DNA of 64,000 bases from Tabrizicola sp. (GTDB lineage Bacteria > Pseudomonadota > Alphaproteobacteria > Rhodobacterales > Rhodobacteraceae). The notes under the pieces were generated by a model that saw nothing but the letters and a program-made list of their open reading frames with translations, was not told where the DNA came from and did no database searches. This document shows, piece by piece, positions 1 to 64,000 of the stretch. How positions within the stretch are numbered: the first letter of the stretch is position 1; each line of letters opens with the position of its first letter. The stretch covers positions 62,001-126,000 of the forward strand of contig NZ_JAEULO010000052.1 of the NCBI RefSeq assembly GCF_016793705.1, written 5' to 3'. A program made the position numbers and the translations under genes.

Positions 1-1
1 T

Positions 2-514
2 GACAGCGCGGCGCGGCGGCATACCAGCTTCTGCTCGGTCTGGGTCTATCCGGTCGTTGACGACAACATCGAGATCGAGGTGCAGGACAAGGACATCCGC
101 ATCGACACCTTCCGGTCCTCGGGCGCGGGCGGCCAGCACGTCAACAAGACCGACTCCGCCGTGCGGATCACCCACTTCCCCTCCGGGATCGTGGTCACGT
201 CCAGCTTGAAATCGCAGCACCAGAACCGCGACATCGCGATGAAGGCGCTGAAGTCGCGGCTCTACCAGCAGGAACTGGACAAGCGGAACGCCGCGATCAA
301 CGAGGCGCATGAGAACAAGGGCGATGCGGGCTGGGGCAACCAGATCCGCTCCTATGTCCTGCAGCCCTACCAGATGGTGAAGGACCTGCGGACGGGGCAC
401 GAGACAAGTGACACGCAGGGCACGCTGGACGGCGATCTCGACGGGTTCATGTCGGCGACGCTGGCCTTGAACGCCAGCGGCAAGAAGCGCGGCGAGATCG
501 CGGACGTCGACTGA
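2..514 (+). CDS. prfB: Peptide chain release factor 2, C-terminal part
   Basis: Recognises UGA/UAA stop codons on the ribosome and triggers hydrolysis of the finished peptide. The reading frame is open from the first bases of the window, so the N-terminal half lies outside it. About 170 residues are visible, including the class I release factor signature [18 protein letters not shown], whose GGQ loop enters the peptidyl transferase centre. The segment [19 protein letters not shown] just before it is typical of RF2. The frame ends in TGA at 512-514. Identification is secure; only the missing 5' part prevents a check for the programmed frameshift used by many prfB genes. Confidence 0.97.
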
Positions 515-584
515 CCTCGTCGAAGGGCGTTCTGGACAGCCCTTCGTCCACAAGTATGCTTGGGGGCAACATTGGACCCTCCAT

Positions 585-1622
585 ATGCGCTGCTTCCTGT
601 TTCTCCTCTTCGCCTGCGCTGCCCCCGCCACCGCGCAGGAGGTTCTGGTCGACACCTGCGCCGTGGATGCGGCGATTGCCTGCCCGGTCGAGGTCGTTCT
701 CTCCGGGCTTGGAATGATCGACGGCGATCCGGTCGTTACCGGGCCAGACCGCCTGACCTTCGTTGCACTTGATCGGGACAAAACCGAGCAGGCTTTCGCA
801 GTGGATGTCTCGCTGACCGACGGTCGCGTCCTGAGTAAGATTCCGCTGGGTCAGGCTCGGGAAAATACCATGTCTTTCTACTGGCTGGTTGCCCAAAGGG
901 CGCAGGGATTCCTGGTGTTCGTCCTGGAAAATGAGCGTGATCGCGTCCTAGTCTTCTATGACGCGAACGGTGTTCCCCAATCAAGAATGCCTGAAATCCG
1001 ACCGAAGGGCTGGCCCTACGAGCTGACGATGGCCAGCGCGCTCATGCTGCTTGGCTATCAGAATATCCTGAAGTTCGACGGCGAGGCGCTGCAGGGCCGT
1101 GTTGGTCGCTTTGATCTGCGGCTGACCGCCTCTGACAGCAGGCTGGAGGTCGTCGAACAAGGTGCAATCGATGACGGACAGACCTTCGAGGATTACCTGA
1201 GCGGACGCCTGGCACCGCAGATCGCAGAAGTGGGTGCTGAAACCGTGCATGTCGAAGGTCAGTTGTCGGTTGTCACGACCCGTGAGTCACGGAAGTCTCC
1301 CTCACGCCTTTTCCTGCGGAGGGAAGACGGGAGCGAAGTTGCCATCGAACAGACGACAGAGCTGGATCCGAAGAACCGTCCCAACTACTTCATGGCCAGA
1401 CTTTCCCCGGACGGTCGATATGTTGCGGTGGGGCGGTACGTCAAGAAGAATGGCGGTCTGTTCATTCTGGATACGACCACTGGTGAAGCCCTGTTTCGGG
1501 CACGTGTCCGATCGTGCTGGTCATCAGGCCTGCGCTGGCTTCCGGAGGGGCGGCTTGCCCTACTATGCTTTATCCGTGACGGCATCCATGTCGTCGTCTT
1601 CGACCCCCATCTGCCGCGCTAG
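585..1622 (+). CDS. Secreted protein of unknown function, possible beta-propeller
   Basis: The 345-residue product starts with a clear Sec signal peptide (MRCFLFLLFACAAPATAQ, cleavage expected after ATAQ), so it should be periplasmic. The mature part has no family I recognise with certainty. Its C-terminal third has the segments LSPDGRYVAVGRY and GGLFILDTTTGEALFRA, which look like blades of WD40/PQQ-type propellers, and a CxxxLRW motif. It is read alone between prfB and a DUF2189 gene. G+C is lower and codon use less extreme than in its neighbours, which fits a lineage-specific gene. Function unknown. Confidence 0.7.
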   Translation: MRCFLFLLFACAAPATAQEVLVDTCAVDAAIACPVEVVLSGLGMIDGDPVVTGPDRLTFVALDRDKTEQAFAVDVSLTDGRVLSKIPLGQARENTMSFYWLVAQRAQGFLVFVLENERDRVLVFYDANGVPQSRMPEIRPKGWPYELTMASALMLLGYQNILKFDGEALQGRVGRFDLRLTASDSRLEVVEQGAIDDGQTFEDYLSGRLAPQIAEVGAETVHVEGQLSVVTTRESRKSPSRLFLRREDGSEVAIEQTTELDPKNRPNYFMARLSPDGRYVAVGRYVKKNGGLFILDTTTGEALFRARVRSCWSSGLRWLPEGRLALLCFIRDGIHVVVFDPHLPR

Positions 1623-1670
1623 CCTGCAAAACCCTTGCCTGACGCTTATCGTCCCGCTTAACAATCAGGC

Positions 1671-2438
1671 ATGACCGTCACCCATCCGCCCGCCGCGCCC
1701 GAGATCAATGAGGTCGATGCCTCGGACCTGCGGGCAAGCCTGGCGCTCGGCTGGCAGGATTTCCGCCGCGCGCCGCTGCTCGGCCTCGCATTCTCGGCGG
1801 TCTATGTGCTGGGCGGCTGGCTGATCGCCTGGGCGATGATGGCCAAGGGCCAGGTCTGGTGGACGCTGCCCGCCAGCGCCGGGTTTCCGATCCTCGGCCC
1901 CTTCATCGCCTGCGGCTTCTACGAGATTTCCCGGCGGCTGGAGGCGGGGGAACCGCTGGTCGCCCGCGAGGTCTTTGGGGTGATCTTCCGCCAGAAGGAC
2001 CGCCAGATCCCGGCCATCGCGGCGGTGATCGTGGTCTATTTCCTGTTCTGGAACTTCCTATCGCACATGATCTTCGCCCTCTTCCTCGGCAATGCGGTGA
2101 TGACCAACGTCTCCTCCTCGCTCGCGGTGTTCCTGTCGCCGCAGGGGCTGGCGATGCTGGCCTTCGGCACCTTGGTGGGGGCCGCTTTCGCGACGCTGCT
2201 CTTCTGCCTGACGGTGGTCAGCCTGCCGATGCTTCTGGACCGCGAGGTGGATTTCGTCACCGCCATGCTGACCAGCTTCGCCCTGGTGCGGGAGAACCCT
2301 CTGGTGATGCTCGGATGGGGGGCGCTGATCGCGGCCTGCCTGTTCCTGGGGATGCTGCCGGGGTTCCTGGGCCTGTTCCTCGTGCTGCCGCTCTTCGGCC
2401 ATGCGAGTTGGCACCTCTACCGCCGCGCGATCACCTGA
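1671..2438 (+). CDS. DUF2189 integral membrane protein
   Basis: A 255-residue inner-membrane protein that matches the DUF2189 family in length and in its N-terminal motif LALGWQDFRRAPLLGL. About six hydrophobic segments follow (residues near 42-60, 65-85, 115-140, 155-185 and 205-245). The family is widespread in alphaproteobacteria and has no established activity. The start at 1671 is supported by family alignment of the N-terminus (MTVTHPPAAPEINEVDASDLRA is cytoplasmic). Its 3' end overlaps the end of the convergent exporter gene by 8 bp, and no terminator hairpin is visible between the two. Confidence 0.8.
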   Translation: MTVTHPPAAPEINEVDASDLRASLALGWQDFRRAPLLGLAFSAVYVLGGWLIAWAMMAKGQVWWTLPASAGFPILGPFIACGFYEISRRLEAGEPLVAREVFGVIFRQKDRQIPAIAAVIVVYFLFWNFLSHMIFALFLGNAVMTNVSSSLAVFLSPQGLAMLAFGTLVGAAFATLLFCLTVVSLPMLLDREVDFVTAMLTSFALVRENPLVMLGWGALIAACLFLGMLPGFLGLFLVLPLFGHASWHLYRRAIT

Positions 2439-3870
2439 CGGGGCGGGCGACCAGCAGGGCCAGCACCGCAGCCAGCGCGGCCATCAGGCTTGCGGTCAGC
2501 GCGACCGCGCCGAAAGCGGCGCCGGTCGCGGCCAGATGCGCGGGGGTGTCGCCGGTGATGCCGAAGCCGGGGGCGCCGGTGCCATAGGCCGTCGCCGCGA
2601 TCCGGCCCTGCAAGGCGATGGCGATCAGCCCCGCTACCCGCGCCACCGCATTGTTGACGCCCGAGGCCGCGCCCTGTTCGCCATCCTCCGCCCCCTGCAT
2701 CGCCGCCGCCGTCAGCGGCGCGACGACCAGACCCAGCCCCAGTCCCGCCAGCGCCGTACAGGGCACCACATGGCTCCAGAACGCCCCGAGCGGCGCAAAG
2801 ACCCAAAGCCCGGCATAGGCCGCAGCCACCAGCGCCGAGCCGGTGGCCATCAGGGGACCCGCGCCCCAGCGGTCGGCCATCCGGCCCGCCGGGGCGGACA
2901 GAACCCCGATCAGGATCGAGATCGGCAGGAAGGCCGCCGTCACCTCCAGCGGTGTCACCTTCCAGGCCGAAACCGCCGTCATCGGCAGGTAGAACATCAC
3001 CCCGTTCAGCGCGAAGTAGAGGACGAAAGTCACCAGGTTCGTCACCGCGAACACCCGGTTTCGGAACAGGCCCAGCCGCAGCATCGGGGCGGGGGCCAGG
3101 CTTTCCCAGATCAGGAAACCGGCAAGACTGGCAAGCGCCGCAAGCGCGACCCAGGCCGGGGCCGTCGCCTCGGTCAGCACCCAGGCCATCAGGCCCAGCC
3201 CCAGCGTTGCAAGGCCCGCACCGGGCAGGTCGACCCTGACCCCGGGCTTGCCGATGTCACCCGGCGTGCGGCCCCGGATCAGCCACAGCGCGGCAAGGCC
3301 CAGGGGCAGGTTCAGCGCGAAGACCAGCCGCCAGCCGATCTCGCCGCCCCAGGTGACGAACATGCCGCCCAGGACCGGCCCCAGCGCGGTGGTCAGGGTC
3401 GAGGCCGCGGCCCAGAGCCCCAGCGCCCGGCCGCGCTCGGCGCGCGGATAGGCGCGCGAGACCATCGCCATCGACCCCGGCACCATCAGTGCCGCGCCGA
3501 CCCCCTTCACCGCGCGGGCGGCGATCATCTGTTCGGGCGTCAGCGCCGCCGCGCAGGCCAGTGACCCGCCGACGAAGATCAGGATTCCCAGCGAGAAGAT
3601 CCGCGCGATCCCGAAACGGTCGCCCGCCGCCCCCCCGACCAGCACCAGCGCGGACAGCGACAAGAGGTAGGCCGCGTTGATCCACTGTGCCTCTTGCAGG
3701 CTCGCCCCCAGCGCCGCGCGCATCGCGGGGGTGGCGATGGAAGTCACCGACGAGTCGATGAACCCCATCGACGAGGCCAGGATCGCGGCCCAGAGGATGA
3801 TCCGCCGATCAGCCTCGGCACAGAAGGAAACGGGCACCGGAGTGCCCTCCGATGCCCGCAGGATGGTCAT
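2431..3870 (-). CDS. MFS transporter, DHA2 drug:H+ antiporter family
   Basis: A 479-residue major facilitator with about 14 predicted transmembrane helices, as in the DHA2 (EmrB/QacA) group of proton-driven exporters. Visible marks are the N-terminal helix with GFIDSSVTSIATPAM, the motif A-like loop GDRFGIARIF and the motif C-like GPVLGGMFV in helix 5, which is characteristic of antiporters. The substrate cannot be read from sequence. The start lies 12 bp after the bactofilin stop codon on the same strand, so it may be the last gene of the peptidase-bactofilin transcript; the ribosome binding site is weak, and the start could be slightly further in. Confidence 0.85.
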   Translation of the reverse strand: MTILRASEGTPVPVSFCAEADRRIILWAAILASSMGFIDSSVTSIATPAMRAALGASLQEAQWINAAYLLSLSALVLVGGAAGDRFGIARIFSLGILIFVGGSLACAAALTPEQMIAARAVKGVGAALMVPGSMAMVSRAYPRAERGRALGLWAAASTLTTALGPVLGGMFVTWGGEIGWRLVFALNLPLGLAALWLIRGRTPGDIGKPGVRVDLPGAGLATLGLGLMAWVLTEATAPAWVALAALASLAGFLIWESLAPAPMLRLGLFRNRVFAVTNLVTFVLYFALNGVMFYLPMTAVSAWKVTPLEVTAAFLPISILIGVLSAPAGRMADRWGAGPLMATGSALVAAAYAGLWVFAPLGAFWSHVVPCTALAGLGLGLVVAPLTAAAMQGAEDGEQGAASGVNNAVARVAGLIAIALQGRIAATAYGTGAPGFGITGDTPAHLAATGAAFGAVALTASLMAALAAVLALLVARPVR

Positions 3871-3882
3871 GTCGGGACAGGC

Positions 3883-4386
3883 TTATTCGGCGTCGCCAGC
3901 GGCGGCCGGTGCGTCCAGCCGCACCGTCCCGGCCGGGCGGCCATTGGCCAGCGGATCTTCCTGACGCTGCACCGAACCCTCGAAATGCGCGCCGGACTCG
4001 ATGGCGATGGTCTTGTGGATGATGTCGCCCTCGACCCGCGCGGTCGAGGTCAGGCGGACCTTGAGGCCCCGCACCCGACCGATCACCCGGCCGTTGACCA
4101 CGATGTCGTCGGCAACGATCTCGCCCCGGATGGTGGCGCTTTCGCCGACGGTCAGAAGATGCGCGCGGATATCGCCTTCAACGGTGCCCTCGACCTGGAT
4201 GTCGCCCGTGGTGCGCAGGTTGCCGACCACCGTCAGGTCGGACGACAGGACCGAGGCCCCTGCCTTGCCTTTCGGGGCAGAGGGGGTGAAATCCATGCTG
4301 GGCTTGGTCATCGGGCTCTCCGGGGCTTTGGGCTTCTCGGCCTCGGCCTTGGGGCCCGGCTCGTTGATGCGGCTCTTAGAAAACAT
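3883..4386 (-). CDS. bacA: Bactofilin (polymer-forming cytoskeletal protein)
   Basis: Bactofilins self-assemble without nucleotides into filaments that position cell-wall enzymes. The 167-residue protein has the expected layout: a Lys/Pro-rich flexible N-terminus (about 1-45), a central right-handed beta-helix with repeating hydrophobic-Gly pattern (TVVGNLRTTGDIQVEGTVEG, then further turns to about residue 145), and a short Ala/Pro-rich tail. Its start overlaps the end of the upstream M23 peptidase gene by 11 bp, so the two are translationally coupled. A bactofilin paired with a membrane-anchored LytM peptidase is an established arrangement (BacA-LmdC in stalked budding alphaproteobacteria, CcmA-Csd in Helicobacter). 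Confidence 0.93.
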   Translation of the reverse strand: MFSKSRINEPGPKAEAEKPKAPESPMTKPSMDFTPSAPKGKAGASVLSSDLTVVGNLRTTGDIQVEGTVEGDIRAHLLTVGESATIRGEIVADDIVVNGRVIGRVRGLKVRLTSTARVEGDIIHKTIAIESGAHFEGSVQRQEDPLANGRPAGTVRLDAPAAAGDAE

Positions 4387-5713
4387 TCTTCGCTGCCTTT
4401 ATGAAGGTCATCGGATTGATTGCGGCCCCGCCGAGACGAATCTCGTAGTGGAGATGCGTGCCAGTGGACCGGCCTGAGTTGCCCATATCACCGATCCGGT
4501 CGCCGCGCGATACCCTTTGTCCGACCTCGACGCGGATCCCGGACAGGTGGCCGTAGCGGGTCTCGACACCGAACTCGTGCTGGATCTTTATCAGCCGGCC
4601 ATAGCCGTTTTCCCAGCCGGCATAGGTGACGGTGCCGTCGGCTGTGGCGTAGATCGGCGTGCCATAGGCGCCCGCCATGTCCTGCCCCTCATGCCGACGC
4701 GAGCTGCCGTTGAACGGGTCGTTGCGGTTGCCGAAGCCGCTGGTGTAGCGGACGGCTTCGCGCACCGGCATCGCGAAGGGCAGCCGGAAGGCGGCGATGC
4801 GGTACATGTTCATCTTGTCGAGCCCGGTCAGGATCGCGTTCGCGCGCAACTCCTCCGGCGAGGGGGCCGCACCCGAGGTCGAGAAGGTGATCGGCGTCAG
4901 CGGCCCGCCCTGGCCCGAATAGCCCTCGCGCACCGCGCCGATCAGGTCGTCGGGCGACATGCCCGCCTCGCGGAACATCTTGTCCAAGGGTTCGACCGAG
5001 ACGGTCAGCGCCTCTTCCAGCTTGGTGAAGATGGCATCGTTGCGCAGTTCCATCGCTTCCTTGGCGTCGGCGATCAGCTGGGCTTCCTCGCGGGCTTCCT
5101 CGGCACTGGCGAGAACGTCGTTGCGCTCCTCCGCTGCATCGCCAAGCGCTCCGGTCAGGAATTCCAGCGTGGCGAGCGTGTCCTGCGCGCGGCCCATCTC
5201 GGTCGCGACGCCGGACTGGCTGTTCAACGCCAGCGTCACCCGCTCGGCCTCGCCGCGGGCAGTGTCGCGGTCCTTGATGGTTTCGCGCAGCGTGTCCTGG
5301 ATCGCCTCGATCCCGGTTTCCAGCTCGCGCCGCCGGTCCTCCGAGGCAAGCAGGCGTTCCTGCATGTCGGAAACCTGGGTCAGCGCGATGTTGAAACGTT
5401 CCTGGGCGCGGGCGGCTTCCTCGGCCCGAAGGTCGCGGTCGGCGGACAGCGCATTCAGCCGTTCCTCGTAAAGCGCCTGCTGGCGGACCGATTGTTCGCG
5501 CGCCGATCCGGCGCCGATCGAGTCCATCATGATCAGCGCGGTGGCGACGATGGTCCAGGACAGTCCCAGCGTACCGCCGACCAGCGCGATGATCTGGGTG
5601 GCGGGCCTGAGGCGGATGAACCGGGTCTCGGTGTCGGATTTCAGGAACAGGCGCTGTTCGGGGAAGTGCCGTTCCAGGCTTTGATGGAACCGATAGGCGA
5701 GGCGATTCAGCAC
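4376..5713 (-). CDS. Membrane-anchored M23 (LytM) peptidoglycan endopeptidase
   Basis: Likely a cell-wall DD-endopeptidase guided by the bactofilin encoded next to it. The 445-residue protein has a cytoplasmic N-terminus (1-38), one transmembrane helix (about 39-65, IIALVGGTLGLSWTIVATAL), a long periplasmic coiled coil rich in Glu/Arg/Ala (about 75-235) and a C-terminal LytM domain (about 330-440). The zinc ligands and catalytic residues are present: HEGQD (H-x3-D), YGHLS and HLHYE. Domain order matches LmdC, the bactofilin-dependent hydrolase. The stop overlaps the bactofilin start by 11 bp. The gene was probably named only 'peptidase M23' in related genomes. Confidence 0.92.
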   Translation of the reverse strand: MLNRLAYRFHQSLERHFPEQRLFLKSDTETRFIRLRPATQIIALVGGTLGLSWTIVATALIMMDSIGAGSAREQSVRQQALYEERLNALSADRDLRAEEAARAQERFNIALTQVSDMQERLLASEDRRRELETGIEAIQDTLRETIKDRDTARGEAERVTLALNSQSGVATEMGRAQDTLATLEFLTGALGDAAEERNDVLASAEEAREEAQLIADAKEAMELRNDAIFTKLEEALTVSVEPLDKMFREAGMSPDDLIGAVREGYSGQGGPLTPITFSTSGAAPSPEELRANAILTGLDKMNMYRIAAFRLPFAMPVREAVRYTSGFGNRNDPFNGSSRRHEGQDMAGAYGTPIYATADGTVTYAGWENGYGRLIKIQHEFGVETRYGHLSGIRVEVGQRVSRGDRIGDMGNSGRSTGTHLHYEIRLGGAAINPMTFIKAAKNVF

Positions 5714-5883
5714 GTTGGGGTCATCCGTTCATAGCCTTGGCAGTGGCTTCGCTACGTTGCCCCAAGGCGGCTGGCCCCGGGCTCGGACCTGATTATCCAC
5801 CCCGTTTCAGGGTCGCAACAATTTTGACCATATCCGGGGTTTTTCCGCGCGGGACATGGAGTTTATCGGCAAGAAACCGCCGA

Positions 5884-6699
5884 TTACCCAGCGTCCTCGG
5901 CGAGCGGCCAGTAGAAGTCGGGCGGCAGGCCTGCGTCGGCGCGCTTTTCCTCGTTGAAGGGGGGCTTCAGAGACCCGTGAAAATAGCGGCGGACGCGGGC
6001 GTGAAAGACCTCTTTCGGATCGGTCCCGTCGCGCCCGCAAAGCCAGTTGAACCATTTGGAGCCATAGGCGACGTGGGAGACCTCCTCGGCATAGATCACC
6101 TCCAGCGCGGCCAAAGCCTGCGTCTCGCCGTGCTTGCGGAAAAGGTCGATCATGCCCGGGGTGACGTCGAGGCCCCGCGCCTCCAGCACCATCGGCACCA
6201 CGGCGAGGCGGCCAAGCAGGTCCTGCGCGGTGTCTTCCGCCGCGCGCCACATGCCGGCATGGGCGGGCAGGGCGCCGTAATGGCTGCCCATCGCCTCCAG
6301 GCAATCGCAGATCAGGTTGAAATGCTTGGCTTCCTCGTCGGCCGCCTTCACCCAGTCGTCGTAGAAGCCCAAGGGCATCGGCTGGTCGGCGAAGCGGGCG
6401 ATGATGTCCCAGTGCAGGTCGACGGCGTTCAGTTCGATATGCGCGACCGCATGCAGAAGTGCCGTCCGCCCCTCGGGCGAGCCGGGGCGGCGGCGGGGCA
6501 CATCCCTCGGGTCGAGGAGTTCCGGTCTTTCCGGCCGGGCCGGTTGCAGCGGCGGCTCGGCCCCTCCGATGGGCAGGGGTTGGCCCGCGGCGCGCGCGGC
6601 GAACCAGCGGGCGGCATGGGTCCGGCCAAGCGCGGTCTTCGCGCGCCCGTCGGCGGTGGTCAGCACCTCCACCGCCATCTCTGCCAGAGACGGCATCAC
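5884..6699 (-). CDS. DUF455 ferritin-like protein
   Basis: A 271-residue soluble protein of the DUF455 family. The carboxylate/histidine pairs expected for a ferritin-like di-iron site are visible: AHIELNAVD, ADEEAKHF, a conserved EARGLD and AEEVSHV. The N-terminal 90 residues are Pro/Ala-rich and less conserved. Reaction and substrate are unknown for the family. The start at 6699 gives the usual family N-terminus; a longer reading frame in another phase across the same span is a coding shadow. It lies 79 bp downstream of bcp on the same strand and 170 bp upstream of the M23 gene, so co-transcription with bcp is plausible. Confidence 0.85.
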   Translation of the reverse strand: MMPSLAEMAVEVLTTADGRAKTALGRTHAARWFAARAAGQPLPIGGAEPPLQPARPERPELLDPRDVPRRRPGSPEGRTALLHAVAHIELNAVDLHWDIIARFADQPMPLGFYDDWVKAADEEAKHFNLICDCLEAMGSHYGALPAHAGMWRAAEDTAQDLLGRLAVVPMVLEARGLDVTPGMIDLFRKHGETQALAALEVIYAEEVSHVAYGSKWFNWLCGRDGTDPKEVFHARVRRYFHGSLKPPFNEEKRADAGLPPDFYWPLAEDAG

Positions 6700-6778
6700 G
6701 CGCCGTCGCCCCGGCCCGCAATTCTTCTGCGAAGAACTGTGAACGGTCGATCTTTCGCAGAAAAATCATGCATCTGCA

Positions 6779-7240
6779 TCACAACGCCTGCGCCGCGGCC
6801 AGCACCTCGTCGGCATGGCCCTTCACACTGACCTTGTTCCAGACCCGTGCCACCTTGCCCTCGCCGTCGATCAGAACCGTCGTGCGCTCGATCCCCAAGT
6901 AGGTCCGGCCATACATGCTCTTCTCGCCCCAGACCCCGTAATCCTCCGACACATGCCCCGCCTCGTCCGAGGCCAGGATGATCCCCAGCCCATGCTTGCG
7001 GCAGAACTTGTCGTGGCTCTTCACGCTGTCCTTGGAAAGCCCGATCACCGTGGTCCCCGCCGCGGTGAAATCGGCCAGGCGGGCGTTGAAATCCTGCGCC
7101 TCCAGCGTGCAGCCGGGCGTGTCGTCCTTCGGGTAGAAATACAGCACTACCTTTCCAGGCCGGAGCGCCGAGAGCGTCACGCTCCCGCCTCCGTCGCGCG
7201 GAAGGGTGAAATCGGGGGCGGTCTGTCCTGCGGAAATCAT
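6779..7240 (-). CDS. bcp: Thioredoxin-dependent peroxiredoxin, PrxQ/Bcp type
   Basis: Reduces hydrogen peroxide and organic hydroperoxides in the cytoplasm using thioredoxin. The 153-residue product carries the peroxidatic cysteine in YPKDDTPGCTLEAQDF. The usual resolving cysteine of Bcp five residues later (CTxxxxxF/C) is not present in that motif; another Cys occurs in KFCRKHG, so the enzyme may work as a 1-Cys or atypical 2-Cys form. I chose the ATG at 7240, giving MISAGQTAPDFTL, because a GGAG ribosome site precedes it and 153 residues is the normal family length; an upstream ATG at 7297 adds 19 unlikely residues. It is divergent from the AsmA-like gene. Confidence 0.93.
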   Translation of the reverse strand: MISAGQTAPDFTLPRDGGGSVTLSALRPGKVVLYFYPKDDTPGCTLEAQDFNARLADFTAAGTTVIGLSKDSVKSHDKFCRKHGLGIILASDEAGHVSEDYGVWGEKSMYGRTYLGIERTTVLIDGEGKVARVWNKVSVKGHADEVLAAAQAL

Positions 7241-7336
7241 GGGCGGCTCCTTGCCTTGCGATGCATTGTGACTATGCATCTGGTTGCCTTCGCGCAAAGA
7301 TAAAGGCAGGGAAAGCGCAAATCATCCCCCGGTGGG

Positions 7337-10300
7337 ATGAAGGGTATGCAGCGGGGCGCCAGGCGCAGGATGAACGACCAGTCGGCGGGCATGGAAGACG
7401 GGCATCTCCCCGTTGCCGCGCCGGGGCGACCCGAGCCCTTGATCCTGACTGATGCAATCGCCCCGGCTCCGACCCGGGCCGAGGCCCGGCGGGTCCGCCG
7501 CGGCCGGGGCCGGATCAGCCTGACCGTGATCCTGACGCTGGTCCTCCTGACGCTGGGCTTCGGCTATCTGACGCTGGCCTACACCGGCAAGACCCTGCGC
7601 CTGCCGACCTGGACCGTGGCCGAGATCGAGGCGCGGGTGAACGCGGGCCTGGAGGGTGCGCGGCTGCCGAAGGGTGCGGCGGTCTCGCTCGGCGGGGTCG
7701 AACTGGCGGTCGACAGCGATTTCGTTCCCCGCTTCCGCATCGAGGACATCCGCCTGATCGAGGACGACGGCCGCTCGCTCCTCGCGCTGCCCGAGGCGCG
7801 GGTGGCCTTCGACCCCAGGGCGCTCATGACCGGCAAGATCCGCCCCTCCGACATCCGCCTCTCCGGCGCGCGGCTGGCGGTCCGGCGCGATGTCACCGGC
7901 CGTATCGACCTTGGGTTCGAGGGGCGCGGCGTGGGGCCGAAAAGCTCCTCCGAAGTGCTGGCCGCGGTCGAGAGCCTCTTCGCCAGCCCCGCGCTCGCCT
8001 CGCTCTCCCGGATCGAGGCCGAGGGGCTGACGCTGGTCCTCACCGATGACCGTGCAGGGCGGACCTGGCGGGTGGGCGACGGACGGTTGGCCATCCAGAA
8101 CGGAGAATCCGCGATTTCCGCCGAACTGGGGCTCACACTCCTCGACGGGACCGAACCCGCGCAGGCGGTGCTGACCGTCGTCTCCGACAAGGGGGCAGAG
8201 ACCGCCCGCCTGACCGCAAGGGTCGACAACATCGCCGCGACCGACCTGGCCGCGATGGCCCCGCCGCTCGCCTTCCTCGCCTTCGTCGATGCGCCCATCT
8301 CCGGCGCGCTCGATGCCCGGCTGGGCGCGGACGGCAAATTCGCCGGCCTGACCGCCCGGCTTGGCCTCGGTGCCGGCAGCCTCGCGCCGGGCAAGGGGAC
8401 GCGGCCCATCGCCTTCGACCGGGCCGCGATGGCCCTTTCCTACGACCCCGCGACCGCCCGGATTGCGCTGGCCGACCTTTCCGTCGAAAGTCCTTCGCTG
8501 CGGCTGAAGGCCCGCGGCCACGGCGACCTTCTTGCCTCTGGTGGCGGCGCCCTGCCGACCGGGGCCTTGCCCGACAGCATCCTCGCCCAGATCGCCTTCC
8601 AGGAGGTGATGGTCGACCCCGAGGGCCTGTTCGAGGAACCGATCCGCTTCGGCCAGGGCGCGCTGGACCTGCGCCTGCGGTTGCAGCCCTTCCGGCTGGA
8701 CATCGGCCAGCTGGCGCTGATCGAGGGCGACGAACGCCTGCTCCTCTCGGGCCAGGTCGCGGCCGAGGAAGCTGGCTGGGGCGGCGCGCTGGACCTCCGG
8801 CTGAACCAGATCGATGCTGAACGCCTGCTGAAGGTCTGGCCGGTGGCCGCCGTGCCCAGAACCCGCCAGTGGTTCGCCGAGAATGTCGGCCAGGGTCGCA
8901 TGACCGACGTGCAGGCGGCCCTTCGGCTGGAACCCGGCGGGCAGCCGCAGTTCAACCTCGCCTACGAATTCGCTGATACCGAGGTCCGCTTCGTCCGCAC
9001 CCTTCCGCCGATCCTGAACGGGCGGGGACATGCCACGCTGGACAACAAGACCTATACCGTTGCGCTGGACCAGGGCCATGTCATCGCCCCCGAGGGCGGG
9101 CGGATCGAGGCCGACGGGACGGTGTTCCAGATTCTCGACATCACCCAGCGCCCGGCGACGGCCAAGGTCGACCTCGTCACGAAGGCCAGCCTGACCGCCA
9201 CGCTTTCGCTTCTCGACCAGCCGCCGTTCAGCTTCTTCTCCAAGGCGGGGCAACCCTACAACCTGGGCGACGGGCGGGCCGAGCTGACCGCGAGGATCCT
9301 GATGCCGATGAAGCCGAAGATCCCCTTCGAGGAGCTGAGCTTTACCGTCTCCGGCACGATCCGCGACCTGACCTCGCCCGCGCTGGTGCCGGGCCGCATC
9401 CTGACCGCGCCCGAGGTGAAGGTCGTGGTCGATACCGACGGCTTGCAGCTGTCCGGCAAGGGGATGCTGGACAAGATGCCCATCGACCTCACCTACCTGC
9501 AAGGCTTCGGCCCGGAACAGAAGGGCCGGGCGCGGGTCAACGGGACGGTCATGCTCTCCGACGCGGTGCTGCGTGACTTCGGGGTGGCCCTGCCCTCAGG
9601 TTCGGTCAAGGGCGAAGGCCCGGCGGCGATCGACGTGGCGCTGGTCAAGGATGAACCGCCGCAACTGACGCTGACCTCGACCCTGTCGGGACTTGCCCTG
9701 CGGCTCGATGCGCTGGGATGGTCGAAACCTGCGAAGACCAGGGGATCGCTGGACCTTGAGGCCCGGCTCTCCTCGCGGCAGCCGGTGGTGGAGCGTCTGG
9801 TGCTGAAGGCGCCGGGGCTGGAGGCGCGGGGCAGGATCACCACGCGCGACGGCGGGGGCCTCGATGCCGCCGTCTTCGACCGGGTGGTTGCGGGCAACTG
9901 GCTGGATGCGCCCGTCACCCTGACCGGCACCGGCAACGGCGGGATGGACGTGGCATTGACCGGCGGCACGCTCGACATGCGCCGGATGCCGGAGACCAAG
10001 GGCGGGCCGGGCGGCGGCGGGCCGATCTCCGTCCGGCTCGACGCCCTGCGCATCTCCGATGGCATCCGCCTGACCGATTTCCGGGGCGAGTTCGGTTCGC
10101 GCGGCGGCTTCAACGGGCGTTTCTCGGCCGGGGTGAACGGCAATGCCCTGATCTCCGGGGTCGTGGCGCCGGCGGAAGGCGGCAGCGCCGTCCGCATCAC
10201 CTCGGAAAACGCAGGCGCGGTGATGGCCGCCGCAGGGATCTTCGACAAGGGCCGGGGCGGCGACCTGGACCTGACGCTCTTCCCGCGCGGACCCGAGGGC

Positions 10301-10774
10301 GAATACAACGGCAGCGCCAGCTTCACCCGCCTGCGGGTGCAGGGGGCCCCCGCTCTGGCCGAACTGCTGTCGGCGGTCTCGGTCGTGGGTCTTCTGGAAC
10401 AGATGAACGGCGAGGGGCTGGCCTTCAACAATGGCGATGTCAAGTTCATCCTGACGCCCAAGGCGGTGGAGATCACCCAAGGCTCCGCCGTCGGCGCCTC
10501 GCTTGGCATTTCCTTCGCCGGGCTTTACCTGAACGGCTCTGGGCGGATCGACCTTCAGGGGGTGATCTCGCCGATCTATCTCCTGAACGGGGTGGGGCAG
10601 GTGTTGACCCGCAAGGGCGAGGGGCTGTTCGGCTTCAACTATCGCGTAACCGGCACGACGGACAATCCGAACGTCTCGGTCAACCCGCTGTCGCTGCTGA
10701 CCCCCGGCATGTTCCGCGAGATCTTCCGCCAGCGCCCGCCGAACCTGAAGGACGCCGAAGGGGGCGGGGAATGA
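7337..10774 (+). CDS. AsmA/YhdP-like very large envelope protein
   Basis: A 1145-residue protein of the AsmA-like superfamily (DUF3971/YhdP type), bridge-like proteins implicated in phospholipid transport to the outer membrane. One N-terminal transmembrane helix (about 57-80, [19 protein letters not shown]) is followed by roughly 1050 periplasmic residues of repetitive beta-sheet, and the AsmA C-terminal-like region near the end contains [19 protein letters not shown] and [12 protein letters not shown]. Length is similar to E. coli YhdP (about 1270). The exact start is uncertain: ATG codons at 7337, 7346, 7370 and 7391 are all in frame and none has a strong ribosome site. The stop overlaps queA by 4 bp. 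Confidence 0.85.
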
Positions 10775-11820
10775 AGCTCTCCGATTTCGACTTCGACCTG
10801 CCCGAGGCGCTGATCGCCACCCGCCCGGCCAAGCCCCGCCCCTCGGCGCGGCTTCTGCTGGCCGAGGGCGACCGGATCAGTGACCGGCGGGTCAGCGATC
10901 TGACGGACATCCTGCGCCCGGGCGACCGGCTGGTGCTGAACAACACCAAGGTCCTGCCCGCCCGCCTCTTCGGCACCCGGAGCCGCGGCGACGCTGTCGC
11001 CAAGGTGGAGATCACGCTTCTGGAACCCCGCCCGACCGGCTGGCGCGCGCTGGCCAAGCCCCTGCGCAAGGTGCAGGTCGGCGAGGTGATCCGCTTCTCC
11101 GACCGCCTCTCTGCGGTGGTGGCTGCGAAGTCTGAAACCGAACTTCTGCTCGCATTCACCCTGACCGGTGCGGATTTCGATGCCGCCCTCGCCGAGGCCG
11201 GGGTCATGCCGCTCCCGCCCTATATCGCCGCGAAGCGGGCCGCCGATGACCAGGACCGCACGGACTACCAGACCGTCTTCGCCCGCCACTCCGGCGCCGT
11301 CGCGGCGCCCACGGCCTCGCTCCATTTCGACGAAGACCTGCTGCGTGCGCTGGCCGCGAAGGGCGTCGACTTCACCGAAGTCACCCTCCATGTCGGCGCG
11401 GGCACCTTCCTGCCGGTCAAGGTCGAGGACGTGACCACCCACCGGATGCATGCCGAATGGGGCCGGGTGACGGCGGCCGCGGCGGAGGAGATCAACGCGA
11501 CCAGGCGGGCAGGGGGACGGGTGATTCCCGTCGGCACCACCGCGCTGCGGCTGATCGAAAGCGCGGCGGACGAAAATGGGCTCCTGCATCCGTTCGAGGC
11601 CGAAACCGATATCTTCATCTATCCCGGCCACCGCTTCCGGGTGACGGATGCCCTGATGACCAACTTCCACCTGCCCAAGTCGACGCTTCTGATGCTGGTT
11701 GCGGCGCTTATGGGCAAGGCGCGGATCGACCGCATCTATCAGCATGCTCTGCGCCACGAGTATCGTTTCTTCTCCTACGGCGACGCCTCGCTTCTGATCC
11801 CGGAAAGCCCCCGATGCTGA
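10771..11820 (+). CDS. queA: S-adenosylmethionine:tRNA ribosyltransferase-isomerase
   Basis: Transfers and isomerises the ribosyl moiety of SAM onto 7-aminomethyl-7-deazaguanine at tRNA position 34, giving epoxyqueuosine. The 349-residue product is full length and shows family segments [42 protein letters not shown] and [14 protein letters not shown]. The start ATG lies inside the ATGA overlap with the preceding gene, and the stop overlaps the following MFS gene by 7 bp, so the three genes form one tight operon. No other queuosine genes are in the window. Confidence 0.97.
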
Positions 11821-13067
11821 GAGTCCTCTTCCATTCCTGGCCGCTTCTCACCGGGGTCATGCTCCTGATGGTGGGCAACGGGGTGCAGGGCTCGCTCCTC
11901 GGCATCCGCGGCACGCTCGAGGCATTCGACACGCTGGAACTGTCGGTCGTCATGTCGGCCTATTTCCTCGGCTTCCTCGTCGGCTCGCGGCTCGCCCCCG
12001 GCATGATCCGCCGCGTCGGCCATGTAAGGGTCTTCGCGGCGCTCGGCTCGCTGATCTCGGCGGTGCTGGTGCTCTATCCGATGCTGGTCGAATGGCAGAT
12101 CTGGGCGCTGATGCGGGTCATCATCGGCTTCGGCTTTGCCGGCATCTACATCACCGCCGAAAGCTGGCTGAACAACACCGCCACGAACGAGACGCGGGGC
12201 CAGGCGCTCTCGCTCTACATGATCGTGCAGATGCTGGGCATCGTTGCCAGCCAGGCGCTCCTCGCCGCCGGAGACCCGTTCGGCTACGATATGTTCCTGA
12301 TCCCCTCGGTCCTCGTCTCGCTGGCTTTCCTGCCACTCCTCCTTGCCGATACGCCCGCGCCGACCTTCGATTCCACCGCCCGCCTCGGCTTCCGCGAGCT
12401 GTTCCACATCTCGCCCCTCGGCTGCGTCGGCATGCTGATCTCGGGCGGTGTCTTCTCGGCCATGTTCGGCATGGCCTCGGTCTGGGGCACGCTGAGCCTG
12501 CTGTCGGTCAAGCAGATCGCGCTTTTCACCTCGGCGCTCTATGTCGGCGGGCTCGCGTTGCAATATCCGGTGGGCTACCTGTCCGACCGGATGGACCGGC
12601 GCAAGATCATGCTCTGGCTCTCCGTCATCGCCGCCCTGGTGCTGGCGGTGGCAACCATCTTCGCCCTGCCGTTCTGGGCGCATCTGATCGTGGCCGCGCT
12701 TCTCGGCGGGATCACCTATCCGATGTATTCGCTGCTGATCGCCTATACCAACGACTTCCTCTCCAAGGACCAGATGGCCGCCGCTTCGGCCGGGCTGATC
12801 TTCCTGAACGGCTTCGGCGCGATCTTCGGCCCCCTTGTCACCGGCTGGCTGATGGGGGTGGTCGGCACGCGGGGCTTCTTCCTGTTCATGTTCCTGCTCT
12901 ACACCGCGATGGTGGGCTACACGCTCTGGCGGATGAGCCGCCGCGCCGCTCCGGCGCATACCGGCGGCTTCCGTGGCGTGGCGCCGACTGCCTCGACACT
13001 CGCCACCGTTGCCGTGCTGGAAAGCGCGCCCGATCTCGGCCCCTCGCCCGAGCCGCCGAAAGGCTAA
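11814..13067 (+). CDS. MFS transporter, YcaD-like
   Basis: A 417-residue, 12-helix major facilitator resembling the YcaD/MFS_1 group. Visible features are the N-terminal helix [19 protein letters not shown], a motif A-like loop [16 protein letters not shown] and a central loop with [14 protein letters not shown], which is the second-half motif A. Substrate unknown. An open frame extends upstream to 11457, but that part overlaps queA in another phase; the ATG at 11814 fits the family N-terminus and overlaps the queA stop by 7 bp. The tail after the last helix is Ala/Pro-rich. Confidence 0.88.
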
Positions 13068-13125
13068 AGGTTGCGCCGCAGGGACTTGCCTGTCAGTTTG
13101 GCCCAAACAGACAGGGGAGGCCGCG

Positions 13126-13713
13126 ATGTCGGACCCGATCGAGGTTCTGGAATTCTGGCTGCACGAGGTTGGCGCGAAAGGTTGGTATCAGGGCGGGGAC
13201 GAGATCGACAATCTCTGCCGCGACCGGTTCGCCGACCTCTGGCAGGCAGCGCGTGAGGGGGGGCTCGACCATTGGGTCGACGGCACCGTCGGCACTCTCG
13301 CCTATCTGATCCTGACCGACCAGATCCCGCGCAACATCCACCGAAACACCGCGCTCGCCTTCTCGACCGACCCTCTGGCCCTGGCGGCGGCCCGCAAGGC
13401 GGTGGAGGCGGGCTGGGACCTGAACGCCCCCGAACCCGAGCGGCAGTTCTTCTACATGCCCTTCGAGCATTCCGAGAACGCCGAGGACCAGGCCCTCGCC
13501 ATCAAGCTGATGACGGAGCGATTGGCCTCGGACCCAGAACATCTGCTGCACGCCCGCGCGCACCAGGCGGTGATCCTGCGCTATGGCCGCTTCCCCACCC
13601 GCAACGCCGCGCTCGGCCGGGATTCGACACCCGAGGAACAGGCCTATCTCGATCAGGGCGGCTATCAGGCGCTGGTCAAGGCGTTGAAGGAAAGCCATGC
13701 ATCCGGCGCATAG
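13126..13713 (+). CDS. DUF924 family protein
   Basis: A 195-residue soluble alpha-helical protein of the DUF924 family, found across proteobacteria and in some eukaryotes with no assigned activity. Diagnostic segments are EVLEFWLHEVGAKGWY, LILTDQIPRNIHR, FYMPFEHSEN and RYGRFPTRNAALGR. The start at 13126 is set by a strong ribosome site (AGGGGAGG at 13113-13120) and by family length; the open frame runs further upstream without support. It is 58 bp after the MFS gene, so may be the end of the queA operon or have its own promoter. Confidence 0.88.
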   Translation: MSDPIEVLEFWLHEVGAKGWYQGGDEIDNLCRDRFADLWQAAREGGLDHWVDGTVGTLAYLILTDQIPRNIHRNTALAFSTDPLALAAARKAVEAGWDLNAPEPERQFFYMPFEHSENAEDQALAIKLMTERLASDPEHLLHARAHQAVILRYGRFPTRNAALGRDSTPEEQAYLDQGGYQALVKALKESHASGA

Positions 13714-13750
13714 GCCCACGGCAACCCCAACGTTGCTTGAGGTTTCCAGA

Positions 13751-13768
13751 TAGTTTAATGGCAAACTA
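13751..13768. promoter_or_regulatory. Inverted repeat in front of lpdA (operator candidate)
   Basis: TAGTTT-AATGGC-AAACTA is a perfect 6-bp inverted repeat with a 6-bp spacer, located 22 bp upstream of the lpdA start codon and close to its ribosome site (GGAGGAGGG at 13777-13785). Size and AT-rich arms resemble operators of winged-helix (for example MarR-type) repressors. No regulator gene is adjacent, so the binding protein is unknown. Confidence 0.45.
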
Positions 13769-13789
13769 CTTTTTCTGGAGGAGGGAAAG

Positions 13790-15187
13790 ATGGCTGCCCA
13801 AAGCTTCGACGTTATCGTGATCGGTGCCGGACCGGGGGGCTATGTCGCCGCCATCCGCGCCAGCCAGCTTGGCCTGAAGGTCGCCATCGTCGAACGCGAG
13901 CATCTGGGCGGCATTTGCCTGAACTGGGGCTGCATCCCGACCAAGGCGCTCCTGCGCAGTGCCGAGGTCTTCCACCTGATGCACCGCGCCAAGGATTTCG
14001 GCCTCAAGGCCGACGGGATCGGTTTCGACCTGCCTGCCGTGGTCGCGCGGTCGCGTGGCGTGGCCAAGCAGCTGTCGGGCGGCATCGGCCATCTGATGAA
14101 GAAGAACAAGGTCTCTGTCTTCATGGGCGCGGCGACGCTTCCGAAGAAGGGTACGGTCAGCGTCAAGACCGACAAGGGAACCGAAGAACTGGCCGCGAAG
14201 TCGATCATCCTCGCCACGGGCGCGCGCGCGCGGGAACTGCCGGGGCTGGAAGCCGACGGCGATCTGGTTTGGTCCTACAAGCATGCGCTGGTCGCGACCC
14301 GGATGCCGAAGAAGCTCTTGGTGATCGGCTCCGGCGCGATTGGCATCGAATTCGCCAGCTTCTTCAACACTCTGGGTGCCGATACGACGGTGGTCGAGGT
14401 GATGGACCGCATCCTCCCGGTGGAGGACGCCGAGATCAGCGCTTTCGCGAAAAAGGCTTTCATCAAGCAGGGGATGAAGATTCTTGAAAAGGCTGCGGTC
14501 AAGAAGCTGGACCGAAAGCCGGGGCAGGGCGTCACCGCTCATATCGAGCAGGACGGCAAGACCACCACGCAGGACTTCGACACGGTGATTTCCGCGGTGG
14601 GCATCGTCGGCAACGTTGAAAACCTCGGGCTGGAAGCGCTCGGCGTGAAGATCGACCGCACCCATGTGTTGACCGACGAATTCTGCCGCACGGGGGTCGA
14701 CGGCCTTTACGCCATCGGCGACATCGCGGGTGCGCCGTGGCTGGCCCACAAGGCCTCGCACGAGGGGGTGATGGTTGCAGAGCTGATCGCGGGCGGGCAT
14801 CCGCATCCGATCAAGCCGAATTCTATCGCGGGTTGCACCTATTGTCAGCCGCAGGTCGCCAGCGTCGGCCTCACCGAGGCCAGGGCGAAAGAGGCGGGCT
14901 ATCAGATCAAGGTCGGCCGCTTCCCCTTCATCGGCAACGGCAAGGCCATCGCCCTGGGGGAACCCGAGGGCATGGTGAAAACCGTTTTCGACGCCAAGAC
15001 GGGGGAGCTTCTGGGCGCCCACATGATCGGCGCGGAAGTGACCGAGCTGATCCAGGGTTACGTTGTCGGCCGCACGCTGGAGACCACGGAAGAGGACCTG
15101 ATGAACACCGTCTTCCCGCACCCGACCCTCTCCGAGATGATGCACGAAGCCGTGCTCGACGCCTACGGACGCGCGCTCCACATCTGA
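13790..15187 (+). CDS. lpdA: Dihydrolipoyl dehydrogenase (E3)
   Basis: FAD enzyme that reoxidises lipoamide in 2-oxoacid dehydrogenase complexes or the glycine cleavage system, producing NADH. The 465-residue protein has the N-terminal FAD motif GAGPGGYVAAIRA, the redox disulfide GICLNWGCIPTKALL (CxxxxC), the NAD fold GSGAIGIEFASFF, and the C-terminal catalytic FPHPTLSE with the His-Glu pair. GGAGGAGGG precedes the ATG. No E1 or E2 gene is in the window, so this is a stand-alone E3. Its TGA shares one base with the ATG of the next gene. Confidence 0.97.
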   Translation: MAAQSFDVIVIGAGPGGYVAAIRASQLGLKVAIVEREHLGGICLNWGCIPTKALLRSAEVFHLMHRAKDFGLKADGIGFDLPAVVARSRGVAKQLSGGIGHLMKKNKVSVFMGAATLPKKGTVSVKTDKGTEELAAKSIILATGARARELPGLEADGDLVWSYKHALVATRMPKKLLVIGSGAIGIEFASFFNTLGADTTVVEVMDRILPVEDAEISAFAKKAFIKQGMKILEKAAVKKLDRKPGQGVTAHIEQDGKTTTQDFDTVISAVGIVGNVENLGLEALGVKIDRTHVLTDEFCRTGVDGLYAIGDIAGAPWLAHKASHEGVMVAELIAGGHPHPIKPNSIAGCTYCQPQVASVGLTEARAKEAGYQIKVGRFPFIGNGKAIALGEPEGMVKTVFDAKTGELLGAHMIGAEVTELIQGYVVGRTLETTEEDLMNTVFPHPTLSEMMHEAVLDAYGRALHI

Positions 15188-15744
15188 TGCGCTGGCTGAA
15201 CCGGGTCGTGATGCAGACGGCCAGCCGGGACTGGATTGACAGTCTCGGCCCCGAGCGGCTGGACGTGGTCGAGCTTTCGGGGAAGTGGGGCGAAAGCTTC
15301 CGGTTCCGCAGCTATCGCAGCCTGCAGTTCCGCAAGTTCGACCCCTGTCTTGGACCGCTGAGGGACGAGGCCGGAAAGGTCGTCCGCTTCGACCTGATCC
15401 TCGCCAACCAGGTGTGGGAGCATGTCGACCGCCCCCATGCCGCCACCCGCAACATCTGGCGGATGCTGCGCCCCGGAGGCTGGTTCTGGCTCGCCGTACC
15501 GTTCTTTGTGCCCTACCACGGCGCGCCGGTGGATTGCTCGCGCTGGTCTGCGCGGGGGCTGAAGAACCTGCTGGTCGAGGCGGGGTTCGAGCCTGACCGG
15601 GTGCAGTCGCATCAATGGGGCAATCGCCACGTCGCCGTCCGCAACCTGGAACTCCCCTGGCCGCCGGAGTATCGCGAGGGCGACGACCTCACCAACGACC
15701 CGGACTTCCCCGTCGTCTCCTGGGCAATGGCGCAGAAGACCTGA
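15187..15744 (+). CDS. Class I SAM-dependent methyltransferase-like protein
   Basis: A 185-residue protein resembling methyltransferase domain family 11/23. The segment FDLILANQVWEHVDRPHAA is the post-II/motif IV region and MLRPGGWFWLAVPFF is motif VI. The glycine-rich SAM loop expected near residues 25-35 is poorly formed (VVELSGKWGESF), so cofactor use is likely but not certain. Translationally coupled to lpdA by a TGATG overlap, which makes ATG 15187 the likely start. The target is unknown; related small methyltransferases with FVPYHG often act on sugars or lipids. Confidence 0.75.
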   Translation: MRWLNRVVMQTASRDWIDSLGPERLDVVELSGKWGESFRFRSYRSLQFRKFDPCLGPLRDEAGKVVRFDLILANQVWEHVDRPHAATRNIWRMLRPGGWFWLAVPFFVPYHGAPVDCSRWSARGLKNLLVEAGFEPDRVQSHQWGNRHVAVRNLELPWPPEYREGDDLTNDPDFPVVSWAMAQKT

Positions 15745-15825
15745 TGCCTCCTGCGTCGCGCCTTCGGCTTCTCGTCGGAGGGGCCGGGCGAGGAGCGACG
15801 AAGTCGACGACGAGCGGTTTTCCAG

Positions 15826-15900
15826 AAGTTAAGATTTCCCTAATCTCCGCGACCAAGATATTGAAAATAAATGAGGATACGAGAATGTCCACTGTGGACA
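15826..15900 (-). repeat. Composite palindrome element, copy 1
   Basis: Read on the minus strand: palindrome TGTCCACAGTGGACA (15900-15886), 20 bp, core TTCAATATCTT, exactly 10 bp, ATTAGGG, 5 bp, TTAACTT. The last part forms TTAG-N7-TTAA (15843-15829). Same order and spacing as the three other copies at 45208-45281, 46978-47052 and 63347-63424. It fills most of the gap between the methyltransferase and MFS genes, and is the only copy not directly behind a stop codon. Confidence 0.85.
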
Positions 15901-15942
15901 CTCCTCTGGCATCCCACCCCTTTTCCCGCTACGAATGGCCCC

Positions 15943-17103
15943 ATGCGCCCGTTGCCCCCCATGCTCATCGTCCTCCTCCTCTGGGCCGCCGGTCTCGGCG
16001 CCGCCGCCCAGTTCGGCAAGATTTCGATCCTGTATGAGACCCTGCGCGCCAGTTACGGCGGGAACGGAGAGGTCGCCCTCGGCCTCGTCGTCTCCATCGT
16101 CGGCATGGTCGGCCTGATCTTCGGCACCACCGCCGGACTGCTGGTCGCCCGCATCGGCCCCCGCCGCGCCATCCTGGCAGCCCTCGCCGCCGGGGCTGCG
16201 ATGTCCGCCCTGCAAAGCCTGATGCCCGCCTACCCGCTGATGCTCGCCTCCCGCATCGTCGAGGGCGCGAGCCACCTGACCATCGTCGTCGTCGGCCCCA
16301 CGATGATCGCCGCGCTGGCCCCCGAACACCGCCGCCCGCTCGCCATGACCATCTGGTCCAGCTTCTTCGGCGTGACCTACACCATCCTCGCCCTCATCGG
16401 CCCCCATGTCGCGCCCACCGGCCTCTTCCTCGGCCACGCCGCCTATATGGCCACCCTCGCCGTGATCCTCGCCCTGACCCTGCCGTCCGACCCGCGCCAC
16501 AGCCACCCCCCGCTCGGCAACCTTCTCGCCCAGCACGCGGCGATCTACCTCTCTCCCCGCCTCGCCGCCCCGGCGATGGGGTTCTGCTGCTACACCTTCC
16601 TCTACGTCGCCATCCTGACCCTGCTCCCCCCGGAAACCCCCGAGACCCACCGCGCGCTGATCGCCGCCGGGATGCCGCTTGTCTCCATCGTCGTCTCGCT
16701 GACTCTGGGCGTGAGGCTCCTCGGTCGGATGTCCGCCGTCCGCCTGGTCCAGTCCGGCTACGCCGCCGCCATCCCCGGCTTCCTGCTGCTGTGGCTCACC
16801 TGGGGGCAGGGGGCCGGAATGGTGGCCGGAGGCTTCCTCCTCTCCGCTGCGCTGGGGATCGTCCAGGGCGCGAGCTTCGCCTCGATCCCGGAACTCAACG
16901 CCAGCCCCGAGGACCGCGCCCGCGCCGCCGGGGCGGTGGCGCAGCTGGGGAATCTGGGCACCACGACCGGCACCCCGGTGCTTGCCGCGCTTCTCGCGAG
17001 CGCCGGTCCCCCCGGCCTGACCCTGGCCGCCGTGCTGTTGTGCCTTGCGGGGATCGCGGTGCACCAGTTGCAAGCCCGCAGGCGGGCGCGGCGGTTCGAC
17101 TGA
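15943..17103 (+). CDS. MFS transporter
   Basis: A 386-residue 12-helix major facilitator, related in outline to CynX/NimT-type or NarK-like permeases; substrate unknown. Helices begin at once after the start ([20 protein letters not shown]), and the loop [14 protein letters not shown] is a motif A variant. The open frame extends upstream to 15871, but that part would translate the palindromic repeat, so I place the start at ATG 15943 ([12 protein letters not shown]) with ATG 15961 as an alternative. It reads toward uvrA, which has its own promoter. Confidence 0.83.
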
Positions 17104-17112
17104 TCCGCAGGA

Positions 17113-17136
17113 TTGACGTTCGTTCCCTTTTCGTTC
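17113..17136 (+). promoter_or_regulatory. SOS (LexA) box and -35 region of uvrA
   Basis: GTTC (17122-17125), 7 bp, GTTC (17133-17136) is an exact match to the alphaproteobacterial LexA site GTTC-N7-GTTC, 66 bp upstream of the uvrA ATG. It overlaps a TTGACG that can serve as -35 (17113-17118). A further GTTC at 17118-17121 directly abuts it. Position and match make DNA-damage control of uvrA very likely. Confidence 0.85.
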
Positions 17137-17201
17137 ACAAATTCTGGTTGGAGACTCGGTCGAGACGCACTATCTCTGGCCAGCGGCTCCAGGGGTTCGA
17201 C

Positions 17202-20066
17202 ATGGCGGAACAGAAGTTCATCGAAGTGCGCGGGGCGCGCGAGCATAACCTGAAGGGCGTGGATGTCGCGATCCCGCGCGATCAGCTCGTGGTGATCACC
17301 GGGCTGTCGGGCTCGGGCAAGTCCAGCCTCGCCTTCGACACGATCTATGCGGAAGGCCAGCGACGCTATGTCGAAAGCCTGTCGGCCTATGCCCGGCAGT
17401 TCCTCGACATGATGGGCAAGCCGGATGTCGACCATATCTCCGGTCTCTCGCCCGCCATCAGCATCGAGCAGAAGACCACCTCGAAGAACCCGCGCTCCAC
17501 TGTGGGAACGGTGACGGAGATCTACGACTACCTCCGCCTGCTTTTCGCCCGCGTCGGCACGCCCTATTCGCCGGCCACCGGCCTGCCGATCACCGCGATG
17601 CAGGTGCAGGACATGGTGGATGCGGTAATGGCGATGGAGGAAGGGACGCGGGCCTACCTGCTGGCGCCCATCGTCCGGGACCGCAAGGGCGAATACCGGA
17701 AGGAGTTCCTGGAGCTTAGGAAGCAGGGCTTCCAGCGGGTGAAAGTCAACGGCGCCTTTCATGAGTTGGAGGAGCCACCCACGCTGGACAAGAAGTTCCG
17801 CCACAACATCGACGTGGTGGTGGACCGGATCGTCGTCCGCGAAGGGATCGAGACCCGGCTTGCCGACAGCTTCCGCACCGCGCTGAACCTGGCCGACGGG
17901 ATCGCGGTCATCGAACTGGCCGATGCGAAGGAAGGCGAGGAGCCGACCCGCATCACTTATTCCGAGAAATTCGCCTGCCCGGTCAGCGGCTTCACCATCG
18001 CCGAGATCGAGCCGCGGCTTTTCAGCTTCAACGCCCCCTTCGGCGCCTGTCCGGTCTGCGATGGCCTCGGGGTGGAGCTGTTCTTCGACGAACGTCTGGT
18101 CGTGCCCGACCAGAACCTGACGCTGCTGCAAGGGGCCATCGCGCCCTGGGCCAAGTCGAAGTCGCCCTACCTGACGCAGACGATGGAGGCCTTGTCCAAG
18201 CACTATGGCTTCAACCTGAAGGCCAAATGGAAGGACCTGCCCGAAAGCGTGAAGGAGTTGTTCCTGCGCGGCTCGAACGGTGAGGAGATCGAGTTCCGCT
18301 ATGACGAGGGCGGGCGCGTCTACCAGGTGAAGCGGGTCTATGAGGGGATCATCCCGAACATGGAACGCCGCTACCGCGAGACCGACAGTGCCTGGTCCCG
18401 CGAGGAGATGGAGCGCTACCAGTCGAACCGCGCCTGCGGGGCCTGCGGCGGCTACCGGCTGAAGCCCGAGGCGCTGGCGGTGAAGATCGCGCGCCTGCAC
18501 ATCGGGCAGGTGGTGCAGATGTCGATCACCGAGGCTTTCGCCTGGGTGGAGGGCGTGGCGGCGACTCTGACCAAGCAGCAGAACGAGATCGCGCGGGCGA
18601 TCCTGAAGGAAATCCGCGAACGCCTTGGATTCCTTGTGAATGTCGGCCTCAACTACCTGACGATGAGCCGCGCTGCTGGCACCCTGTCGGGCGGGGAATC
18701 GCAGCGGATCAGGCTGGCGTCACAGATCGGGTCGGGGCTGACCGGGGTGCTTTATGTGCTGGACGAGCCGAGTATCGGCCTGCACCAGCGCGACAACGAC
18801 CGGCTGCTCACCACGCTGAAGAACCTGCGCGATGCGGGGAATACGGTGCTGGTGGTGGAGCATGACGAGGATGCGATCCGCGAGGCGGACTATGTCTTCG
18901 ACATGGGGCCGGGGGCCGGGGTGCATGGCGGGCAGGTGGTCAGCCACGGCACGCCTGCCGAGGTGGCAGCGGACCCGGCGAGCCTGACGGGGCAGTATCT
19001 TTCCGGCACGCGGGAGATCGCGGTGCCGAAGGTGCGGCGCAAGGGGAACGGCAAGAAGCTGGTGGTCGTCGGGGCGACCGGAAACAACCTGAAAGAGGTC
19101 ACGGCAGAGTTCCCGCTGGGCAAGTTCGTCTGCGTGACCGGCGTGTCGGGCGGCGGCAAGTCTTCGCTGACCATCGAGACGCTCTACAAGACCGCCGCCA
19201 TGCGCCTGAACGGCGCGCATGAGACGCCCGCGCCCTGCGAGACGATCAAGGGGTTCGAGCATCTGGACAAGGTGATAGACATCGACCAACGTCCCATCGG
19301 GCGGACTCCGCGCTCGAACCCGGCGACCTATACCGGGGCCTTCACCCCGATCCGCGACTGGTTCGCCGGTCTGCCGGAATCCAAGGCGCGCGGCTACGGG
19401 CCGGGGCGGTTCAGCTTCAACGTCAAGGGCGGGCGCTGCGAGGCCTGCCAGGGCGACGGCGTGTTGAAGATCGAGATGAACTTCCTGCCCGACGTCTATG
19501 TCACCTGCGAGACCTGCAAGGGCCATCGCTACAACCGCGAGACGCTGGAAATCAAGTTCAAGAACAAGAGCATCGCCGACGTTCTTGAGATGACATGCGA
19601 GGACGCGCGCGAGTTCTTCCAGGCGGTTCCGGCGATCCGCGAGAAGATGGACGCGCTGGTCGAGGTGGGCTTGGGCTATATCAAGGTCGGCCAGCAGGCG
19701 ACCACGCTCTCGGGCGGCGAGGCGCAGAGGGTGAAGCTTTCGAAGGAGCTGTCTCGCCGGGCGACGGGACGGACGCTCTATATCCTCGACGAGCCGACCA
19801 CGGGCCTGCATTTCGAGGATGTGAGGAAGCTCTTGGAAGTGCTGCATTCCCTTGTGGAACAGGGCAATACGGTCGTGGTGATCGAGCACAACCTTGACGT
19901 GGTGAAGACCGCCGACTGGGTGATCGACATCGGCCCCGAAGGCGGGGATGGCGGAGGCGAGATCGTCGCCACCGGCACGCCCGAGGATGTGGTCAAGGTC
20001 GAGACCAGCCACACTGGCCGCTATCTGAAAGACCTGCTGAAACCGCGGCGGCTGGCGGCGGAGTAG
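17202..20066 (+). CDS. uvrA: Excinuclease ABC subunit A
   Basis: Damage-recognition ATPase of nucleotide excision repair; dimerises and loads UvrB. The 954-residue protein has two ABC modules: Walker [13 protein letters not shown] (about 32) and [12 protein letters not shown] (about 647), signatures [13 protein letters not shown] and [13 protein letters not shown]. The second zinc module is complete (CEACQGDG and CETCKGHR). In the first, the expected CPxC reads CPVS, so one of four zinc cysteines is Ser, while CPVCDGLG remains. The start ATG 17202 ([19 protein letters not shown]) fits the family; the open frame extends upstream without support. An SOS box lies in its promoter. Confidence 0.98.
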
Positions 20067-20068
20067 CC

Positions 20069-20461
20069 CTAGTTCAGAACGCGGTCGAGGATGCGGACGG
20101 CCTCGATCACCACAAGCGCATCGCGCGCCACCCTCAGGATCTGGTTGTCGACCTGCATATACCTGCTGCCGTCGCGATAGTCGCGCAGGTGCATCCGCTC
20201 CCATTCGGCGCGCGGGATCAGCACATAGTCGCCGCGAATCCGGTCGCCTTCGTGCCAGTCGTGGTGCGAATGGTGCCGGTCGTGGTCGTGCTCTTCCTTG
20301 TGGCCGCGATCATCGTCATGCCATTTCTTCGCTTGACCGGGCGGCACGCAGGGCACCGCCTTCTTGGCAAGCCCGGGCGGGCAGCCTTTGTCCTTCGCCT
20401 CGACCGGGGCGGCCAGGACGGCGGCAAAGCTCAGCGTGGCGGCAAGGACAAGGCGCAGCAT
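20069..20461 (-). CDS. His-rich secreted small protein
   Basis: A 130-residue protein with a signal peptide (MLRLVLAATLSFAAVLAAPVEA), a motif CPPGLAKKAVPCVPPGQAKK with two cysteines, a stretch with about 12 His and many Asp (residues 48-70), and a C-terminal segment RVARDALVVIEAVRILDRVLN. It should be periplasmic; metal binding is suggested by composition but not shown. Proteins of this kind are sometimes labelled 'excinuclease ABC subunit A' in databases; nothing in the sequence supports this, and the label probably spread from the neighbouring uvrA, whose stop is only 2 bp from this gene's stop (convergent). Confidence 0.8.
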   Translation of the reverse strand: MLRLVLAATLSFAAVLAAPVEAKDKGCPPGLAKKAVPCVPPGQAKKWHDDDRGHKEEHDHDRHHSHHDWHEGDRIRGDYVLIPRAEWERMHLRDYRDGSRYMQVDNQILRVARDALVVIEAVRILDRVLN

Positions 20462-20554
20462 GGCAGACTCCCCGTGGCAGGTCAGGGCGTCAATGCCGGA
20501 AGGCCCCGCTGGGTTCCAGACACGATTTCGAGACGCGCTGATTCGTGCTCAGGT

Positions 20555-20579
20555 TTTTTTTGAATCATTTTCAAAAAAA
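20555..20579. repeat. AT-rich inverted repeat between divergent genes
   Basis: TTTTTTTGAA, a 5-bp loop TCATT, then TTCAAAAAAA: a perfect 10-bp inverted repeat in a very GC-rich background. It lies between the start of the His-rich protein (20461) and the NCS1 permease (20716), whose 254-bp intergenic region otherwise holds nothing I recognise. It looks like a terminator in form, but neither flanking gene ends here. Confidence 0.6.
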
Positions 20580-20715
20580 GCGGAAAAATCATATCTCGGA
20601 ACGCCGGATTGTCGGATCGGTCCGCGAGGTTCAGCATCCCGGCCGTGACCCGCATAACAAAGCGCAACCGGGCACAGGTCGTGGCAGCACCCGACCCAAC
20701 CGAAAAGGGACAGCG

Positions 20716-22152
20716 ATGCAACTCAACAACCCGTCACCCTCGCTTTACAACGAGGACCTGGCACCCGCCACCGAGCGGAAATGGGGTGCCTTTTCCATCT
20801 TCAACGTCTGGACGTCGGACGTGCATAGCCTCTGGGGCTATTACCTGGCGGCGAGCCTGTTCCTGCTGTGCGGGAGCTTCCTGAACTTCGTGCTGGCCAT
20901 CGGCATCGGCTCGCTGGTGATCTATGTGCTGATGAGCCTGGTCGGCAATGCGGGCGTGCGCACCGGCGTGCCCTTCCCGGTGCTGGCGCGGTCGTCCTTC
21001 GGCACCTTTGGCGCCAACGTCCCCGCCATGGTGCGGGCGATTGTCGCCTGCTTCTGGTACGGCGCCCAGACGGCGGCGGCCTCCGGCGCGCTGGTTGCGC
21101 TCCTGATCCGCAGCCCCGGCATGCTGGAGTTCCACCAGACCAGCCACTTCCTTGGCCATTCCACGCTGGAGGTGATCTGCTACTTCGGCGTCTGGCTGGC
21201 GCAGCTGCTGATCATCCAGAACGGGATGGAAACCGTGCGCAAGTTCCAGGACTGGGCGGGCCCGGCGGTCTGGCTGATGATGCTGATCCTGGCCATCTAC
21301 CTCGTGGTCAAATCCGGCACCTTCTCGTTCGGCGCCGAGATTCCAGAAGACGTCCTGTTGCAGGCGACGGCGGCGGCGGGCGTGCCGGGGGCACCGGGCA
21401 GCGCGACCGCACTGATGGCGGTGGCGGCGACCTGGATTACCTACTTCGCGGCGCTCTACCTGAACTTCTGCGACTTCTCGCGCTATGCCACCGATGAGGC
21501 GGCGCTGCGCAAGGGCAACCTCTGGGGCCTGCCGGTCAACCTGCTGGCCTTCTGCCTGGTCGCGGGTGTCACCACCACGGCGGCCTTCACCGTCTATGGC
21601 GAGGTCCTGCTGCATCCCGACCAGATCAGCGCCAAGTTCGACAGCTGGTTCCTGGCGCTGCTGGCGGCGCTGACCTTCACCGTCGCGACGCTGGGCATCA
21701 ACGTGGTGGCGAACTTCGTCTCGGCGGCCTTCGACATCTCGAACACATTTCCCGCGAAGATCAGCTTCAAGGGCGGCGGCGTGATTGCCGCGCTGATCGC
21801 GCTGGTGCTGTACCCCTGGGCGCCCTGGGAAACCTCGGCCACGACCTTCGTGAACTTCATCGGGTCGACCATGGGACCGATCTTCGGGATCATGATGGTG
21901 GACTACTACCTGATCCGGAAGGGAAAGCTGGACGTGAACGCGCTCTACCAGGAAAACGGCGAGTTCCGCTTTGACGGCGGCTTCCACGGCAAGGCCTTCA
22001 TCGCGCTGGTGATCGGCATGCTGTTCTCGTCGATCCTGCCGACCTTCACCTCGATCCTGCCGAGCTGGTGGGGCCTTTACGGCTGGTTCTTCGGGGTCGC
22101 GATCGGCGGCGGAGTGTATTTCGCGCTTCGCAGCGGGGCCCGCGCGGCCTGA
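20716..22152 (+). CDS. NCS1 family nucleobase:cation symporter
   Basis: Imports a nucleobase or related ring compound across the inner membrane with H+ or Na+. The 478-residue protein has about 12 helices and NCS1 marks: the N-terminal NEDLAPATERKWGAFSIFNVW, the helix 1 region WTSDVHSLWGYY, VGNAGVRTGVPFPVLARSSFG and GAQTAAASGAL. Uracil, cytosine, allantoin or hydantoin permeases all belong here. The neighbour mmsA points to pyrimidine catabolism, whose end products are malonate and methylmalonate semialdehydes, but the catabolic pyd genes are not in the window. ATG 20716 fits the family start; the earlier open frame covers the AT hairpin region. Confidence 0.88.
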   Translation: MQLNNPSPSLYNEDLAPATERKWGAFSIFNVWTSDVHSLWGYYLAASLFLLCGSFLNFVLAIGIGSLVIYVLMSLVGNAGVRTGVPFPVLARSSFGTFGANVPAMVRAIVACFWYGAQTAAASGALVALLIRSPGMLEFHQTSHFLGHSTLEVICYFGVWLAQLLIIQNGMETVRKFQDWAGPAVWLMMLILAIYLVVKSGTFSFGAEIPEDVLLQATAAAGVPGAPGSATALMAVAATWITYFAALYLNFCDFSRYATDEAALRKGNLWGLPVNLLAFCLVAGVTTTAAFTVYGEVLLHPDQISAKFDSWFLALLAALTFTVATLGINVVANFVSAAFDISNTFPAKISFKGGGVIAALIALVLYPWAPWETSATTFVNFIGSTMGPIFGIMMVDYYLIRKGKLDVNALYQENGEFRFDGGFHGKAFIALVIGMLFSSILPTFTSILPSWWGLYGWFFGVAIGGGVYFALRSGARAA

Positions 22153-22160
22153 GAAACGAA

Positions 22161-22190
22161 AAGGGCGGGGGAAACCCCGCCCTTCTTCCT
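22161..22190. terminator. Terminator between NCS1 permease and mmsA (bidirectional)
   Basis: Stem AAGGGCGGGG / CCCCGCCCTT with GAAA loop, followed by CTTCCTT on the plus strand and TTCGTTTCTC on the minus strand. It sits 9 bp after the permease stop and 17 bp from the end of the convergent mmsA gene, so it can serve both. Confidence 0.85.
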
Positions 22191-22206
22191 TGCGCTGCGC
22201 GCCAGG

Positions 22207-23706
22207 TCAGTCCAGCGCCTTGAAGTTCAGCGCGGCCCCGTCCTTGATGCCGCTGAACCAGCGCGCGGTGACGGTCTTGGTCTTGGTGTAGAAGCGGAAG
22301 GCATCCGGCCCGTACTGGTTCAGGTCGCCGAAGGCCGAACGTTTCCAGCCGCCGAACGAGAAGTACGAAAGCGGCACCGGGATCGGGAAGTTGATCCCGA
22401 CCATGCCCACGTTCACCCGGCTGGCGAAATCGCGCGCGGTGTCACCGTCGGCGGTGTAGATCGCGGTGCCGTTGCCGTATTCATTGTCCATCACCAGCTT
22501 CAGCGCGTCGTCGTAGGACTTCGTCCGCACCGTCGTCAGCACCGGGCCGAAGATTTCCTGCTTGTAGATATCCATCTCGGGGGTGACGTTGTCGAAGAGG
22601 GTCGGGCCGACGAAAAAGCCGTTCTCATAGCCCTGGATCTTCAGGCCCCGCCCGTCGACCACCAGCTTCGCGCCCTGTTCCACGCCCGAGCCGATCAGGC
22701 CCAGGATCCGGTCCTTCGACGCCTGGGTGATGACGGGGCCAAAATCCACGTCGTTGCCTGCGGTATAGGGGGCAACCTTCAGCTTCTCGATCCGGGGAAC
22801 CAGGCGTTCGATCAGGGCGTCGGCGGTCTTGTCGCCCACCGGCACCGCGACCGAGATCGCCATGCAGCGTTCGCCCGCCGCGCCATAGCCTGCGCCGACC
22901 AGCGCGTCCGCCGCCTTGTCCATGTCGGCGTCGGGCATGATGATCATGTGGTTCTTCGCACCACCGAAGCATTGCGCGCGCTTGCCGTTCGTCGCCGCGC
23001 GACCGTAGATGTACTGCGCGATCGGGGTCGAGCCGACGAAGCCGACGCCCTGGATCACCGGATGATCGAGGATGCCGTCCACCACCGTCTTGTCACCGTT
23101 CACCACCTGCAGCACGCCATCCGGCAGGCCCGCTTCCTTCAGCAGTTCCGCGAGGAAGAGCGAGGTCGAGGGCACGCGCTCGGACGGTTTCAGGATCATC
23201 GCATTGCCCGAGGAAATCGCCGGGCCGATCTTCCACAAGGGAATCATCGCCGGAAAGTTGAACGGCGTGATTCCGGCAACGACGCCAAGGGGTTGGCGGA
23301 TGGCGTAAAGGTCGATGCCGGGGCCGGCGCTGTCCATCGCTTCGCCCTTCAGCATGGCAGGGGCGCCCATGCAGACCTCGATCACCTCAAGCCCGCGCTG
23401 CACGTCGCCCTTGGCGTCGGGGATGGTCTTGCCGTGTTCGCGGGCGACCATCTCGGCGAGCTTCTCCATGTTGGCGTTGATCAGTGCGCCGAAGGCCATC
23501 ATCACCCGCGCGCGGCGCTGCGGGTTGGTGGCGGCCCAGCCGACCTGGGCCTTCGCGGCCTCCTGGATCGCATGGTCCAGCTCGCCCAGCGTGGCCAGCG
23601 CGACGCGGGCCTGCACTTCGCCGGTGGCCGGGTTCATGACATCGGCGAAGCGGCCCGAGGTGCCCGCGACGCGCTTACCGTTGATCCAGTGTCCGATCTC
23701 TTGCAT
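22207..23706 (-). CDS. mmsA: CoA-acylating methylmalonate-semialdehyde dehydrogenase
   Basis: Oxidises methylmalonate semialdehyde (valine, thymine) or malonate semialdehyde (uracil, beta-alanine, inositol) to propionyl-CoA or acetyl-CoA with NAD. The 499-residue aldehyde dehydrogenase begins with HWINGKRVAG and has the MMSDH-specific catalytic segment GAAGERCMAISVAVPVG (Cys near 284), and TPFNFPAMIPLW in the cofactor domain. A LysR-type gene is transcribed divergently 158 bp away and probably regulates it. The convergent NCS1 permease shares its terminator. Confidence 0.95.
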   Translation of the reverse strand: MQEIGHWINGKRVAGTSGRFADVMNPATGEVQARVALATLGELDHAIQEAAKAQVGWAATNPQRRARVMMAFGALINANMEKLAEMVAREHGKTIPDAKGDVQRGLEVIEVCMGAPAMLKGEAMDSAGPGIDLYAIRQPLGVVAGITPFNFPAMIPLWKIGPAISSGNAMILKPSERVPSTSLFLAELLKEAGLPDGVLQVVNGDKTVVDGILDHPVIQGVGFVGSTPIAQYIYGRAATNGKRAQCFGGAKNHMIIMPDADMDKAADALVGAGYGAAGERCMAISVAVPVGDKTADALIERLVPRIEKLKVAPYTAGNDVDFGPVITQASKDRILGLIGSGVEQGAKLVVDGRGLKIQGYENGFFVGPTLFDNVTPEMDIYKQEIFGPVLTTVRTKSYDDALKLVMDNEYGNGTAIYTADGDTARDFASRVNVGMVGINFPIPVPLSYFSFGGWKRSAFGDLNQYGPDAFRFYTKTKTVTARWFSGIKDGAALNFKALD

Positions 23707-23864
23707 GGAATCCCTCCTATGGTCGCAGGCCTTTTATCCTTGCACAAACGCCAGACAAAGCGGCAATGTGTCAAAAGGGTTTTGCAAGAATGCAGACCTC
23801 CTCGTCGCATTTCATGCGCTCTTCGGGGAGGACGACGAGAAGCACAGCGCACGAGGAGTTTTTC

Positions 23865-24803
23865 GTGGACTGGGACGACCTGCGCGTGTTCCTTGCGGTG
23901 GCGCGGACCGAAAGCCTGTCGGCGGCGGGCAAGCGGCTGAAGATCGACCCGGCCACCGTGGGCCGCCGCATCGCAAGGCTGGAAGAGGCGACGAAGGCGC
24001 GGCTCTTCACCAAGTCGCCGCAGGGTTACGCCCTGACCGAAGAGGGCGCGCGGCTGATCCCGCATGCGGAAACCGCCGAACGGGCCGCGCTCGGGGCCGA
24101 GGAAAGCCTCTCCGGCCCCGGCGGACTGACCGGGCTGATCCGGCTTGGCGCGCCGGACGGCTGTGCGAACTACCTCCTGCCGCAGGTGCTGGCCCGCATC
24201 TGTGACGCCAATCCGGGGCTGGAGGTGCAGATCGTGGCGCTGCCCCGCGTCTTCAACCTGTCGAAGCGCGAGGCCGATATGGCCATCGCCGTCAGCCGAC
24301 CCGAGGCCGGGCGGCTGACCGTGCAGAAGCTGACCGATTACCGCCTGCATCTGGCCGCGAGCCGCGACTATCTGGCCAGCGCTCCCCCGATCCGCAGCCC
24401 GCAGGACCTGGTCCCGCATCGGATCGTCGGCTATATCCCCGACCTGATCTTCGACAAGGAACTCGACTACCTGGCCGAGATCGGCATCGGCCCGGCGACG
24501 CTCAGCTCGAATTCGGTTTCGGTGCAGCTCAACTGGCTGCGGCACGGGGCAGGGGTCGGCGTGGTGCACGATTTCGCGCTGCCTGCGGCGCCGAACCTCA
24601 CCCGGATCCTGACCGGCCAGGTCAGCCTGACCCGCAGCTTCTGGCTGATCCGCCATGAAAGTGACACCCGGCTGGATCGGCTGAACCGCTTTGCCGACCA
24701 GCTGACGCGCGAGGCCCGGGCCGAGATGGCGCGGCTGGAAACCGCGCTTAGGCAGGACGAAAAGCCGCGCTTGACAGAATCCCCTTTCCGGCCCGACGCT
24801 TGA
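23865..24803 (+). CDS. LysR family transcriptional regulator, divergent from mmsA
   Basis: A 312-residue regulator with an N-terminal winged helix (VDWDDLRVFLAVARTESLSAAGKRLKIDP in pieces; recognition helix near DPATVGRRIARLEE) and a LysR substrate domain. I place the start at GTG 23865, because GAGGAG precedes it by 7 bp and the LysR domain begins at once; the upstream ATG at 23766 would add 33 atypical residues. Its divergent position makes mmsA, and perhaps itself, the likely target. The effector is unknown; semialdehydes or pathway intermediates are plausible. Confidence 0.9.
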   Translation: MDWDDLRVFLAVARTESLSAAGKRLKIDPATVGRRIARLEEATKARLFTKSPQGYALTEEGARLIPHAETAERAALGAEESLSGPGGLTGLIRLGAPDGCANYLLPQVLARICDANPGLEVQIVALPRVFNLSKREADMAIAVSRPEAGRLTVQKLTDYRLHLAASRDYLASAPPIRSPQDLVPHRIVGYIPDLIFDKELDYLAEIGIGPATLSSNSVSVQLNWLRHGAGVGVVHDFALPAAPNLTRILTGQVSLTRSFWLIRHESDTRLDRLNRFADQLTREARAEMARLETALRQDEKPRLTESPFRPDA

Positions 24804-24830
24804 CCTCCGGTCAGAGGGAGGGGCCGTCCC

Positions 24831-25265
24831 ATGCTCGTACAGCAGATCCTCGCATCCAAGGGCGACCAGAACGTGATCACTGTGGCGCCCGGCAGCACGG
24901 TCCAGGAGGTCGCCGAGCTTCTGTCCTCGAAACGCATCGGGGCGGTGATCGTCTCGGCGGACGGCAAGACGGCCAAGGGAATCGTGTCCGAGCGCGACAT
25001 CGTGCGCGAGCTGGGCAAACGCGGCTCGGCCTGCCTGGGCGACAAGGTGGAAAGCCTGATGACCGCGAAGATCGTGTCCTGCACCCGGGCCGAGGGCACC
25101 GATGCCGTGCTTGGCCGGATGACCGACGGCCGCTTCCGCCACATGCCGGTGATCGAGGAGGGGCAGATGGTCGGCCTCATCTCCATCGGCGACGTCGTCA
25201 AGGCCCGGCTGATGGAACTGGCGGCGGAAAAGGACGCGCTGGAAGGCATGATCAAGGGCTTCTGA
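24831..25265 (+). CDS. Stand-alone CBS-pair protein
   Basis: A 144-residue cytoplasmic protein made of two CBS domains (about 8-65 and 75-135). Segments AELLSSKRIGAVIVSADG, GIVSERDIVRELGKRG and HMPVIEEGQMVGLISIGDVV show both copies; the SERDIVR and SIGDVVK motifs are typical of adenosyl-ligand binding CBS pairs. It senses AMP, ATP or SAM-like ligands in known relatives; the partner is unknown. It is separated by 27 bp from the LysR gene. Behind it lies a short imperfect hairpin with arms CGCGCGCAA and TTGCGTGCG near 25290-25313. Confidence 0.92.
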   Translation: MLVQQILASKGDQNVITVAPGSTVQEVAELLSSKRIGAVIVSADGKTAKGIVSERDIVRELGKRGSACLGDKVESLMTAKIVSCTRAEGTDAVLGRMTDGRFRHMPVIEEGQMVGLISIGDVVKARLMELAAEKDALEGMIKGF

Positions 25266-25339
25266 CGTCGGAAATGCGCTTGCACCGGCGCGCGCAATAT
25301 TGTTGCGTGCGCGGGTCAGCAGGCGTCGAGGGGTGATCC

Positions 25340-25831
25340 ATGCGCATCGGGCTTTATCCGGGAACCTTTGACCCGATCACTCTGGGCCATACCGACATCA
25401 TCCAGCGCGCGATGGCCCTGGTCGACCGGCTGGTGATCGGGGTGGCGATCAATCGCGACAAGGGGCCGCTCTTCACCCTGGAAGAGCGAGTGGCGATGGT
25501 CGAGGCGGAATGCGCGGCCATTACCGCCAAGACCGGGGGAGAAATCATCGTCCACCCGTTCGAGAACCTGCTGATCGACTGCGCGCGCGACGTGGGCGCC
25601 GGGATCATCATCCGCGGCCTGCGGGCGGTGGCGGATTTCGAGTATGAATTCCAGATGGTTGGCATGAACCGGGCGCTGGACTCCAGCATCGAGACGGTGT
25701 TCATGATGGCCGATGCCCGGCGGCAGGCGATCGCCTCGAAGCTGGTGAAGGAAATCGCGCGGTTGGGGGGCGACGTGTCGAAATTCGTCCCGGCCCCGGT
25801 CGTGGGCGCGCTGGCCGACAAATACGCCTGA
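25340..25831 (+). CDS. coaD: Phosphopantetheine adenylyltransferase
   Basis: Fourth step of coenzyme A synthesis: 4'-phosphopantetheine plus ATP gives dephospho-CoA. The 163-residue product is full length, with the nucleotidyltransferase motif TFDPITLGHTDII (T-x-GH type), the substrate loop IIRGLRAVADFEYEFQM and the late SSKLVKEIA-like segment ASKLVKEIARLGGD. Read alone, 74 bp after the CBS gene. Ribosome site AGGGG is close to the ATG. Confidence 0.97.
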   Translation: MRIGLYPGTFDPITLGHTDIIQRAMALVDRLVIGVAINRDKGPLFTLEERVAMVEAECAAITAKTGGEIIVHPFENLLIDCARDVGAGIIIRGLRAVADFEYEFQMVGMNRALDSSIETVFMMADARRQAIASKLVKEIARLGGDVSKFVPAPVVGALADKYA

Positions 25832-25836
25832 CATGC

Positions 25837-25857
25837 AAAAGGGGCCCGAAGGCCCCC
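25837..25857 (-). terminator. Terminator of the DUF1127 gene
   Basis: On the minus strand: GGGGCC, TTCG loop, GGCCCC, then TTTTGC. A stable UUCG tetraloop with a U-tract only in the leftward direction. It lies 26 bp past the stop of the small DUF1127 gene and 6 bp from the end of coaD. Confidence 0.85.
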
Positions 25858-25882
25858 GCATCAACCGGCGCTGGTGTCGCGC

Positions 25883-26059
25883 TCAGGCCGCCTTGCCGTA
25901 GACGGATTCGCGAGCAAGGCGCTCGGCGTCGCCCGGGTAGATCCCGAGGTCCAGCGCGATGTCGGCGGGCAGGTTGGCAATCTCGTTGCGGGTCTGGCGA
26001 TACAGCACATAGTTCGCCGCAGCGGTCTTCAGCATTTCATACACATTGATCATTTTCAT
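25883..26059 (-). CDS. DUF1127 small Arg-rich-type protein
   Basis: A 58-residue protein, MKMINVYEMLKTAAANYVLY at its N-terminus, then RQTRNEIANLPADIALDLGI and a short tail ending VYGKAA. The segment corresponds to the DUF1127/YjiS core (R-x5-L-x2-L-x3-x2-DLGI). DUF1127 proteins in Rhodobacter (for example CcaF1) bind RNA and are stress-induced; this copy is less basic. AAGGA precedes a cluster of three in-frame ATGs (26062, 26059, 26053), so the start is uncertain by a few residues. A UUCG hairpin terminator follows. A LacI-like half-match, CGTTAGCGACAACA, lies at 26122-26135 upstream. Confidence 0.78.
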   Translation of the reverse strand: MKMINVYEMLKTAAANYVLYRQTRNEIANLPADIALDLGIYPGDAERLARESVYGKAA

Positions 26060-26187
26060 CATCCTTCTTCATCGGCGAGTGGTCTGCTTTTCCTTCTCGC
26101 AAGATGAAGAATAGGATCGACCGTTAGCGACAACAACGCCCATTGCTGCGGTGCGGCATTGCATTCACTGCATAGCTTTCGGGCATG

Positions 26188-26213
26188 AAAAAGGCGCCCG
26201 TAGGCGCCTTTCT
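26188..26213 (-). terminator. Terminator of gap1
   Basis: Stem AAGGCGCC / GGCGCCTT with CGTA (TACG on the minus strand) loop, followed on the minus strand by TTTTTCATG. It is 19 bp downstream of the gap1 stop codon. Confidence 0.88.
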
Positions 26214-26231
26214 TATGAACTTTCAACAGGT

Positions 26232-27233
<1,002 letters not shown>

Positions 27234-27264
27234 GACTCTTCCTCCGAAGCTGGGACCCGTATAC

Positions 27265-27278
27265 CGATAGCGCTAACA
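27265..27278. promoter_or_regulatory. LacI-type operator before gap1
   Basis: CGATAGCGCTAACA, on the minus strand TGTTAGCGCTATCG, has the central CG and symmetric arms (consensus TGTTAGCGCTAACA) of LacI-family operators. It lies 32-45 bp upstream of the gap1 ATG. In Rhodobacter the LacI-family regulator CceR controls central carbon genes including GAPDH; that this is its site is inferred. Confidence 0.65.
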
Positions 27279-27318
27279 ATGACATATCGCCGGGAAATGC
27301 AACCGCAGTTTGACGCGG

Positions 27319-27462
27319 TCAGCGCCAGAAAGCCACCCATTCGATCAGGTCGAGAAACTTGCGCACCAGAAAGATCAACGCCGCCCCGCCGTTCAGGGCG
27401 AGGTCGGCGATGATCGCGGCCACAAGGACCAGTCCGATCCAGAATGCGATGCGATTGGTCAA
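27319..27462 (-). CDS. 47-residue single-span membrane protein between the gap genes
   Basis: The product reads (M)TNRIAFWIGLVLVAAIIADL, then ALNGGAALIFLVRKFLDLIEW, ending VAFWR. One hydrophobic helix (about 5-20) and an amphipathic C-terminal helix. I place the start at TTG 27462, because GGGAGGG lies 6 bp upstream and the helix begins there; the longer frame from 27555 overlaps the gap2 end and is Arg-rich. It ends 85 bp before gap1 and starts 32 bp after gap2, so it is inside the gap2-gap1 transcript. Function unknown; too short for routine gene callers, particularly with a TTG start. Confidence 0.7.
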   Translation of the reverse strand: MTNRIAFWIGLVLVAAIIADLALNGGAALIFLVRKFLDLIEWVAFWR

Positions 27463-27494
27463 GACGGCCCTCCCAGGGGCCGCCCTGGCCCGGA

Positions 27495-28496
27495 TTACTG
27501 CGCGAGGCGCCCCATGACGCCGGCCACATCGGCCATCCGGCAGGAGAAGCCCCATTCGTTGTCATACCACGCCAGCACCCGAACGGAACGGCCCGCGACC
27601 TTGGTCTGGTCGGGCGCGAAGATCGACGATTGCGGCGTGTGGTTGAAGTCGATGGACACCTTCGGCTCGGGATCATAGGCCATGACCATGCCCATGTAGC
27701 CTGCACAGGCTTCCCTTACGATTTCGTTCACATCGGGCACCGTCACCGACTTCTCGGCGATGAAGGTCAGGTCCACCGCGCTGACATTGGGCGTCGGCAC
27801 CCGGATCGCGCTGCCTTCCAGCCGCCCCGCCAGTTCCGGCAGCACCTCGCCGATGGCCTTGCCCGCGCCGGTCGAGGTCGGGATCATCGCCATCGCCGCC
27901 GACCGCGCGCGGTAGAGGTCCTTGTGCCGCCGGTCCAGCGTCGGCTGGTCGCCGGTGTAGCTGTGGATCGTGGTCATGATCCCGCTCTCGATCCCGATGC
28001 TGTCGTTCAGCACCTTGGCCAGTGGCGCGAGGCAGTTCGTCGTGCAGGAGGCGTTCGAGACCACCTTGTGCTCCGGCAGCAAGCTGCGGTGGTTCACCCC
28101 GTAGACCACGGTCAGGTCCGCGCGTTTCGCCGGGGCCGAGACCAGCACCCGCTTCGCTCCGCGCCCCAGATGCACCGCAGCCTTGTCGCGGTCGTTGAAC
28201 TTGCCGGTGCATTCCAGCACCACATCCACGCCCTGCCAGTCCAGCTCTTCCGGGTTATAGGTCGACATCATCCGGATCGGCCCGCGGCCCAGATCCATCC
28301 CGTCTTCCGTCACCTTCACCACGCCGGGAAAGCGGCCATGCACGCTGTCGTAGCGCAGGAGGTGGGCGTTCGTCTCGACCGGGCCGGTGGCATTGATCGC
28401 CACCACCTGCACGTCGTTGCGGTTCGATTCCGCGATATGGGCCAGCGTGCAACGCCCGATGCGGCCGAAGCCGTTGATGCCGACAGTCACGGTCAT
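27495..28496 (-). CDS. gap: Glyceraldehyde-3-phosphate dehydrogenase (type I), copy 2
   Basis: Second GAPDH, 333 residues, with [10 protein letters not shown], catalytic [13 protein letters not shown] and the C-terminal [13 protein letters not shown]. It differs widely from copy 1 outside the active site (for example insertion-free but with VSIDFNHTPQSSIFAPDQ), so it is an old paralogue and not a recent duplication; one may serve glycolysis and the other gluconeogenesis or the Calvin cycle. ATG 28496 follows GGGA and aligns with copy 1; the longer frame from 28526 adds ten residues. Paired LacI-type sites lie upstream at 28581-28613. Confidence 0.96.
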   Translation of the reverse strand: MTVTVGINGFGRIGRCTLAHIAESNRNDVQVVAINATGPVETNAHLLRYDSVHGRFPGVVKVTEDGMDLGRGPIRMMSTYNPEELDWQGVDVVLECTGKFNDRDKAAVHLGRGAKRVLVSAPAKRADLTVVYGVNHRSLLPEHKVVSNASCTTNCLAPLAKVLNDSIGIESGIMTTIHSYTGDQPTLDRRHKDLYRARSAAMAMIPTSTGAGKAIGEVLPELAGRLEGSAIRVPTPNVSAVDLTFIAEKSVTVPDVNEIVREACAGYMGMVMAYDPEPKVSIDFNHTPQSSIFAPDQTKVAGRSVRVLAWYDNEWGFSCRMADVAGVMGRLAQ

Positions 28497-28580
28497 GAAC
28501 ACGTCCCTTTGCTGATGCTTGTCCAAGGCCTTAGCCGGTCCATGACAGTATGCAAGGCGGAAAGCGACGCCTTTTCAGGA

Positions 28581-28613
28581 TGTTAGCGCAATCTTCGCCT
28601 GTTTGCGCTAACC
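28581..28613. promoter_or_regulatory. Two LacI-type half-palindromes between gap2 and DUF808
   Basis: Box 1 TGTTAGCGCAATCT (28581-28594) and box 2 TGTTTGCGCTAACC (28600-28613) match TGTTAGCGCTAACA at 11 and 12 of 14 positions. Together they also form a long inverted repeat (GTTAGCGCAA ... TTGCGCTAAC). Centres are 19 bp apart, close to two helical turns. The pair is about 85 bp upstream of gap2 and 80 bp upstream of the divergent DUF808 gene. Confidence 0.6.
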
Positions 28614-28693
28614 CAGCCTGCTGCCACTGCATCGCTTTGCCGAATCCCGCGTTTCCCGCTACATCCACGGTTGCAGGTAGGATGGGGCAGGGC

Positions 28694-29668
28694 ATGAGCG
28701 GACTTCTCGCACTTCTAGACGACGTGGCGGCCATCGCCAAGGTGGCGGCGGCGTCCATCGACGATGTGGCGGCGGCGGCGGCCAAGGCGGGGACCAAGGC
28801 CGCGGGCGTGGTGATCGACGATGCCGCCGTGACGCCGAAATACGTCCATGGCTTCTCGGCTGACCGGGAACTGCCGATCATCTGGCGCATCTCGCTCGGC
28901 TCGCTGAAGAACAAGCTGATCATCCTCTTGCCTGGCCTTCTGGCGCTGGACTATTTCGCGCCCTGGGCGATCACCCCGCTCCTGATGCTGGGCGGGGCCT
29001 ACCTGTGTTTCGAGGGGGCGGAAAAGCTGGTCCATGCCTTTGCCCCCCATGCCGACCACGAGGTCAGCGAGGATTTCGACACCAAGGACCCGAGTCATCT
29101 GGAAGAGGAAAAGGTGGCAGGCGCGATCAAGACCGATTTCATCCTGTCGGCCGAGATCATGACCATCGCGCTCGCCACCATCGAAAGCCCCAGCTTCTGG
29201 CTGCAGGCGGTGACGCTGGCGGTGGTCGGCACGCTGATCACCGTCGCGGTCTATGGCGCAGTGGCGCTGATCGTGAAGATGGACGACCTGGGCCTGCACC
29301 TGGCCGCCACGGGCCGGACCAGCGGGGGTAGGGCGCTTGGCCGGGGGCTGGTGCTCGCGATGCCGAAGCTGATGGCGTTCCTGTCCACCGTGGGCACGGC
29401 GGCGATGCTCTGGGTCGGCGGCAATATCGTCATTCACGGGCTTGAGGTCACGCATCTCTGGGCCTGGCCCTACCAGACGATCCACCGCATCGCCGAGGCT
29501 GCCGCCCATGCCGTGCCCGCCGCCCAGGGCTTTGTCGAATGGCTGGTGACGGCGGCGCTGGACGGGGTCTTCGGGCTTGTCCTGGGGGTGATCCTGATCC
29601 CGGTCGCGACCCGGGTGATCGGCCCGCTCTGGGCCACTGTCACCGGCAAGAAGGCTGCTGCACACTGA
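28694..29668 (+). CDS. DUF808 (YedI-like) membrane protein
   Basis: A 324-residue inner-membrane protein of the DUF808 family. Family segments: MSGLLALLDDVAAIAKVAAA, KAAGVVIDDAAVTPKYVHGF, then KNKLIILLPGLLALDYFAPW and AYLCFEGAEKLVH. About six to eight helices; transport or stress roles have been guessed for YedI but none is established. ATG 28694 follows GGGGCAGGG and matches the family start; the longer frame from 28550 crosses the operator region. Divergent to gap2, sharing the LacI-like boxes. Confidence 0.88.
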   Translation: MSGLLALLDDVAAIAKVAAASIDDVAAAAAKAGTKAAGVVIDDAAVTPKYVHGFSADRELPIIWRISLGSLKNKLIILLPGLLALDYFAPWAITPLLMLGGAYLCFEGAEKLVHAFAPHADHEVSEDFDTKDPSHLEEEKVAGAIKTDFILSAEIMTIALATIESPSFWLQAVTLAVVGTLITVAVYGAVALIVKMDDLGLHLAATGRTSGGRALGRGLVLAMPKLMAFLSTVGTAAMLWVGGNIVIHGLEVTHLWAWPYQTIHRIAEAAAHAVPAAQGFVEWLVTAALDGVFGLVLGVILIPVATRVIGPLWATVTGKKAAAH

Positions 29669-29720
29669 CGGAACCCCGGCTGCCCGTCCGGCGTTGATCC
29701 GCCGGAACAGGAGGTGGCCC

Positions 29721-30251
29721 ATGGACCGCAGCGATTTCGCAGCCTGGGAAGAACGCGTGCGGGCCCGCGCCGACCAGCTCTGGCGCGAGGCCGGGCGACC
29801 GGACGGCGGCTCGAAGGCCTATTTCGCCGAAGCCCGCGAGCTGATTGCCATCGAGGAAGTGCCGCCCCCGACGCTCGACCCGGAAGAGGCAGCCGAGCCG
29901 GTGGTCGAGGAAGCGTCGATCCAGGGCAACCTGGGCGAATTTCCGACGCTGACCGACCAGGGCGAGGAGCAGACCTATCCGCAGGCCGACGACGATGGCC
30001 CGCGGCTGTCGGACGGCGATGCTTCGGAGGACGGCGGCGTTTTGCCCTCTGAGGAGGAACCGGACGAAGACCTGCCCGAGGTCAGTCTGGCCGACGCCGA
30101 TGTCACCTCCAGTTCGCTCAACGCCGAAGACGACCCGCCGAACGACGACCTGAACGACGACGGCGTTCCGGATGCCGAGGATATTGACGACGAGGTCGAG
30201 GGCGAGATGCCGCCGGGCGACGAATACGAGGACAGCGCGCCGCCGCGCTAG
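29721..30251 (+). CDS. DUF2934 protein with long acidic tail
   Basis: A 176-residue soluble protein. Residues 8-48 (WEERVRARADQLWREAGRP and onward to EARELIAIEE) match DUF2934, a short helical domain of unknown role. The rest is disordered and strongly acidic, dominated by Asp/Glu and Pro, with DLNDDGVPDAEDIDDEVEG resembling a calcium-binding or low-complexity tail. ATG 29721 follows AGGAGGTGG. It ends 28 bp before a long palindromic hairpin that separates it from the convergent HPP-CBS gene. Confidence 0.75.
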   Translation: MDRSDFAAWEERVRARADQLWREAGRPDGGSKAYFAEARELIAIEEVPPPTLDPEEAAEPVVEEASIQGNLGEFPTLTDQGEEQTYPQADDDGPRLSDGDASEDGGVLPSEEEPDEDLPEVSLADADVTSSSLNAEDDPPNDDLNDDGVPDAEDIDDEVEGEMPPGDEYEDSAPPR

Positions 30252-30279
30252 CCCCTGGATAGAGACGAGCCGGCCAATA

Positions 30280-30317
30280 ACAAGTCCAAAAATTTTCTAG
30301 AAAATTTTTGGACTTGT
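30280..30317. terminator. Perfect 38-bp palindrome between convergent genes
   Basis: The 19-bp arm ACAAGTCCAAAAATTTTCT is mirrored exactly around a central CTAG. It lies between the DUF2934 stop (30251) and the HPP-CBS stop (30322). As RNA it would form a long hairpin with AU-rich upper part; there is no separate U-tract. A bidirectional terminator is the simplest reading. Its AAAATTTT-C/G-AAAATTTT centre recurs in another palindrome at 39186-39218. Confidence 0.7.
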
Positions 30318-30321
30318 GCGA

Positions 30322-31452
30322 TCACGACTGATCGATCTGCACCAGCGCCAGCCGCTGCGCCAGCGCCGAGACGAGGTCGGTCCGTGTCACGATCCCTACC
30401 ACGCGCGGGCCTTCGACCACCGCCACCGCCTCGGCCCCGCCATCGGCCAGCAGCGGCATGATCGCGCCGACGGGCGTGTCCGGCGCGATGCGGGGGGTGT
30501 CGGTCTCCATGATCTCGGCGGCCTTCGGGGGCCGTTTGCGGTGGCTGTCGATCAGATGCGCGAAGGCGCGGATCAGGCTGTGATGCTGGCGGAAGGCATC
30601 CTCGCGCGCACGGCGGATCAGGTCGATCTGGAAGATCAGGCCGAGAAGCCGCTCCTCCTCGCCCACCACGGGCAGCGAAGTGAAGCCGCGGTTGCGGAAG
30701 ATATCGGCAACCTGGCTCAGGGGCGCCTCCGGCCCCACCGTCACCAGATCGCGCGACATGATGTCGGCGGCGGTGAACCCCTCCATCCGCCGGGCGGCGG
30801 CGGCCTGTTCCGCCGCGCCCACCAGCCGGGCCAGGTCGGCGACCCCGACGTTCGAGGATTGCCGGAAATCCTCCAGGATCGTCGCCAGTTCGGCGGGGTC
30901 GAGGCCGATGCGTTCCTCCGGCTTGGGGTCGATGGTGCCATGCGGCCCCGGCTGGGCGGGTTGGCGGAACGGGTAGACCCGGCCCACAGCGCGGTTCCAC
31001 GGGATGCCGATCGCGACCAGGAGGCAGGACCCGGCCAGGATCGGCGCCAGGATGTGCACCCACTCGGCCTTTTCCCCAAGTGCCACCAGCAGCGCCACCG
31101 CGCCCCCCGGCGGGTGCAGGGCGCGGGTGCCAAGCATGGTCACGATCGCCAGCGGCACCGCCAGCGGCACCGCCCAGCCGAGATGCGGCAGCGCGGTGAT
31201 CACGGCAAGGGCCACCAGCGCCGAGAGCGTGTTGCCCATCACCACCGACCAGGGCTGTGCGAGCGGGCTGTTCGGCAGCGCGAAGACCAGTACCGCCGAG
31301 GCCCCGAGAGGCGCGATCAGCCCGCCGATCCCGAGGCTCCACAGCGCAAGTCCCGCCAGAAGCAGCCCCAGCCCCGCGCCGAAGCCGGCGCGCACCAGGT
31401 CGACCAGCTTCGGCCCGCCCATCGCCGGGGCGAACCCGCGCCATCCCACCAT
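30322..31452 (-). CDS. HPP family membrane protein with CBS pair
   Basis: A 376-residue protein with four N-terminal helices of the HPP domain (about 17-165, with LIAPLGASAVLVFALPNSP and ALHPPGGAVALLVALG, the HPP motif) and a cytoplasmic C-terminal CBS pair (about 225-370, MSRDLVTVGPEAPLSQVADI and RIAPDTPVGAIMPLL). HPP proteins have been linked with nitrite transport in plants and cyanobacteria; here the substrate is unknown and the CBS pair presumably gates it in response to nucleotides. It starts 50 bp after the tkt terminator and ends next to the 38-bp palindrome. Confidence 0.9.
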   Translation of the reverse strand: MVGWRGFAPAMGGPKLVDLVRAGFGAGLGLLLAGLALWSLGIGGLIAPLGASAVLVFALPNSPLAQPWSVVMGNTLSALVALAVITALPHLGWAVPLAVPLAIVTMLGTRALHPPGGAVALLVALGEKAEWVHILAPILAGSCLLVAIGIPWNRAVGRVYPFRQPAQPGPHGTIDPKPEERIGLDPAELATILEDFRQSSNVGVADLARLVGAAEQAAAARRMEGFTAADIMSRDLVTVGPEAPLSQVADIFRNRGFTSLPVVGEEERLLGLIFQIDLIRRAREDAFRQHHSLIRAFAHLIDSHRKRPPKAAEIMETDTPRIAPDTPVGAIMPLLADGGAEAVAVVEGPRVVGIVTRTDLVSALAQRLALVQIDQS

Positions 31453-31501
31453 TGCTCACCTCCCGTCGCGGCGAAGACTGCCGCGCCCGCCTGCAATCGA
31501 A

Positions 31502-31526
31502 AAGGCCGCCTACGACAGGCGGCCTT
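31502..31526 (-). terminator. Terminator of tkt
   Basis: Stem AAGGCCGCCT / AGGCGGCCTT with ACGAC loop (GTCGT on the minus strand), followed on the minus strand by TTCG. It is 41 bp past the tkt stop, so it separates tkt from the HPP-CBS gene. Confidence 0.82.
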
Positions 31527-31566
31527 CCGTTTTCGCCATCGGGCGCGTCATTCGCCCGCAATGGAC

Positions 31567-33582
31567 TCAGAGCAGCGCCTTCACCTTCGCCACGGTCGCC
31601 TCCGCCGTGATCCCGAACTCGGCATAAAGCCGCTCCATCGGGGCCGAGGCGCCGAAGCTCGATATCCCCACGAACCCCGCCTTCGCCTCGCGGCCCCGCT
31701 CGCCCAGAAGCCAGCGGTCCCAGCCCTGCCGCACGCCCGCCTCGACCGCCACGCGCACCGGACCGGCGGGCAGAACGCGCTTGCGCCAGGCCTCGTCCTG
31801 CGCCGCGAACAGTTCCATCGACGGCATCGAGACGACACGGGTGCCGATCCCCTCCGCCTCCAGCGCGTCGCGGGCCTTCAGCGCGATCTCCACTTCGGAA
31901 CCCGTCGCCATCAGGATCACCTGCCGCCGCCCTGTGGCTTCCGCCAGCACATAGCCGCCCTTCGCCACCATGTTGGCGCTGCTATGCGCCTTGCGCACCG
32001 CCGGAAGGTTCTGCCGCGACAAAGCCAGCACCGTGGGCCGGGTCTTCTGGGTCAGCGCAATCTCCCAGGCCTCGGCGGTTTCCACCAGGTCGGCCGGGCG
32101 GATCACCAGCGTGTTCGGCGTGGCGCGGCTGATCGCCAGATGCTCCACCGGCTGGTGCGTCGGGCCATCCTCGCCCAGGCCGATGCTGTCATGCGTCATC
32201 ACATAGACCACCGGGACCCCCATCAGCGCCGACAGCCGCATCGAGGGCCGGGCATAGTCGGTGAAGCACATGAAGGTCCCGCCATAGGGCCGCACCCCGC
32301 CATGCAGCACCATGCCGTTCATCGCCGCCGCCATGCCATGCTCGCGGATGCCGTAATAGACATAGCGGCCCTTGCGATCCTCGGGGGTGAACACCCCCAG
32401 GTCCGCCGTCTTGGTGTTGTTCGATCCCGTCAGGTCGGCCGATCCCCCGATGGTCTCCGGCATCACCGGGTTCACCGCCGCCAGCACCTTCTCTGATGCC
32501 GCGCGGGTGGCAAGCTTAGGCAGGTCGGCGACCGCCTGCTTCTTCACCGCCCGGATCGCCGCGCCCAGCTTCGCCGGAGCTTCCAGCGCGAAGATGCGGG
32601 CGAACTCGGCCTGCTTGGCGGACGAAAGCGCCGCAAGCCGCGCCTCCCACTCCGCCCGGGCCTTCGCCCCGCGCAGGCCCAGCCCCTCCCACCAGGTCTT
32701 GATCTCCGCGGGCACCTCGAACGGCCCGCCCTTCCAGCCATAGGCATCCTTCGCCGCCTGCAACTGCGCCTTGTCGGTCAGGGCACCATGGCCCTTCGAG
32801 GTGTCCTGCGCCGCATGGCCGATGGCGATATGCGTCTTGCAGGCGACCAGCGCCGGGCGGGGCGAGGCCTTCGCCGCCGTCAGCGCCCGGTCGATATCCG
32901 CCGGATCATGCCCGTCGCACTCGAACACATCCCAACCGGAGGCCGCGAAGCGCGCCTTCTGGTCGGTCACGTCCGACAGGCTGACCTTGCCGTCGATGGT
33001 GATCCCGTTGTTGTCCCACAGCACGATCAGCCGCGACAACTGCTGCTTGCCCGCCAGACCGATCGCCTCCTGGCTGACGCCCTCCATCAGGCAGCCGTCA
33101 CCCGCGATGACCCAGGTATGATGGTCCTGCACCTTCGCCCCCCAGCGCGCGCGCAGGTTTTCCTCGGCGATCGCGAAGCCGACAGAGTTGGAAATCCCCT
33201 GGCCCAGCGGCCCGGTCGTCGTCTCCACTCCCGCGACATGGCCGTATTCCGGGTGTCCTGCCGTGATCGAGCCCCATTGCCGGAAGGCCTTGATCTGGTC
33301 CAGCGTCATGTCCTCATACCCGGTCAGGTACAAAAGCGCATAGATCAGCATCGACCCGTGGCCCGCAGACAGGATGAAACGGTCGCGGTCCGGCCAGCGC
33401 GGCGCTTTCGGGTCGAACTTCAGATGCTTCTCGAACAGCACCGTCGCCACATCGGCCATGCCCATCGGCATCCCCGAATGGCCCGAATTCGCGGCGGCGA
33501 CCGCATCCAGCGCCAGGGCGCGGATCGCGGTGGCGCGCATCCAGTGGTCGGGGTTCTGCTGGCGAAGGGTCTGGATGTCCAA
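31567..33582 (-). CDS. tkt: Transketolase
   Basis: Thiamine diphosphate enzyme that moves two-carbon units between sugar phosphates in the pentose phosphate and Calvin cycles. The 671-residue protein has [12 protein letters not shown], the ThDP-binding [15 protein letters not shown] with [14 protein letters not shown], and the pyrimidine-domain segment [20 protein letters not shown]. The frame begins at TTG 33582 with AAAGGAA 9 bp upstream; ATG 33540 ([14 protein letters not shown]) is an alternative that matches other family N-termini. A weak LacI-like site (GTTTCGCGCTAAGA, 33701-33714) lies upstream. zapA and its partner are divergent. Confidence 0.97.
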
Positions 33583-33801
33583 GGCTGGGTTCCTTTGGCT
33601 GGGCGTGGCAACAGGGTTGCCAGCCTCCTACCCACCGCGACCGGCAAGATCAAGCTTGCTGCCCAAGGCCTTGGGAAGAAAGGCCGGTCGCCTTTGCGGG
33701 GTTTCGCGCTAAGATCGACTGCGACCGGGGGCAGGGCGATTCGCCCATGCTTCCGCCAATGACGGGCGCAGGGACAGCGTCCGGGGTGCAAGGGGTAAGG
33801 G

Positions 33802-34299
33802 ATGCAGGACATAACCGAGCTGGAGAAGCGGATCACCACCGCGCTGGAACGGATCGGCAAGGGGGTCGACCGGCTGGCCGCGCAGCCCCGGCAGGCCGCT
33901 GCCAGTGCCGCACCTGCCGCCGCGCCCTCGGATTCGGCGCTGCGTGCCCAGCTCGAGGAAGAGAAGTCGCTCACCGCCCAGCTTCAGGCCCGGCTCCGCG
34001 CCGCCAAGGACCGCGAGGCGAAGGGCGACCTGCAGGAAAAGGTTGACCGCCTGACGCAGGAGCTGGACGTGCAGGGGCTGGAACTGCAACGGATGCGCCG
34101 GGTGAACGCCTCCCTGCGTGAACAGCTGGAGGCCTTGCGCACGGCAGCCGCCGCGGGCGCGACCGAACCCGGCCTGATCAACAAGGCGATGGCCGCCGAG
34201 CTTGAGGCCCTGCGCGCCACAAGGCTCAGCGAGATGGCCGAGATGGACGAGATCCTCGCCGCTTTGGAACCCCACCTCACGGAGGCCGGCAATGCCTGA
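33802..34299 (+). CDS. Coiled-coil protein upstream of zapA
   Basis: A 165-residue soluble protein with no signal peptide. It starts with QDITELEKRITTALERIGKG and is followed by an Ala/Pro linker (about 28-48) and a long heptad-rich coiled coil (50-150, for example LQEKVDRLTQELDVQGLEL). It overlaps the zapA start by 8 bp, and GGAGG for zapA lies within its last codons, so the two are co-translated. A role beside ZapA in FtsZ-ring assembly (like ZapB, also a coiled coil) is an inference from position only. Confidence 0.75.
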   Translation: MQDITELEKRITTALERIGKGVDRLAAQPRQAAASAAPAAAPSDSALRAQLEEEKSLTAQLQARLRAAKDREAKGDLQEKVDRLTQELDVQGLELQRMRRVNASLREQLEALRTAAAAGATEPGLINKAMAAELEALRATRLSEMAEMDEILAALEPHLTEAGNA

Positions 34300-34657
34300 A
34301 CTCGAAGTCACAATCGGCGGTCGTCCGTTCCAGGTCTCCTGCCAGCCCGGTGAAGAGCATTTCCTGCGCTCCGCTGCGGGGATGCTGGACGCCGAAGCCG
34401 CGCCGATCATCGCCCAGCTGGGCCGTCTGCCCGAGGCGAAGATGCTTCTGATGGCGGGGCTGATGCTGGCCGACAAGACGGCGGCGGTGGAAGACGAGCT
34501 TCGCACCCTGCGCGCCCGCATGGCGGAACTCGAAGCCCGTCCGGTGGCAACCCGCGACGTGGCCGTGATCCCGCCGCAGGTGAACGAGACGCTGGCCGAA
34601 ATCGCCGCCCGGGCTGAAGCGATGGCCGCCCGCGTCGAAGAACAACTGCGCGCATGA
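34292..34657 (+). CDS. zapA: Cell division protein ZapA
   Basis: Cytoplasmic protein that crosslinks FtsZ filaments. The 121-residue product has the N-terminal ZapA beta-hairpin ELEVTIGGRPFQVSCQPGEE, the helix HFLRSAAGMLDAEAAPI and MLLMAGLMLADK, followed by a long C-terminal coiled coil. ATG 34292 has GGAGG 7 bp upstream, inside the previous gene. Its TGA overlaps the next start (ATGA). The location divergent to tkt is a conserved Rhodobacterales arrangement. Confidence 0.9.
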   Translation: MPELEVTIGGRPFQVSCQPGEEHFLRSAAGMLDAEAAPIIAQLGRLPEAKMLLMAGLMLADKTAAVEDELRTLRARMAELEARPVATRDVAVIPPQVNETLAEIAARAEAMAARVEEQLRA

Positions 34658-34971
34658 GGGCGGCTCTGCTTCTCGCGCTTTTGCCCTCTGCCGCGGCGGC
34701 GCAGGAATTCACCGCCGACCGTTATCTCTGCGACCGTGGCGTCGAGGTGCCCGCCACCTACATCAACGGCGCAGACCAGGGCCTTGTGGTGATCCATGTC
34801 GACGGCCAGCAGATCACGCTGATCAATGAACCCGCCGCCTCCGGTGCCCGCTACGGCTGGCCTTCGGACGGGTCGAACTATGTCTGGTGGACGAAAGGCG
34901 ACGAGGCGACGCTTTCCTGGAAAACGCCCGAGGGCGAGACGCCACTTCTCACCTGCGCCATCGCCCCGTAG
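34654..34971 (+). CDS. MliC-like periplasmic lysozyme inhibitor
   Basis: A 105-residue exported protein (signal MRAALLLALLPSAAAAQ). The mature part fits the MliC/C-type lysozyme inhibitor fold: YLCDRGVEVPATYING, VVIHVDGQQITL, the active motif SGARYGWPSDGSNYVWWTKGDEA and a second Cys near the end (LLTCAIAP). Unlike E. coli MliC there is no lipobox cysteine, so it is soluble in the periplasm (PliC-like). Coupled to zapA by an ATGA overlap. Its TAG stop codon is the TAG of a GTAG-type repeat. Confidence 0.85.
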   Translation: MRAALLLALLPSAAAAQEFTADRYLCDRGVEVPATYINGADQGLVVIHVDGQQITLINEPAASGARYGWPSDGSNYVWWTKGDEATLSWKTPEGETPLLTCAIAP

Positions 34972-34988
34972 CGTGGGTGAAACCCACC
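34968..34988 (+). repeat. REP-like GTAGG hairpin, copy 1
   Basis: GTAGC followed by GTGGGT-GAA-ACCCAC: a 6-bp stem with a 3-nt loop. The TAG in it is the stop codon of the MliC-like gene. Family members at 42938-42960, 42971-42994, 44313-44334 and 48385-48406 share the GTAG start and a following G/C palindrome. Confidence 0.6.
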
Positions 34989-35004
34989 ATCCCGCCGCTT
35001 CAAA

Positions 35005-35364
35005 TCAGGCGTTGGCTTCACGAATCTTGTCCGCCGCTTCCTTGTCGAAGGCCACGCCCTTCGCTTCAAGCAGCTGGTCCAGCTCGCCCGACAGCGTCAT
35101 CTCGGTGACGATGTCGCAACCGCCGACGAATTCGCCCTTCACGTAAAGCTGCGGGATCGTCGGCCAGTCGCTGAAATCCTTGATCCCCTGGCGAATCTCG
35201 GCATCGGCCAGCACGTTCACGTCCTGGAACTCGACCCCCATGAAATTCAGGACCCCCGCCACGCGGGACGAGAACCCGCATTGCGGCATCATCTTGGTGC
35301 CCTTCATGAACAGCACCACATCGTTCTTCGTGATCGTCTCGCGGATTTGGTCCTCGGCGCTCAT
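35005..35364 (-). CDS. grxD: Monothiol glutaredoxin (Grx4/GrxD)
   Basis: Carries [2Fe-2S] clusters with BolA proteins and delivers them to targets. The 119-residue protein has the [15 protein letters not shown] motif (CGFS active site), the glutathione-binding [19 protein letters not shown] and the TVP-equivalent loop. ATG 35364 matches the family start; the very long open frame upstream in this phase is a shadow across the genes before it. It overlaps the preceding small membrane protein by 4 bp and shares an operon with bolA, its usual partner. Confidence 0.97.
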
Positions 35365-35603
35365 CGCCTGATCTCCTGTTCGTCGTCTTCGCTGACGTGA
35401 TAGCTGGCCGCGCTGCGCTGCGCCAGATAGGCCGCCATGCGCGCCTCGGATTCCCGGGTTGCGGCGCGGCGCTTCTCGAACTCGTGATCCACCGACTCGG
35501 GCAGGCCGCGCTTGCGGCGGCTGCGGCCCTTGAGGATGGTGACGATCCCCACCAGCGGCAGGATCGCCGACACCAATCCGCCCAGTCCCGCACCCGTTGC
35601 CAT
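35361..35603 (-). CDS. Small membrane protein next to grxD
   Basis: An 80-residue protein with one transmembrane helix (about 5-25, [20 protein letters not shown]), a positive stretch GRSRRKRG and a charged cytoplasmic tail with [19 protein letters not shown]. No family is recognised. It lies 18 bp after the 103-residue protein gene and overlaps grxD by 4 bp (ATGA). Third of three membrane proteins lying between bolA and grxD. Confidence 0.72.
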
Positions 35604-35621
35604 TCCGGTTCTCCCGCGTTC

Positions 35622-35933
35622 TCAGACCAGCCCCAGGTCCCGTCCCACGACATAGGCAGCCGCGACGGTCCCGACAAGGATCATCACCGTGAAGGGCAGC
35701 CGCAGGCCGGGCCGGTCGGCTGTCATCCGGGGCAGACGCAGCAGCGCGAAAAGCAGGAGCACAAGGATCGCGCCATGCAGGACCAGGTTGAAGGTGACAT
35801 ACCAGTCCGGCTCCGCCTCGACGATCTCGCCAGGTCCGGGCCGCCCCAGATATTCCATCGCCGCGATGAAGACCGAGGCGCCGGACATGACCGTGGCCCC
35901 CATCCGTTCCTGTTTTGCCTGCGCCTCGGACAT
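35622..35933 (-). CDS. Two-helix membrane protein in the bolA-grxD operon
   Basis: A 103-residue protein: a soluble N-terminal part (1-45, [20 protein letters not shown]), a hydrophobic helix near 46-66 ([18 protein letters not shown]) and a second near 78-98 ([17 protein letters not shown]). I do not recognise a family. It begins 3 bp after the 87-residue gene and precedes the 80-residue gene by 18 bp. Position only suggests a link to Fe-S handling. Confidence 0.7.
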
Positions 35934-35936
35934 GGC

Positions 35937-36200
35937 TCACTCCTTCTTGCCGGAGGGGACGAAGATATCTGCAAATTCCTGCGGGTCGGTGGTCACATGA
36001 TAGGCATGCGTCACCTTGTTGAACGGCCCGTCGCGACCGATGTCGGTGACGATCAGCCGCGCCTGCTCGTTTGGCTGCACACCCAGTCGTTGCCTGGGTC
36101 GGTTGCGTTTCGAGCGCTCGTGCAGGACGAGGACAGGCAGGAGGACCGCCAGAGCGATGCCAAACGTCACCCAGAAGGTGAGTGACGCAAAGATGCTCAC
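35937..36200 (-). CDS. Single-helix membrane protein downstream of bolA
   Basis: An 87-residue protein with one N-terminal transmembrane helix (about 5-26, [21 protein letters not shown]), a positive segment [12 protein letters not shown] and a C-terminal soluble part with [17 protein letters not shown]. No recognised family, no cysteines, so it is not itself a cluster ligand. It overlaps the end of bolA by 4 bp and ends 3 bp before the next membrane protein gene. Confidence 0.72.
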
Positions 36201-36433
36201 TCCGGCGCCTTGGTCGTCAGCGCCAGCGCGTGCAATTCGCCCTGCGCGCCGTCCATCTTGCCCTTCAGCGCCGCATAGACCGCCCGCTGCTGCTGCACCC
36301 GGTTCAGGCCCCGGAAGCTTTCGTCGATCACCTCCGCCGCGAAATGCGCGCCGTCGTCGCCCTGCACGCTGATCTTCGCCTTCGGGAAGGCCTCCCGGAG
36401 CAGGGCTTCGATGTCGCGGGCTTCGATGGGCAT
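36197..36433 (-). CDS. bolA: BolA family protein
   Basis: Partner of CGFS glutaredoxins in Fe-S cluster sensing or transfer. The 78-residue protein shows the BolA/IbaG pattern [20 protein letters not shown], the conserved [17 protein letters not shown] with His, and [17 protein letters not shown] 36433 has GGAGG... on its own strand (AAGGAGACC upstream); the open frame from 36484 has 17 extra atypical residues. It sits 25 bp after the GNAT gene and overlaps the next gene by 4 bp. Confidence 0.93.
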
Positions 36434-36458
36434 GGAGGTCTCCTTGTTCAGGACAAAC

Positions 36459-36959
36459 CTAGGCCCGGTCCGGAAGGGGTTCAAGGGATTCCCATTCTTC
36501 CCGCAGGATGCCGTAAAGCATCACATCCACCACCCGCCCCAGCGCCGGGCGATACCAGTGCCGCCGGAGCCGCCCCTCCAGCGTGAAGCCCGCGCGCTCA
36601 TAGGTCTTGATCGCCCGGGGGTTCTCCGACGAGGCATCCAGCCAGACCCGCGCTGCCTTGAGCGTGCCGAAGCCATGGCCCAGCAGTGCCCGCAGGAAGA
36701 CCTGCCCCTGGCCGCCACCCGTCGCCACCAGCGCCAGCCGCCGCAGCTCCACCGCGCCCGAGGGATCACCCACCCCGCACCAGAGCGCGAAGCCCGCAGG
36801 CACGCCCGACACCTCCCAGATCAGCAGCCGCGCCGCCGGATCGGCGAGATAGCCCGCCAGCGCCGCCTCACCCTCATCGGTGATGAAGGGCGCATTCTCC
36901 GGCTGGCCGGCAAGGCCCCGGATAAACCCGAAATCCGCCGAAGTCGCCGGGCGCAGCAT
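36459..36959 (-). CDS. GNAT family N-acetyltransferase
   Basis: A 166-residue acetyltransferase with the GNAT fold: LRLALVATGGGQGQVFLRALLGHGFG holds the acetyl-CoA motif A (in pieces RRLALVATG and GGGQGQVFL), and VWLDASSENPRAIKTYERAGF is motif B, typical of RimJ/RimL-like members. Target unknown. Its start coincides with the purL stop (one-base overlap), so it is translated together with purL and before bolA. Confidence 0.87.
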   Translation of the reverse strand: MLRPATSADFGFIRGLAGQPENAPFITDEGEAALAGYLADPAARLLIWEVSGVPAGFALWCGVGDPSGAVELRRLALVATGGGQGQVFLRALLGHGFGTLKAARVWLDASSENPRAIKTYERAGFTLEGRLRRHWYRPALGRVVDVMLYGILREEWESLEPLPDRA

Positions 36960-39112
36960 CAGACCCCGACCGCCGCCGCGAAGGCCGAACGGTAAAGCCC
37001 CGACAGCTCCGCCATCGGCGCGCTCTCCATCCCGAACGTCACCTTCTCGCCGCCGAACTTGCCCACCTGAGCCACCTTGACCCCGCCCGCCGCCGCCATG
37101 AAGGCAGCCAGATCCTCGGCCCGGATCGCCACCAGATAGCGCGCCTGATCTTCGCCGAAGAGCTGCCCGATCTCGCCGGTCTTCAGCACCAGCCCGATTC
37201 CCGCGCCCTCCGCCATGCGGAACGCCGCCAGCGCCAGCCCGCCGTCGCCCAGGTCCCGCGCGGCGCGGACGCGCTTGCGGTTGGCCAGCAACGCCTTGGC
37301 CGCATTCGCCTCCAGCGTCAGGTCCACCGGCGGCGGCTCGCCCGCCTCGATTCCGAAGGCTTCGGCCAGCAGCGCCGACTGCCCCAGATGCCCCCGCGTC
37401 TCGCCGATCACCACCGCGATGTCGCCGTCCTGCGGCTGGCCCGCGATCAGATCACCCGCCTGCATGATCCCCACCGCGCCGATGGTCGGAGTCGGCAGGA
37501 TGCCGGACCCATCAGTCTCGTTGTAAAGCGAGACGTTCCCCGACACGATCGGCATGTCCAAGGCCTTCACCGCCGCCCCGATCCCCTCCAGCGCGCCAAC
37601 GAACTGCCCCATGATCTCGGGCTTTTCCGGGTTGCCGAAGTTGAGGTTGTCGGTCGTCGCCAAGGGCCGCGCGCCCACCGCCACGAGGTTGCGATAAGCC
37701 TCGGCCACCGCCTGCTTGCCGCCCTCGAACGGGTTCGCCTTCACATAGCGCGGTGTCACGTTCGAGGTGAAGGCCAAGAGCTTGCCCGTCCCATGCACCC
37801 GCACCACGCCCGCCCCTGCGCCAGGGGGCAGCACCGTATCCGCGCCGACCTGGCTGTCGTATTGCTCATAGACCCAGCCCTTGTGGGCATGGCTGGGCGA
37901 TCCGATCAGCGCCTTCAGCGCCGCAATCGGGGTGATCGCAGGCAGGTGCGGCAAGGGTGCCGGGGCGGGGGAGGGGACCCAGGGCCGGTCGTACTCCGGC
38001 GCGCTGGACGACAGCTTCGACAGCGGAATGTCCGCTTTCACCTCATTCCCGTGCAGGATCAGGAAGCGATCTTCCGGGATCGTCTCGCCGACGATGGCGA
38101 AGTCGAGGTCCCATTTGACGAAGATCGCCCGCGCTTCCGCCTCCATCTCGGGCTTCAGCACCATCAGCATCCGTTCCTGAGACTCGGACAGCATCATCTC
38201 ATAGGCGGTCATCAGGGTTTCGCGCTGCGGCACGTCATCGAGTTGCAGCTTGATGCCAAGCCCGCCCTTGTCGCCCATCTCGACCGCCGAACAGGTCAGC
38301 CCCGCCGCGCCCATATCCTGAATGGAAATCACCGCGCCAGACGCCATCAGCTCCAGACAGGCTTCAAGCAACCGCTTCTCGGTGAAGGGGTCGCCCACCT
38401 GCACCGTCGGGCGCTTTTCCTCGATGGTATCGTCGAACTCGGCGCTGGCCATCGTGGCCCCGCCGACGCCATCGCGACCCGTCTTGGCGCCGAGGTAGAC
38501 CACCGGCATCCCCACGCCACTTGCCGCCGAATAGAAGATCTTGTCGGTATCGGCCAGACCGGCGGCAAAGGCGTTCACCAGACAGTTGCCGTTGTAGCTG
38601 CGATGGAACCGCACCTCACCGCCCACCGTCGGCACCCCGAAGGCATTGCCATAGGATCCCACGCCCTCGACCACGCCCTTCACAAGATGCGCGGTCTTGG
38701 GATGCGAGGGCAGGCCGAACGACAGCGCATTCATCGCCGCAATCGGCCGCGCGCCCATGGTGAACACGTCGCGCAGGATGCCGCCCACGCCCGTCGCCGC
38801 GCCCTGATGCGGCTCGATGTAGCTCGGATGGTTGTGGCTCTCCATCTTGAAGATCACCGCCTGCCCGTCGCCGATATCGACGACCCCCGCATTCTCGCCC
38901 GGCCCGCAGATCACCTGCGGTCCCGTGGTCGGGAGCTTCTTCAGATGGATCTTCGACGACTTGTAGGAACAGTGCTCGTTCCACATCGCCGAGAAGATGC
39001 CAAGTTCGGTGAACGAAGGCTGCCGCCCCAGAATGCCCAGAAGCCGCTTCCATTCATCGGGCTTGATCCCGTGGCTGGCGACGAGGTCAGGCGTGATGGC
39101 GGGCTCTTGCAT
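36959..39112 (-). CDS. purL: Phosphoribosylformylglycinamidine synthase subunit II
   Basis: Fourth step of purine synthesis, in a complex with PurQ and PurS. The 717-residue protein is of the short PurL type, with [54 protein letters not shown]-like segment (in pieces [12 protein letters not shown]) and [20 protein letters not shown] 39112 is the natural start. First gene of the leftward run purL-GNAT-bolA-three membrane genes-grxD. purQ and purS are not in the window. Confidence 0.97.
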
Positions 39113-39185
39113 GGCATCCCCTCTGGCGGCTTGGGCGCCTCATAAGGGAAAGGTCAGCGAAGGGCAAACCACCGCAACCTGAAGC

Positions 39186-39218
39186 GCTCTAAAATTTTTC
39201 GACGAAAAATTTTAGAGC
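39186..39218. repeat. 33-bp palindrome between divergent purL and YCII genes
   Basis: GCTCTAAAATTTTTCG, one central A, then the exact complement. It has the same AAAATTTT...AAAATTTT centre as the 38-bp palindrome at 30280-30317 but different outer arms. It lies 73 bp upstream of purL and 86 bp upstream of the divergent YCII gene, where a terminator would be out of place, so a protein-binding or antitermination role should be considered. Confidence 0.65.
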
Positions 39219-39304
39219 CGCGGGTGTCGCGATGTCGAAATCGCCCCTGCTTGCGCGTCCTTGGCATACTCTCGATCCGAAACCGGCCAGCAAAGGAGAC
39301 CGCG

Positions 39305-39643
39305 ATGCAATACATGGCCCTGATCTATACCGACCCCGCCCTGACCCCGCCGATGGGCAAGGCGATGAATGACGACTATTTCGCCTATACCCGCCGGGTG
39401 AAAGATGCCGGGGTGATGAAGGCGGGCGACGCGCTGCAGCCCGTCACGACCGCGACCTCGGTCCGGGTCCGCGACGGCAAGGTGGAGACCATCGACGGCC
39501 CCTTCGCCGACACCAAGGAACATCTGGGTGGCTATTATCTGCTCGACTGCGCCGATCTCGACGAGGCGCTGAAATGGGCGGCGCAGATTCCGGGGGCGAA
39601 GTACGGCACCATCGAAGTGCGCCCCATCGTGGTCTTCGGGTGA
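39305..39643 (+). CDS. YCII-related DGPF-domain protein
   Basis: A 112-residue soluble protein of the YCII/DGPF family, with MQYMALIYTDPALTPP, the DGPF motif in VETIDGPFADTKEHLGGYY and a terminal EVRPIVVF. These small dimeric proteins are the standard partner of ECF42 sigma factors. AAGGAGACC precedes the ATG at 39305; the upstream extension to 39224 is not supported. Its stop overlaps the next start (GTGA), so both are made together. Confidence 0.92.
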   Translation: MQYMALIYTDPALTPPMGKAMNDDYFAYTRRVKDAGVMKAGDALQPVTTATSVRVRDGKVETIDGPFADTKEHLGGYYLLDCADLDEALKWAAQIPGAKYGTIEVRPIVVFG

Positions 39644-40848
39644 ACCGAGTCGCCCGTGCCAGCGTCGCGCTTGACAGGGTGATGCGCGAGGATTGGGGGC
39701 GGTGCCTTGCCGCCCTCATCGCCCGCTTTCGTGACTTCCAGCTGGCCGAGGATGCCTTGCAGGAGGCTCTCGCAGCTGCAGCGCAGCATTGGGGTCACAG
39801 CAGAGTTCCGGACAGGCCGCAGGCATGGCTTCTGGCCGTCGCCGGGCGCAAGGCCGTCGACCGGCTGCGACGCGGAAAGCGTGACGGGGCAGGGGCTGCG
39901 GCCCTTGCCGTTCTTGCAGCCGACCCCGTCGAGGAGGAGGCAGAGATGATCCCTGACCACCGGCTGCGCCTGATCTTCACCTGTTGCCACCCGGCGCTGG
40001 CGCCCAAGACCCGCGTGGCCCTCACCTTGCGCACCTTGGGCGGGCTGACCACCGGCCAGATTGCCAGCGCCTTTCTCGACAGCGAAATTGCGATGGGCCA
40101 GCGCCTGTCCCGCGCCAGGGCCAAGATCGCGACGGCGGGAATCCCGTTCAAGCTGCCCGAACCCGAGGATTTGCCCGAAAGGTTGAACTCCGTCCTGACG
40201 GTCGTCTACCTGATCTTCAACGCCGGCTACACCGCTGGTCCCGGACACGACCGCGATCTCTGCGATGAGGCGATCTTCCTGGCGCGCCTCCTGAACCGGT
40301 TGCAGCCCGCGACGGCCGAGGTCGAAGGCGCGCTTGCGTTGCTTCTCGTGACCCACTCACGCCGTGCCGCGCGGGTGGTGGAGGGGGTCAGCGTGGCGCT
40401 GGCCGACCAGAACCGCACGCTGTGGAACCGGCCCATGCTGGACGAGGGACAGGAGCTTCTGGATCAAGCGGTTGGGCGCAGAAGCCCCGGCCCGTTCCAG
40501 ATCAAGGCGGCCATAGCCGTGCTTCACAGCCGGGACCCACCGGACTGGCCCCAGATCGCTGCACTTTACGCCGGGCTTCTTTGCCACGAACCAACTCCGG
40601 TCGTCCGCCTGAACCACGCCGTCGCGCTGGCCGAAACCGGCGCCCTGTCCGAAGCTCTTGAAAGGCTGGGCGCCCTGTCCGATGCGCTCGCTGACTACCA
40701 GCCCTTCCACGCCGCCCGGGCCGAGCTTCTGGTCCGCGATGGCCAGATCGCCGCCGCGCTGGCCGCCTATGACAGGGCCATCGAGCTTGCACCGTCTCCC
40801 GCTGACGCGGCCTTCCTGACCCGTCGCCGCAACCGGCATCTGAGTTGA
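39640..40848 (+). CDS. ECF42-type RNA polymerase sigma factor with C-terminal extension
   Basis: An extracytoplasmic-function sigma factor with no cognate anti-sigma gene nearby. Residues 1-75 hold sigma region 2 (DFQLAEDALQEALAAAAQHWG), 95-160 region 4 (TLRTLGGLTTGQIASAFLDS) and 180-402 a long helical extension of the DUF6596/TPR-like type, with the region around CCHPALAPKTRVALTL. This architecture and the paired DGPF gene define group ECF42, in which the extension replaces the anti-sigma control. The start is GTG 39640 in the GTGA overlap. Stress target unknown; ECF42 usually controls its DGPF partner. Confidence 0.9.
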   Translation: MNRVARASVALDRVMREDWGRCLAALIARFRDFQLAEDALQEALAAAAQHWGHSRVPDRPQAWLLAVAGRKAVDRLRRGKRDGAGAAALAVLAADPVEEEAEMIPDHRLRLIFTCCHPALAPKTRVALTLRTLGGLTTGQIASAFLDSEIAMGQRLSRARAKIATAGIPFKLPEPEDLPERLNSVLTVVYLIFNAGYTAGPGHDRDLCDEAIFLARLLNRLQPATAEVEGALALLLVTHSRRAARVVEGVSVALADQNRTLWNRPMLDEGQELLDQAVGRRSPGPFQIKAAIAVLHSRDPPDWPQIAALYAGLLCHEPTPVVRLNHAVALAETGALSEALERLGALSDALADYQPFHAARAELLVRDGQIAAALAAYDRAIELAPSPADAAFLTRRRNRHLS

Positions 40849-40850
40849 GC

Positions 40851-40878
40851 AAAAAAAAGGCCGAGCTTCCGCTCGGCC
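40851..40878 (-). terminator. Terminator of the candidate small RNA
   Basis: GGCCGAGC stem (plus-strand 40859-40866 and 40871-40878) with a 4-nt loop, followed on the minus strand by eight T (40858-40851). The strongest intrinsic terminator in the window. On the plus strand there is no T-run, so it does not end the ECF transcript. Confidence 0.9.
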
Positions 40879-40929
40879 AAGTCCAACAGGGAGGTACGAA
40901 GGGGCGAGAGCACGCTCATCGCCGCTTCG
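40851..40929 (-). ncRNA. Candidate small RNA with intrinsic terminator
   Basis: The gap between the convergent ECF gene and the LysR gene contains a complete leftward transcription unit: promoter TTGTTT-17 bp-TATTTG, then about 79 bases, a hairpin GGCCGAGC-GGAA-GCTCGGCC and eight T. The transcript has GCGATGAGCGTGCTCTCGC, a possible hairpin, and the unpaired CCTCCC, complementary to a Shine-Dalgarno sequence. No open frame is seen. A short-anti-SD motif in stress sRNAs is known in Rhodobacter (CcsR type); homology is not claimed. The 93 bp between this promoter and the LysR stop hold two further hairpins. Confidence 0.55.
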
Positions 40930-40935
40930 AGGCTT

Positions 40936-40964
40936 CAAATAGTGCCCCATGCTTGCGCAAACAA
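40936..40964 (-). promoter_or_regulatory. Sigma-70-type promoter of the candidate small RNA
   Basis: On the minus strand TTGTTT (40964-40959), 17 bp, TATTTG (40941-40936). The spacing is the optimum; the hexamers match TTGACA and TATAAT at 4 and 4 of 6 positions. Transcription should start near 40929. Confidence 0.45.
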
Positions 40965-41021
40965 GTCTGGAATGCCCGACGTTTGGGCATTGCCGTTATG
41001 CAGATGCTGCATGGCAGCATT

Positions 41022-41927
41022 TCAGGCCGCCGCTTCCTCGGTCTGCCGCCGCCGGAAGGCCATGATCTCTTCGGTCACGAAATCCCGGAACGCCGCCACG
41101 CGCTTGGAATGTCGCAACTCCTCGGGATAGGCCAGGAACACCGGCACCTCGCCGCTTTGCACATCCGGCAAGACACGGACCAGATTGGGGAAATCGTCGG
41201 TCAGATAGTCGGGCAGCACCCCGATCCCCAGGTGGTTCAACACCGCCTGCAACACGCCGAAATAGTTGTTCACCGTCAGCGTCGACGGGATGTCATGCGT
41301 CATCAGCTCCGCCACCAGCGAGGCCCCCGCCGCCACCTGCGGCGTCCCCGCGTGCTGCGCGATCAGCCGGTGACTGCTGAAATCATCCATCGTCTCGGGC
41401 GTGCCATGCGCCGCCAGATATTCCGGCGTCGCGAAAAGCTGCATCCGGATCTGCATCAGCCGCTTGCGGATCAGGTCGGCCTGCGACGGCTCCTTCATCC
41501 TTATCGCCACGTCCGCCTCGCGCATCGGCAGGTCCAGAACCCGCTCCTCCAGCATCAGGTCGATCTTCAGCGCCGGGTATTTCTCATAAAGCCGTGCCAG
41601 CCGCGGGGCCAGCCACAGCGTCCCGAAGCCCATCGTCGTCGTCACGCGAAGTTCGCCGAAGACCTCGTCCTCGCTGTCCCTGATCCGCGCCGCCGTCGCA
41701 TCCAGCCGCCGCACCATCTGCTGCGTCGCGTCGAACAGCAGCTCGCCCTGTTCGGTCAGGATCAGCCCCCGCGCATGGCGGTGGAAGAGCGTCACCGCCA
41801 GGCTTTCCTCCAGCGCCCGGATCTGCCGGCTGACCGCCGATTGCGACAGGTGCAGCACGTCACCCGCATGGGTCAGGCTGCCCTTCTCCGCCACGGCGTG
41901 AAAGATCCTCAGCTTGTCCCAATCCAT
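41022..41927 (-). CDS. LysR family transcriptional regulator
   Basis: A 301-residue LysR-type regulator. The helix-turn-helix is MDWDKLRIFHAVAEKGSLTHA followed by LSQSAVSRQIRALEESL; the effector domain runs from about 90 to 300. ATG 41927 is the family start and has GAGGGTGACGGG before it; the frame from 41945 adds six residues. The target is unclear: murI starts 195 bp away divergently, but is an essential cell-wall gene and unlikely as a LysR target. It ends 93 bp from the candidate small RNA promoter. Hairpins at 41004-41020 (ATGCTGC-ATG-GCAGCAT) and 40971-40991 follow the stop. Confidence 0.9.
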   Translation of the reverse strand: MDWDKLRIFHAVAEKGSLTHAGDVLHLSQSAVSRQIRALEESLAVTLFHRHARGLILTEQGELLFDATQQMVRRLDATAARIRDSEDEVFGELRVTTTMGFGTLWLAPRLARLYEKYPALKIDLMLEERVLDLPMREADVAIRMKEPSQADLIRKRLMQIRMQLFATPEYLAAHGTPETMDDFSSHRLIAQHAGTPQVAAGASLVAELMTHDIPSTLTVNNYFGVLQAVLNHLGIGVLPDYLTDDFPNLVRVLPDVQSGEVPVFLAYPEELRHSKRVAAFRDFVTEEIMAFRRRQTEEAAA

Positions 41928-42122
41928 CCCGTCACCCTCTTTCAAACCCGAAGCACATTACCACGAGCCATGCTTCTGGTGAAAACCTGTTCTGATGTAA
42001 ATGCCGTGACAGGGCGAAAAAGCCCGCCCCGATGTCGCAGGTCTTCCGAAACCGGGCCGCTCTGCCTATGATGCGACCGGAAAGCGGGCAGGATGACCCG
42101 CGCGCAGGCGAAAGGGCAGGAG

Positions 42123-42935
42123 ATGGCGGTCGGAATCTTCGATTCGGGTCTGGGCGGTTTGACGGTTCTGGATGCCGTCGCGCGGCGCCTGCCCGACATC
42201 CCCTTCGTCTATTTCGGCGACAACGCCCATGCCCCCTACGGCGTCCGCGACCCCGACGACATCTTCGCGCTGACCTGCGCGGCCACCGAACGCCTCTGGG
42301 CCGAGGGCTGCGATCTGGTCATCCTCGCCTGCAACACCGCCTCCGCCGCCGCGCTGAAGCGGATGCAGGAGACCTGGGTGCCGGCCGACAAGCGCGTCCT
42401 CGGCGTCTTCGTGCCGCTGATCGAGGCGCTGACCGAACGGCAGTGGGGCGACAACTCGCCGCCCCGCGAAGTGGCCGTGAAGCACGTCGCCCTCTTCGCC
42501 ACCCCCGCCACCGTCGCCTCCCGCGCCTTCCAGCGCGAACTGGCCTTCCGCGCCATCGGCGTCGACGTCGAGGCGCAGCCCTGCGGCGGCGTGGTCGATG
42601 CCATCGAACAGGGCGACGAAATCCTCGCCGAAGCTCTCGTCCGCTCCCATGTCGAGGCGCTGAAACGCCGGATGCCCAGGCCCGAGGCCGCGATCCTCGG
42701 CTGCACGCATTACCCCCTGATGGAAAAGATCTTCGCCGAGGCACTGGGGCAGGGGGTCAAGGTCTATTCGCAAGCCAATCTTGTGGCCGAAAGCCTCGCC
42801 GACTACCTGACCCGCCGCCCGGAGTTTCATGGCACCGGCACGCAGTCGAAATTCCTGACCACCGGCGATCCGGCGTCCGTGTCCAACAAGGCAACGCAAT
42901 TCCTGCGCCGGAAGATCACGTTCGAGGCCGCGTGA
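42123..42935 (+). CDS. murI: Glutamate racemase
   Basis: Makes D-glutamate for peptidoglycan. The 270-residue protein has the two catalytic cysteines in their motifs: [16 protein letters not shown] (first) and [15 protein letters not shown] (second), with the N-terminal [19 protein letters not shown] 42123 (MAVGIFDSG) has GGGCAGGAG upstream and is the family start; an ATG at 42093 is also in frame but lacks support. Read alone, followed by two GTAGG-type hairpins facing each other. Confidence 0.96.
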
Positions 42936-42937
42936 GC

Positions 42938-42960
42938 GGTGGGCGGGAAACTCGCCTACC
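42938..42960 (-). repeat. REP-like GTAGG hairpin, copy 2
   Basis: On the minus strand GTAGGCGAGTTTCCCGCCCACC (starting 42959): GTAGG followed by an imperfect stem GGCGAG/CCCGCC. It starts 2 bp after the murI stop codon and faces copy 3. Confidence 0.5.
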
Positions 42961-42970
42961 AATGTCCCCC

Positions 42971-42994
42971 GTAGGATGCGTGATTTCACGGACG
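42971..42994 (+). repeat. REP-like GTAGG hairpin, copy 3
   Basis: GTAGGATG then CGTGA-TT-TCACG. Back-to-back with copy 2, 10 bp apart, in the murI-brnT gap. The gap of 97 bp also contains TTGACA (43007-43012) and TTAAAT (43029-43034), 16 bp apart, a possible brnT promoter, which would make the brnT message nearly leaderless. Confidence 0.5.
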
Positions 42995-43032
42995 ACCCCT
43001 CCCGCCTTGACAATTTTCTGTAGTAACATTAA

Positions 43033-43320
43033 ATGGACATAGAGTTCGACGAAGCCAAGCGCCTGCTTACCTTGTCCGAACGCGGTCTCGACATGATGCA
43101 TGTTGCGCGTGTGTTCGAAGGGCCGCACATGACGATGGAAGATCGGCGCAGGGACTACGGCGAAGCCCGCTACAATACCGTTGGCTATCTGGACGGCAGG
43201 ATGGTGGTGTTCGCCTGGACCCGCCGCTTCGCAAGCCTGCGGGTAATAAGTCTGAGGAAAGCAAATGCCCGAGAGCAAGCAACCTTTGGTCCATCCCTAC
43301 GATCCGGACACATATGGTGA
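43033..43320 (+). CDS. brnT: BrnT family toxin
   Basis: Ribonuclease toxin of a type II toxin-antitoxin system, with a RelE-like fold. The 95-residue protein follows the family throughout: MDIEFDEAKRLLTLSERGL, ARVFEGPHMTMEDRRRDYGE and the C-terminal RVISLRKANAREQATFG. The catalytic residues of the family (Lys, Arg, His set in the RVISLRKAN segment) are kept. It is followed by brnA with an overlap of 56 bp, the usual order toxin-antitoxin for Brn. It comes directly after the murI repeats. Confidence 0.92.
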   Translation: MDIEFDEAKRLLTLSERGLDMMHVARVFEGPHMTMEDRRRDYGEARYNTVGYLDGRMVVFAWTRRFASLRVISLRKANAREQATFGPSLRSGHIW

Positions 43321-43543
43321 CGCCGCCTTCGATCCCGTGGATGACGTGCCCGACCTCTCCACCCCCTATTGGATCGAGCAGTTCTCCAAGGTGAAGGTCC
43401 AGCGCGGCCGCCCTCTCGCAGCAGCACCCAAGATTTCCACCACCATCCGCCTCGACCCCGAAGTGATCGCCCATTTCAAGGCCGACGGACCCGGCTGGCA
43501 GTCCCGCATCAACGAGGCCCTGCGCAAGGCGGCCGGTCTCTGA
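43265..43543 (+). CDS. brnA: BrnA family antitoxin
   Basis: Neutralises BrnT and represses the operon. The 92-residue product has a long N-terminal toxin-binding region (MPESKQPLVHPYDPDTYGD) and a C-terminal ribbon-helix-helix DNA-binding domain: ISTTIRLDPEVIAHFKADGP and GWQSRINEALRKAAGL, the classic BrnA end. It overlaps brnT by 56 bp. Its TGA is directly followed by the ATG of the DUF1684 gene, which is therefore probably translated with the toxin-antitoxin genes. Confidence 0.92.
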   Translation: MPESKQPLVHPYDPDTYGDAAFDPVDDVPDLSTPYWIEQFSKVKVQRGRPLAAAPKISTTIRLDPEVIAHFKADGPGWQSRINEALRKAAGL

Positions 43544-44284
43544 ATGCTGCCGCTTGCCGATCACCGCGCCGCGCGACTGGCGGCGCTCACCGCTCCCGAT
43601 GGCTGGCTGAACCTCGTCGCCCGGATCGAGCTTGCCCCCGGCCATCATCACGTCGGTGCGGCGCAGGAGGTGCAGCTTCCCTCTGGCCCCGACCTGCTCG
43701 GCGCACTCGACCTGACCCCGACCGGCGCCAGCTTCGCCCGACCGGGAGAGGCGCCACAGCCGTTCCAGCCGGTCCCCGACGCCTTCCCGCAGCTTCGCGT
43801 CGACCCGTTCCTCCTGGAAATCCACACGGTCGACGGCACCCCGGCGCTCCGCATCCGCGACCTGTCGCAGCAGCCGACCATCACGCTGCGGTATTTCCCT
43901 GACGATCCGGATTGGATCATTCGCGCGAAATGGGAAAGCCTCGCCCCGGAAGCCGCTGAAATCGCGATGAAAGACGGCTCCACCGCGGCCGTCACCGTGA
44001 CCCACCGCGCGACCTTCCGGCACCAGGGCAGGACCATCACCCTGACGCCGACGCATGTGAAATCCGGCAAGCCGATGTTCGTCTTCCGCGACGCCACCGC
44101 GGGCGAGACCTACCCGGCCTGCCGCTTCCTCTTCGGCGAGCACCCTTCGGACGGCGAGATCACCCTCGACTTCAACCGCGCCATCTCGCCGCCCTGCGCC
44201 TTCACCGATTTCGCGATCTGCCCGCTGCCGCCACCCGGCAACATCCTGCCCTTCCGCATCGAGGCGGGCGAACTGGCCCCGTGA
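43544..44284 (+). CDS. DUF1684 family protein
   Basis: A 246-residue protein of the DUF1684 family (beta-rich, no signal peptide). Family segments: HRAARLAALTAPDGWLNLVA, LRYFPDDPDWIIRAKWESL, and GETYPACRFLFGEHPSDGEITLDFNRAISPPCAF in pieces (FGEHPSDGEITLDFNRA, SPPCAFTDFAICPLPP). Function is unknown. It starts immediately after the brnA stop with no gap. Association with a toxin-antitoxin pair is unusual and may simply be a result of insertion of brnTA upstream. Confidence 0.88.
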   Translation: MLPLADHRAARLAALTAPDGWLNLVARIELAPGHHHVGAAQEVQLPSGPDLLGALDLTPTGASFARPGEAPQPFQPVPDAFPQLRVDPFLLEIHTVDGTPALRIRDLSQQPTITLRYFPDDPDWIIRAKWESLAPEAAEIAMKDGSTAAVTVTHRATFRHQGRTITLTPTHVKSGKPMFVFRDATAGETYPACRFLFGEHPSDGEITLDFNRAISPPCAFTDFAICPLPPPGNILPFRIEAGELAP

Positions 44285-44312
44285 CCACACGGGCCATGAT
44301 GTCAACCCAAAT

Positions 44313-44334
44313 GTAGGTCGGGGCTTGCCCCGAC
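44313..44334 (+). repeat. REP-like GTAGG hairpin, copy 4
   Basis: GTAGGTCGGGGCTTGCCCCGAC: an 8-bp perfect stem GTCGGGGC with a two-base loop. It is in the 60-bp gap between the convergent DUF1684 gene and formate/nitrite channel gene. This is the best-formed member of the family. Confidence 0.75.
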
Positions 44335-44344
44335 TCTCCCGCCA

Positions 44345-45124
44345 TCACCCCCGCATCGCTCCGTAGGCAAAGCGATAGGCCAGCGCCACACCGCCCGCGC
44401 CGCCGACCACATTTCCCAGCGTGACCCAAAGCAGGTTCGCCGCGACTCCGGCCCAACTGGTCTCCGACCCCGCCCAAAGCCCCGCCGGGAACAGGAACAT
44501 GTTCGCCACCGAATGCTCCAGCCCCAGCGTCACGAAACCCGCGACCGGCCAGAGCACGCCCAGGATCTTGTCCGTTGCGGACCGCGCCGCGAAACTCAGC
44601 CAGACCGCAAGGCAGACCAGCGCATTGCACAGCGCTCCCCGCACGAAGGCCTCCACCGGGGGCAGCGCGGCCTTCGTGGCCGCCGCCTTGGCCGCAACCG
44701 CGCCCATCGGCCCATCCAGGAGGCCCGACAGCCCGAAGGCCAGCGCAAGGCCCACCGCGCCGATCAGGTTGCCGACGTAGACGATCCCCCAGTTCCGCAG
44801 CAGCGCCCCCGGCGTGATCCGCCGGTCCACCGCCGCCATCACCATCAGAGCATTGCCGGTGAACAGCTCGGCCCCGCCCACCGCAACCAGGATCAGTCCC
44901 AGCGAAAAGACCACCCCACCCAGCACGCGCTGCGGGCCGAATCCCGGGTCCGCTCCTGCCATCGCCATGCACCAGAAGGCCGACCCAAAGCCGATGAAGG
45001 CTCCCGCCAGCATGGCCAGCGTGGCCATCCGGTGCAGGGGCAGCGCCGCCTTGGCGACCCCCGCCGTCTCGATCAGCGCCGCGATCTCGGCAGGCTTGTA
45101 GGCATCATGACTTTCTGTCGGCAT
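44345..45124 (-). CDS. Formate/nitrite transporter family channel
   Basis: A 259-residue channel of the FNT family (FocA/NirC), forming pentamers in the inner membrane. Six helices are visible; the slit region LAMLAGAFIGFGSAFWCMA and TLGLEHSVANMFLFPAGLW (the conserved H-[ST]-[VI]-A-N-M core) are family marks. Formate, nitrite or hydrosulfide are possible substrates; no formate or nitrite gene is nearby. I use ATG 45124 (MPTESHDAYKPAEIAAL), which matches family length and follows GGAGGGAGG on the minus strand; the frame from 45196 adds 24 unlikely residues. Confidence 0.92.
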   Translation of the reverse strand: MPTESHDAYKPAEIAALIETAGVAKAALPLHRMATLAMLAGAFIGFGSAFWCMAMAGADPGFGPQRVLGGVVFSLGLILVAVGGAELFTGNALMVMAAVDRRITPGALLRNWGIVYVGNLIGAVGLALAFGLSGLLDGPMGAVAAKAAATKAALPPVEAFVRGALCNALVCLAVWLSFAARSATDKILGVLWPVAGFVTLGLEHSVANMFLFPAGLWAGSETSWAGVAANLLWVTLGNVVGGAGGVALAYRFAYGAMRG

Positions 45125-45175
45125 TGGGGCCTCCCTCCGGGCGCAGCATAGCCCGTCGCGGCGCCCGGAAAAGCG

Positions 45176-45203
45176 AAAAGGCATGCCTTGGAGCATGCCT
45201 TTT
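45176..45203. terminator. Terminator downstream of efp
   Basis: AAAAGGCATGC, loop CTTGGA, GCATGCCTTTT: an 11-bp perfect stem with T-runs on both strands. It is 80 bp beyond the efp stop and 52 bp upstream of the FNT start, so in the leftward direction it ends efp; the composite repeat lies in between. Confidence 0.88.
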
Positions 45204-45207
45204 CAAA

Positions 45208-45281
45208 CCTTTCGAATTCCTTAACGTTCGCAATCAAGATATTGATTTTGCGTAGAAATCAAGAAATGTCCACCGTGGACA
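45208..45281 (-). repeat. Composite palindrome element, copy 2
   Basis: On the minus strand: palindrome TGTCCACGGTGGACA (45281-45267), 20 bp, ATCAATATCTT (45246-45236), 10 bp, GTTAAGG, 5 bp, GAAAGG. TTAA is at 45224-45221; the second tetramer after 7 bp is GAAA. It begins 1 bp after the efp stop codon, on the efp strand, with the terminator hairpin right beyond it. Confidence 0.85.
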
Positions 45282-45282
45282 G

Positions 45283-45849
45283 TCAGTCCTTCGCGCGCTC
45301 GACATAGCTGTCATCATCAGTGTTGATCACGATCCGCGTGCCCGGCCCGATATGGGGGGGCACCATGACCCGCAGCCCATTCGAGGTCATCGCCGGCTTG
45401 TAGGACGACGAGGCCGTCTGCCCCTTCACCACCGGCTCGGTCTCGGTGATCTCGACGGTGATCTTCTGCGGGACTTCGAGGGCGATCGGAACCCCGTCGA
45501 AGGTCTTCACGTAGCAGCGCATCCCTTCCTGGAGGTAGGGCTTGTTCGCCCCCATGATGTCCTCGGTGACGACGACCTGTTCGTAGGTGGTCGGCTCCAT
45601 GAAGTGGAACCCCTCGCCGTCTTCATAGAGGTAGTCATACTCCCGCTCGTCGACGGTGGCCTTCTCGACCATCTCGGTCGTCCGCCACCGCTCGGAGACC
45701 TTCACCCCGTCCGAAATCCGCCGCATGTCGACCGAGGTCGTGGGCGTGCCCTTGCCGGGGTGGAAGTTCGAGGCGGTGAGCACGACGTAGAGTTTGCCGT
45801 CCATCTCGACGACGTTGCCCTTGCGCAAGCTGGAGGCGATGACTTTCAA
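45283..45849 (-). CDS. efp: Translation elongation factor P
   Basis: Relieves ribosomes stalled at consecutive prolines. The 188-residue protein has the three beta domains of EF-P; the modifiable lysine is Lys33 in [15 protein letters not shown], the lysine type that EpmA beta-lysylates, and epmA is the divergent neighbour. Other family segments are [15 protein letters not shown] and the C-terminal [24 protein letters not shown] in pieces. The gene is 85 bp from epmA, and its stop is 1 bp from the palindrome of copy 2. Confidence 0.97.
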
Positions 45850-45934
45850 AGGTCTGGTCCTTGTGAATGGGGGCCTGGTCCCCTAGACCGGCCTTTGCCC
45901 GCGCGCCCTAACCCATCCCAACCGGAAATTCCAG

Positions 45935-46975
45935 ATGAATCCCGCATCCCCTTGGTGGACGCCCCGCGTTCACGGCGACCGTCGTCCGCTGCTTTTGACC
46001 CGCAACCGCATCCAGGCGGCGATCCGGGGCTGGCTGGCGGGGGAGGGCTTCACCGAGGTCGATCCCGCCGCGCTGGCGATCAGCCCGGGGAACGAGGCAC
46101 ATCTGCACGGGTTCCGGACCGAGGTGATCGGGAATGACGGGGTGGGGCGGACCATGTATTTCCACACTTCGCCTGAGTTCGCGATGAAGAAGCTCTTGGC
46201 GGCGGGGGAGCGGCGAATCCATGCCTTCTCCCACGTCTGGCGGAACCGGGAGCGGGGGGTGCTGCATTCGCCGGAGTTCACGATGCTGGAATGGTATCGG
46301 GTGGGTGAGGGATATGAGACCTTGATGGTCGATACGGTCGCCTTCCTTCGCCTCGCGGCGCGGGAGGCGGGGGCCGCGATCCTGCGGTTCCGGGACCGGG
46401 CCTGCGATCCGTTTCTGGAGCCGGAGCGGGTTTCGGTGGCCGAGGCCTTCGCGGCCCATGCCGGGGTGGACCTGTTGGCCTCGATCCGGGGGGACGGGAC
46501 GACGGATGCGGGGCGGCTCGGGGCCGAACTGGACCGGATCGGGGTCAGGCGTGCTTCGGATGATACTTGGTCGGACATGCTGAGCCGGGTGTTGTCGGAA
46601 AAGGTGGAGCCGAAACTGGGGCTGGGGCGGGTGACGATCCTGGACCGCTATCCGGCGGCGGAGGCGGCGCTGGCGAGGCGCGTGCCGGGGGATGCGCGGG
46701 TGGCGGAGCGGTTCGAGGTCTATGGCTGCGGGGTGGAACTGGCGAACGGGTTCGGGGAACTGACCGACGCGGGCGAGCAGCGGCGACGGTTCGAGGCGGA
46801 GATGGCCGAGAAGGCCCGGGTCTACGGGGAGAGCTATCCGCTGGACGAGGATTTCCTGGCTGCGCTGTCGATCATGCCCCCGGCGGCGGGGATCGCGATG
46901 GGGTTCGACCGGGTGGTGATGCTGGCCACGGGCGCCCCCCGGATCGAGGAGGTGATGTGGACGCCGGTGCCGTGA
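45935..46975 (+). CDS. epmA: Elongation factor P beta-lysyltransferase (PoxA/GenX)
   Basis: A class II lysyl-tRNA synthetase paralogue that attaches (R)-beta-lysine to EF-P Lys33. The 346-residue protein covers only the catalytic core, without the N-terminal anticodon domain of LysS. Motif 2 FSHVWRNRERGVLHSPEFTM and motif 3 MPPAAGIAMGFDRVVMLAT are complete. The partner aminomutase EpmB is not in the window. Divergent to efp. It ends with TGA 2 bp before copy 3 of the composite repeat. Codons are strongly GC-rich (many CGG), in contrast to the AT-rich repeat behind it. Confidence 0.95.
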   Translation: MNPASPWWTPRVHGDRRPLLLTRNRIQAAIRGWLAGEGFTEVDPAALAISPGNEAHLHGFRTEVIGNDGVGRTMYFHTSPEFAMKKLLAAGERRIHAFSHVWRNRERGVLHSPEFTMLEWYRVGEGYETLMVDTVAFLRLAAREAGAAILRFRDRACDPFLEPERVSVAEAFAAHAGVDLLASIRGDGTTDAGRLGAELDRIGVRRASDDTWSDMLSRVLSEKVEPKLGLGRVTILDRYPAAEAALARRVPGDARVAERFEVYGCGVELANGFGELTDAGEQRRRFEAEMAEKARVYGESYPLDEDFLAALSIMPPAAGIAMGFDRVVMLATGAPRIEEVMWTPVP

Positions 46976-46977
46976 TC

Positions 46978-47052
46978 TGTCCACGGTGGACAGAAATGGA
47001 GACTTTTGAAATCAATGGCTTGGCTGCGGACGTTAGGGGTTTCTTAGGGTTC
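46978..47052 (+). repeat. Composite palindrome element, copy 3
   Basis: Palindrome TGTCCACGGTGGACA (46978-46992), 18 bp, ATCAATGGCTT (47011-47021), 10 bp, GTTAGGG, 5 bp, TTAGGGTT. TTAG (47033-47036), 7 bp, TTAG (47044-47047). It begins 2 bp after the epmA stop codon, on the epmA strand; together with copy 2 it brackets efp-epmA with both copies pointing outward. Confidence 0.88.
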
Positions 47053-47075
47053 TAGCGTCGTCCCCCCACCCCCGG

Positions 47076-47256
47076 CCCCTCTCCACGGAGGGGGAGGGGA
47101 GGCGCCTGGCGCATCTTGCGGTTTTGTCGGGATGCGATGTGCCTGGCTTTGCCCTCGGAGCCTCCGGCGGGGATATTTGCGCCAGTATGAAAGGCTGTGA
47201 GGGGGGCGGGTGCGGGCGCCTCCGGCGGGGATATTTAGGGCAAAGATGAAAGGCTG
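47076..47256. repeat. Repeat-rich epmA-argC gap: GC hairpin and two CCTCCGGCGGGG units
   Basis: The 375-bp gap behind epmA has no gene. After composite copy 3 comes a GC hairpin (CCCCTCTCC at 47076-47084 pairing with GGGGGAGGGG at 47090-47099). Two direct copies of a 37-38 bp unit follow at 47161-47197 and 47219-47256: both start CCTCCGGCGGGGATATTT and end ATGAAAGGCTG, with a variable middle (GCGCCAGT and AGGGCAAAG). Similar units are frequent in Rhodobacteraceae intergenic DNA, generally behind genes. Confidence 0.75.
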
Positions 47257-47350
47257 ACGCCGGAATTGTGCCGGTTACGCCCAGTGGTCTTGCATTGGGG
47301 GCGTGAGGGGCGCAAAGAGGGCGCGTTTCGTTTGCAGGGAAACCCATGCC

Positions 47351-48379
47351 ATGACCCATCGCATCGCCATCCTCGGGGCCTCGGGCTATACGGGCGCCGA
47401 GCTGGTCCGCCTGATCGCGACGCATCCGTCGATGCAGATCGTAGCGCTGTCGGCGGACCGCAAGGCGGGGATGGCGATGGCGGAGGTGTTTCCGTTCCTG
47501 CGGCATCTGGACCTGCCGAAGCTTCAGAAGATCGACGAGATCGATTTTTCCAATGTGGACCTGTGCTTCTGCGCGCTGCCGCATGCGACGACGCAGGAGG
47601 TGGTGGCGAAGCTGCCGAAGAACCTGCGGATCGTCGACCTGTCCGCCGACTTCCGGCTGCGCGATCCGACGGAATACGAGAAATGGTATGGCCAGCCGCA
47701 TACGGCGGTGGAGATCCAGAAGGAGGCGGTCTACGGGCTGACCGAGTTCTACCGCGAAGAGATCAAATCCGCGCGGCTGGTGGCGGGGACCGGGTGCAAT
47801 GCGGCGACGGGGCAGTTCGCGCTGCGGCCCTTGATCGCGGCGGGCTGCATCGACCTCGACGATATCCTGATCGACCTGAAGGCCGGGGTTTCGGGGGCCG
47901 GGCGGTCCTTGAAGGAGAACCTGCTTCACGCGGAATTGTCCGGGGGGACGCATACCTATTCGGCGGGCGGCAAGCACCGGCATCTGGGCGAGTTCGACCA
48001 GGAGTTCTCCAAGATCGCCGGGCGTCCCATCCGGGTGCAGTTCACGCCGCATCTTCTGCCGATGAACCGGGGCATCCTGGCCACGGTCTATGTGAAGGGG
48101 GATGCGAAGGCCGTGCATCAGGTGCTTGAAAAGGCTTATGAAAGCGAGCCCTTCCTGCAGGTGCTGCCCTTCGGCGCGCTGCCCTCGACCCGCGACATCG
48201 CGGGGTCGAACTTCTGCCATCTGGGGGTGATCGGCGACCGGGTGCCGGGGCGTGCGGTGGTGGTGGCCGTGCTGGACAACCTGACCAAGGGGTCCAGCGG
48301 ACAGGCGATCCAGAACGCGAACCTGATGCTGGGGCTGCCGGAGTCGGAAGGGCTGATGCTGGCGCCGGTTTTCCCGTGA
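47351..48379 (+). CDS. argC: N-acetyl-gamma-glutamyl-phosphate reductase
   Basis: Third step of arginine synthesis, reducing N-acetylglutamyl phosphate with NADPH. The 342-residue protein has the nucleotide-binding [15 protein letters not shown] and the catalytic Cys in [13 protein letters not shown] (residue about 150), and [18 protein letters not shown] with the conserved His. ATG 47351 ([12 protein letters not shown]) is the natural start; the frame from 47303 extends into the repeat gap. argS follows a few genes later, but the other arginine biosynthesis genes are not here. Confidence 0.97.
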
Positions 48380-48384
48380 GGGGC

Positions 48385-48406
48385 GCCGGGCTGAAGCCCG
48401 GCCTAC
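48385..48406 (-). repeat. REP-like GTAGG hairpin, copy 5
   Basis: On the minus strand GTAGGCCGGGCTTCAGCCCGGC: a perfect 8-bp stem (GCCGGGCT) with two-base loop, 5 bp after the argC stop. It differs from copy 4 only by compensated bases in the stem. Confidence 0.75.
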
Positions 48407-48486
48407 GGGTCTTGTCCCTTGATTCTGGTCAAGGCGCGCCCACCTTGGACGTGGCATAGGCCGGGCGTCGGCAAGGGATGCAAGCG

Positions 48487-48969
48487 ATGAGTGGCAAGCA
48501 GGAGTTCCGGGGTCTGAAGGGCCTGAAGAAGCAACGGCGCATCCAGGTGATTGCGCTGGCTGCGGTGGCGCTTCTGGGGGCGACGGGGCTTGTCGGCTAT
48601 GCGATGCGCGACGGGATCAACTATTTCCGCAGCCCGAGCCAGGTTATGACCGAGCCGCCACGCGAAGGCGAGACTTTCCGGATCGGCGGGCTGGTCGTCG
48701 AGGGGTCTATCAAGCGCGGCGAGGGGACGGAAGTGGCCTTCGCGGTGACGGACACCAATGCCACCGTGCCTGTGCGTTATACCGGGGTTCTGCCGGACCT
48801 CTTCGGCGAGGGGCAGGGAATGATCGCGCTTGGCAAGATGGAAGGCGATACCTTCGTTGCGACCGAAGTGCTGGCCAAGCATGACGAGACCTACATGCCG
48901 AAGGAAGTGGTCGACGCGCTGAAGGAGCAGGGCGTCTACGTCGACCCGAACGCCAAGCCCGCCAGCTGA
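48487..48969 (+). CDS. ccmE: Cytochrome c-type biogenesis heme chaperone CcmE
   Basis: Periplasmic, membrane-anchored heme carrier of cytochrome c maturation system I. The 160-residue protein has a cytoplasmic Lys/Arg-rich start, one transmembrane helix (about 22-40, IQVIALAAVALLGATGLVGYA) and an OB-fold domain with FRIGGLVVEGSIKRGEG, VPVRYTGVLPDLFGEGQGM and the covalent heme site EVLAKHDETYMP (His). ATG 48487 is preferred to 48478 because it has AAGGG at a good distance. The other ccm genes are not in the window. Confidence 0.95.
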   Translation: MSGKQEFRGLKGLKKQRRIQVIALAAVALLGATGLVGYAMRDGINYFRSPSQVMTEPPREGETFRIGGLVVEGSIKRGEGTEVAFAVTDTNATVPVRYTGVLPDLFGEGQGMIALGKMEGDTFVATEVLAKHDETYMPKEVVDALKEQGVYVDPNAKPAS

Positions 48970-49038
48970 GCGCGCGCTGCGGCAGGGCGGCGTTAAGGCT
49001 GGCCTGCGAGGCTTGCCCCCGAGTTGAAGGGGGTGCCC

Positions 49039-49650
49039 ATGCCGAATGTCCGGGAGATTGCCGAAGAGATCGTGGTCCGCGAGGGGGGCTTCGTGAACGA
49101 CCCGGACGATCCGGGGGGTGCGACGAACCACGGGGTGACGATCGGGACGCTGCGGCGGCTGGGGATCGACGTGAACCGGGATACGCGGATCGACGTGGTC
49201 GATGTGAAGGCCTTGTCGCAGAAGCAGGCGGTGGAGATCTACCTCAAGTACTATTTCGAGGTGCCGGGGATCGGGGCCTTGCCGGAGCCGGTGCAGGCCT
49301 CGGTCTTCGATATGTATGTGAATGCAGGCGGCAATGCGGTGAAGATCCTGCAGCGACTCGTGACCGACATGGGCTTTCCCTGCGAGGCGGATGGCGAGAT
49401 CGGGCCGCAGACCATTCGCGCGGCGCAAGGAGCGTTCGAGGCGGCGCCGTCGCATCTGGTCGATGCTTACGGGATCGCGCGGCGGAACTATTATTACGCT
49501 TTGGCGGACAAGCGGCCGGCCAGCCGAAAATATGCCCGGGCGAAGGATGGCGGCAAGGGCGGCTGGATCAGGCGGGCCGAGGCCTTCATCGCGCCGAAGT
49601 ATCATCTGACGGCGGCGCAGCACGCGGCGCGGGTGGCAGCATGGGCGTGA
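49039..49650 (+). CDS. GH108 N-acetylmuramidase endolysin, GTA lysis type
   Basis: Cleaves peptidoglycan glycan strands, releasing particles from cells. The 203-residue protein has the GH108 signature VVREGGFVNDPDDPGGATNHG, with the catalytic Glu in EGGF (residue 15), and the peptidoglycan-binding 3-type region LVDAYGIARRNYYYALA. It has no signal peptide, so it needs a holin to reach the wall, and one follows with a 10-bp overlap. In Rhodobacter capsulatus the endolysin-holin pair for gene transfer agent release lies away from the structural cluster, as here. ATG 49039; a longer frame from 49024 is possible. Confidence 0.9.
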   Translation: MPNVREIAEEIVVREGGFVNDPDDPGGATNHGVTIGTLRRLGIDVNRDTRIDVVDVKALSQKQAVEIYLKYYFEVPGIGALPEPVQASVFDMYVNAGGNAVKILQRLVTDMGFPCEADGEIGPQTIRAAQGAFEAAPSHLVDAYGIARRNYYYALADKRPASRKYARAKDGGKGGWIRRAEAFIAPKYHLTAAQHAARVAAWA

Positions 49651-50111
49651 TCGGCAAGCTGATCGGTTCTCCGGCGGCGGTAAGCGCGCTGGGCGAGGCG
49701 GCGCAGGGGGTGGCGGAGGTCTTCCTGCCCTCGGCGACGAAGAAGATGGAACTGTCGGCCGAGGCGCAGATGGCGGCGCTGCGGCAGCTGGGGGAGGAGT
49801 ATCAGCACCCCGCGCTGAGCTGGTTCGACCGGCTGGTGAACGGGCTGAACCGGTTGCCGCGACCGTTTCTGGCTTTCGGGACGCTGGGGCTGTTCACCTA
49901 TGCCATGGTCGACCCGGAGGCCTTTGCCAGGCGGATGGTGGGGCTGAATGCGGTGCCGGAGCCGCTGTGGTGGCTTCTGGGCGCCATCGTGGCGTTCTAT
50001 TTCGGGGCGCGGGAGACGCATTATTTCCGCTCGCGCGGGGTGGTGTCGCCCTTTGCGGCAGGTGGCGCGGCGGAGGAGAATGCGGCGCTGGAGGACTGGC
50101 GGCAGGGGTGA
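49641..50111 (+). CDS. GTA-type holin (GTA_holin_3TM family)
   Basis: Forms the membrane lesion through which the endolysin passes. The 156-residue protein fits the 3TM holin family named after gene transfer agents: an amphipathic N-terminal half with the segment LGEAAQGVAEVFLPSATKK, then a helix near 71-90 (FLAFGTLGLFTYAMV) and a second near 108-124 (WWLLGAIVAFYFGARE), followed by a polar tail. The start overlaps the endolysin stop by 10 bp. It ends 69 bp before argS. Confidence 0.9.
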   Translation: MGVIGKLIGSPAAVSALGEAAQGVAEVFLPSATKKMELSAEAQMAALRQLGEEYQHPALSWFDRLVNGLNRLPRPFLAFGTLGLFTYAMVDPEAFARRMVGLNAVPEPLWWLLGAIVAFYFGARETHYFRSRGVVSPFAAGGAAEENAALEDWRQG

Positions 50112-50180
50112 TCCCCCTGCCTCTTCTTGACCTCTGACCGGGCCTCTGGCATGGCCTTTGGCATCAGAGGATGTGATCAA

Positions 50181-51923
50181 ATGAACCTGTTCGCCGATAT
50201 CCGTGAGCTTGTGGTGGCCGAGCTTGAGGCGCTGATGGCCTCGGGCGGGTTGCCCTCGGGGCTGGACCTTGCCGGGGTCGCGGTGGAGCCGCCGCGCGAT
50301 GCGGGGCATGGCGAGATGGCGACCAATGCGGCGATGGTGCTGGCGAAGCCTGCGGGGATGCAGCCCCGCGCGATTGCCGATGCGCTGGCGGCGCGGCTGA
50401 TGGCGGACCCGCGCGTGGCGGGGGCGGATGTGGCGGGGCCGGGGTTCCTGAACCTGCGGCTGCAGCCTTCGGCCTGGCAGGGGCTGGTGCGGGACGTGCT
50501 GGAGCAGGGGGAGGCATATGGCCGGTCCGCGCTGGGGCAGGGGCGCCGCGTGAACGTGGAGTTCGTGAGCGCCAACCCGACGGGGCCGATGCATGTGGCG
50601 CATGCGCGGGGGGCGGTGGTGGGGGATGCGCTGGCCTCGCTCTTGGACTTCGCGGGCTATGCGGTCACGCGGGAGTATTACATCAACGATGGCGGGGGGC
50701 AGGTCGACGTGCTGGCGCGGTCGGCCTATGAGCGCTATCGCGAGGCGAACGGGTTGTCGCCCGAGATCGCAGAGGGGCTTTATCCGGGGGATTACCTGAT
50801 CCCGGTGGGCGAGGCGTTGAAGGCCATGCATGGCGACCGTTTGCTCGATATGCCGGAGAGCGAGTGGCTGGCGGAGGTGCGGGTCTTTGCCACCGACATG
50901 ATGATGGCGATGATCCGGCACGACCTCGCGGCTCTGGGCGTGGAGATGGATGTCTATTCGTCCGAAAAGGCGCTGTACGGGACGGGCCAGATCGAGGCGG
51001 CGCTGGAGCGGCTGAAGGGCCTGGGGCTAATCTATACCGGCGTGCTGGAGCCGCCGAAGGGCAAGGCGCCGGAGGATTGGGAGGCGCGGGAGCAGACGCT
51101 GTTCCGGTCGACCGCGTTCGGGGACGACCAGGACCGGCCGGTGCAGAAGTCGGACGGCTCTTGGACCTATTTTGCGCCGGATATCGCGTACCACTGGAAC
51201 AAGGTGGAGCGCGGGTTCGACGAGCTGATCAACATCTTCGGGGCGGACCATTCGGGCTATGTGAAGCGGCTGAAGGCGGTGGTGGCGGCGCTGTCGGAGA
51301 ACCGGGTCAGCCTGGATATCAAGCTGATCCAGCTGGTGAAGCTGCTGAAGGGTGGGCAGATCGTCAAGATGTCGAAGCGGGCGGGGACTTTCGTCACGCT
51401 CCGCGACCTGATCGACGAGGTGGGGCCGGATGTCGTCCGCTTCGTCATGCTGACACGGAAGAACGACGTGGCGCTGGACTTCGACTTCGACAAGGTGACG
51501 GAGCAGTCGAAGGACAACCCGGTTTTCTATGTGCAATATGCCAATGCGCGGGTGAACTCGATCCTGCGCAAGGCGCGCGAGGCGGGGCTGGATGTGAGCG
51601 ATGCCTCGCTTTCCGCCGCGCATCTGGCGCATCTGGGGCACGAGGCCGAGATGGGCGTGATCCGCAAGCTGGGCGAATGGCCCCGGCTGGTGGAGATTGC
51701 CGCCAAGGGGCACGAGCCGCACCGGGTGGCCTTCTACCTGTATGAACTGGCGTCGGACTTTCACGGGCTCTGGAACCGGGGCAACGAAGACGACAGCTTG
51801 CGGTTCCTCCAGGGGGATACCGCAAAATCTCAGGCGAAAATCGCCCTTGCCCGGGCCGTGGGCGTTGTTATTTGCGCAGGCCTTGGTATCCTTGGCGTGA
51901 CTCCGGTCGAGGAAATGCGCTGA
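50181..51923 (+). CDS. argS: Arginyl-tRNA synthetase
   Basis: Charges tRNA-Arg. The 580-residue class I synthetase has the N-terminal additional domain (about 1-110), the HIGH-type signature [20 protein letters not shown] (HVAH), the KMSKS-like loop [18 protein letters not shown] and a DALR anticodon domain at the C-terminus. ATG 50181 ([11 protein letters not shown]) fits the family; a frame opening at 50127 is not supported. Possibly first gene of the operon argS-SPOR-nagZ-scpA-scpB, in which the next genes follow with short gaps or overlaps. Confidence 0.97.
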
Positions 51924-51997
51924 CGAAACGGCGCCCCGCCGGGCATGAGGCGTGAATGCGAGGGGCGGATCAACCACCCCGCAGGCAGGGGCAGCAG

Positions 51998-52981
51998 ATG
52001 GCGGACGCGGATCATGATTTCGGCGGCAGCTTCTCATCCGAGAGGCAGGCACCGCGACGGGGTGCCCGGGATGCTGCGGCTGCCGACAAGCTGCAACGGA
52101 AGGTCAACCTTGCCGGTGGCCTGACCTCGTTGGCGCTGGTCGTGGGCCTTGGCGTCTGGGGCTACAAACTGGCGGTGCGCGATGTGAACGGCGTGCCGGT
52201 CATTCAGGCGCTGGACGGACCGATGCGGATTTCGCCCGCCGATCCGGGGGGCGAGGTCACCGACAACCAGGGCCTTGCGGTGAACACGGTGGCCGCGGTG
52301 GGGATTGCCGCCCCGCCGCCGGAAAAGCTGGTGCTGGCCCCGCGCCCGGTCGAGCTTGCGCCCGAGGATACGGCGGGTCTGGGCGGTGCGCCGATGCCGG
52401 GCCTGTCCGAAGCTTCGGCTCCTTCGACCGCGTTGACGGCAGATGCCGATCTGGCGCTGGCAGCGGACCCGGCGACCGAGAGCGCCAACCCGACCGAAGT
52501 CGCGGTCGATGCGGCCCTCGCCGAGGCGCTGGGGGAAGTCCCCGGTGATGTGGCGATGGTCGATGATGTGACATTGGCCGAGGAAATGGCCGAGGCTGCA
52601 CCCGAGGGGGCGATCACCGTCTCGCCCCGTCCGAAGGCCCGGCCCGGCGCGCGCGAGGCTGTTGCGGCGGCTCCGGCGGAAGCGGTGGCGATGGCCGCAG
52701 TGAGCGAGGTGGACCCGGCGACGATTGCCCCCGGCACAAGGCTGGTGCAGTTCGGCACCTTCGACACCGCCGAGGAAGCGCGGGCGGAATGGATGCGCCT
52801 GCAAGGCCGGTTCGGCGAGCTGATGGCGGAAAAGGCGATGGTGGTGCAGCCGGCGGAAAGCGGCGGGCGCACCTTCTATCGCCTGCGCGCGCATGGCTTC
52901 GAGGGCGAGGATGACGCGCGGCGCTTCTGCTCGGCCTTCGTCAGCGAGAATGCGGTCTGCATTCCGGTGCCGCAGAAATGA
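51998..52981 (+). CDS. SPOR-domain membrane protein
   Basis: A 327-residue protein that should bind septal, denuded peptidoglycan. It has a charged cytoplasmic N-terminus (1-35), one transmembrane helix (about 36-56, GGLTSLALVVGLGVWGYKL), a low-complexity Ala/Pro/Glu linker (75-235) and a C-terminal SPOR domain (about 245-325) with RLVQFGTFDTAEEARAEW and FYRLRAHGFEGEDDARRFC. ATG 51998 with GGGGCAGC before it. Its stop overlaps nagZ by 4 bp. Confidence 0.92.
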   Translation: MADADHDFGGSFSSERQAPRRGARDAAAADKLQRKVNLAGGLTSLALVVGLGVWGYKLAVRDVNGVPVIQALDGPMRISPADPGGEVTDNQGLAVNTVAAVGIAAPPPEKLVLAPRPVELAPEDTAGLGGAPMPGLSEASAPSTALTADADLALAADPATESANPTEVAVDAALAEALGEVPGDVAMVDDVTLAEEMAEAAPEGAITVSPRPKARPGAREAVAAAPAEAVAMAAVSEVDPATIAPGTRLVQFGTFDTAEEARAEWMRLQGRFGELMAEKAMVVQPAESGGRTFYRLRAHGFEGEDDARRFCSAFVSENAVCIPVPQK

Positions 52982-53973
52982 CCGTGGGTCGCGGCGCCGT
53001 GATCTTCGGCTGCGCCGGGCCGAAGCTTCTGCCCGAGGAGCGCGCGTTCTTTCGCGAGACCGATCCGTTCGGCTTCATCGTCTTTGCCCGCAACATCGAG
53101 GACCCGACGCAGTTGCGGCGACTGACGAGCGACTTGCGCGAGGCGGTGGGCCGGGATGCGCCAGTACTGGTGGATCAGGAGGGCGGACGTGTGCAGCGGC
53201 TGCGCGCGCCGCATTGGCGCGAATGGACGCCGCCCTTGGATACGGTGGACGGGGCGGGGTCGCTGGAGGCGGCAGAGCGGGTGATGCGGCTGCGCGCCAT
53301 GGTGATGGGGGCGGAACTGGCCAACGTCGGGATCGACGCCGACTGCATCCCGACGCTGGACGTGGTGCGGACCGGGACGCATCCCTTTCTGATGAACCGC
53401 TGCTACGGGCGCGACCCGGTGACGGTGGCGCGCATCGGGCGGGCGGTGGCCGAGGGGCTGATGGCGGGCGGCGTGCTGCCGGTGATGAAGCACATGCCGG
53501 GGCATGGGCTTTCCCACGTCGATACGCATCATGATTTGCCGACGGTGGATGCAAGCCATGAGGAGCTGACGGCGGTGGATTTCGCGCCGTTCCAGGCGCT
53601 GAACGACCTGCCGATGGCGATGACGGCGCATCTGGTCTTTGCGGCGCTGGATGCCGGACGGCCTGCGACCCAATCCCCGGAGATGATCCGGGTGATCCGG
53701 GAGGAGATCGGGTTCAGGGGCCTCCTCATGTCGGACGACCTGAACATGCAGGCGCTGTCGGGCACGCTGGCCGAACGCACGGCGCGGACGATCGCGGCGG
53801 GGGTGGACATCGCGCTCCACTGCAAGGGCGACATGGCCGAGATGGTTTCGGTTGCTGGGGCGGCGGGGGTGATGGGGCCGGAGGCTCTCAAGCGGGCCGA
53901 GGCGGCGGTCGCGGCGCGGCGGCCTGCGACGCTGGACGTCGAGGCGGCGCTGGCAGAGCTGGCGCATGGCTGA
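52978..53973 (+). CDS. nagZ: Beta-N-acetylhexosaminidase (peptidoglycan recycling)
   Basis: Cytoplasmic GH3 enzyme that removes GlcNAc from anhydromuropeptides. The 331-residue protein has DPFGFIVFARNIEDPTQLR, the substrate loop DQEGGRVQRLR, the catalytic loop KHMPGHGLSHVDTHHDLP with its Asp-His dyad, and the nucleophile Asp in LLMSDDLNMQAL. It is full length. It overlaps the SPOR gene (ATGA) and the scpA start (8 bp). Cell-wall genes next to scpAB and argS are usual in alphaproteobacteria. Confidence 0.96.
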   Translation: MTVGRGAVIFGCAGPKLLPEERAFFRETDPFGFIVFARNIEDPTQLRRLTSDLREAVGRDAPVLVDQEGGRVQRLRAPHWREWTPPLDTVDGAGSLEAAERVMRLRAMVMGAELANVGIDADCIPTLDVVRTGTHPFLMNRCYGRDPVTVARIGRAVAEGLMAGGVLPVMKHMPGHGLSHVDTHHDLPTVDASHEELTAVDFAPFQALNDLPMAMTAHLVFAALDAGRPATQSPEMIRVIREEIGFRGLLMSDDLNMQALSGTLAERTARTIAAGVDIALHCKGDMAEMVSVAGAAGVMGPEALKRAEAAVAARRPATLDVEAALAELAHG

Positions 53974-54754
53974 GGCAGACTGGGACCAACCCGAGCGCAT
54001 CTCGCCCGAGGACCGGCTGGCCGCCGAGGCGCTGATCGTCGACGTGGACGGGTTTGAAGGGCCGCTGGACCTTCTCCTGACGCTGAGCCGCACGCAGAAG
54101 GTGGACCTGCGGAAGATTTCCGTCCTGAAACTGGCCGAGCAGTATCTGGGCTTCGTCGAAAAGGCGCGGACGCTGCGGATTGAGCTGGCGGCGGATTACC
54201 TGGTGATGGCGGCCTGGCTCGCCTTTCTGAAATCGCGGCTGCTGTTGCCGCCGGAACCGGGCGACGAGGGGCCAAGCGCCGAGGACCTGGCGGCGCATCT
54301 GGCCTTCCAGCTGGAACGGTTGCAGGCGATGCGGGATGCCGCCGCCCGGCTGATGGGGCGCGACCAGCGGGGACGAGATTTCTTCGCGCGTGGGGTGCCG
54401 GAAGACCTGACGCATCACCGCAAGGTCAGCTATACGGCAACGCTGCTGGACCTGATGCGCGCCTATGCGCAGATCAGGACGAAGGACGAGTTCCGGCCCT
54501 TTGTGCTGGATCGGGAGCATGTCTACACGATGGAACAGGCGCTGGAGCGGATGCGGGGGCTGATCGGCTATGTCGGCGACTGGGCCACGCTGGTGAGCTT
54601 CCTGCCGGACGGCTGGGACGCGACGCCGATGGCGCGGCGGTCCTCGCTGGCCTCGCATTTCGCGGCGGTGCTGGAGATGGCGAAGCGGGGCCAAGTGGTG
54701 CTGCGGCAGGGCGAGACCTTCGCGCCCATCGAATTGCGCCGGAAGGAGGGGTGA
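53966..54754 (+). CDS. scpA: Segregation and condensation protein A
   Basis: Kleisin subunit of the SMC-ScpAB condensin. The 262-residue protein has the N-terminal kleisin segment DVDGFEGPLDLLLTLSRTQKVDL, the helix ISVLKLAEQYLGFVEKA and LAADYLVMAAWLAFLKSRLL, and a C-terminal winged-helix region near 190-262. It overlaps nagZ by 8 bp and scpB by 4 bp (ATGA). The smc gene is not in the window. Confidence 0.96.
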   Translation: MAEADWDQPERISPEDRLAAEALIVDVDGFEGPLDLLLTLSRTQKVDLRKISVLKLAEQYLGFVEKARTLRIELAADYLVMAAWLAFLKSRLLLPPEPGDEGPSAEDLAAHLAFQLERLQAMRDAAARLMGRDQRGRDFFARGVPEDLTHHRKVSYTATLLDLMRAYAQIRTKDEFRPFVLDREHVYTMEQALERMRGLIGYVGDWATLVSFLPDGWDATPMARRSSLASHFAAVLEMAKRGQVVLRQGETFAPIELRRKEG

Positions 54755-55392
54755 TGCCCCAGGACGAGGAAGACAGCCTGTTCGACGCTCCGCCGATGGG
54801 CGAACAGGAGCGGATGGTGGAGGCGATCCTCTTTGCCAGTGCCGAGCCGGTGACGCTGGCCGAGCTGGAGGCGCGGATGCCGCATGGCGCGGACCCGGCG
54901 GAGGCGCTGGTGCATCTGAAGCGGCGCTATGAGGGGCGGGGGGTGAACCTGGTGCACGTGGGCGACGCCTATGCCTTCCGCACCGCCGCCGACCTTGGCT
55001 TCCTGATGCGGCGCGAGACGGTGGAGGTGCGGAAGCTGTCGCGCGCGGCGATCGAGACCTTGGCGATCGTGGCCTATCATCAGCCGGTGACGCGGGCGGA
55101 GATCGAGGAAATCCGGGGGGTTGCGGTCAGCCGGGGGACGGTGGATCAGCTGATGGAGCTGGAATGGATCCGGCTGGGGCGGCGGCGGATGACGCCCGGC
55201 AGGCCGGTGACGTTTGTGGTGACGGAGACGTTCCTCGACCATTTCGGCCTGGAATCGGCGCGCGACCTGCCGGGGTTGAAGGAGCTGCGGGCGGCGGGAT
55301 TGCTGGACTCGCGGCCCCTGCCGGGGCAGGCTGCGACGGCGGACGAGGACGAGGAAGCCCAGGTCGGGCAGAGCGAGTTGTTCGAGGACTGA
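54751..55392 (+). CDS. scpB: Segregation and condensation protein B
   Basis: Regulatory kite subunit that dimerises and binds ScpA. The 213-residue protein has two winged-helix domains: MVEAILFASAEPVTLAELEA (about 17-90) and LSRAAIETLAIVAYHQPVTRAEIEEIRG in pieces (about 95-180). The acidic C-terminal tail (DEDEEAQVGQSELFED) is dispensable in relatives. The start overlaps the scpA stop. GAGGCGGGG follows its stop as ribosome site for the next small gene. Confidence 0.96.
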   Translation: MMPQDEEDSLFDAPPMGEQERMVEAILFASAEPVTLAELEARMPHGADPAEALVHLKRRYEGRGVNLVHVGDAYAFRTAADLGFLMRRETVEVRKLSRAAIETLAIVAYHQPVTRAEIEEIRGVAVSRGTVDQLMELEWIRLGRRRMTPGRPVTFVVTETFLDHFGLESARDLPGLKELRAAGLLDSRPLPGQAATADEDEEAQVGQSELFED

Positions 55393-55402
55393 GGAGGCGG
55401 GG

Positions 55403-55603
55403 ATGAACCTGAACGGCCTTTTCAACATGCTGGCGAAGATGCTCGTTCGCAGCGCCATGGATGCTGGAGTGGACTATGCCGCACGGCGGGGCAAGCCCGA
55501 GGCGGAGATGACGCCGGAGGAACGCGAGCAGGCGAAGAAGGCTCGGGATTTGGCCTCGCGGGCAAAGCAGGTGCAGAAGGTTACTCGCCGGCTGTGGCGC
55601 TGA
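55403..55603 (+). CDS. Small conserved protein after scpB
   Basis: A 66-residue basic protein: NLNGLFNMLAKMLVRSAMDA, then AARRGKPEAEMTPEEREQAK and RDLASRAKQVQKVTRRLWR. The N-terminal helix is amphipathic, the remainder very charged. It is 10 bp after scpB with GAGGCGGGG before the ATG. No known domain; not TatA, though tat genes often follow scpB in relatives. Its last 23 bp overlap the end of the convergent gene. Confidence 0.7.
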   Translation: MNLNGLFNMLAKMLVRSAMDAGVDYAARRGKPEAEMTPEEREQAKKARDLASRAKQVQKVTRRLWR

Positions 55604-56048
55604 AGCCGCAGGGTCGGGCGAGGCCCAGCGAGGCCAGCGTCCGCGACAGGGGGTCGGGCAGGGCGAGGCCGGGCTGGATGTAGAGGCCGGTCTTGAGGCG
55701 GTCATCGAGCCGCGTCATCCATGTGACCGTCAGGAAGGGCGCAGGCGGCGGGCGCGAGAGGTAGGGGTCGACCGAGCCCAACGCGCCGCCGACGAAGGCT
55801 TGCAGGCTGTCCGACAGGGCATCGACCTCGGCGCGCGACGCCCGCCAGCGCATCGGCTCTGGCCCCGGCATCCCGGCTCCGGTGACCTGCACCAGGCTGA
55901 TCCAGCCGTCCGACAGGGCGAAGGTGCAGAAGACGGCGTGATCGGGCGAGGCATCGGGCCAGACCTCGAATGTCAGGCGGTTGGCATCGGCGGGCGGACC
56001 CGCGATCATCGCGGCAAGGCACAGCGCTAGTGTCCAGCGAGCCCGCAT
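55581..56048 (-). CDS. Periplasmic protein of unknown function
   Basis: A 155-residue protein with a signal peptide (MRARWTLALCLAAMIAGPPADA). The mature protein, with FEVWPDASPDHAVFCTFALS, VTGAGMPGPEPMRW and PFLTVTWMTRLDDRLKTGLY, has two cysteines (one in VFCTF, one in RPCGFSA) that may pair. No recognised family. It converges on the small gene after scpB and overlaps it by 23 bp, without a terminator hairpin. It reads downstream of the dCTP deaminase gene, 52 bp away. Confidence 0.7.
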   Translation of the reverse strand: MRARWTLALCLAAMIAGPPADANRLTFEVWPDASPDHAVFCTFALSDGWISLVQVTGAGMPGPEPMRWRASRAEVDALSDSLQAFVGGALGSVDPYLSRPPPAPFLTVTWMTRLDDRLKTGLYIQPGLALPDPLSRTLASLGLARPCGFSATAGE

Positions 56049-56100
56049 CGACGCCCTCCCTCGGGGTCTGCGCGCGGGTCAGCATAGCACGAAATGGGTG

Positions 56101-57180
56101 TCAGGCCGAGCGGAACTGTTTGGCGAGCTTCAAGCCCTGGCCCTGGTAGTTCGAGGCGATCCCCGCGCCATAGAGGGTTTCGGGGCGTTCGGCCATGCGT
56201 TCGTAGACCAGGCGGCCCACGACCTGCCCATGTTCCAGTACGAAGGGGGCTTCGTGGCAGCGCACCTCCAGCACTCCACGGGACCCCGCGCCCCCGGCGG
56301 CGGCGTGGCCGAAGCCGGGATCGAAGAAGCCCGCGTAGTGGACGCGGAATTCGCCGACCATGGCGAGGTAGGGGGCCATCTCGGCGGCATAGTCGAGGGG
56401 GATCGTCACCGCCTCGCGGCTGACGAGGATGTAGAAGGCGCCGGGGTCGAGGATGATGCGGCCGTCGGTGGTGTGCAACTCCTCCCAGAAATCGGAGGCG
56501 GGGTAGTGGCCGATCCGGTCCAGATCGACGACGCCGGTATGCGGCTTGGCGCGGTAGCCGACGAGGGTGCCGGTGGCGGGCTTCAGGTCGACGGAAAAGC
56601 CGAGGCCTTCGGAGATCACCGCCTCGCCTGACACCAGCGGGTCGGCGGCGTGCAGCGCGGTCAGTTCGGCGTCGGTGAGGACCGCCTGTCCCCGGCGGAA
56701 GCGGATCTGGTTCAGCCGCTGGCCCTCGCGGACGAGGACCGAGAAGCTGCGCGGGCAGACCTCGGCATAGAGCGGGCCGGTATAGGCTTCGGGGATGCGG
56801 TCGAATTCCACGCCGCCGTCGGTGATGGTGCGGGTCAGAAGGTCGAGTCGGCCGGAGGAGCTTTTGGCGTTCGCCACGGCAGTCACGCCAGGGGGCAGGG
56901 CCAGCCGTTCGGCCAGCGGGATGACGTAGACGCAGTTCTTCTCCAGCACCGCGCCTTCTGCGAGGTTCACCTTGTGCATGGTGAATTCGTCCAGTCGTTC
57001 CTGCACCGTCCGGCCATGCCCTGCCAGGAACGAGGCGCGGACGCGGTAGGCGACGGGACCAAGCCGCAGGTCGAGGCTGGCGGGCTGAATCTGGTCGTCG
57101 CGGATGGCGGGCGCGGCGGCTAGTGCGCCGTCAGTGATCAGCTGGCGCAGGGCCTGCGCGGGCAGAACTCCGGATGTCAT
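56101..57180 (-). CDS. dcd: dCTP deaminase, double-length alphaproteobacterial form
   Basis: Deaminates dCTP to dUTP on the way to dTMP. The 359-residue protein is about twice the length of E. coli Dcd (193), with two dCTP deaminase/dUTPase-like halves; the N-terminal half has IRDDQIQPASLDLRLGPVAYR and AVANAKSSSGRLDLLTRTI, the second half REAVTIPLDYAAEMAPYLAM and FFDPGFGHAAAGGAG. Active-site segments SSSGR and FFDPGF are present in separate halves. A two-domain form of this kind is known in alphaproteobacteria. It begins 71 bp from the tRNA. Confidence 0.9.
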   Translation of the reverse strand: MTSGVLPAQALRQLITDGALAAAPAIRDDQIQPASLDLRLGPVAYRVRASFLAGHGRTVQERLDEFTMHKVNLAEGAVLEKNCVYVIPLAERLALPPGVTAVANAKSSSGRLDLLTRTITDGGVEFDRIPEAYTGPLYAEVCPRSFSVLVREGQRLNQIRFRRGQAVLTDAELTALHAADPLVSGEAVISEGLGFSVDLKPATGTLVGYRAKPHTGVVDLDRIGHYPASDFWEELHTTDGRIILDPGAFYILVSREAVTIPLDYAAEMAPYLAMVGEFRVHYAGFFDPGFGHAAAGGAGSRGVLEVRCHEAPFVLEHGQVVGRLVYERMAERPETLYGAGIASNYQGQGLKLAKQFRSA

Positions 57181-57247
57181 CGCATTCCCCCGCGGGCTGG
57201 ATATGAAACCGCCCGCGCTGCCATGGGGCAGGCGGGCGGGTTTTCGA

Positions 57248-57325
57248 TGGTCGGGCCGGAGAGATTCGAACTCTCGACCTCCCGCCCCCCAGACGGACGC
57301 GCTAACCAGGCTGCGCTACGGCCCG
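57248..57325 (-). tRNA. tRNA-Pro(GGG)
   Basis: On the minus strand: acceptor CGGGCCG paired with CGGCCCG, D arm with GCGCAGCCTGGTTAGCGC, anticodon stem TCCGT/GCGGG (two G-U pairs) with loop CTGGGGG, giving anticodon GGG, T arm AGAGTTCGAATCTCT, discriminator A, and the CCA end encoded in the gene (57250-57248). The gene is complete. A GC stretch and TTTTCG follow as a possible terminator. Confidence 0.95.
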
Positions 57326-57385
57326 ACACGGGGGGATACATACCGATATTCCGGGCCGGGGCAAGCGGGAAAGCGCATGGAGGCG

Positions 57386-58039
57386 TCAGCCGATGCCGCC
57401 TTCGGCCCGCGCGGCCAGCCGGGCGCGCAGCGCGGCCAGCCGCCGGGCGATTTCGGCCAGCTCTCGCCGGTTCCCGGATCCCGAATTGCGCGGCAAGGTC
57501 CTGATCATACTGGCAAAAGTAGTGTCGGTGCGCAGGGTGGGCTTCTTCGGCGGCATCGTGCGGGCGAGAGCCGGGGGCGCGTCGAAGGCCTGGTCGAAGA
57601 GCGGCAGGGTGCTTTGTTCGACCGGCGCCCGGGCGGGCCGTGATGGCGGTGCCGAGACGGCTTCGGGCTCGGGGTCGTCGATGGCGATGAAGCCGGCTTC
57701 GGGAACCTCGATCTCCGGCGCCTCGACTGCCGCCGCAGGCGGGGCGATCAGATCCTCGACGCTGACCGAATCGTCGGTCAGCCCGGCGACATGGCGCACG
57801 CCCTGGTCGCGCAGGATCTTCTGCACCCCGCGGATCGTCAGGCCTTCGTCATGCAGAAGCCGCTTGATCCCGGTGAGGAGCGCCACATCGGAGGGGCGAT
57901 AGTAACGCCGCCCCCCGGCGCGTTTGACCGGCTTGATCTGCGGAAAGCGGCTTTCCCAGAAGCGCAGCACATGCGCGGGGGTGTCAAGCGACTCGGCAAC
58001 CTCGCTGATGGTGCGGAAGGCGTCGGGCGACTTGTCCAT
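57386..58039 (-). CDS. MerR family regulator next to ihfA
   Basis: A 217-residue protein with an N-terminal MerR-type helix-turn-helix (about 8-75: [22 protein letters not shown], then [20 protein letters not shown] in pieces) and a C-terminal part with no recognisable effector domain, Pro/Ala-rich at 95-165 and ending in an Arg-rich helix ([21 protein letters not shown]). The arrangement plsX-fabH-ihfA-merR is conserved in alphaproteobacteria; the target is unknown. It starts 9 bp after the ihfA stop. Confidence 0.88.
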
Positions 58040-58048
58040 CCGCCGTCC

Positions 58049-58351
58049 TTAGCGCTTCTTCCCGGCGGCCACGCGATCCTTCATCAGATGCGAGGGGCGG
58101 AAGGTCAGGACGCGGCGAGGCGAGATCGGCACTTCCTCGCCCGTCTTGGGGTTGCGACCGACGCGGGCGGTCTTGGCGCGGACCGAAAAGGTGCCGAAGG
58201 AGGAAATCTTCACCGTCTCGCCCGAGGCGAGCGCGTCGGACATATGTTGCAGGACCGCTTCGACGAGATTGGCAGATTCGTTTCGGCTGAGGCCCACTTC
58301 ACGAAACACGGCTTCGGAAAGGTCCATCCGGGTCAGGGTCTTCTCGCTCAT
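58049..58351 (-). CDS. ihfA: Integration host factor alpha subunit
   Basis: DNA-bending nucleoid protein, half of the IHF heterodimer. The 100-residue product is complete: [50 protein letters not shown] in pieces, with the DNA-intercalating Pro in [23 protein letters not shown] 58351 fits the family; the frame from 58414 adds 21 residues. Between fabH (58442) and this start there are 90 bp, rich in AT, that may hold a promoter. Confidence 0.96.
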
Positions 58352-58441
58352 CTCGTCCCCCACGAGTTGTTGTGGCGCGAGGATGGGCCGGATGGATTTA
58401 CGAGTCAATATCAAGCACTTGGGAAGCGCCGTTAAAGGCGA

Positions 58442-59410
58442 TTACCAGCGCAGGACGACCGAGCCCCAGGCAAGGCCGCCGCCGATGGCCTCGGTCACTA
58501 CAAGATCGCCCGGCTTGATCTGGCCGCGCGCCTTGCCGACGGACAGGGCGAGGGGAATCGAGGCGGCGGAGGTGTTGCCGTGATCCTGCACGGTGACGAC
58601 GACACGCTCCATCGGGACCTGCATCCGTTTCGCGGTGCCCTCGATGATGCGGATATTGGCCTGGTGCGGGACGATCCAGTCGACATCTTCTGCGGTCAGC
58701 CCGGCCTTGTCCAGCGCGGTATGCGCAGTTTCGGCAAGCTTTTCAATGGCATGGCGGAAGACTTCCTTGCCTTCCATCACCAGATGCCCGGTCGTCCCGG
58801 TCGAGGTGCCGCCATCGACGTAGAGGATATCCTTGTAGCGCCCGTCGGAATTGAGGTCGGTGGCGAGGATGCCGCGGTCGTTGCTGGTGCCCTGGCCCTC
58901 GACCGCTTCCACCACGACGGCACCAGCGCCGTCACCGAAAAGGACGCAGGTGGTGCGGTCGTTCCAGTTCATCAGGCGGGAGAAGGTCTCGGCCCCGATC
59001 ACCAGCACACGGGCCGCCTGGCCGGAGACGATCAACGCATTGGCATTGGCCATGGCGAAGACGAATCCGGCGCACACGGCCTGGACGTCGAAGGCGAAGC
59101 CCTTGGTGATCCCCAATGCGGCCTGCACCATGGTGGCGACCGAGGGGAAGGTGAGGTCGGGGGTGGAGGTGGCGACGATGATGGCATCCACGGCGTCGGC
59201 CTCGATCCCGGCGTCCGACAGGGCGGCGATGGCGGCACGGGTGGCGAGGTCGCTGGTCAGCTGGCCCTCGGCGGCGAAATGGCGGCGCTCGATGCCGGAG
59301 CGTGAGCGGATCCATTCGTCCGATGTCTCGACGATGGTTTCGAATTCAGAGTTGGGGACGACGCGGTCGGGCAGGTAATGCCCGACGCCCCTGACTGCGG
59401 CGCGTATCAT
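58442..59410 (-). CDS. fabH: 3-oxoacyl-ACP synthase III
   Basis: Starts fatty acid synthesis by condensing acetyl-CoA with malonyl-ACP. The 322-residue protein has the catalytic triad: Cys in FDVQAVCAGFVFAMANANAL (near 112), His in DWIVPHQANIRIIEG and Asn in VQDHGNTSAASIPLAL. The ATG at 59410 overlaps the plsX stop (ATGA). The longer frame to 60235 is a shadow across plsX. Confidence 0.97.
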   Translation of the reverse strand: MIRAAVRGVGHYLPDRVVPNSEFETIVETSDEWIRSRSGIERRHFAAEGQLTSDLATRAAIAALSDAGIEADAVDAIIVATSTPDLTFPSVATMVQAALGITKGFAFDVQAVCAGFVFAMANANALIVSGQAARVLVIGAETFSRLMNWNDRTTCVLFGDGAGAVVVEAVEGQGTSNDRGILATDLNSDGRYKDILYVDGGTSTGTTGHLVMEGKEVFRHAIEKLAETAHTALDKAGLTAEDVDWIVPHQANIRIIEGTAKRMQVPMERVVVTVQDHGNTSAASIPLALSVGKARGQIKPGDLVVTEAIGGGLAWGSVVLRW

Positions 59411-60534
59411 TCGGAAGGATTGCCTCCGGTCCCGGCCTTTTCGGCCCCCACTTGCGCATCCTGCCCCGCGACTTCGGCGGATGCAACCCGCGCGGCGAGC
59501 CGTTCCAGGAAACGGACTTGTGCCAGCTGGTAGGCAAGGCCGATGGCGGCAGCGATCCCGGTCGCATCGGCGGAACCGTGCGATTTGACCACGGTGCCGT
59601 TCAGGCCGAGGAAGACGCCGCCGTTCACACGGCGCGGGTCGATCCTGAGTTGCAGCCGTTTCAGCGCGCCACGGGCCAGCAGCGCGCCGAGCTTGGCCAG
59701 CAGGGTCGAGGTCAGGGTCTGCTTCAAGAGATCGCCGACCAGCCGCGCGGTGCCTTCGATGGCTTTCAGGGCGACATTGCCGGTGAAGCCGTCGGTCACG
59801 ATCACGTCGACCCGGTCGGAGAGGATGTCGGTGCCCTCGACGAAGCCCACGTAGTCGAAACTGCCCGCCTCGGCACTGCGGGAGAGCAGGGTGTTCGCCT
59901 CTTGCAGCTCGGCCCGGCCCTTGTGCTCTTCGGTGCCGACGTTCAGGAGGCCGACGCGCGGGCGGGCGATCGCGAGGCCGTTGCGGGCGTAGGAGGCGCC
60001 CATGAAGGCGTATTGCAGAAGGTCGGCGGGGTCGGCCTTCACGTCGGCGCCCATGTCGAGCATGACGTTGGTCTTGCCGGGCGTGGGTGTCGGGAAGAAG
60101 CTGGCGATGGCGGGCCGGTTCAGGCCGGGCAGCTTGCGCAGCCGCAGCATCGACACCGCCATCAGCGCGCCGGTGTTGCCGCAGGAGACCGCCGCCGCCG
60201 CCTCGCCATCCTTCACCGCATCGATGGTTGACCACATCGAGGTGCCCTGCCCGTGGCGCATGACCTGGGCGGGCTTGTCCTCCATCGTCACCACGCGTTC
60301 GGCATGGCGGAGCGTCACGCGCGAGGCAAGGTCGGGGTGCCGGGCGAGGAGGGGGCTGAGTGCGGCCTCGTCCCCGTGCAGGATCACGTCCATGCGGGGA
60401 TGGCGGGTCAGCGAATCGACCAGGCCGACAACGACGGCTGCCGGCCCGCGATCGCCACCCATGGCGTCAACTGAAATGACTACGCGCTCGGGAGCCGTGG
60501 CAGACGCAGACGCATACTCGGGTCCGGTGGCCAT
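59407..60534 (-). CDS. plsX: Phosphate acyltransferase PlsX
   Basis: Converts acyl-ACP to acyl-phosphate for phospholipid synthesis. The 375-residue protein has VISVDAMGGDRGPAAVVVGL, TLRHAERVVTMEDKPAQVMR, VDAVKDGEAAAAVSCGNTGALMAVSM in pieces (AAVSCGNTGALMAV), and VIVTDGFTGNVALKAIEGT. The N-terminal 20 residues before VISVDAMGG are not conserved and the start could be slightly further in. Upstream is rpmF, 23 bp away, giving the well-known rpmF-plsX-fabH operon. Confidence 0.97.
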   Translation of the reverse strand: MATGPEYASASATAPERVVISVDAMGGDRGPAAVVVGLVDSLTRHPRMDVILHGDEAALSPLLARHPDLASRVTLRHAERVVTMEDKPAQVMRHGQGTSMWSTIDAVKDGEAAAAVSCGNTGALMAVSMLRLRKLPGLNRPAIASFFPTPTPGKTNVMLDMGADVKADPADLLQYAFMGASYARNGLAIARPRVGLLNVGTEEHKGRAELQEANTLLSRSAEAGSFDYVGFVEGTDILSDRVDVIVTDGFTGNVALKAIEGTARLVGDLLKQTLTSTLLAKLGALLARGALKRLQLRIDPRRVNGGVFLGLNGTVVKSHGSADATGIAAAIGLAYQLAQVRFLERLAARVASAEVAGQDAQVGAEKAGTGGNPSE

Positions 60535-60557
60535 GGGTCAATCGCGCGGGGCGTGGC

Positions 60558-60764
60558 TTACGCCGCGTCCTCGTCGATGTCGACTTCGCGCGCCATCGAG
60601 ACGACTTCGCGCGAATCGTAGTGGCCGCAGGCGCTGCACACATGGTGCGGACGCTTCAACTCGCCACAGTTCGGGCAGTCGTTCGGATTGGCAGCGACCA
60701 GCGCGTCATGCGCACGGCGCATGTTGCGGCGGGATTTCGTGGTGCGGTTCTGCGGGACAGCCAT
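60558..60764 (-). CDS. rpmF: 50S ribosomal protein L32
   Basis: The 68-residue product [20 protein letters not shown] at the start, then a zinc ribbon with [21 protein letters not shown] (both CxxC pairs intact, so the zinc-containing form), and the tail [17 protein letters not shown]. Upstream of plsX and fabH as in most bacteria. The 184-bp gap to DUF177 contains no gene that I can see. Confidence 0.98.
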
Positions 60765-60948
60765 GTCTCAACCTCGGGCAGTGGGGACATGCGCCCCGGA
60801 TTTCCTTTGCGATTTCAGCGCGATCCTGCCAGATTCGGCAATAGGGAACGGATGCTGTCTCGCAGCTTGAATGAGGCGCGGAACATACTCGGATTTCGGG
60901 TCGGCGCAACCCCCTTTTCGCGGGTACTGTAAGGGCATGAGCGGGCGG

Positions 60949-61524
60949 TCACTCATCCCCCTCCGATCCCGGTTCGCCCTTTGCCGCAAGCTTCGCCGCA
61001 AGGCCTTGCAGGCCGGCGAAAGGCTTCAGATCGGCGTCGGTCAGGGGCGTCACGCCATCTGCCGCGTGCAGCCCGTCCGCAAACTCCGCCCCCGGCGCGC
61101 GGGGGTAGAGCGGCAGGGCGAGGGCTAGCGCCTCGGCGGCGATCTCGGCAAGGTCGATCACCTCGGGCATCGGCTCGACGCTGTCGTCCTCGGGCATCTC
61201 CACCTCGTCGCCTTCGGGCGTCTCCAGCCCCGCGACAAAGCGGCGGCGGACGGGTTCGGAGACTTGCGCCGGAACCGGGGCCAGCGTGATGCCGCAGGCC
61301 TGGTCGGCTGCCGCAGTCAGGGTCGCGTCCAGCACCAGCTCGTCACGCCCCGCCGGGCGAATCTCGCCGGTCAGCTCCAGCCGGTAGAGCGCGATCAGCC
61401 CAAGGTCCTCGGCCAGGGCGGCGCGTTCCCCGGCATCGGGGCGATAGCTGAACCGCGTGGGCTTGCGCGGGCTGAGGCCGCCGGCGCGGAAGCGGGTGGG
61501 GCGGGAGATGTCTGCGTTGGTCAT
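60949..61524 (-). CDS. DUF177 (YceD) family protein
   Basis: A 191-residue acidic protein of the YceD/DUF177 family, involved in 23S rRNA/ribosome metabolism in plants and E. coli though the mechanism is unresolved. Visible: FRAGGLSPRKPTRFSYRPDA, AADQACGITLAPVPAQVSEPV with a Cys in place of the family's CxR pair, and DLAEIAAEALALALPLYPRAP. ATG 61524 gives the family start (MTNADISRPTRF); the frame from 61614 adds 30 atypical residues. It is upstream of rpmF in the same direction, as usual. Confidence 0.88.
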   Translation of the reverse strand: MTNADISRPTRFRAGGLSPRKPTRFSYRPDAGERAALAEDLGLIALYRLELTGEIRPAGRDELVLDATLTAAADQACGITLAPVPAQVSEPVRRRFVAGLETPEGDEVEMPEDDSVEPMPEVIDLAEIAAEALALALPLYPRAPGAEFADGLHAADGVTPLTDADLKPFAGLQGLAAKLAAKGEPGSEGDE

Positions 61525-61670
61525 GTCACGCTTTCCGGGAACTGCGGCCCGAGGCCCGGGTGCGGCGTTCCATTCTTGTGCAAGGGGCTGATCATCTGAT
61601 ATCCCGATTGCCAAGGGTTTTGAAGAACCCGCTTCGGCAGATGATGTTTCAGCGGGACATGAGGGCAGGC

Positions 61671-62159
61671 ATGGCAGATTTCCGGTTGTCGCGGTCGTTC
61701 CTGGCGGCCTGCCAGGTGTCGCGCAAGCAATGCCTTATGCTGGCGCTGGTTGCCTCGGTCGCCGCCTGCGCGCCGGTCTACCGCAACCACGGCTATGTTC
61801 CCAGCGAAGACGAACTGGCGCTGGTCGAGGTGGGCACCGACACGCGCGAGACCGTTGGCCAGAAGATCGGGCGACCCTCGACCTCGGGCCTTCTGAACGA
61901 TGTCGGCTGGTTCTATGTGCAAAGCCGCTACCGCCATTTCGGCCCGCGCGAGCCGAAGGAGGTCGACCGTCAGGTGTTGGCGGTGACCTTTAACGAGGCG
62001 GGGACGGTCGAGAATATCGCCCGCTACGGGCTGGAGGATGGCCGCGTGGTCGAGATCTCGCGCCGGGTCACCGAGACCAACGTGAAGGGCCTGTCCTTCA
62101 TCCAGCAGATCCTGGGCAACTTCGGCCGGGTCGACGCGGGCAGCCTGCTGGCGGACTGA
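61671..62159 (+). CDS. bamE: Outer membrane assembly lipoprotein BamE
   Basis: Part of the BAM complex that inserts outer-membrane proteins. The 162-residue protein has a signal sequence with lipobox VAAC (LMLALVASVAAC), then YVPSEDELALVEVGTDTRETV, the SmpA/OmlA core GRPSTSGLLNDVGWFYVQSR and a terminal segment FIQQILGNFGRVD. Frames open upstream to 61560, but the ATG at 61671 gives the best signal peptide (MADFRLSRSFLAACQVSRKQ before it); ATG 61737 (MLALVASVA) is also possible. Divergent to DUF177. Confidence 0.9.
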   Translation: MADFRLSRSFLAACQVSRKQCLMLALVASVAACAPVYRNHGYVPSEDELALVEVGTDTRETVGQKIGRPSTSGLLNDVGWFYVQSRYRHFGPREPKEVDRQVLAVTFNEAGTVENIARYGLEDGRVVEISRRVTETNVKGLSFIQQILGNFGRVDAGSLLAD

Positions 62160-62164
62160 TCCGC

Positions 62165-62560
62165 TCACTCCTCCGGTTGGAAGGTCAGCGCGACCCCGTT
62201 GATACAGTAGCGCAGGCCCCCCCGGTCGCGCGGTCCGTCGGGGAAGACATGGCCCAGATGCGCGGCGCAGCGCGGGCAGTGCACCTCGGTCCGGACCATG
62301 AAATGGCTGCGGTCCTCGGATTCTTCCACCGCCTCGGGCGCGATCGGCGCTGTGAAGCTGGGCCAGCCGCACCCCGACTCGAACTTGTCCTCCTGCTCGA
62401 AGAGCGGCGCGCCGCAGCACACGCAATGGAAGGTTCCCGCCTCTTTCGGGAAGCCGGGATGCGAGAAGGCGCGTTCCGTCCCGTGCTGCCGCGTCACCCG
62501 GTAGGCGGCTTCGTCCAGTTCGGCCCGCCATTCGGCATCGGTCTTCTCGATCTTGTCCAT
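62165..62560 (-). CDS. msrB: Peptide methionine (R)-S-oxide reductase
   Basis: Reduces methionine-R-sulfoxide with thioredoxin. The 131-residue protein has the zinc CxxC pairs ([12 protein letters not shown] and [17 protein letters not shown]), [16 protein letters not shown], and the catalytic Cys in [14 protein letters not shown] 62560 ([15 protein letters not shown]) is the family start; the open frame from 62629 overlaps the next gene's start. It converges with bamE, 5 bp apart. Confidence 0.96.
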
Positions 62561-62619
62561 GCTGCGTCCCCTGTTCGGATATGCGATAGATAGGACGTCA
62601 CGGCGCGGGGGAAAAGGGC

Positions 62620-63345
62620 GTGGAGCCATTGGGGAAAGGCGGAATGGTGGCGCGGCTGGCGCAGGGGGCGGCGGACATGCGCCGCGTCATGACCTTCCGC
62701 CGGGCAGCCTTTCCGCGTGTCGCAGGCGAGGAGGAGGACGCTCAGGACGCCCTTTCCGCCCATGTGATGGTCGAGGGCGAGGGCGGGCTGCTGGCTTATT
62801 TCCGGGTCATGCTCTTCGGCTGGGGGGCCGGGCTGGAACTGGGCTATGTGGCGCGGTTCTACGATGTCGGGCCTCTGGCGGGCTATGCGAGGCCGGTCGC
62901 GGAGATGGGGCGGTTCTGCGTGGCGCCCGGCGGGGTGCATCCGGATGTGCTGCGGCTGGCCTGGGGCGCGATGACGCGGCTGGTCGACGAGGGGCAGGCG
63001 GGGTTGATCGTGGGGTGTTCCTCGTTCCGGGGGGCCGACTGGACACGGCACCGGGCGGGGCTTGCATTGCTGGCGGAGGAGTTCGTGGGGCCTGCAGAGC
63101 ACTTGCCGGGTCGGAAGGCGGCGGAGATGGTCGACTATCCGGCGCTTGTGGGGCCGGTCACGGACCGCAGGGCCTCGCTCGCCGGGTTGCCGCCGCTGTT
63201 GCGGACCTATCTGGGGATGGGGGGCTGGGTCTCGGATCACGCTGTGGTGGACCGGGAGCTGGACACGCTGCATGTCTTCACCTGCGTGGAGGTCGACCGG
63301 GTGCCCCCGGCGCGGGCAGCGAGCCTGCGGGCGGTGGCGGGGTAA
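62620..63345 (+). CDS. OlsB-like GNAT N-acyltransferase
   Basis: A 241-residue member of the Acetyltransf_5/OlsB-type GNAT family, in which OlsB adds a 3-hydroxyacyl chain to ornithine for ornithine lipids. The segments [59 protein letters not shown] and [21 protein letters not shown] follow the family. The substrate is inferred; it is shorter than most OlsB and could act on other amines. The frame starts at GTG 62620; ATG 62644 is an alternative. The stop TAA is 1 bp before the palindrome of copy 4. Confidence 0.75.
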
Positions 63346-63346
63346 G

Positions 63347-63424
63347 TGTCCACGGTGGACATTTTCAGATACTCAAGAAGATTCAATATCTTATGAGTTT
63401 TCGTTAGGGTGGTGTTAAGGGTTG
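63347..63424 (+). repeat. Composite palindrome element, copy 4
   Basis: Palindrome TGTCCACGGTGGACA (63347-63361), 19 bp, ATTCAATATCTT (63381-63392), 10 bp, GTTAGGG, 5 bp, TTAAGGGTT. TTAG (63404-63407), 7 bp, TTAA (63415-63418). It begins 1 bp after the stop of the OlsB-like gene, on its strand. The best-kept copy. Confidence 0.9.
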
Positions 63425-63434
63425 CGCCGGACGG

Positions 63435-63974
63435 TTATCCCCCGCCATATACAGCCTTGATCTCCGCTCCGATGGCATAGGCTTCGGCTTCCACCGCCTG
63501 ATGGTCGGTGACGTAGCGCCGGGCGAAGTCCATCAGGCCCCAGCGGCGAAACTGTTCGACATGCTTCACCTCGTGGCCCCAGAGGGCGATGTTGGTCTGG
63601 GCGTCCCCGGCGTCGTGGAAGATGATCGTGTCGATGGCGGTGACGGCAGTGGCGTCGCTGTAGCGCATCGAGAGGGACTGGATGGTGGCGTCCTCGGCTA
63701 CGCCGACGCGGTATTCGATGCTGTCGAGGAGGTCGGCGGGATACCAGGCGAGAAGGGCTTCGCGAATCCGCGGGGGCATGGGTTCCGTGCCCTGCGCCCA
63801 GGCGGCGTCGCGGGAGGCGACCAGCGCGTTGGCAAGCGCGGTGGCGGCGATCTCGATCCCGGTCTCGAATGCGGCGTTTGGGTCGAGAAGGCCCTGGGCC
63901 TGCGGGGCCGTCGCGGGGAGGGCCGCGAGGCAGAGGAGAGCGGCAAGCTTCAGGGGGGCACGTCTGCGGCGCAT
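63435..63974 (-). CDS. Secreted HExxH protein (DUF4157-like)
   Basis: A 179-residue protein with a signal peptide (MRRRRAPLKLAALLCLAALPATAPQAQ). The region WGHEVKHVEQFRRWGL has the zinc-metallopeptidase HExxH, and DHQAVEAEAYAIGAE downstream offers a glutamate as third ligand. It resembles DUF4157, short secreted metallopeptidase-like domains that occur with toxins and surface proteins. Whether it is active is unknown. It converges with the OlsB-like gene; composite copy 4 lies between them. The start is 26 bp from the window end, so a longer N-terminus cannot be ruled out. Confidence 0.8.
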   Translation of the reverse strand: MRRRRAPLKLAALLCLAALPATAPQAQGLLDPNAAFETGIEIAATALANALVASRDAAWAQGTEPMPPRIREALLAWYPADLLDSIEYRVGVAEDATIQSLSMRYSDATAVTAIDTIIFHDAGDAQTNIALWGHEVKHVEQFRRWGLMDFARRYVTDHQAVEAEAYAIGAEIKAVYGGG

Positions 63975-64000
63975 GGGCGAAGGGTGCCAAGGATGGGAGC

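Follow-up and report, generated by a model that had tools for sequence, protein, structure and literature searches.

What is the composite repeat that occurs four times in the DNA analysed here, and how far does it extend beyond this locus? The window, a stretch of 64,000 nucleotides from a Tabrizicola genome, carries a short palindrome followed by two further conserved parts, and all four copies of the preliminary description were recovered at their positions and on their strands (Table 1). The palindrome TGTCCACNGTGGACA has four exact matches in the window and five at no more than 2 mismatches, compared with a mean of 0.11 and a maximum of 2 at the same tolerance in 100 shuffles of the window. 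Model R1, which was built from the core and the third module with the palindrome (box 1) left out, matches the four copies only. A search of the window against Rfam at the gathering score returned one tRNA and no family match for the element. The repeat is confirmed, and its family is much larger than first reported. The source genome (G000; 3.84 Mb in 73 contigs) contains 83 exact palindromes, with 0 for the reversed control pattern, and T. aquatica RCRI19 (G175) contains 68 palindrome copies; these numbers are far above chance. Sites with other first boxes also exist, beyond the palindrome-bearing copies.

Table 1. Positions of the composite copies and of their flanking genes in the window.
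Feature	Positions	Strand	Remarks
Copy 1, whole composite	15823..15900	-	box 1 TGTCCACAGTGGACA 15886-15900; IHF-like core 15854-15866; dyad module 15828-15844
Copy 2, whole composite	45204..45281	-	box 1 TGTCCACGGTGGACA 45267-45281; core 45235-45247; module 45209-45225
Copy 3, whole composite	46978..47053	+	box 1 46978-46992; core 47010-47022; module 47032-47048
Copy 4, whole composite	63347..63424	+	box 1 63347-63361; core 63381-63393; module 63403-63419
ORF with methyltransferase domains	14737-15744	+	flanks copy 1
MFS ORF, start uncertain	called 15871-17103	+	other flank of copy 1
EF-P gene	45283-45849	-	stop 1 bp before copy 2 start
Class II (D, K, N) tRNA-synthetase-like gene	45935-46975	+	stop 2 bp before copy 3
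Gene with GNAT domain	62620-63345	+	stop 1 bp before copy 4

Counterparts of the four copies were found in other genomes. Copy 1 corresponds to L165 in T. thermarum, which has GCGCCGCGCGTGGCGC as its box 1, and copy 3 to L419 in the same species (TGTCCACGCGTGGGCA). Copy 2 has counterparts in T. aquatica (L100, identical box) and in G296 (L170, TGTCCCTTGCAGGGACA), and copy 4 in T. aquatica (L096). The GC skew of the window turns from -0.15 to +0.19 within positions 44001-48000, between the EF-P and the tRNA-synthetase-like genes, and the switch falls between copies 2 and 3. This point at 46 kb was rejected as a replication origin and is probably not one, because parS lies on another contig (C39) and the gene strand switches at the same point. 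Two further ORFs of the window may be mentioned. The ORF at 63435-63974 on the minus strand carries an eCIS_core domain and is convergent with the GNAT-domain gene preceding copy 4. The ORF at 49024-49650 carries GH108 and PG_binding_3 domains, a pair also known from gene-transfer-agent endolysins.

The element is a composite of approximately 75 bp that consists of the palindrome, 20-21 bp, the IHF-like sequence WWTCAANNNNTTG, 9 bp, and the dyad GTTARGGATTTSTTAA. The palindrome opens this composite in 81 of the 83 G000 copies, the two weakly scoring exceptions being L041 and L063, and in all 68 G175 copies, which were called without a formal cut-off and have a lowest score of 10.6. The distance from the palindrome to TCAA is 21 nt in 128 of the 151 copies, 20 nt in 19, 22 nt in 3, and 19 nt in 1, the last being copy 3 of the window; these values are mildly optimised, since each is the best match within offsets 8-39 on either strand. 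The conditions that were to refute the preliminary description, chance-level numbers and loose spacing, do not apply, as the copies far exceed chance and 147 of the 151 have a distance of 20 or 21 nt. Its core needs correction: the core is WWTCAANNNNTTG rather than [AT]TCAATATCTT, and ATATC is present only in a minority. The spacing of 20 nt is found in 19 of 83 G000 copies and in 0 of 68 T. aquatica copies. By eye, some copies of this G000 subset, which includes L006, L011, and L022, seem to contain an extra inverted repeat (for example GATTTTC..GAAAATC) in the stretch that separates the core from box 1.

The 128 copies with a spacing of 21 nt define the element column by column. Positions 1-15 are TGTCCACGGTGGACA; of all 151 copies, read in element orientation, 137 have G at the centre of the palindrome, 13 have A, and 1 has C. 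Positions 16-36 are AT-rich, with G22 as the most conserved (77%). Positions 35-47 are WWTCAANNNNTTG, in which C38, A39, T45, and T46 are conserved at 98-99% and G47 at 81%, and this core fits what we take to be the IHF consensus, WATCAANNNNTTR. Positions 50-57 are YGYGGGCG, with TT replacing GG at 53-54 in 26 of 128 copies. Positions 57-73 form the dyad GTTARGGATTTSTTAAS, and weak conservation extends out to position 78. The AT content is 0.61 in positions 16-36, 0.57 in 37-47, and 0.60 in 57-73, compared with 0.30-0.34 in the flanks. One part of the analysis (A1) used 143 of the 151 copies. The third part had been described as a TTAR module; such a module is present, but its real form is a 17-bp dyad, GTTARG-N5-STTAAS, with TTTACC, TTCAGG, GGAAA, and GGCAA as frequent variants. 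The GAAAGG of copy 2 is accounted for by the frequency of such variants. Taken as a whole, each copy is probably a composite protein-binding site in DNA, as judged from its sequence organization.

The same places are often occupied in different species. In a comparison of the 83 G000 sites with the 68 G175 sites, both flanks match in 22 cases and one flank in 11 + 10; there are 2 weak conflicts and 38 sites with no match. A reading as attachment sites was rejected on this comparison. At least one flank matches a G000 site in 22 of 26 T. thermarum sites, 23 of 30 G296 sites, and 48 of 68 G175 sites, and both flanks do so in 11 of 26, 8 of 30, and 27 of 68, respectively. The best reading of these patterns is that the elements are vertically inherited. 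Sixteen orthologous G000/G175 pairs also bear out the proposal that selection acts on several contacts and that the copies do not stem from recent duplication: the spacer (positions 16-36) is near saturation, with an identity of 0.43 compared with 0.36 in random pairs, and the motifs are kept, with an identity of 0.79 for GTTARGG compared with 0.69 in random pairs. The palindrome identity of 0.99 is high because both sets were found by the palindrome.

In several species another inverted repeat stands in the place of the palindrome (TGTCCC-N5-GGGACA, GCGCC-N6-GGCGC), often at orthologous positions. In G296, box 1 is TGTCCC-N5-GGGACA, and TGTCCCGGGCAGGGACA dominates; 29 of the best 30 R1 matches have fully complementary 5-bp arms at 19-20 nt before TCAA. 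Among 26 T. thermarum (G171) sites, out of at least 98, GCGCC-N6-GGCGC is found in 13, and the remainder includes TGCCC and mixed forms. Box 1 of G299 is mostly TGCCC-N6-GGGCA, with one GCGCC copy (L414), and that of G067, G158, and G187 is TGTCCCA-like. The six copies viewed in G046 have TTCCCCCTGTGTTACA or a close sequence, part of them as an inverted repeat (CCTGT-N3-ACAGG in L205, L404, and L412). T. aquatica additionally has TGTCCACGCAGGACA (L333). The box is of the TTCCCCCTGTGTTACA type and reversed in L417 (G046, genus g31), and box 1 may therefore work in either orientation. One arm pair or its 17-bp form is common to 29 of 30 sites in G296, 96 of 125 in G000, and only 13 of 26 in T. 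thermarum. Box 1 arms are thus mostly common within a genome and different between species, in the manner of a dialect, although the mixed genomes (T. thermarum with its GCGCC/GGCGC half, and G299 with L414) count against clean dialects. Since the flanks are orthologous and the boxes differ, the places often stay while the word in box 1 changes.

Site counts per genome obtained with R1 are lower bounds. G000 has at least 124 places, 80 of them with the exact palindrome, and each of 21 genomes of the genus has at least one, two of them with only at least 1 and at least 5 (at an E limit of 1). In a strict setting (E 0.01), a match is present in 21 of 196 genomes from the whole order. Outside the genus, two scans gave at least 12 and 14 places in G046, at least 11 and 16 in G067, and at least 3 each time in G158; the first scan also gave 1-3 mostly partial matches in four genomes of genus g8 and single matches in others, and the second at least 1 place in G187. 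The exact palindrome is present in 6 of 292 genomes drawn from the order and is numerous only in G000 and G175; copies from further genomes of the genus, outside this draw, also have it. In the GTDB contigs, the strict pattern was found in 49 stretches, all from Rhodobacterales or from unresolved alphaproteobacterial or Pseudomonadota MAGs. Genus g8 has a related element (L189-L191, L206, L208, and L237-L257); six genomes have at least 3-5 copies apiece, and in two no copy was found. Its 14-16-bp palindromes vary from copy to copy within a genome and are followed by GGGGTTAAGGYGTTGRTTTTGTTGGG-like and GTTARGGNTTTGTTARGG-like sequence. An element of this type is also present in uncultured Roseicyclus (L300 and L339).

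With the gene calls of a simple custom caller, 65 of 138 scorable element junctions are convergent, compared with 26 of 176 other junctions at the same loci, and 9 of 138 are divergent, compared with 46 of 176. Where the gene on the left has the same direction as the element, a median of 2-3 bp separates the end of its stop codon from box 1. The distance to the gene on the right is loose (medians 84-153 bp). Elements in tandem contexts are in sense orientation in 38 cases and antisense in 26.

The sites are also spread evenly over the chromosome, with a mean gap of 25-52 kb. The 61 gaps of T. aquatica have a coefficient of variation (CV) of 0.57, compared with 0.975 in simulations, and 0 of 5000 simulations are as low, the null here and below being uniform placement and not random intergenic placement. 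Both short and long gaps are too few; a single gap exceeds 100 kb, and this largest gap of 186 kb begins 9 kb from parS. For the exact copies of G000, the CV is 0.69 compared with 0.95 (P 0.007; 22 contigs, nearly all with at least two sites). For 122 G000 sites on 43 site-bearing contigs, which cover 3.50 of 3.84 Mb, it is 0.69 compared with 0.99, and 0 of 3000 simulations are as low. This set omits five weak matches found by R1 only, and all 127 sites give 0.65 (without simulation). The evenness is weaker in G296, where 48 matches give 0.77 (P 0.036), although R1 finds only part of the sites of this genome.

Some elements contain an insertion sequence (IS). One IS end occurs at four places in G000, each of which lies within an element; three of these elements have the exact palindrome, and the fourth (L153) has a different box. 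A related IS end is present in 7 of the 26 T. thermarum sites fetched, four of the seven having been chosen as contig-end sites; none was found in L424, the one contig end fetched from G299. The G000 IS tail partially matches the end of an IS30 transposase (NF033563, 34.8 bits, below the cut-off of 80), and IS30 is annotated under three of the eight matches listed for this tail. The IS enters the centre of the third-module dyad: 10 bases from the start of GTTARGG are kept and are followed by the IS end GGTTAAC, so that TTAA keeps the distance that it has in an intact element. GGTTAAC probably belongs to the IS: these copies have G at position 67, where most others have T. In L433, where the IS runs from position 1535, the presumed original GTTAAGG follows the other IS end. 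The IS end appears to restore half of the split dyad, and the insertion may therefore leave the site usable. Preferred targets of IS30 include nearly palindromic hot spots, according to excerpts of PMC9333248, and entry into the third-module dyad resembles this preference; most copies seen are without an IS, which looks like a visitor.

Box 1 could act as a protein site in DNA or as a hairpin. The covariation test covered the columns outside box 1 of the 128 copies with 21-nt spacing, which had been chosen by box 1, and indicated no helix there: 36 of the 40 strongest couplings are no more than 6 columns apart, and the remaining four show complementarity below expectation. An RNA fold is thus unsupported outside box 1, and the changes within box 1 are mixed. 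Imperfect boxes were read at 42 of the 44 G000 sites that only R1 finds. Both arms are intact around a different centre in 13 of them, one arm is altered in 27, and both are altered in 2, of which L264 is non-complementary and L153 is a perfect 12-bp palindrome. The one-arm changes break the stem in 14 cases and still allow pairing in 13 if G-U is included. An intrinsic terminator in box 1, or a function of the element in the 3' end of mRNA, would fit the short distance to the upstream stop codon, the calculated hairpins of the box words (-5.7 to -10.4 kcal/mol), the terminator-like scan that copy 2 passes, the 13 one-arm changes that still pair with G-U, and the higher T content of the 8 nt after box 1 in sense contexts (2.48 compared with 1.71, P 0.011). 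However, TTTT occurs within these 8 nt in just 19% of 110 sense copies, 35 of 145 copies lack an upstream gene on their own strand, about half of the one-arm changes break the stem, and terminator-like matches in window positions 44500-64000 number 8 compared with 10.2 in shuffles, which is no excess. A terminator also has no need for an identical sequence at 83 sites. We consider this explanation quite unlikely for the element as a whole; the modest T excess suggests that some copies may also serve as terminators. We read box 1 as a putative homodimer site that in places may also form a hairpin, and a homodimer site would imply a changed protein specificity between species. A hairpin would also give symmetric changes between species, which counts against a protein-only reading.

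Genome-wide tags with species dialects and a fairly even spread invite comparison with the DNA uptake sequences DUS and USS. The dialect could be read by an uptake, conjugation, or packaging protein, the last in the manner of lambda cosB with its IHF site, and with even spacing tagging most long fragments for self-recognition in DNA exchange. In excerpts of the literature on these systems, the DUS of Neisseriaceae come in dialects (PMC3630211), USS are highly abundant and relatively evenly distributed (PMC7811141), and DUS pairs are associated with terminators; the present sites are intergenic. However, the average spacing of H. influenzae USS in these excerpts is approximately 1,000 bp; one site per 25-52 kb makes the present element some 25-50 times sparser, far from a density of about one per kb. 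The element is moreover a 75-bp multi-box site in which mainly the first box varies between species, and a site built in this way, with its IHF-like box, points to a complex inside the cell. In viral_contigs, the composite pattern had 0 matches, and R1 matched 0 of 80 palindrome-bearing viral stretches (80 of 120 tested). Exchange tagging is therefore unlikely in our view. A viral or plasmid origin was rejected, as palindromes occur there without the composite; copy 3 had no plasmid match.

REP sequences are imperfect palindromes preceded by a GTAG-type tetranucleotide. Of 151 copies of the present element, just 8 have GTAG in the 8 nt ahead of the palindrome. An origin as a relic of a mobile family, whether a MITE, the REP of a RAYT transposase, or transposon ends, is very improbable. 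High copy number, palindromic form, intergenic position, and the IS insertions would fit such an origin, REPs being IS targets (PMC1525189, in excerpt), and the 38 G000 sites without a flank match may reflect some gain or loss. The conserved flanks at orthologous positions and the kept motifs beside near-saturated spacers argue against it, as does the occurrence of single elements, the closest pairs being approximately 1.0-1.3 kb apart.

Dyads dispersed over the chromosome could also belong to a segregation or nucleoid occlusion set of the parS, Noc, SlmA, or KOPS type. Motifs of these sets are usually conserved between species, and the dialects argue against membership. The element is not a TGTTTCACGTGAAACA-like origin-proximal site; the true parS sites are distinct from it and number 2-3 per genome at no more than 1 mismatch. 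The origin of G296 was placed near 2.22 Mb by parS because GC-skew sampling was too noisy. Around the assumed terminus opposite parS, 5 sites lie within 200 kb, with 4.6 expected, so that there is no depletion, and sites are also found near the origin. The strand bias relative to replication that had been proposed for checking is weak only: 31 of 48 G296 sites follow the fork (P 0.06), and on contig C5 of T. aquatica the six copies that are closest to parS on its left side all point towards it, which together give no clear polarity. The parS, Noc, and ter-exclusion readings were rejected, and we hold such a set to be very unlikely. Finally, an ordinary transcription-factor regulon, for example of CtrA at the third box, is extremely unlikely. 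The CtrA site pattern is TTAA-N7-TTAA; the half-sites and spacing of the third box (TTAR-N7-TTAA) fit it, and the box is at most a candidate CtrA site. Against a regulon, divergent junctions hold few of the sites, and the five of nine divergent loci scanned encode enzymes or conserved proteins with no shared theme and with nothing suggestive of the box 1 protein.

We propose that the element is inherited vertically and is a nucleoprotein site bent by IHF, that its dimer box changes fast, and that its role is most likely architectural; we put the chances of this reading at somewhat below even. Box 1 would be bound by a homodimeric protein that co-evolves with it, IHF, going by the consensus assumed above, would bend the DNA behind box 1, and a second protein would bind the third box. 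The bound proteins and the bend could together form a folded nucleoprotein complex, and the complexes may provide one anchor or boundary approximately every 25-50 kb over the chromosome. In lambda cosB and plasmid oriT, dyad or repeated protein sites are arranged around an IHF bend, and the present element is alike in combining a putative protein-site dyad with an IHF-like site. It differs in having more than 100 chromosomal copies and in the absence of the composite from the viral_contigs scan. Excerpts of PMC2817692 describe RIB/BIME-1 elements of Enterobacteriaceae such as E. coli, which bind IHF, sit at the 3' ends of transcription units, and contain REPs that are IS targets. The present element resembles them as a dispersed intergenic palindrome with an IHF-like site, a location at 3' ends, and IS insertions. 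By contrast, it has one dyad per element (151 aligned copies) and not paired opposite REPs, mostly lacks the preceding tetranucleotide, and shows no direct sign of mobility. It further differs in its third conserved module, its even spacing, its dialects, and the many positions at which copies are orthologous between species. By analogy with these IHF-binding sites at gene ends, an architectural role is the likeliest in our view, though less likely than not when taken on its own, and the distance of 2-3 bp between box 1 and the stop codon, which it leaves unexplained, counts against it.

The literature search agrees with the preliminary description in that, within the portions of papers covered, it turned up no description of an element with such a structure. 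The four palindrome words are absent from the papers searched, and the covered portions of the Rhodobacter, Rhodobacteraceae, and Tabrizicola literature on repeats and IHF contain no matching element. The elements may represent a previously undescribed form of chromosome-wide addressing, a grid assembled with IHF that keeps its positions and scaffold but changes its address word at numerous sites during species divergence, in step with a dimeric protein; we regard this as a tentative interpretation with somewhat less than an even prospect. If true, bacteria would here show rapid, concerted co-evolution of a chromosome-organising or self-recognising protein with all of its sites. The system is countable, in that close species would differ in the recognition sequence of many orthologous protein sites. 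It is an open question how a protein that binds DNA at many sites comes to alter its specificity, and the mixed and intermediate genomes would make the process readable here. If the role is architectural, the family would offer defined and deletable sites at steps of 25-50 kb for testing the organisation of alphaproteobacterial chromosomes. If it is one of self-recognition, the dialects would point to a barrier to gene exchange in Rhodobacterales.
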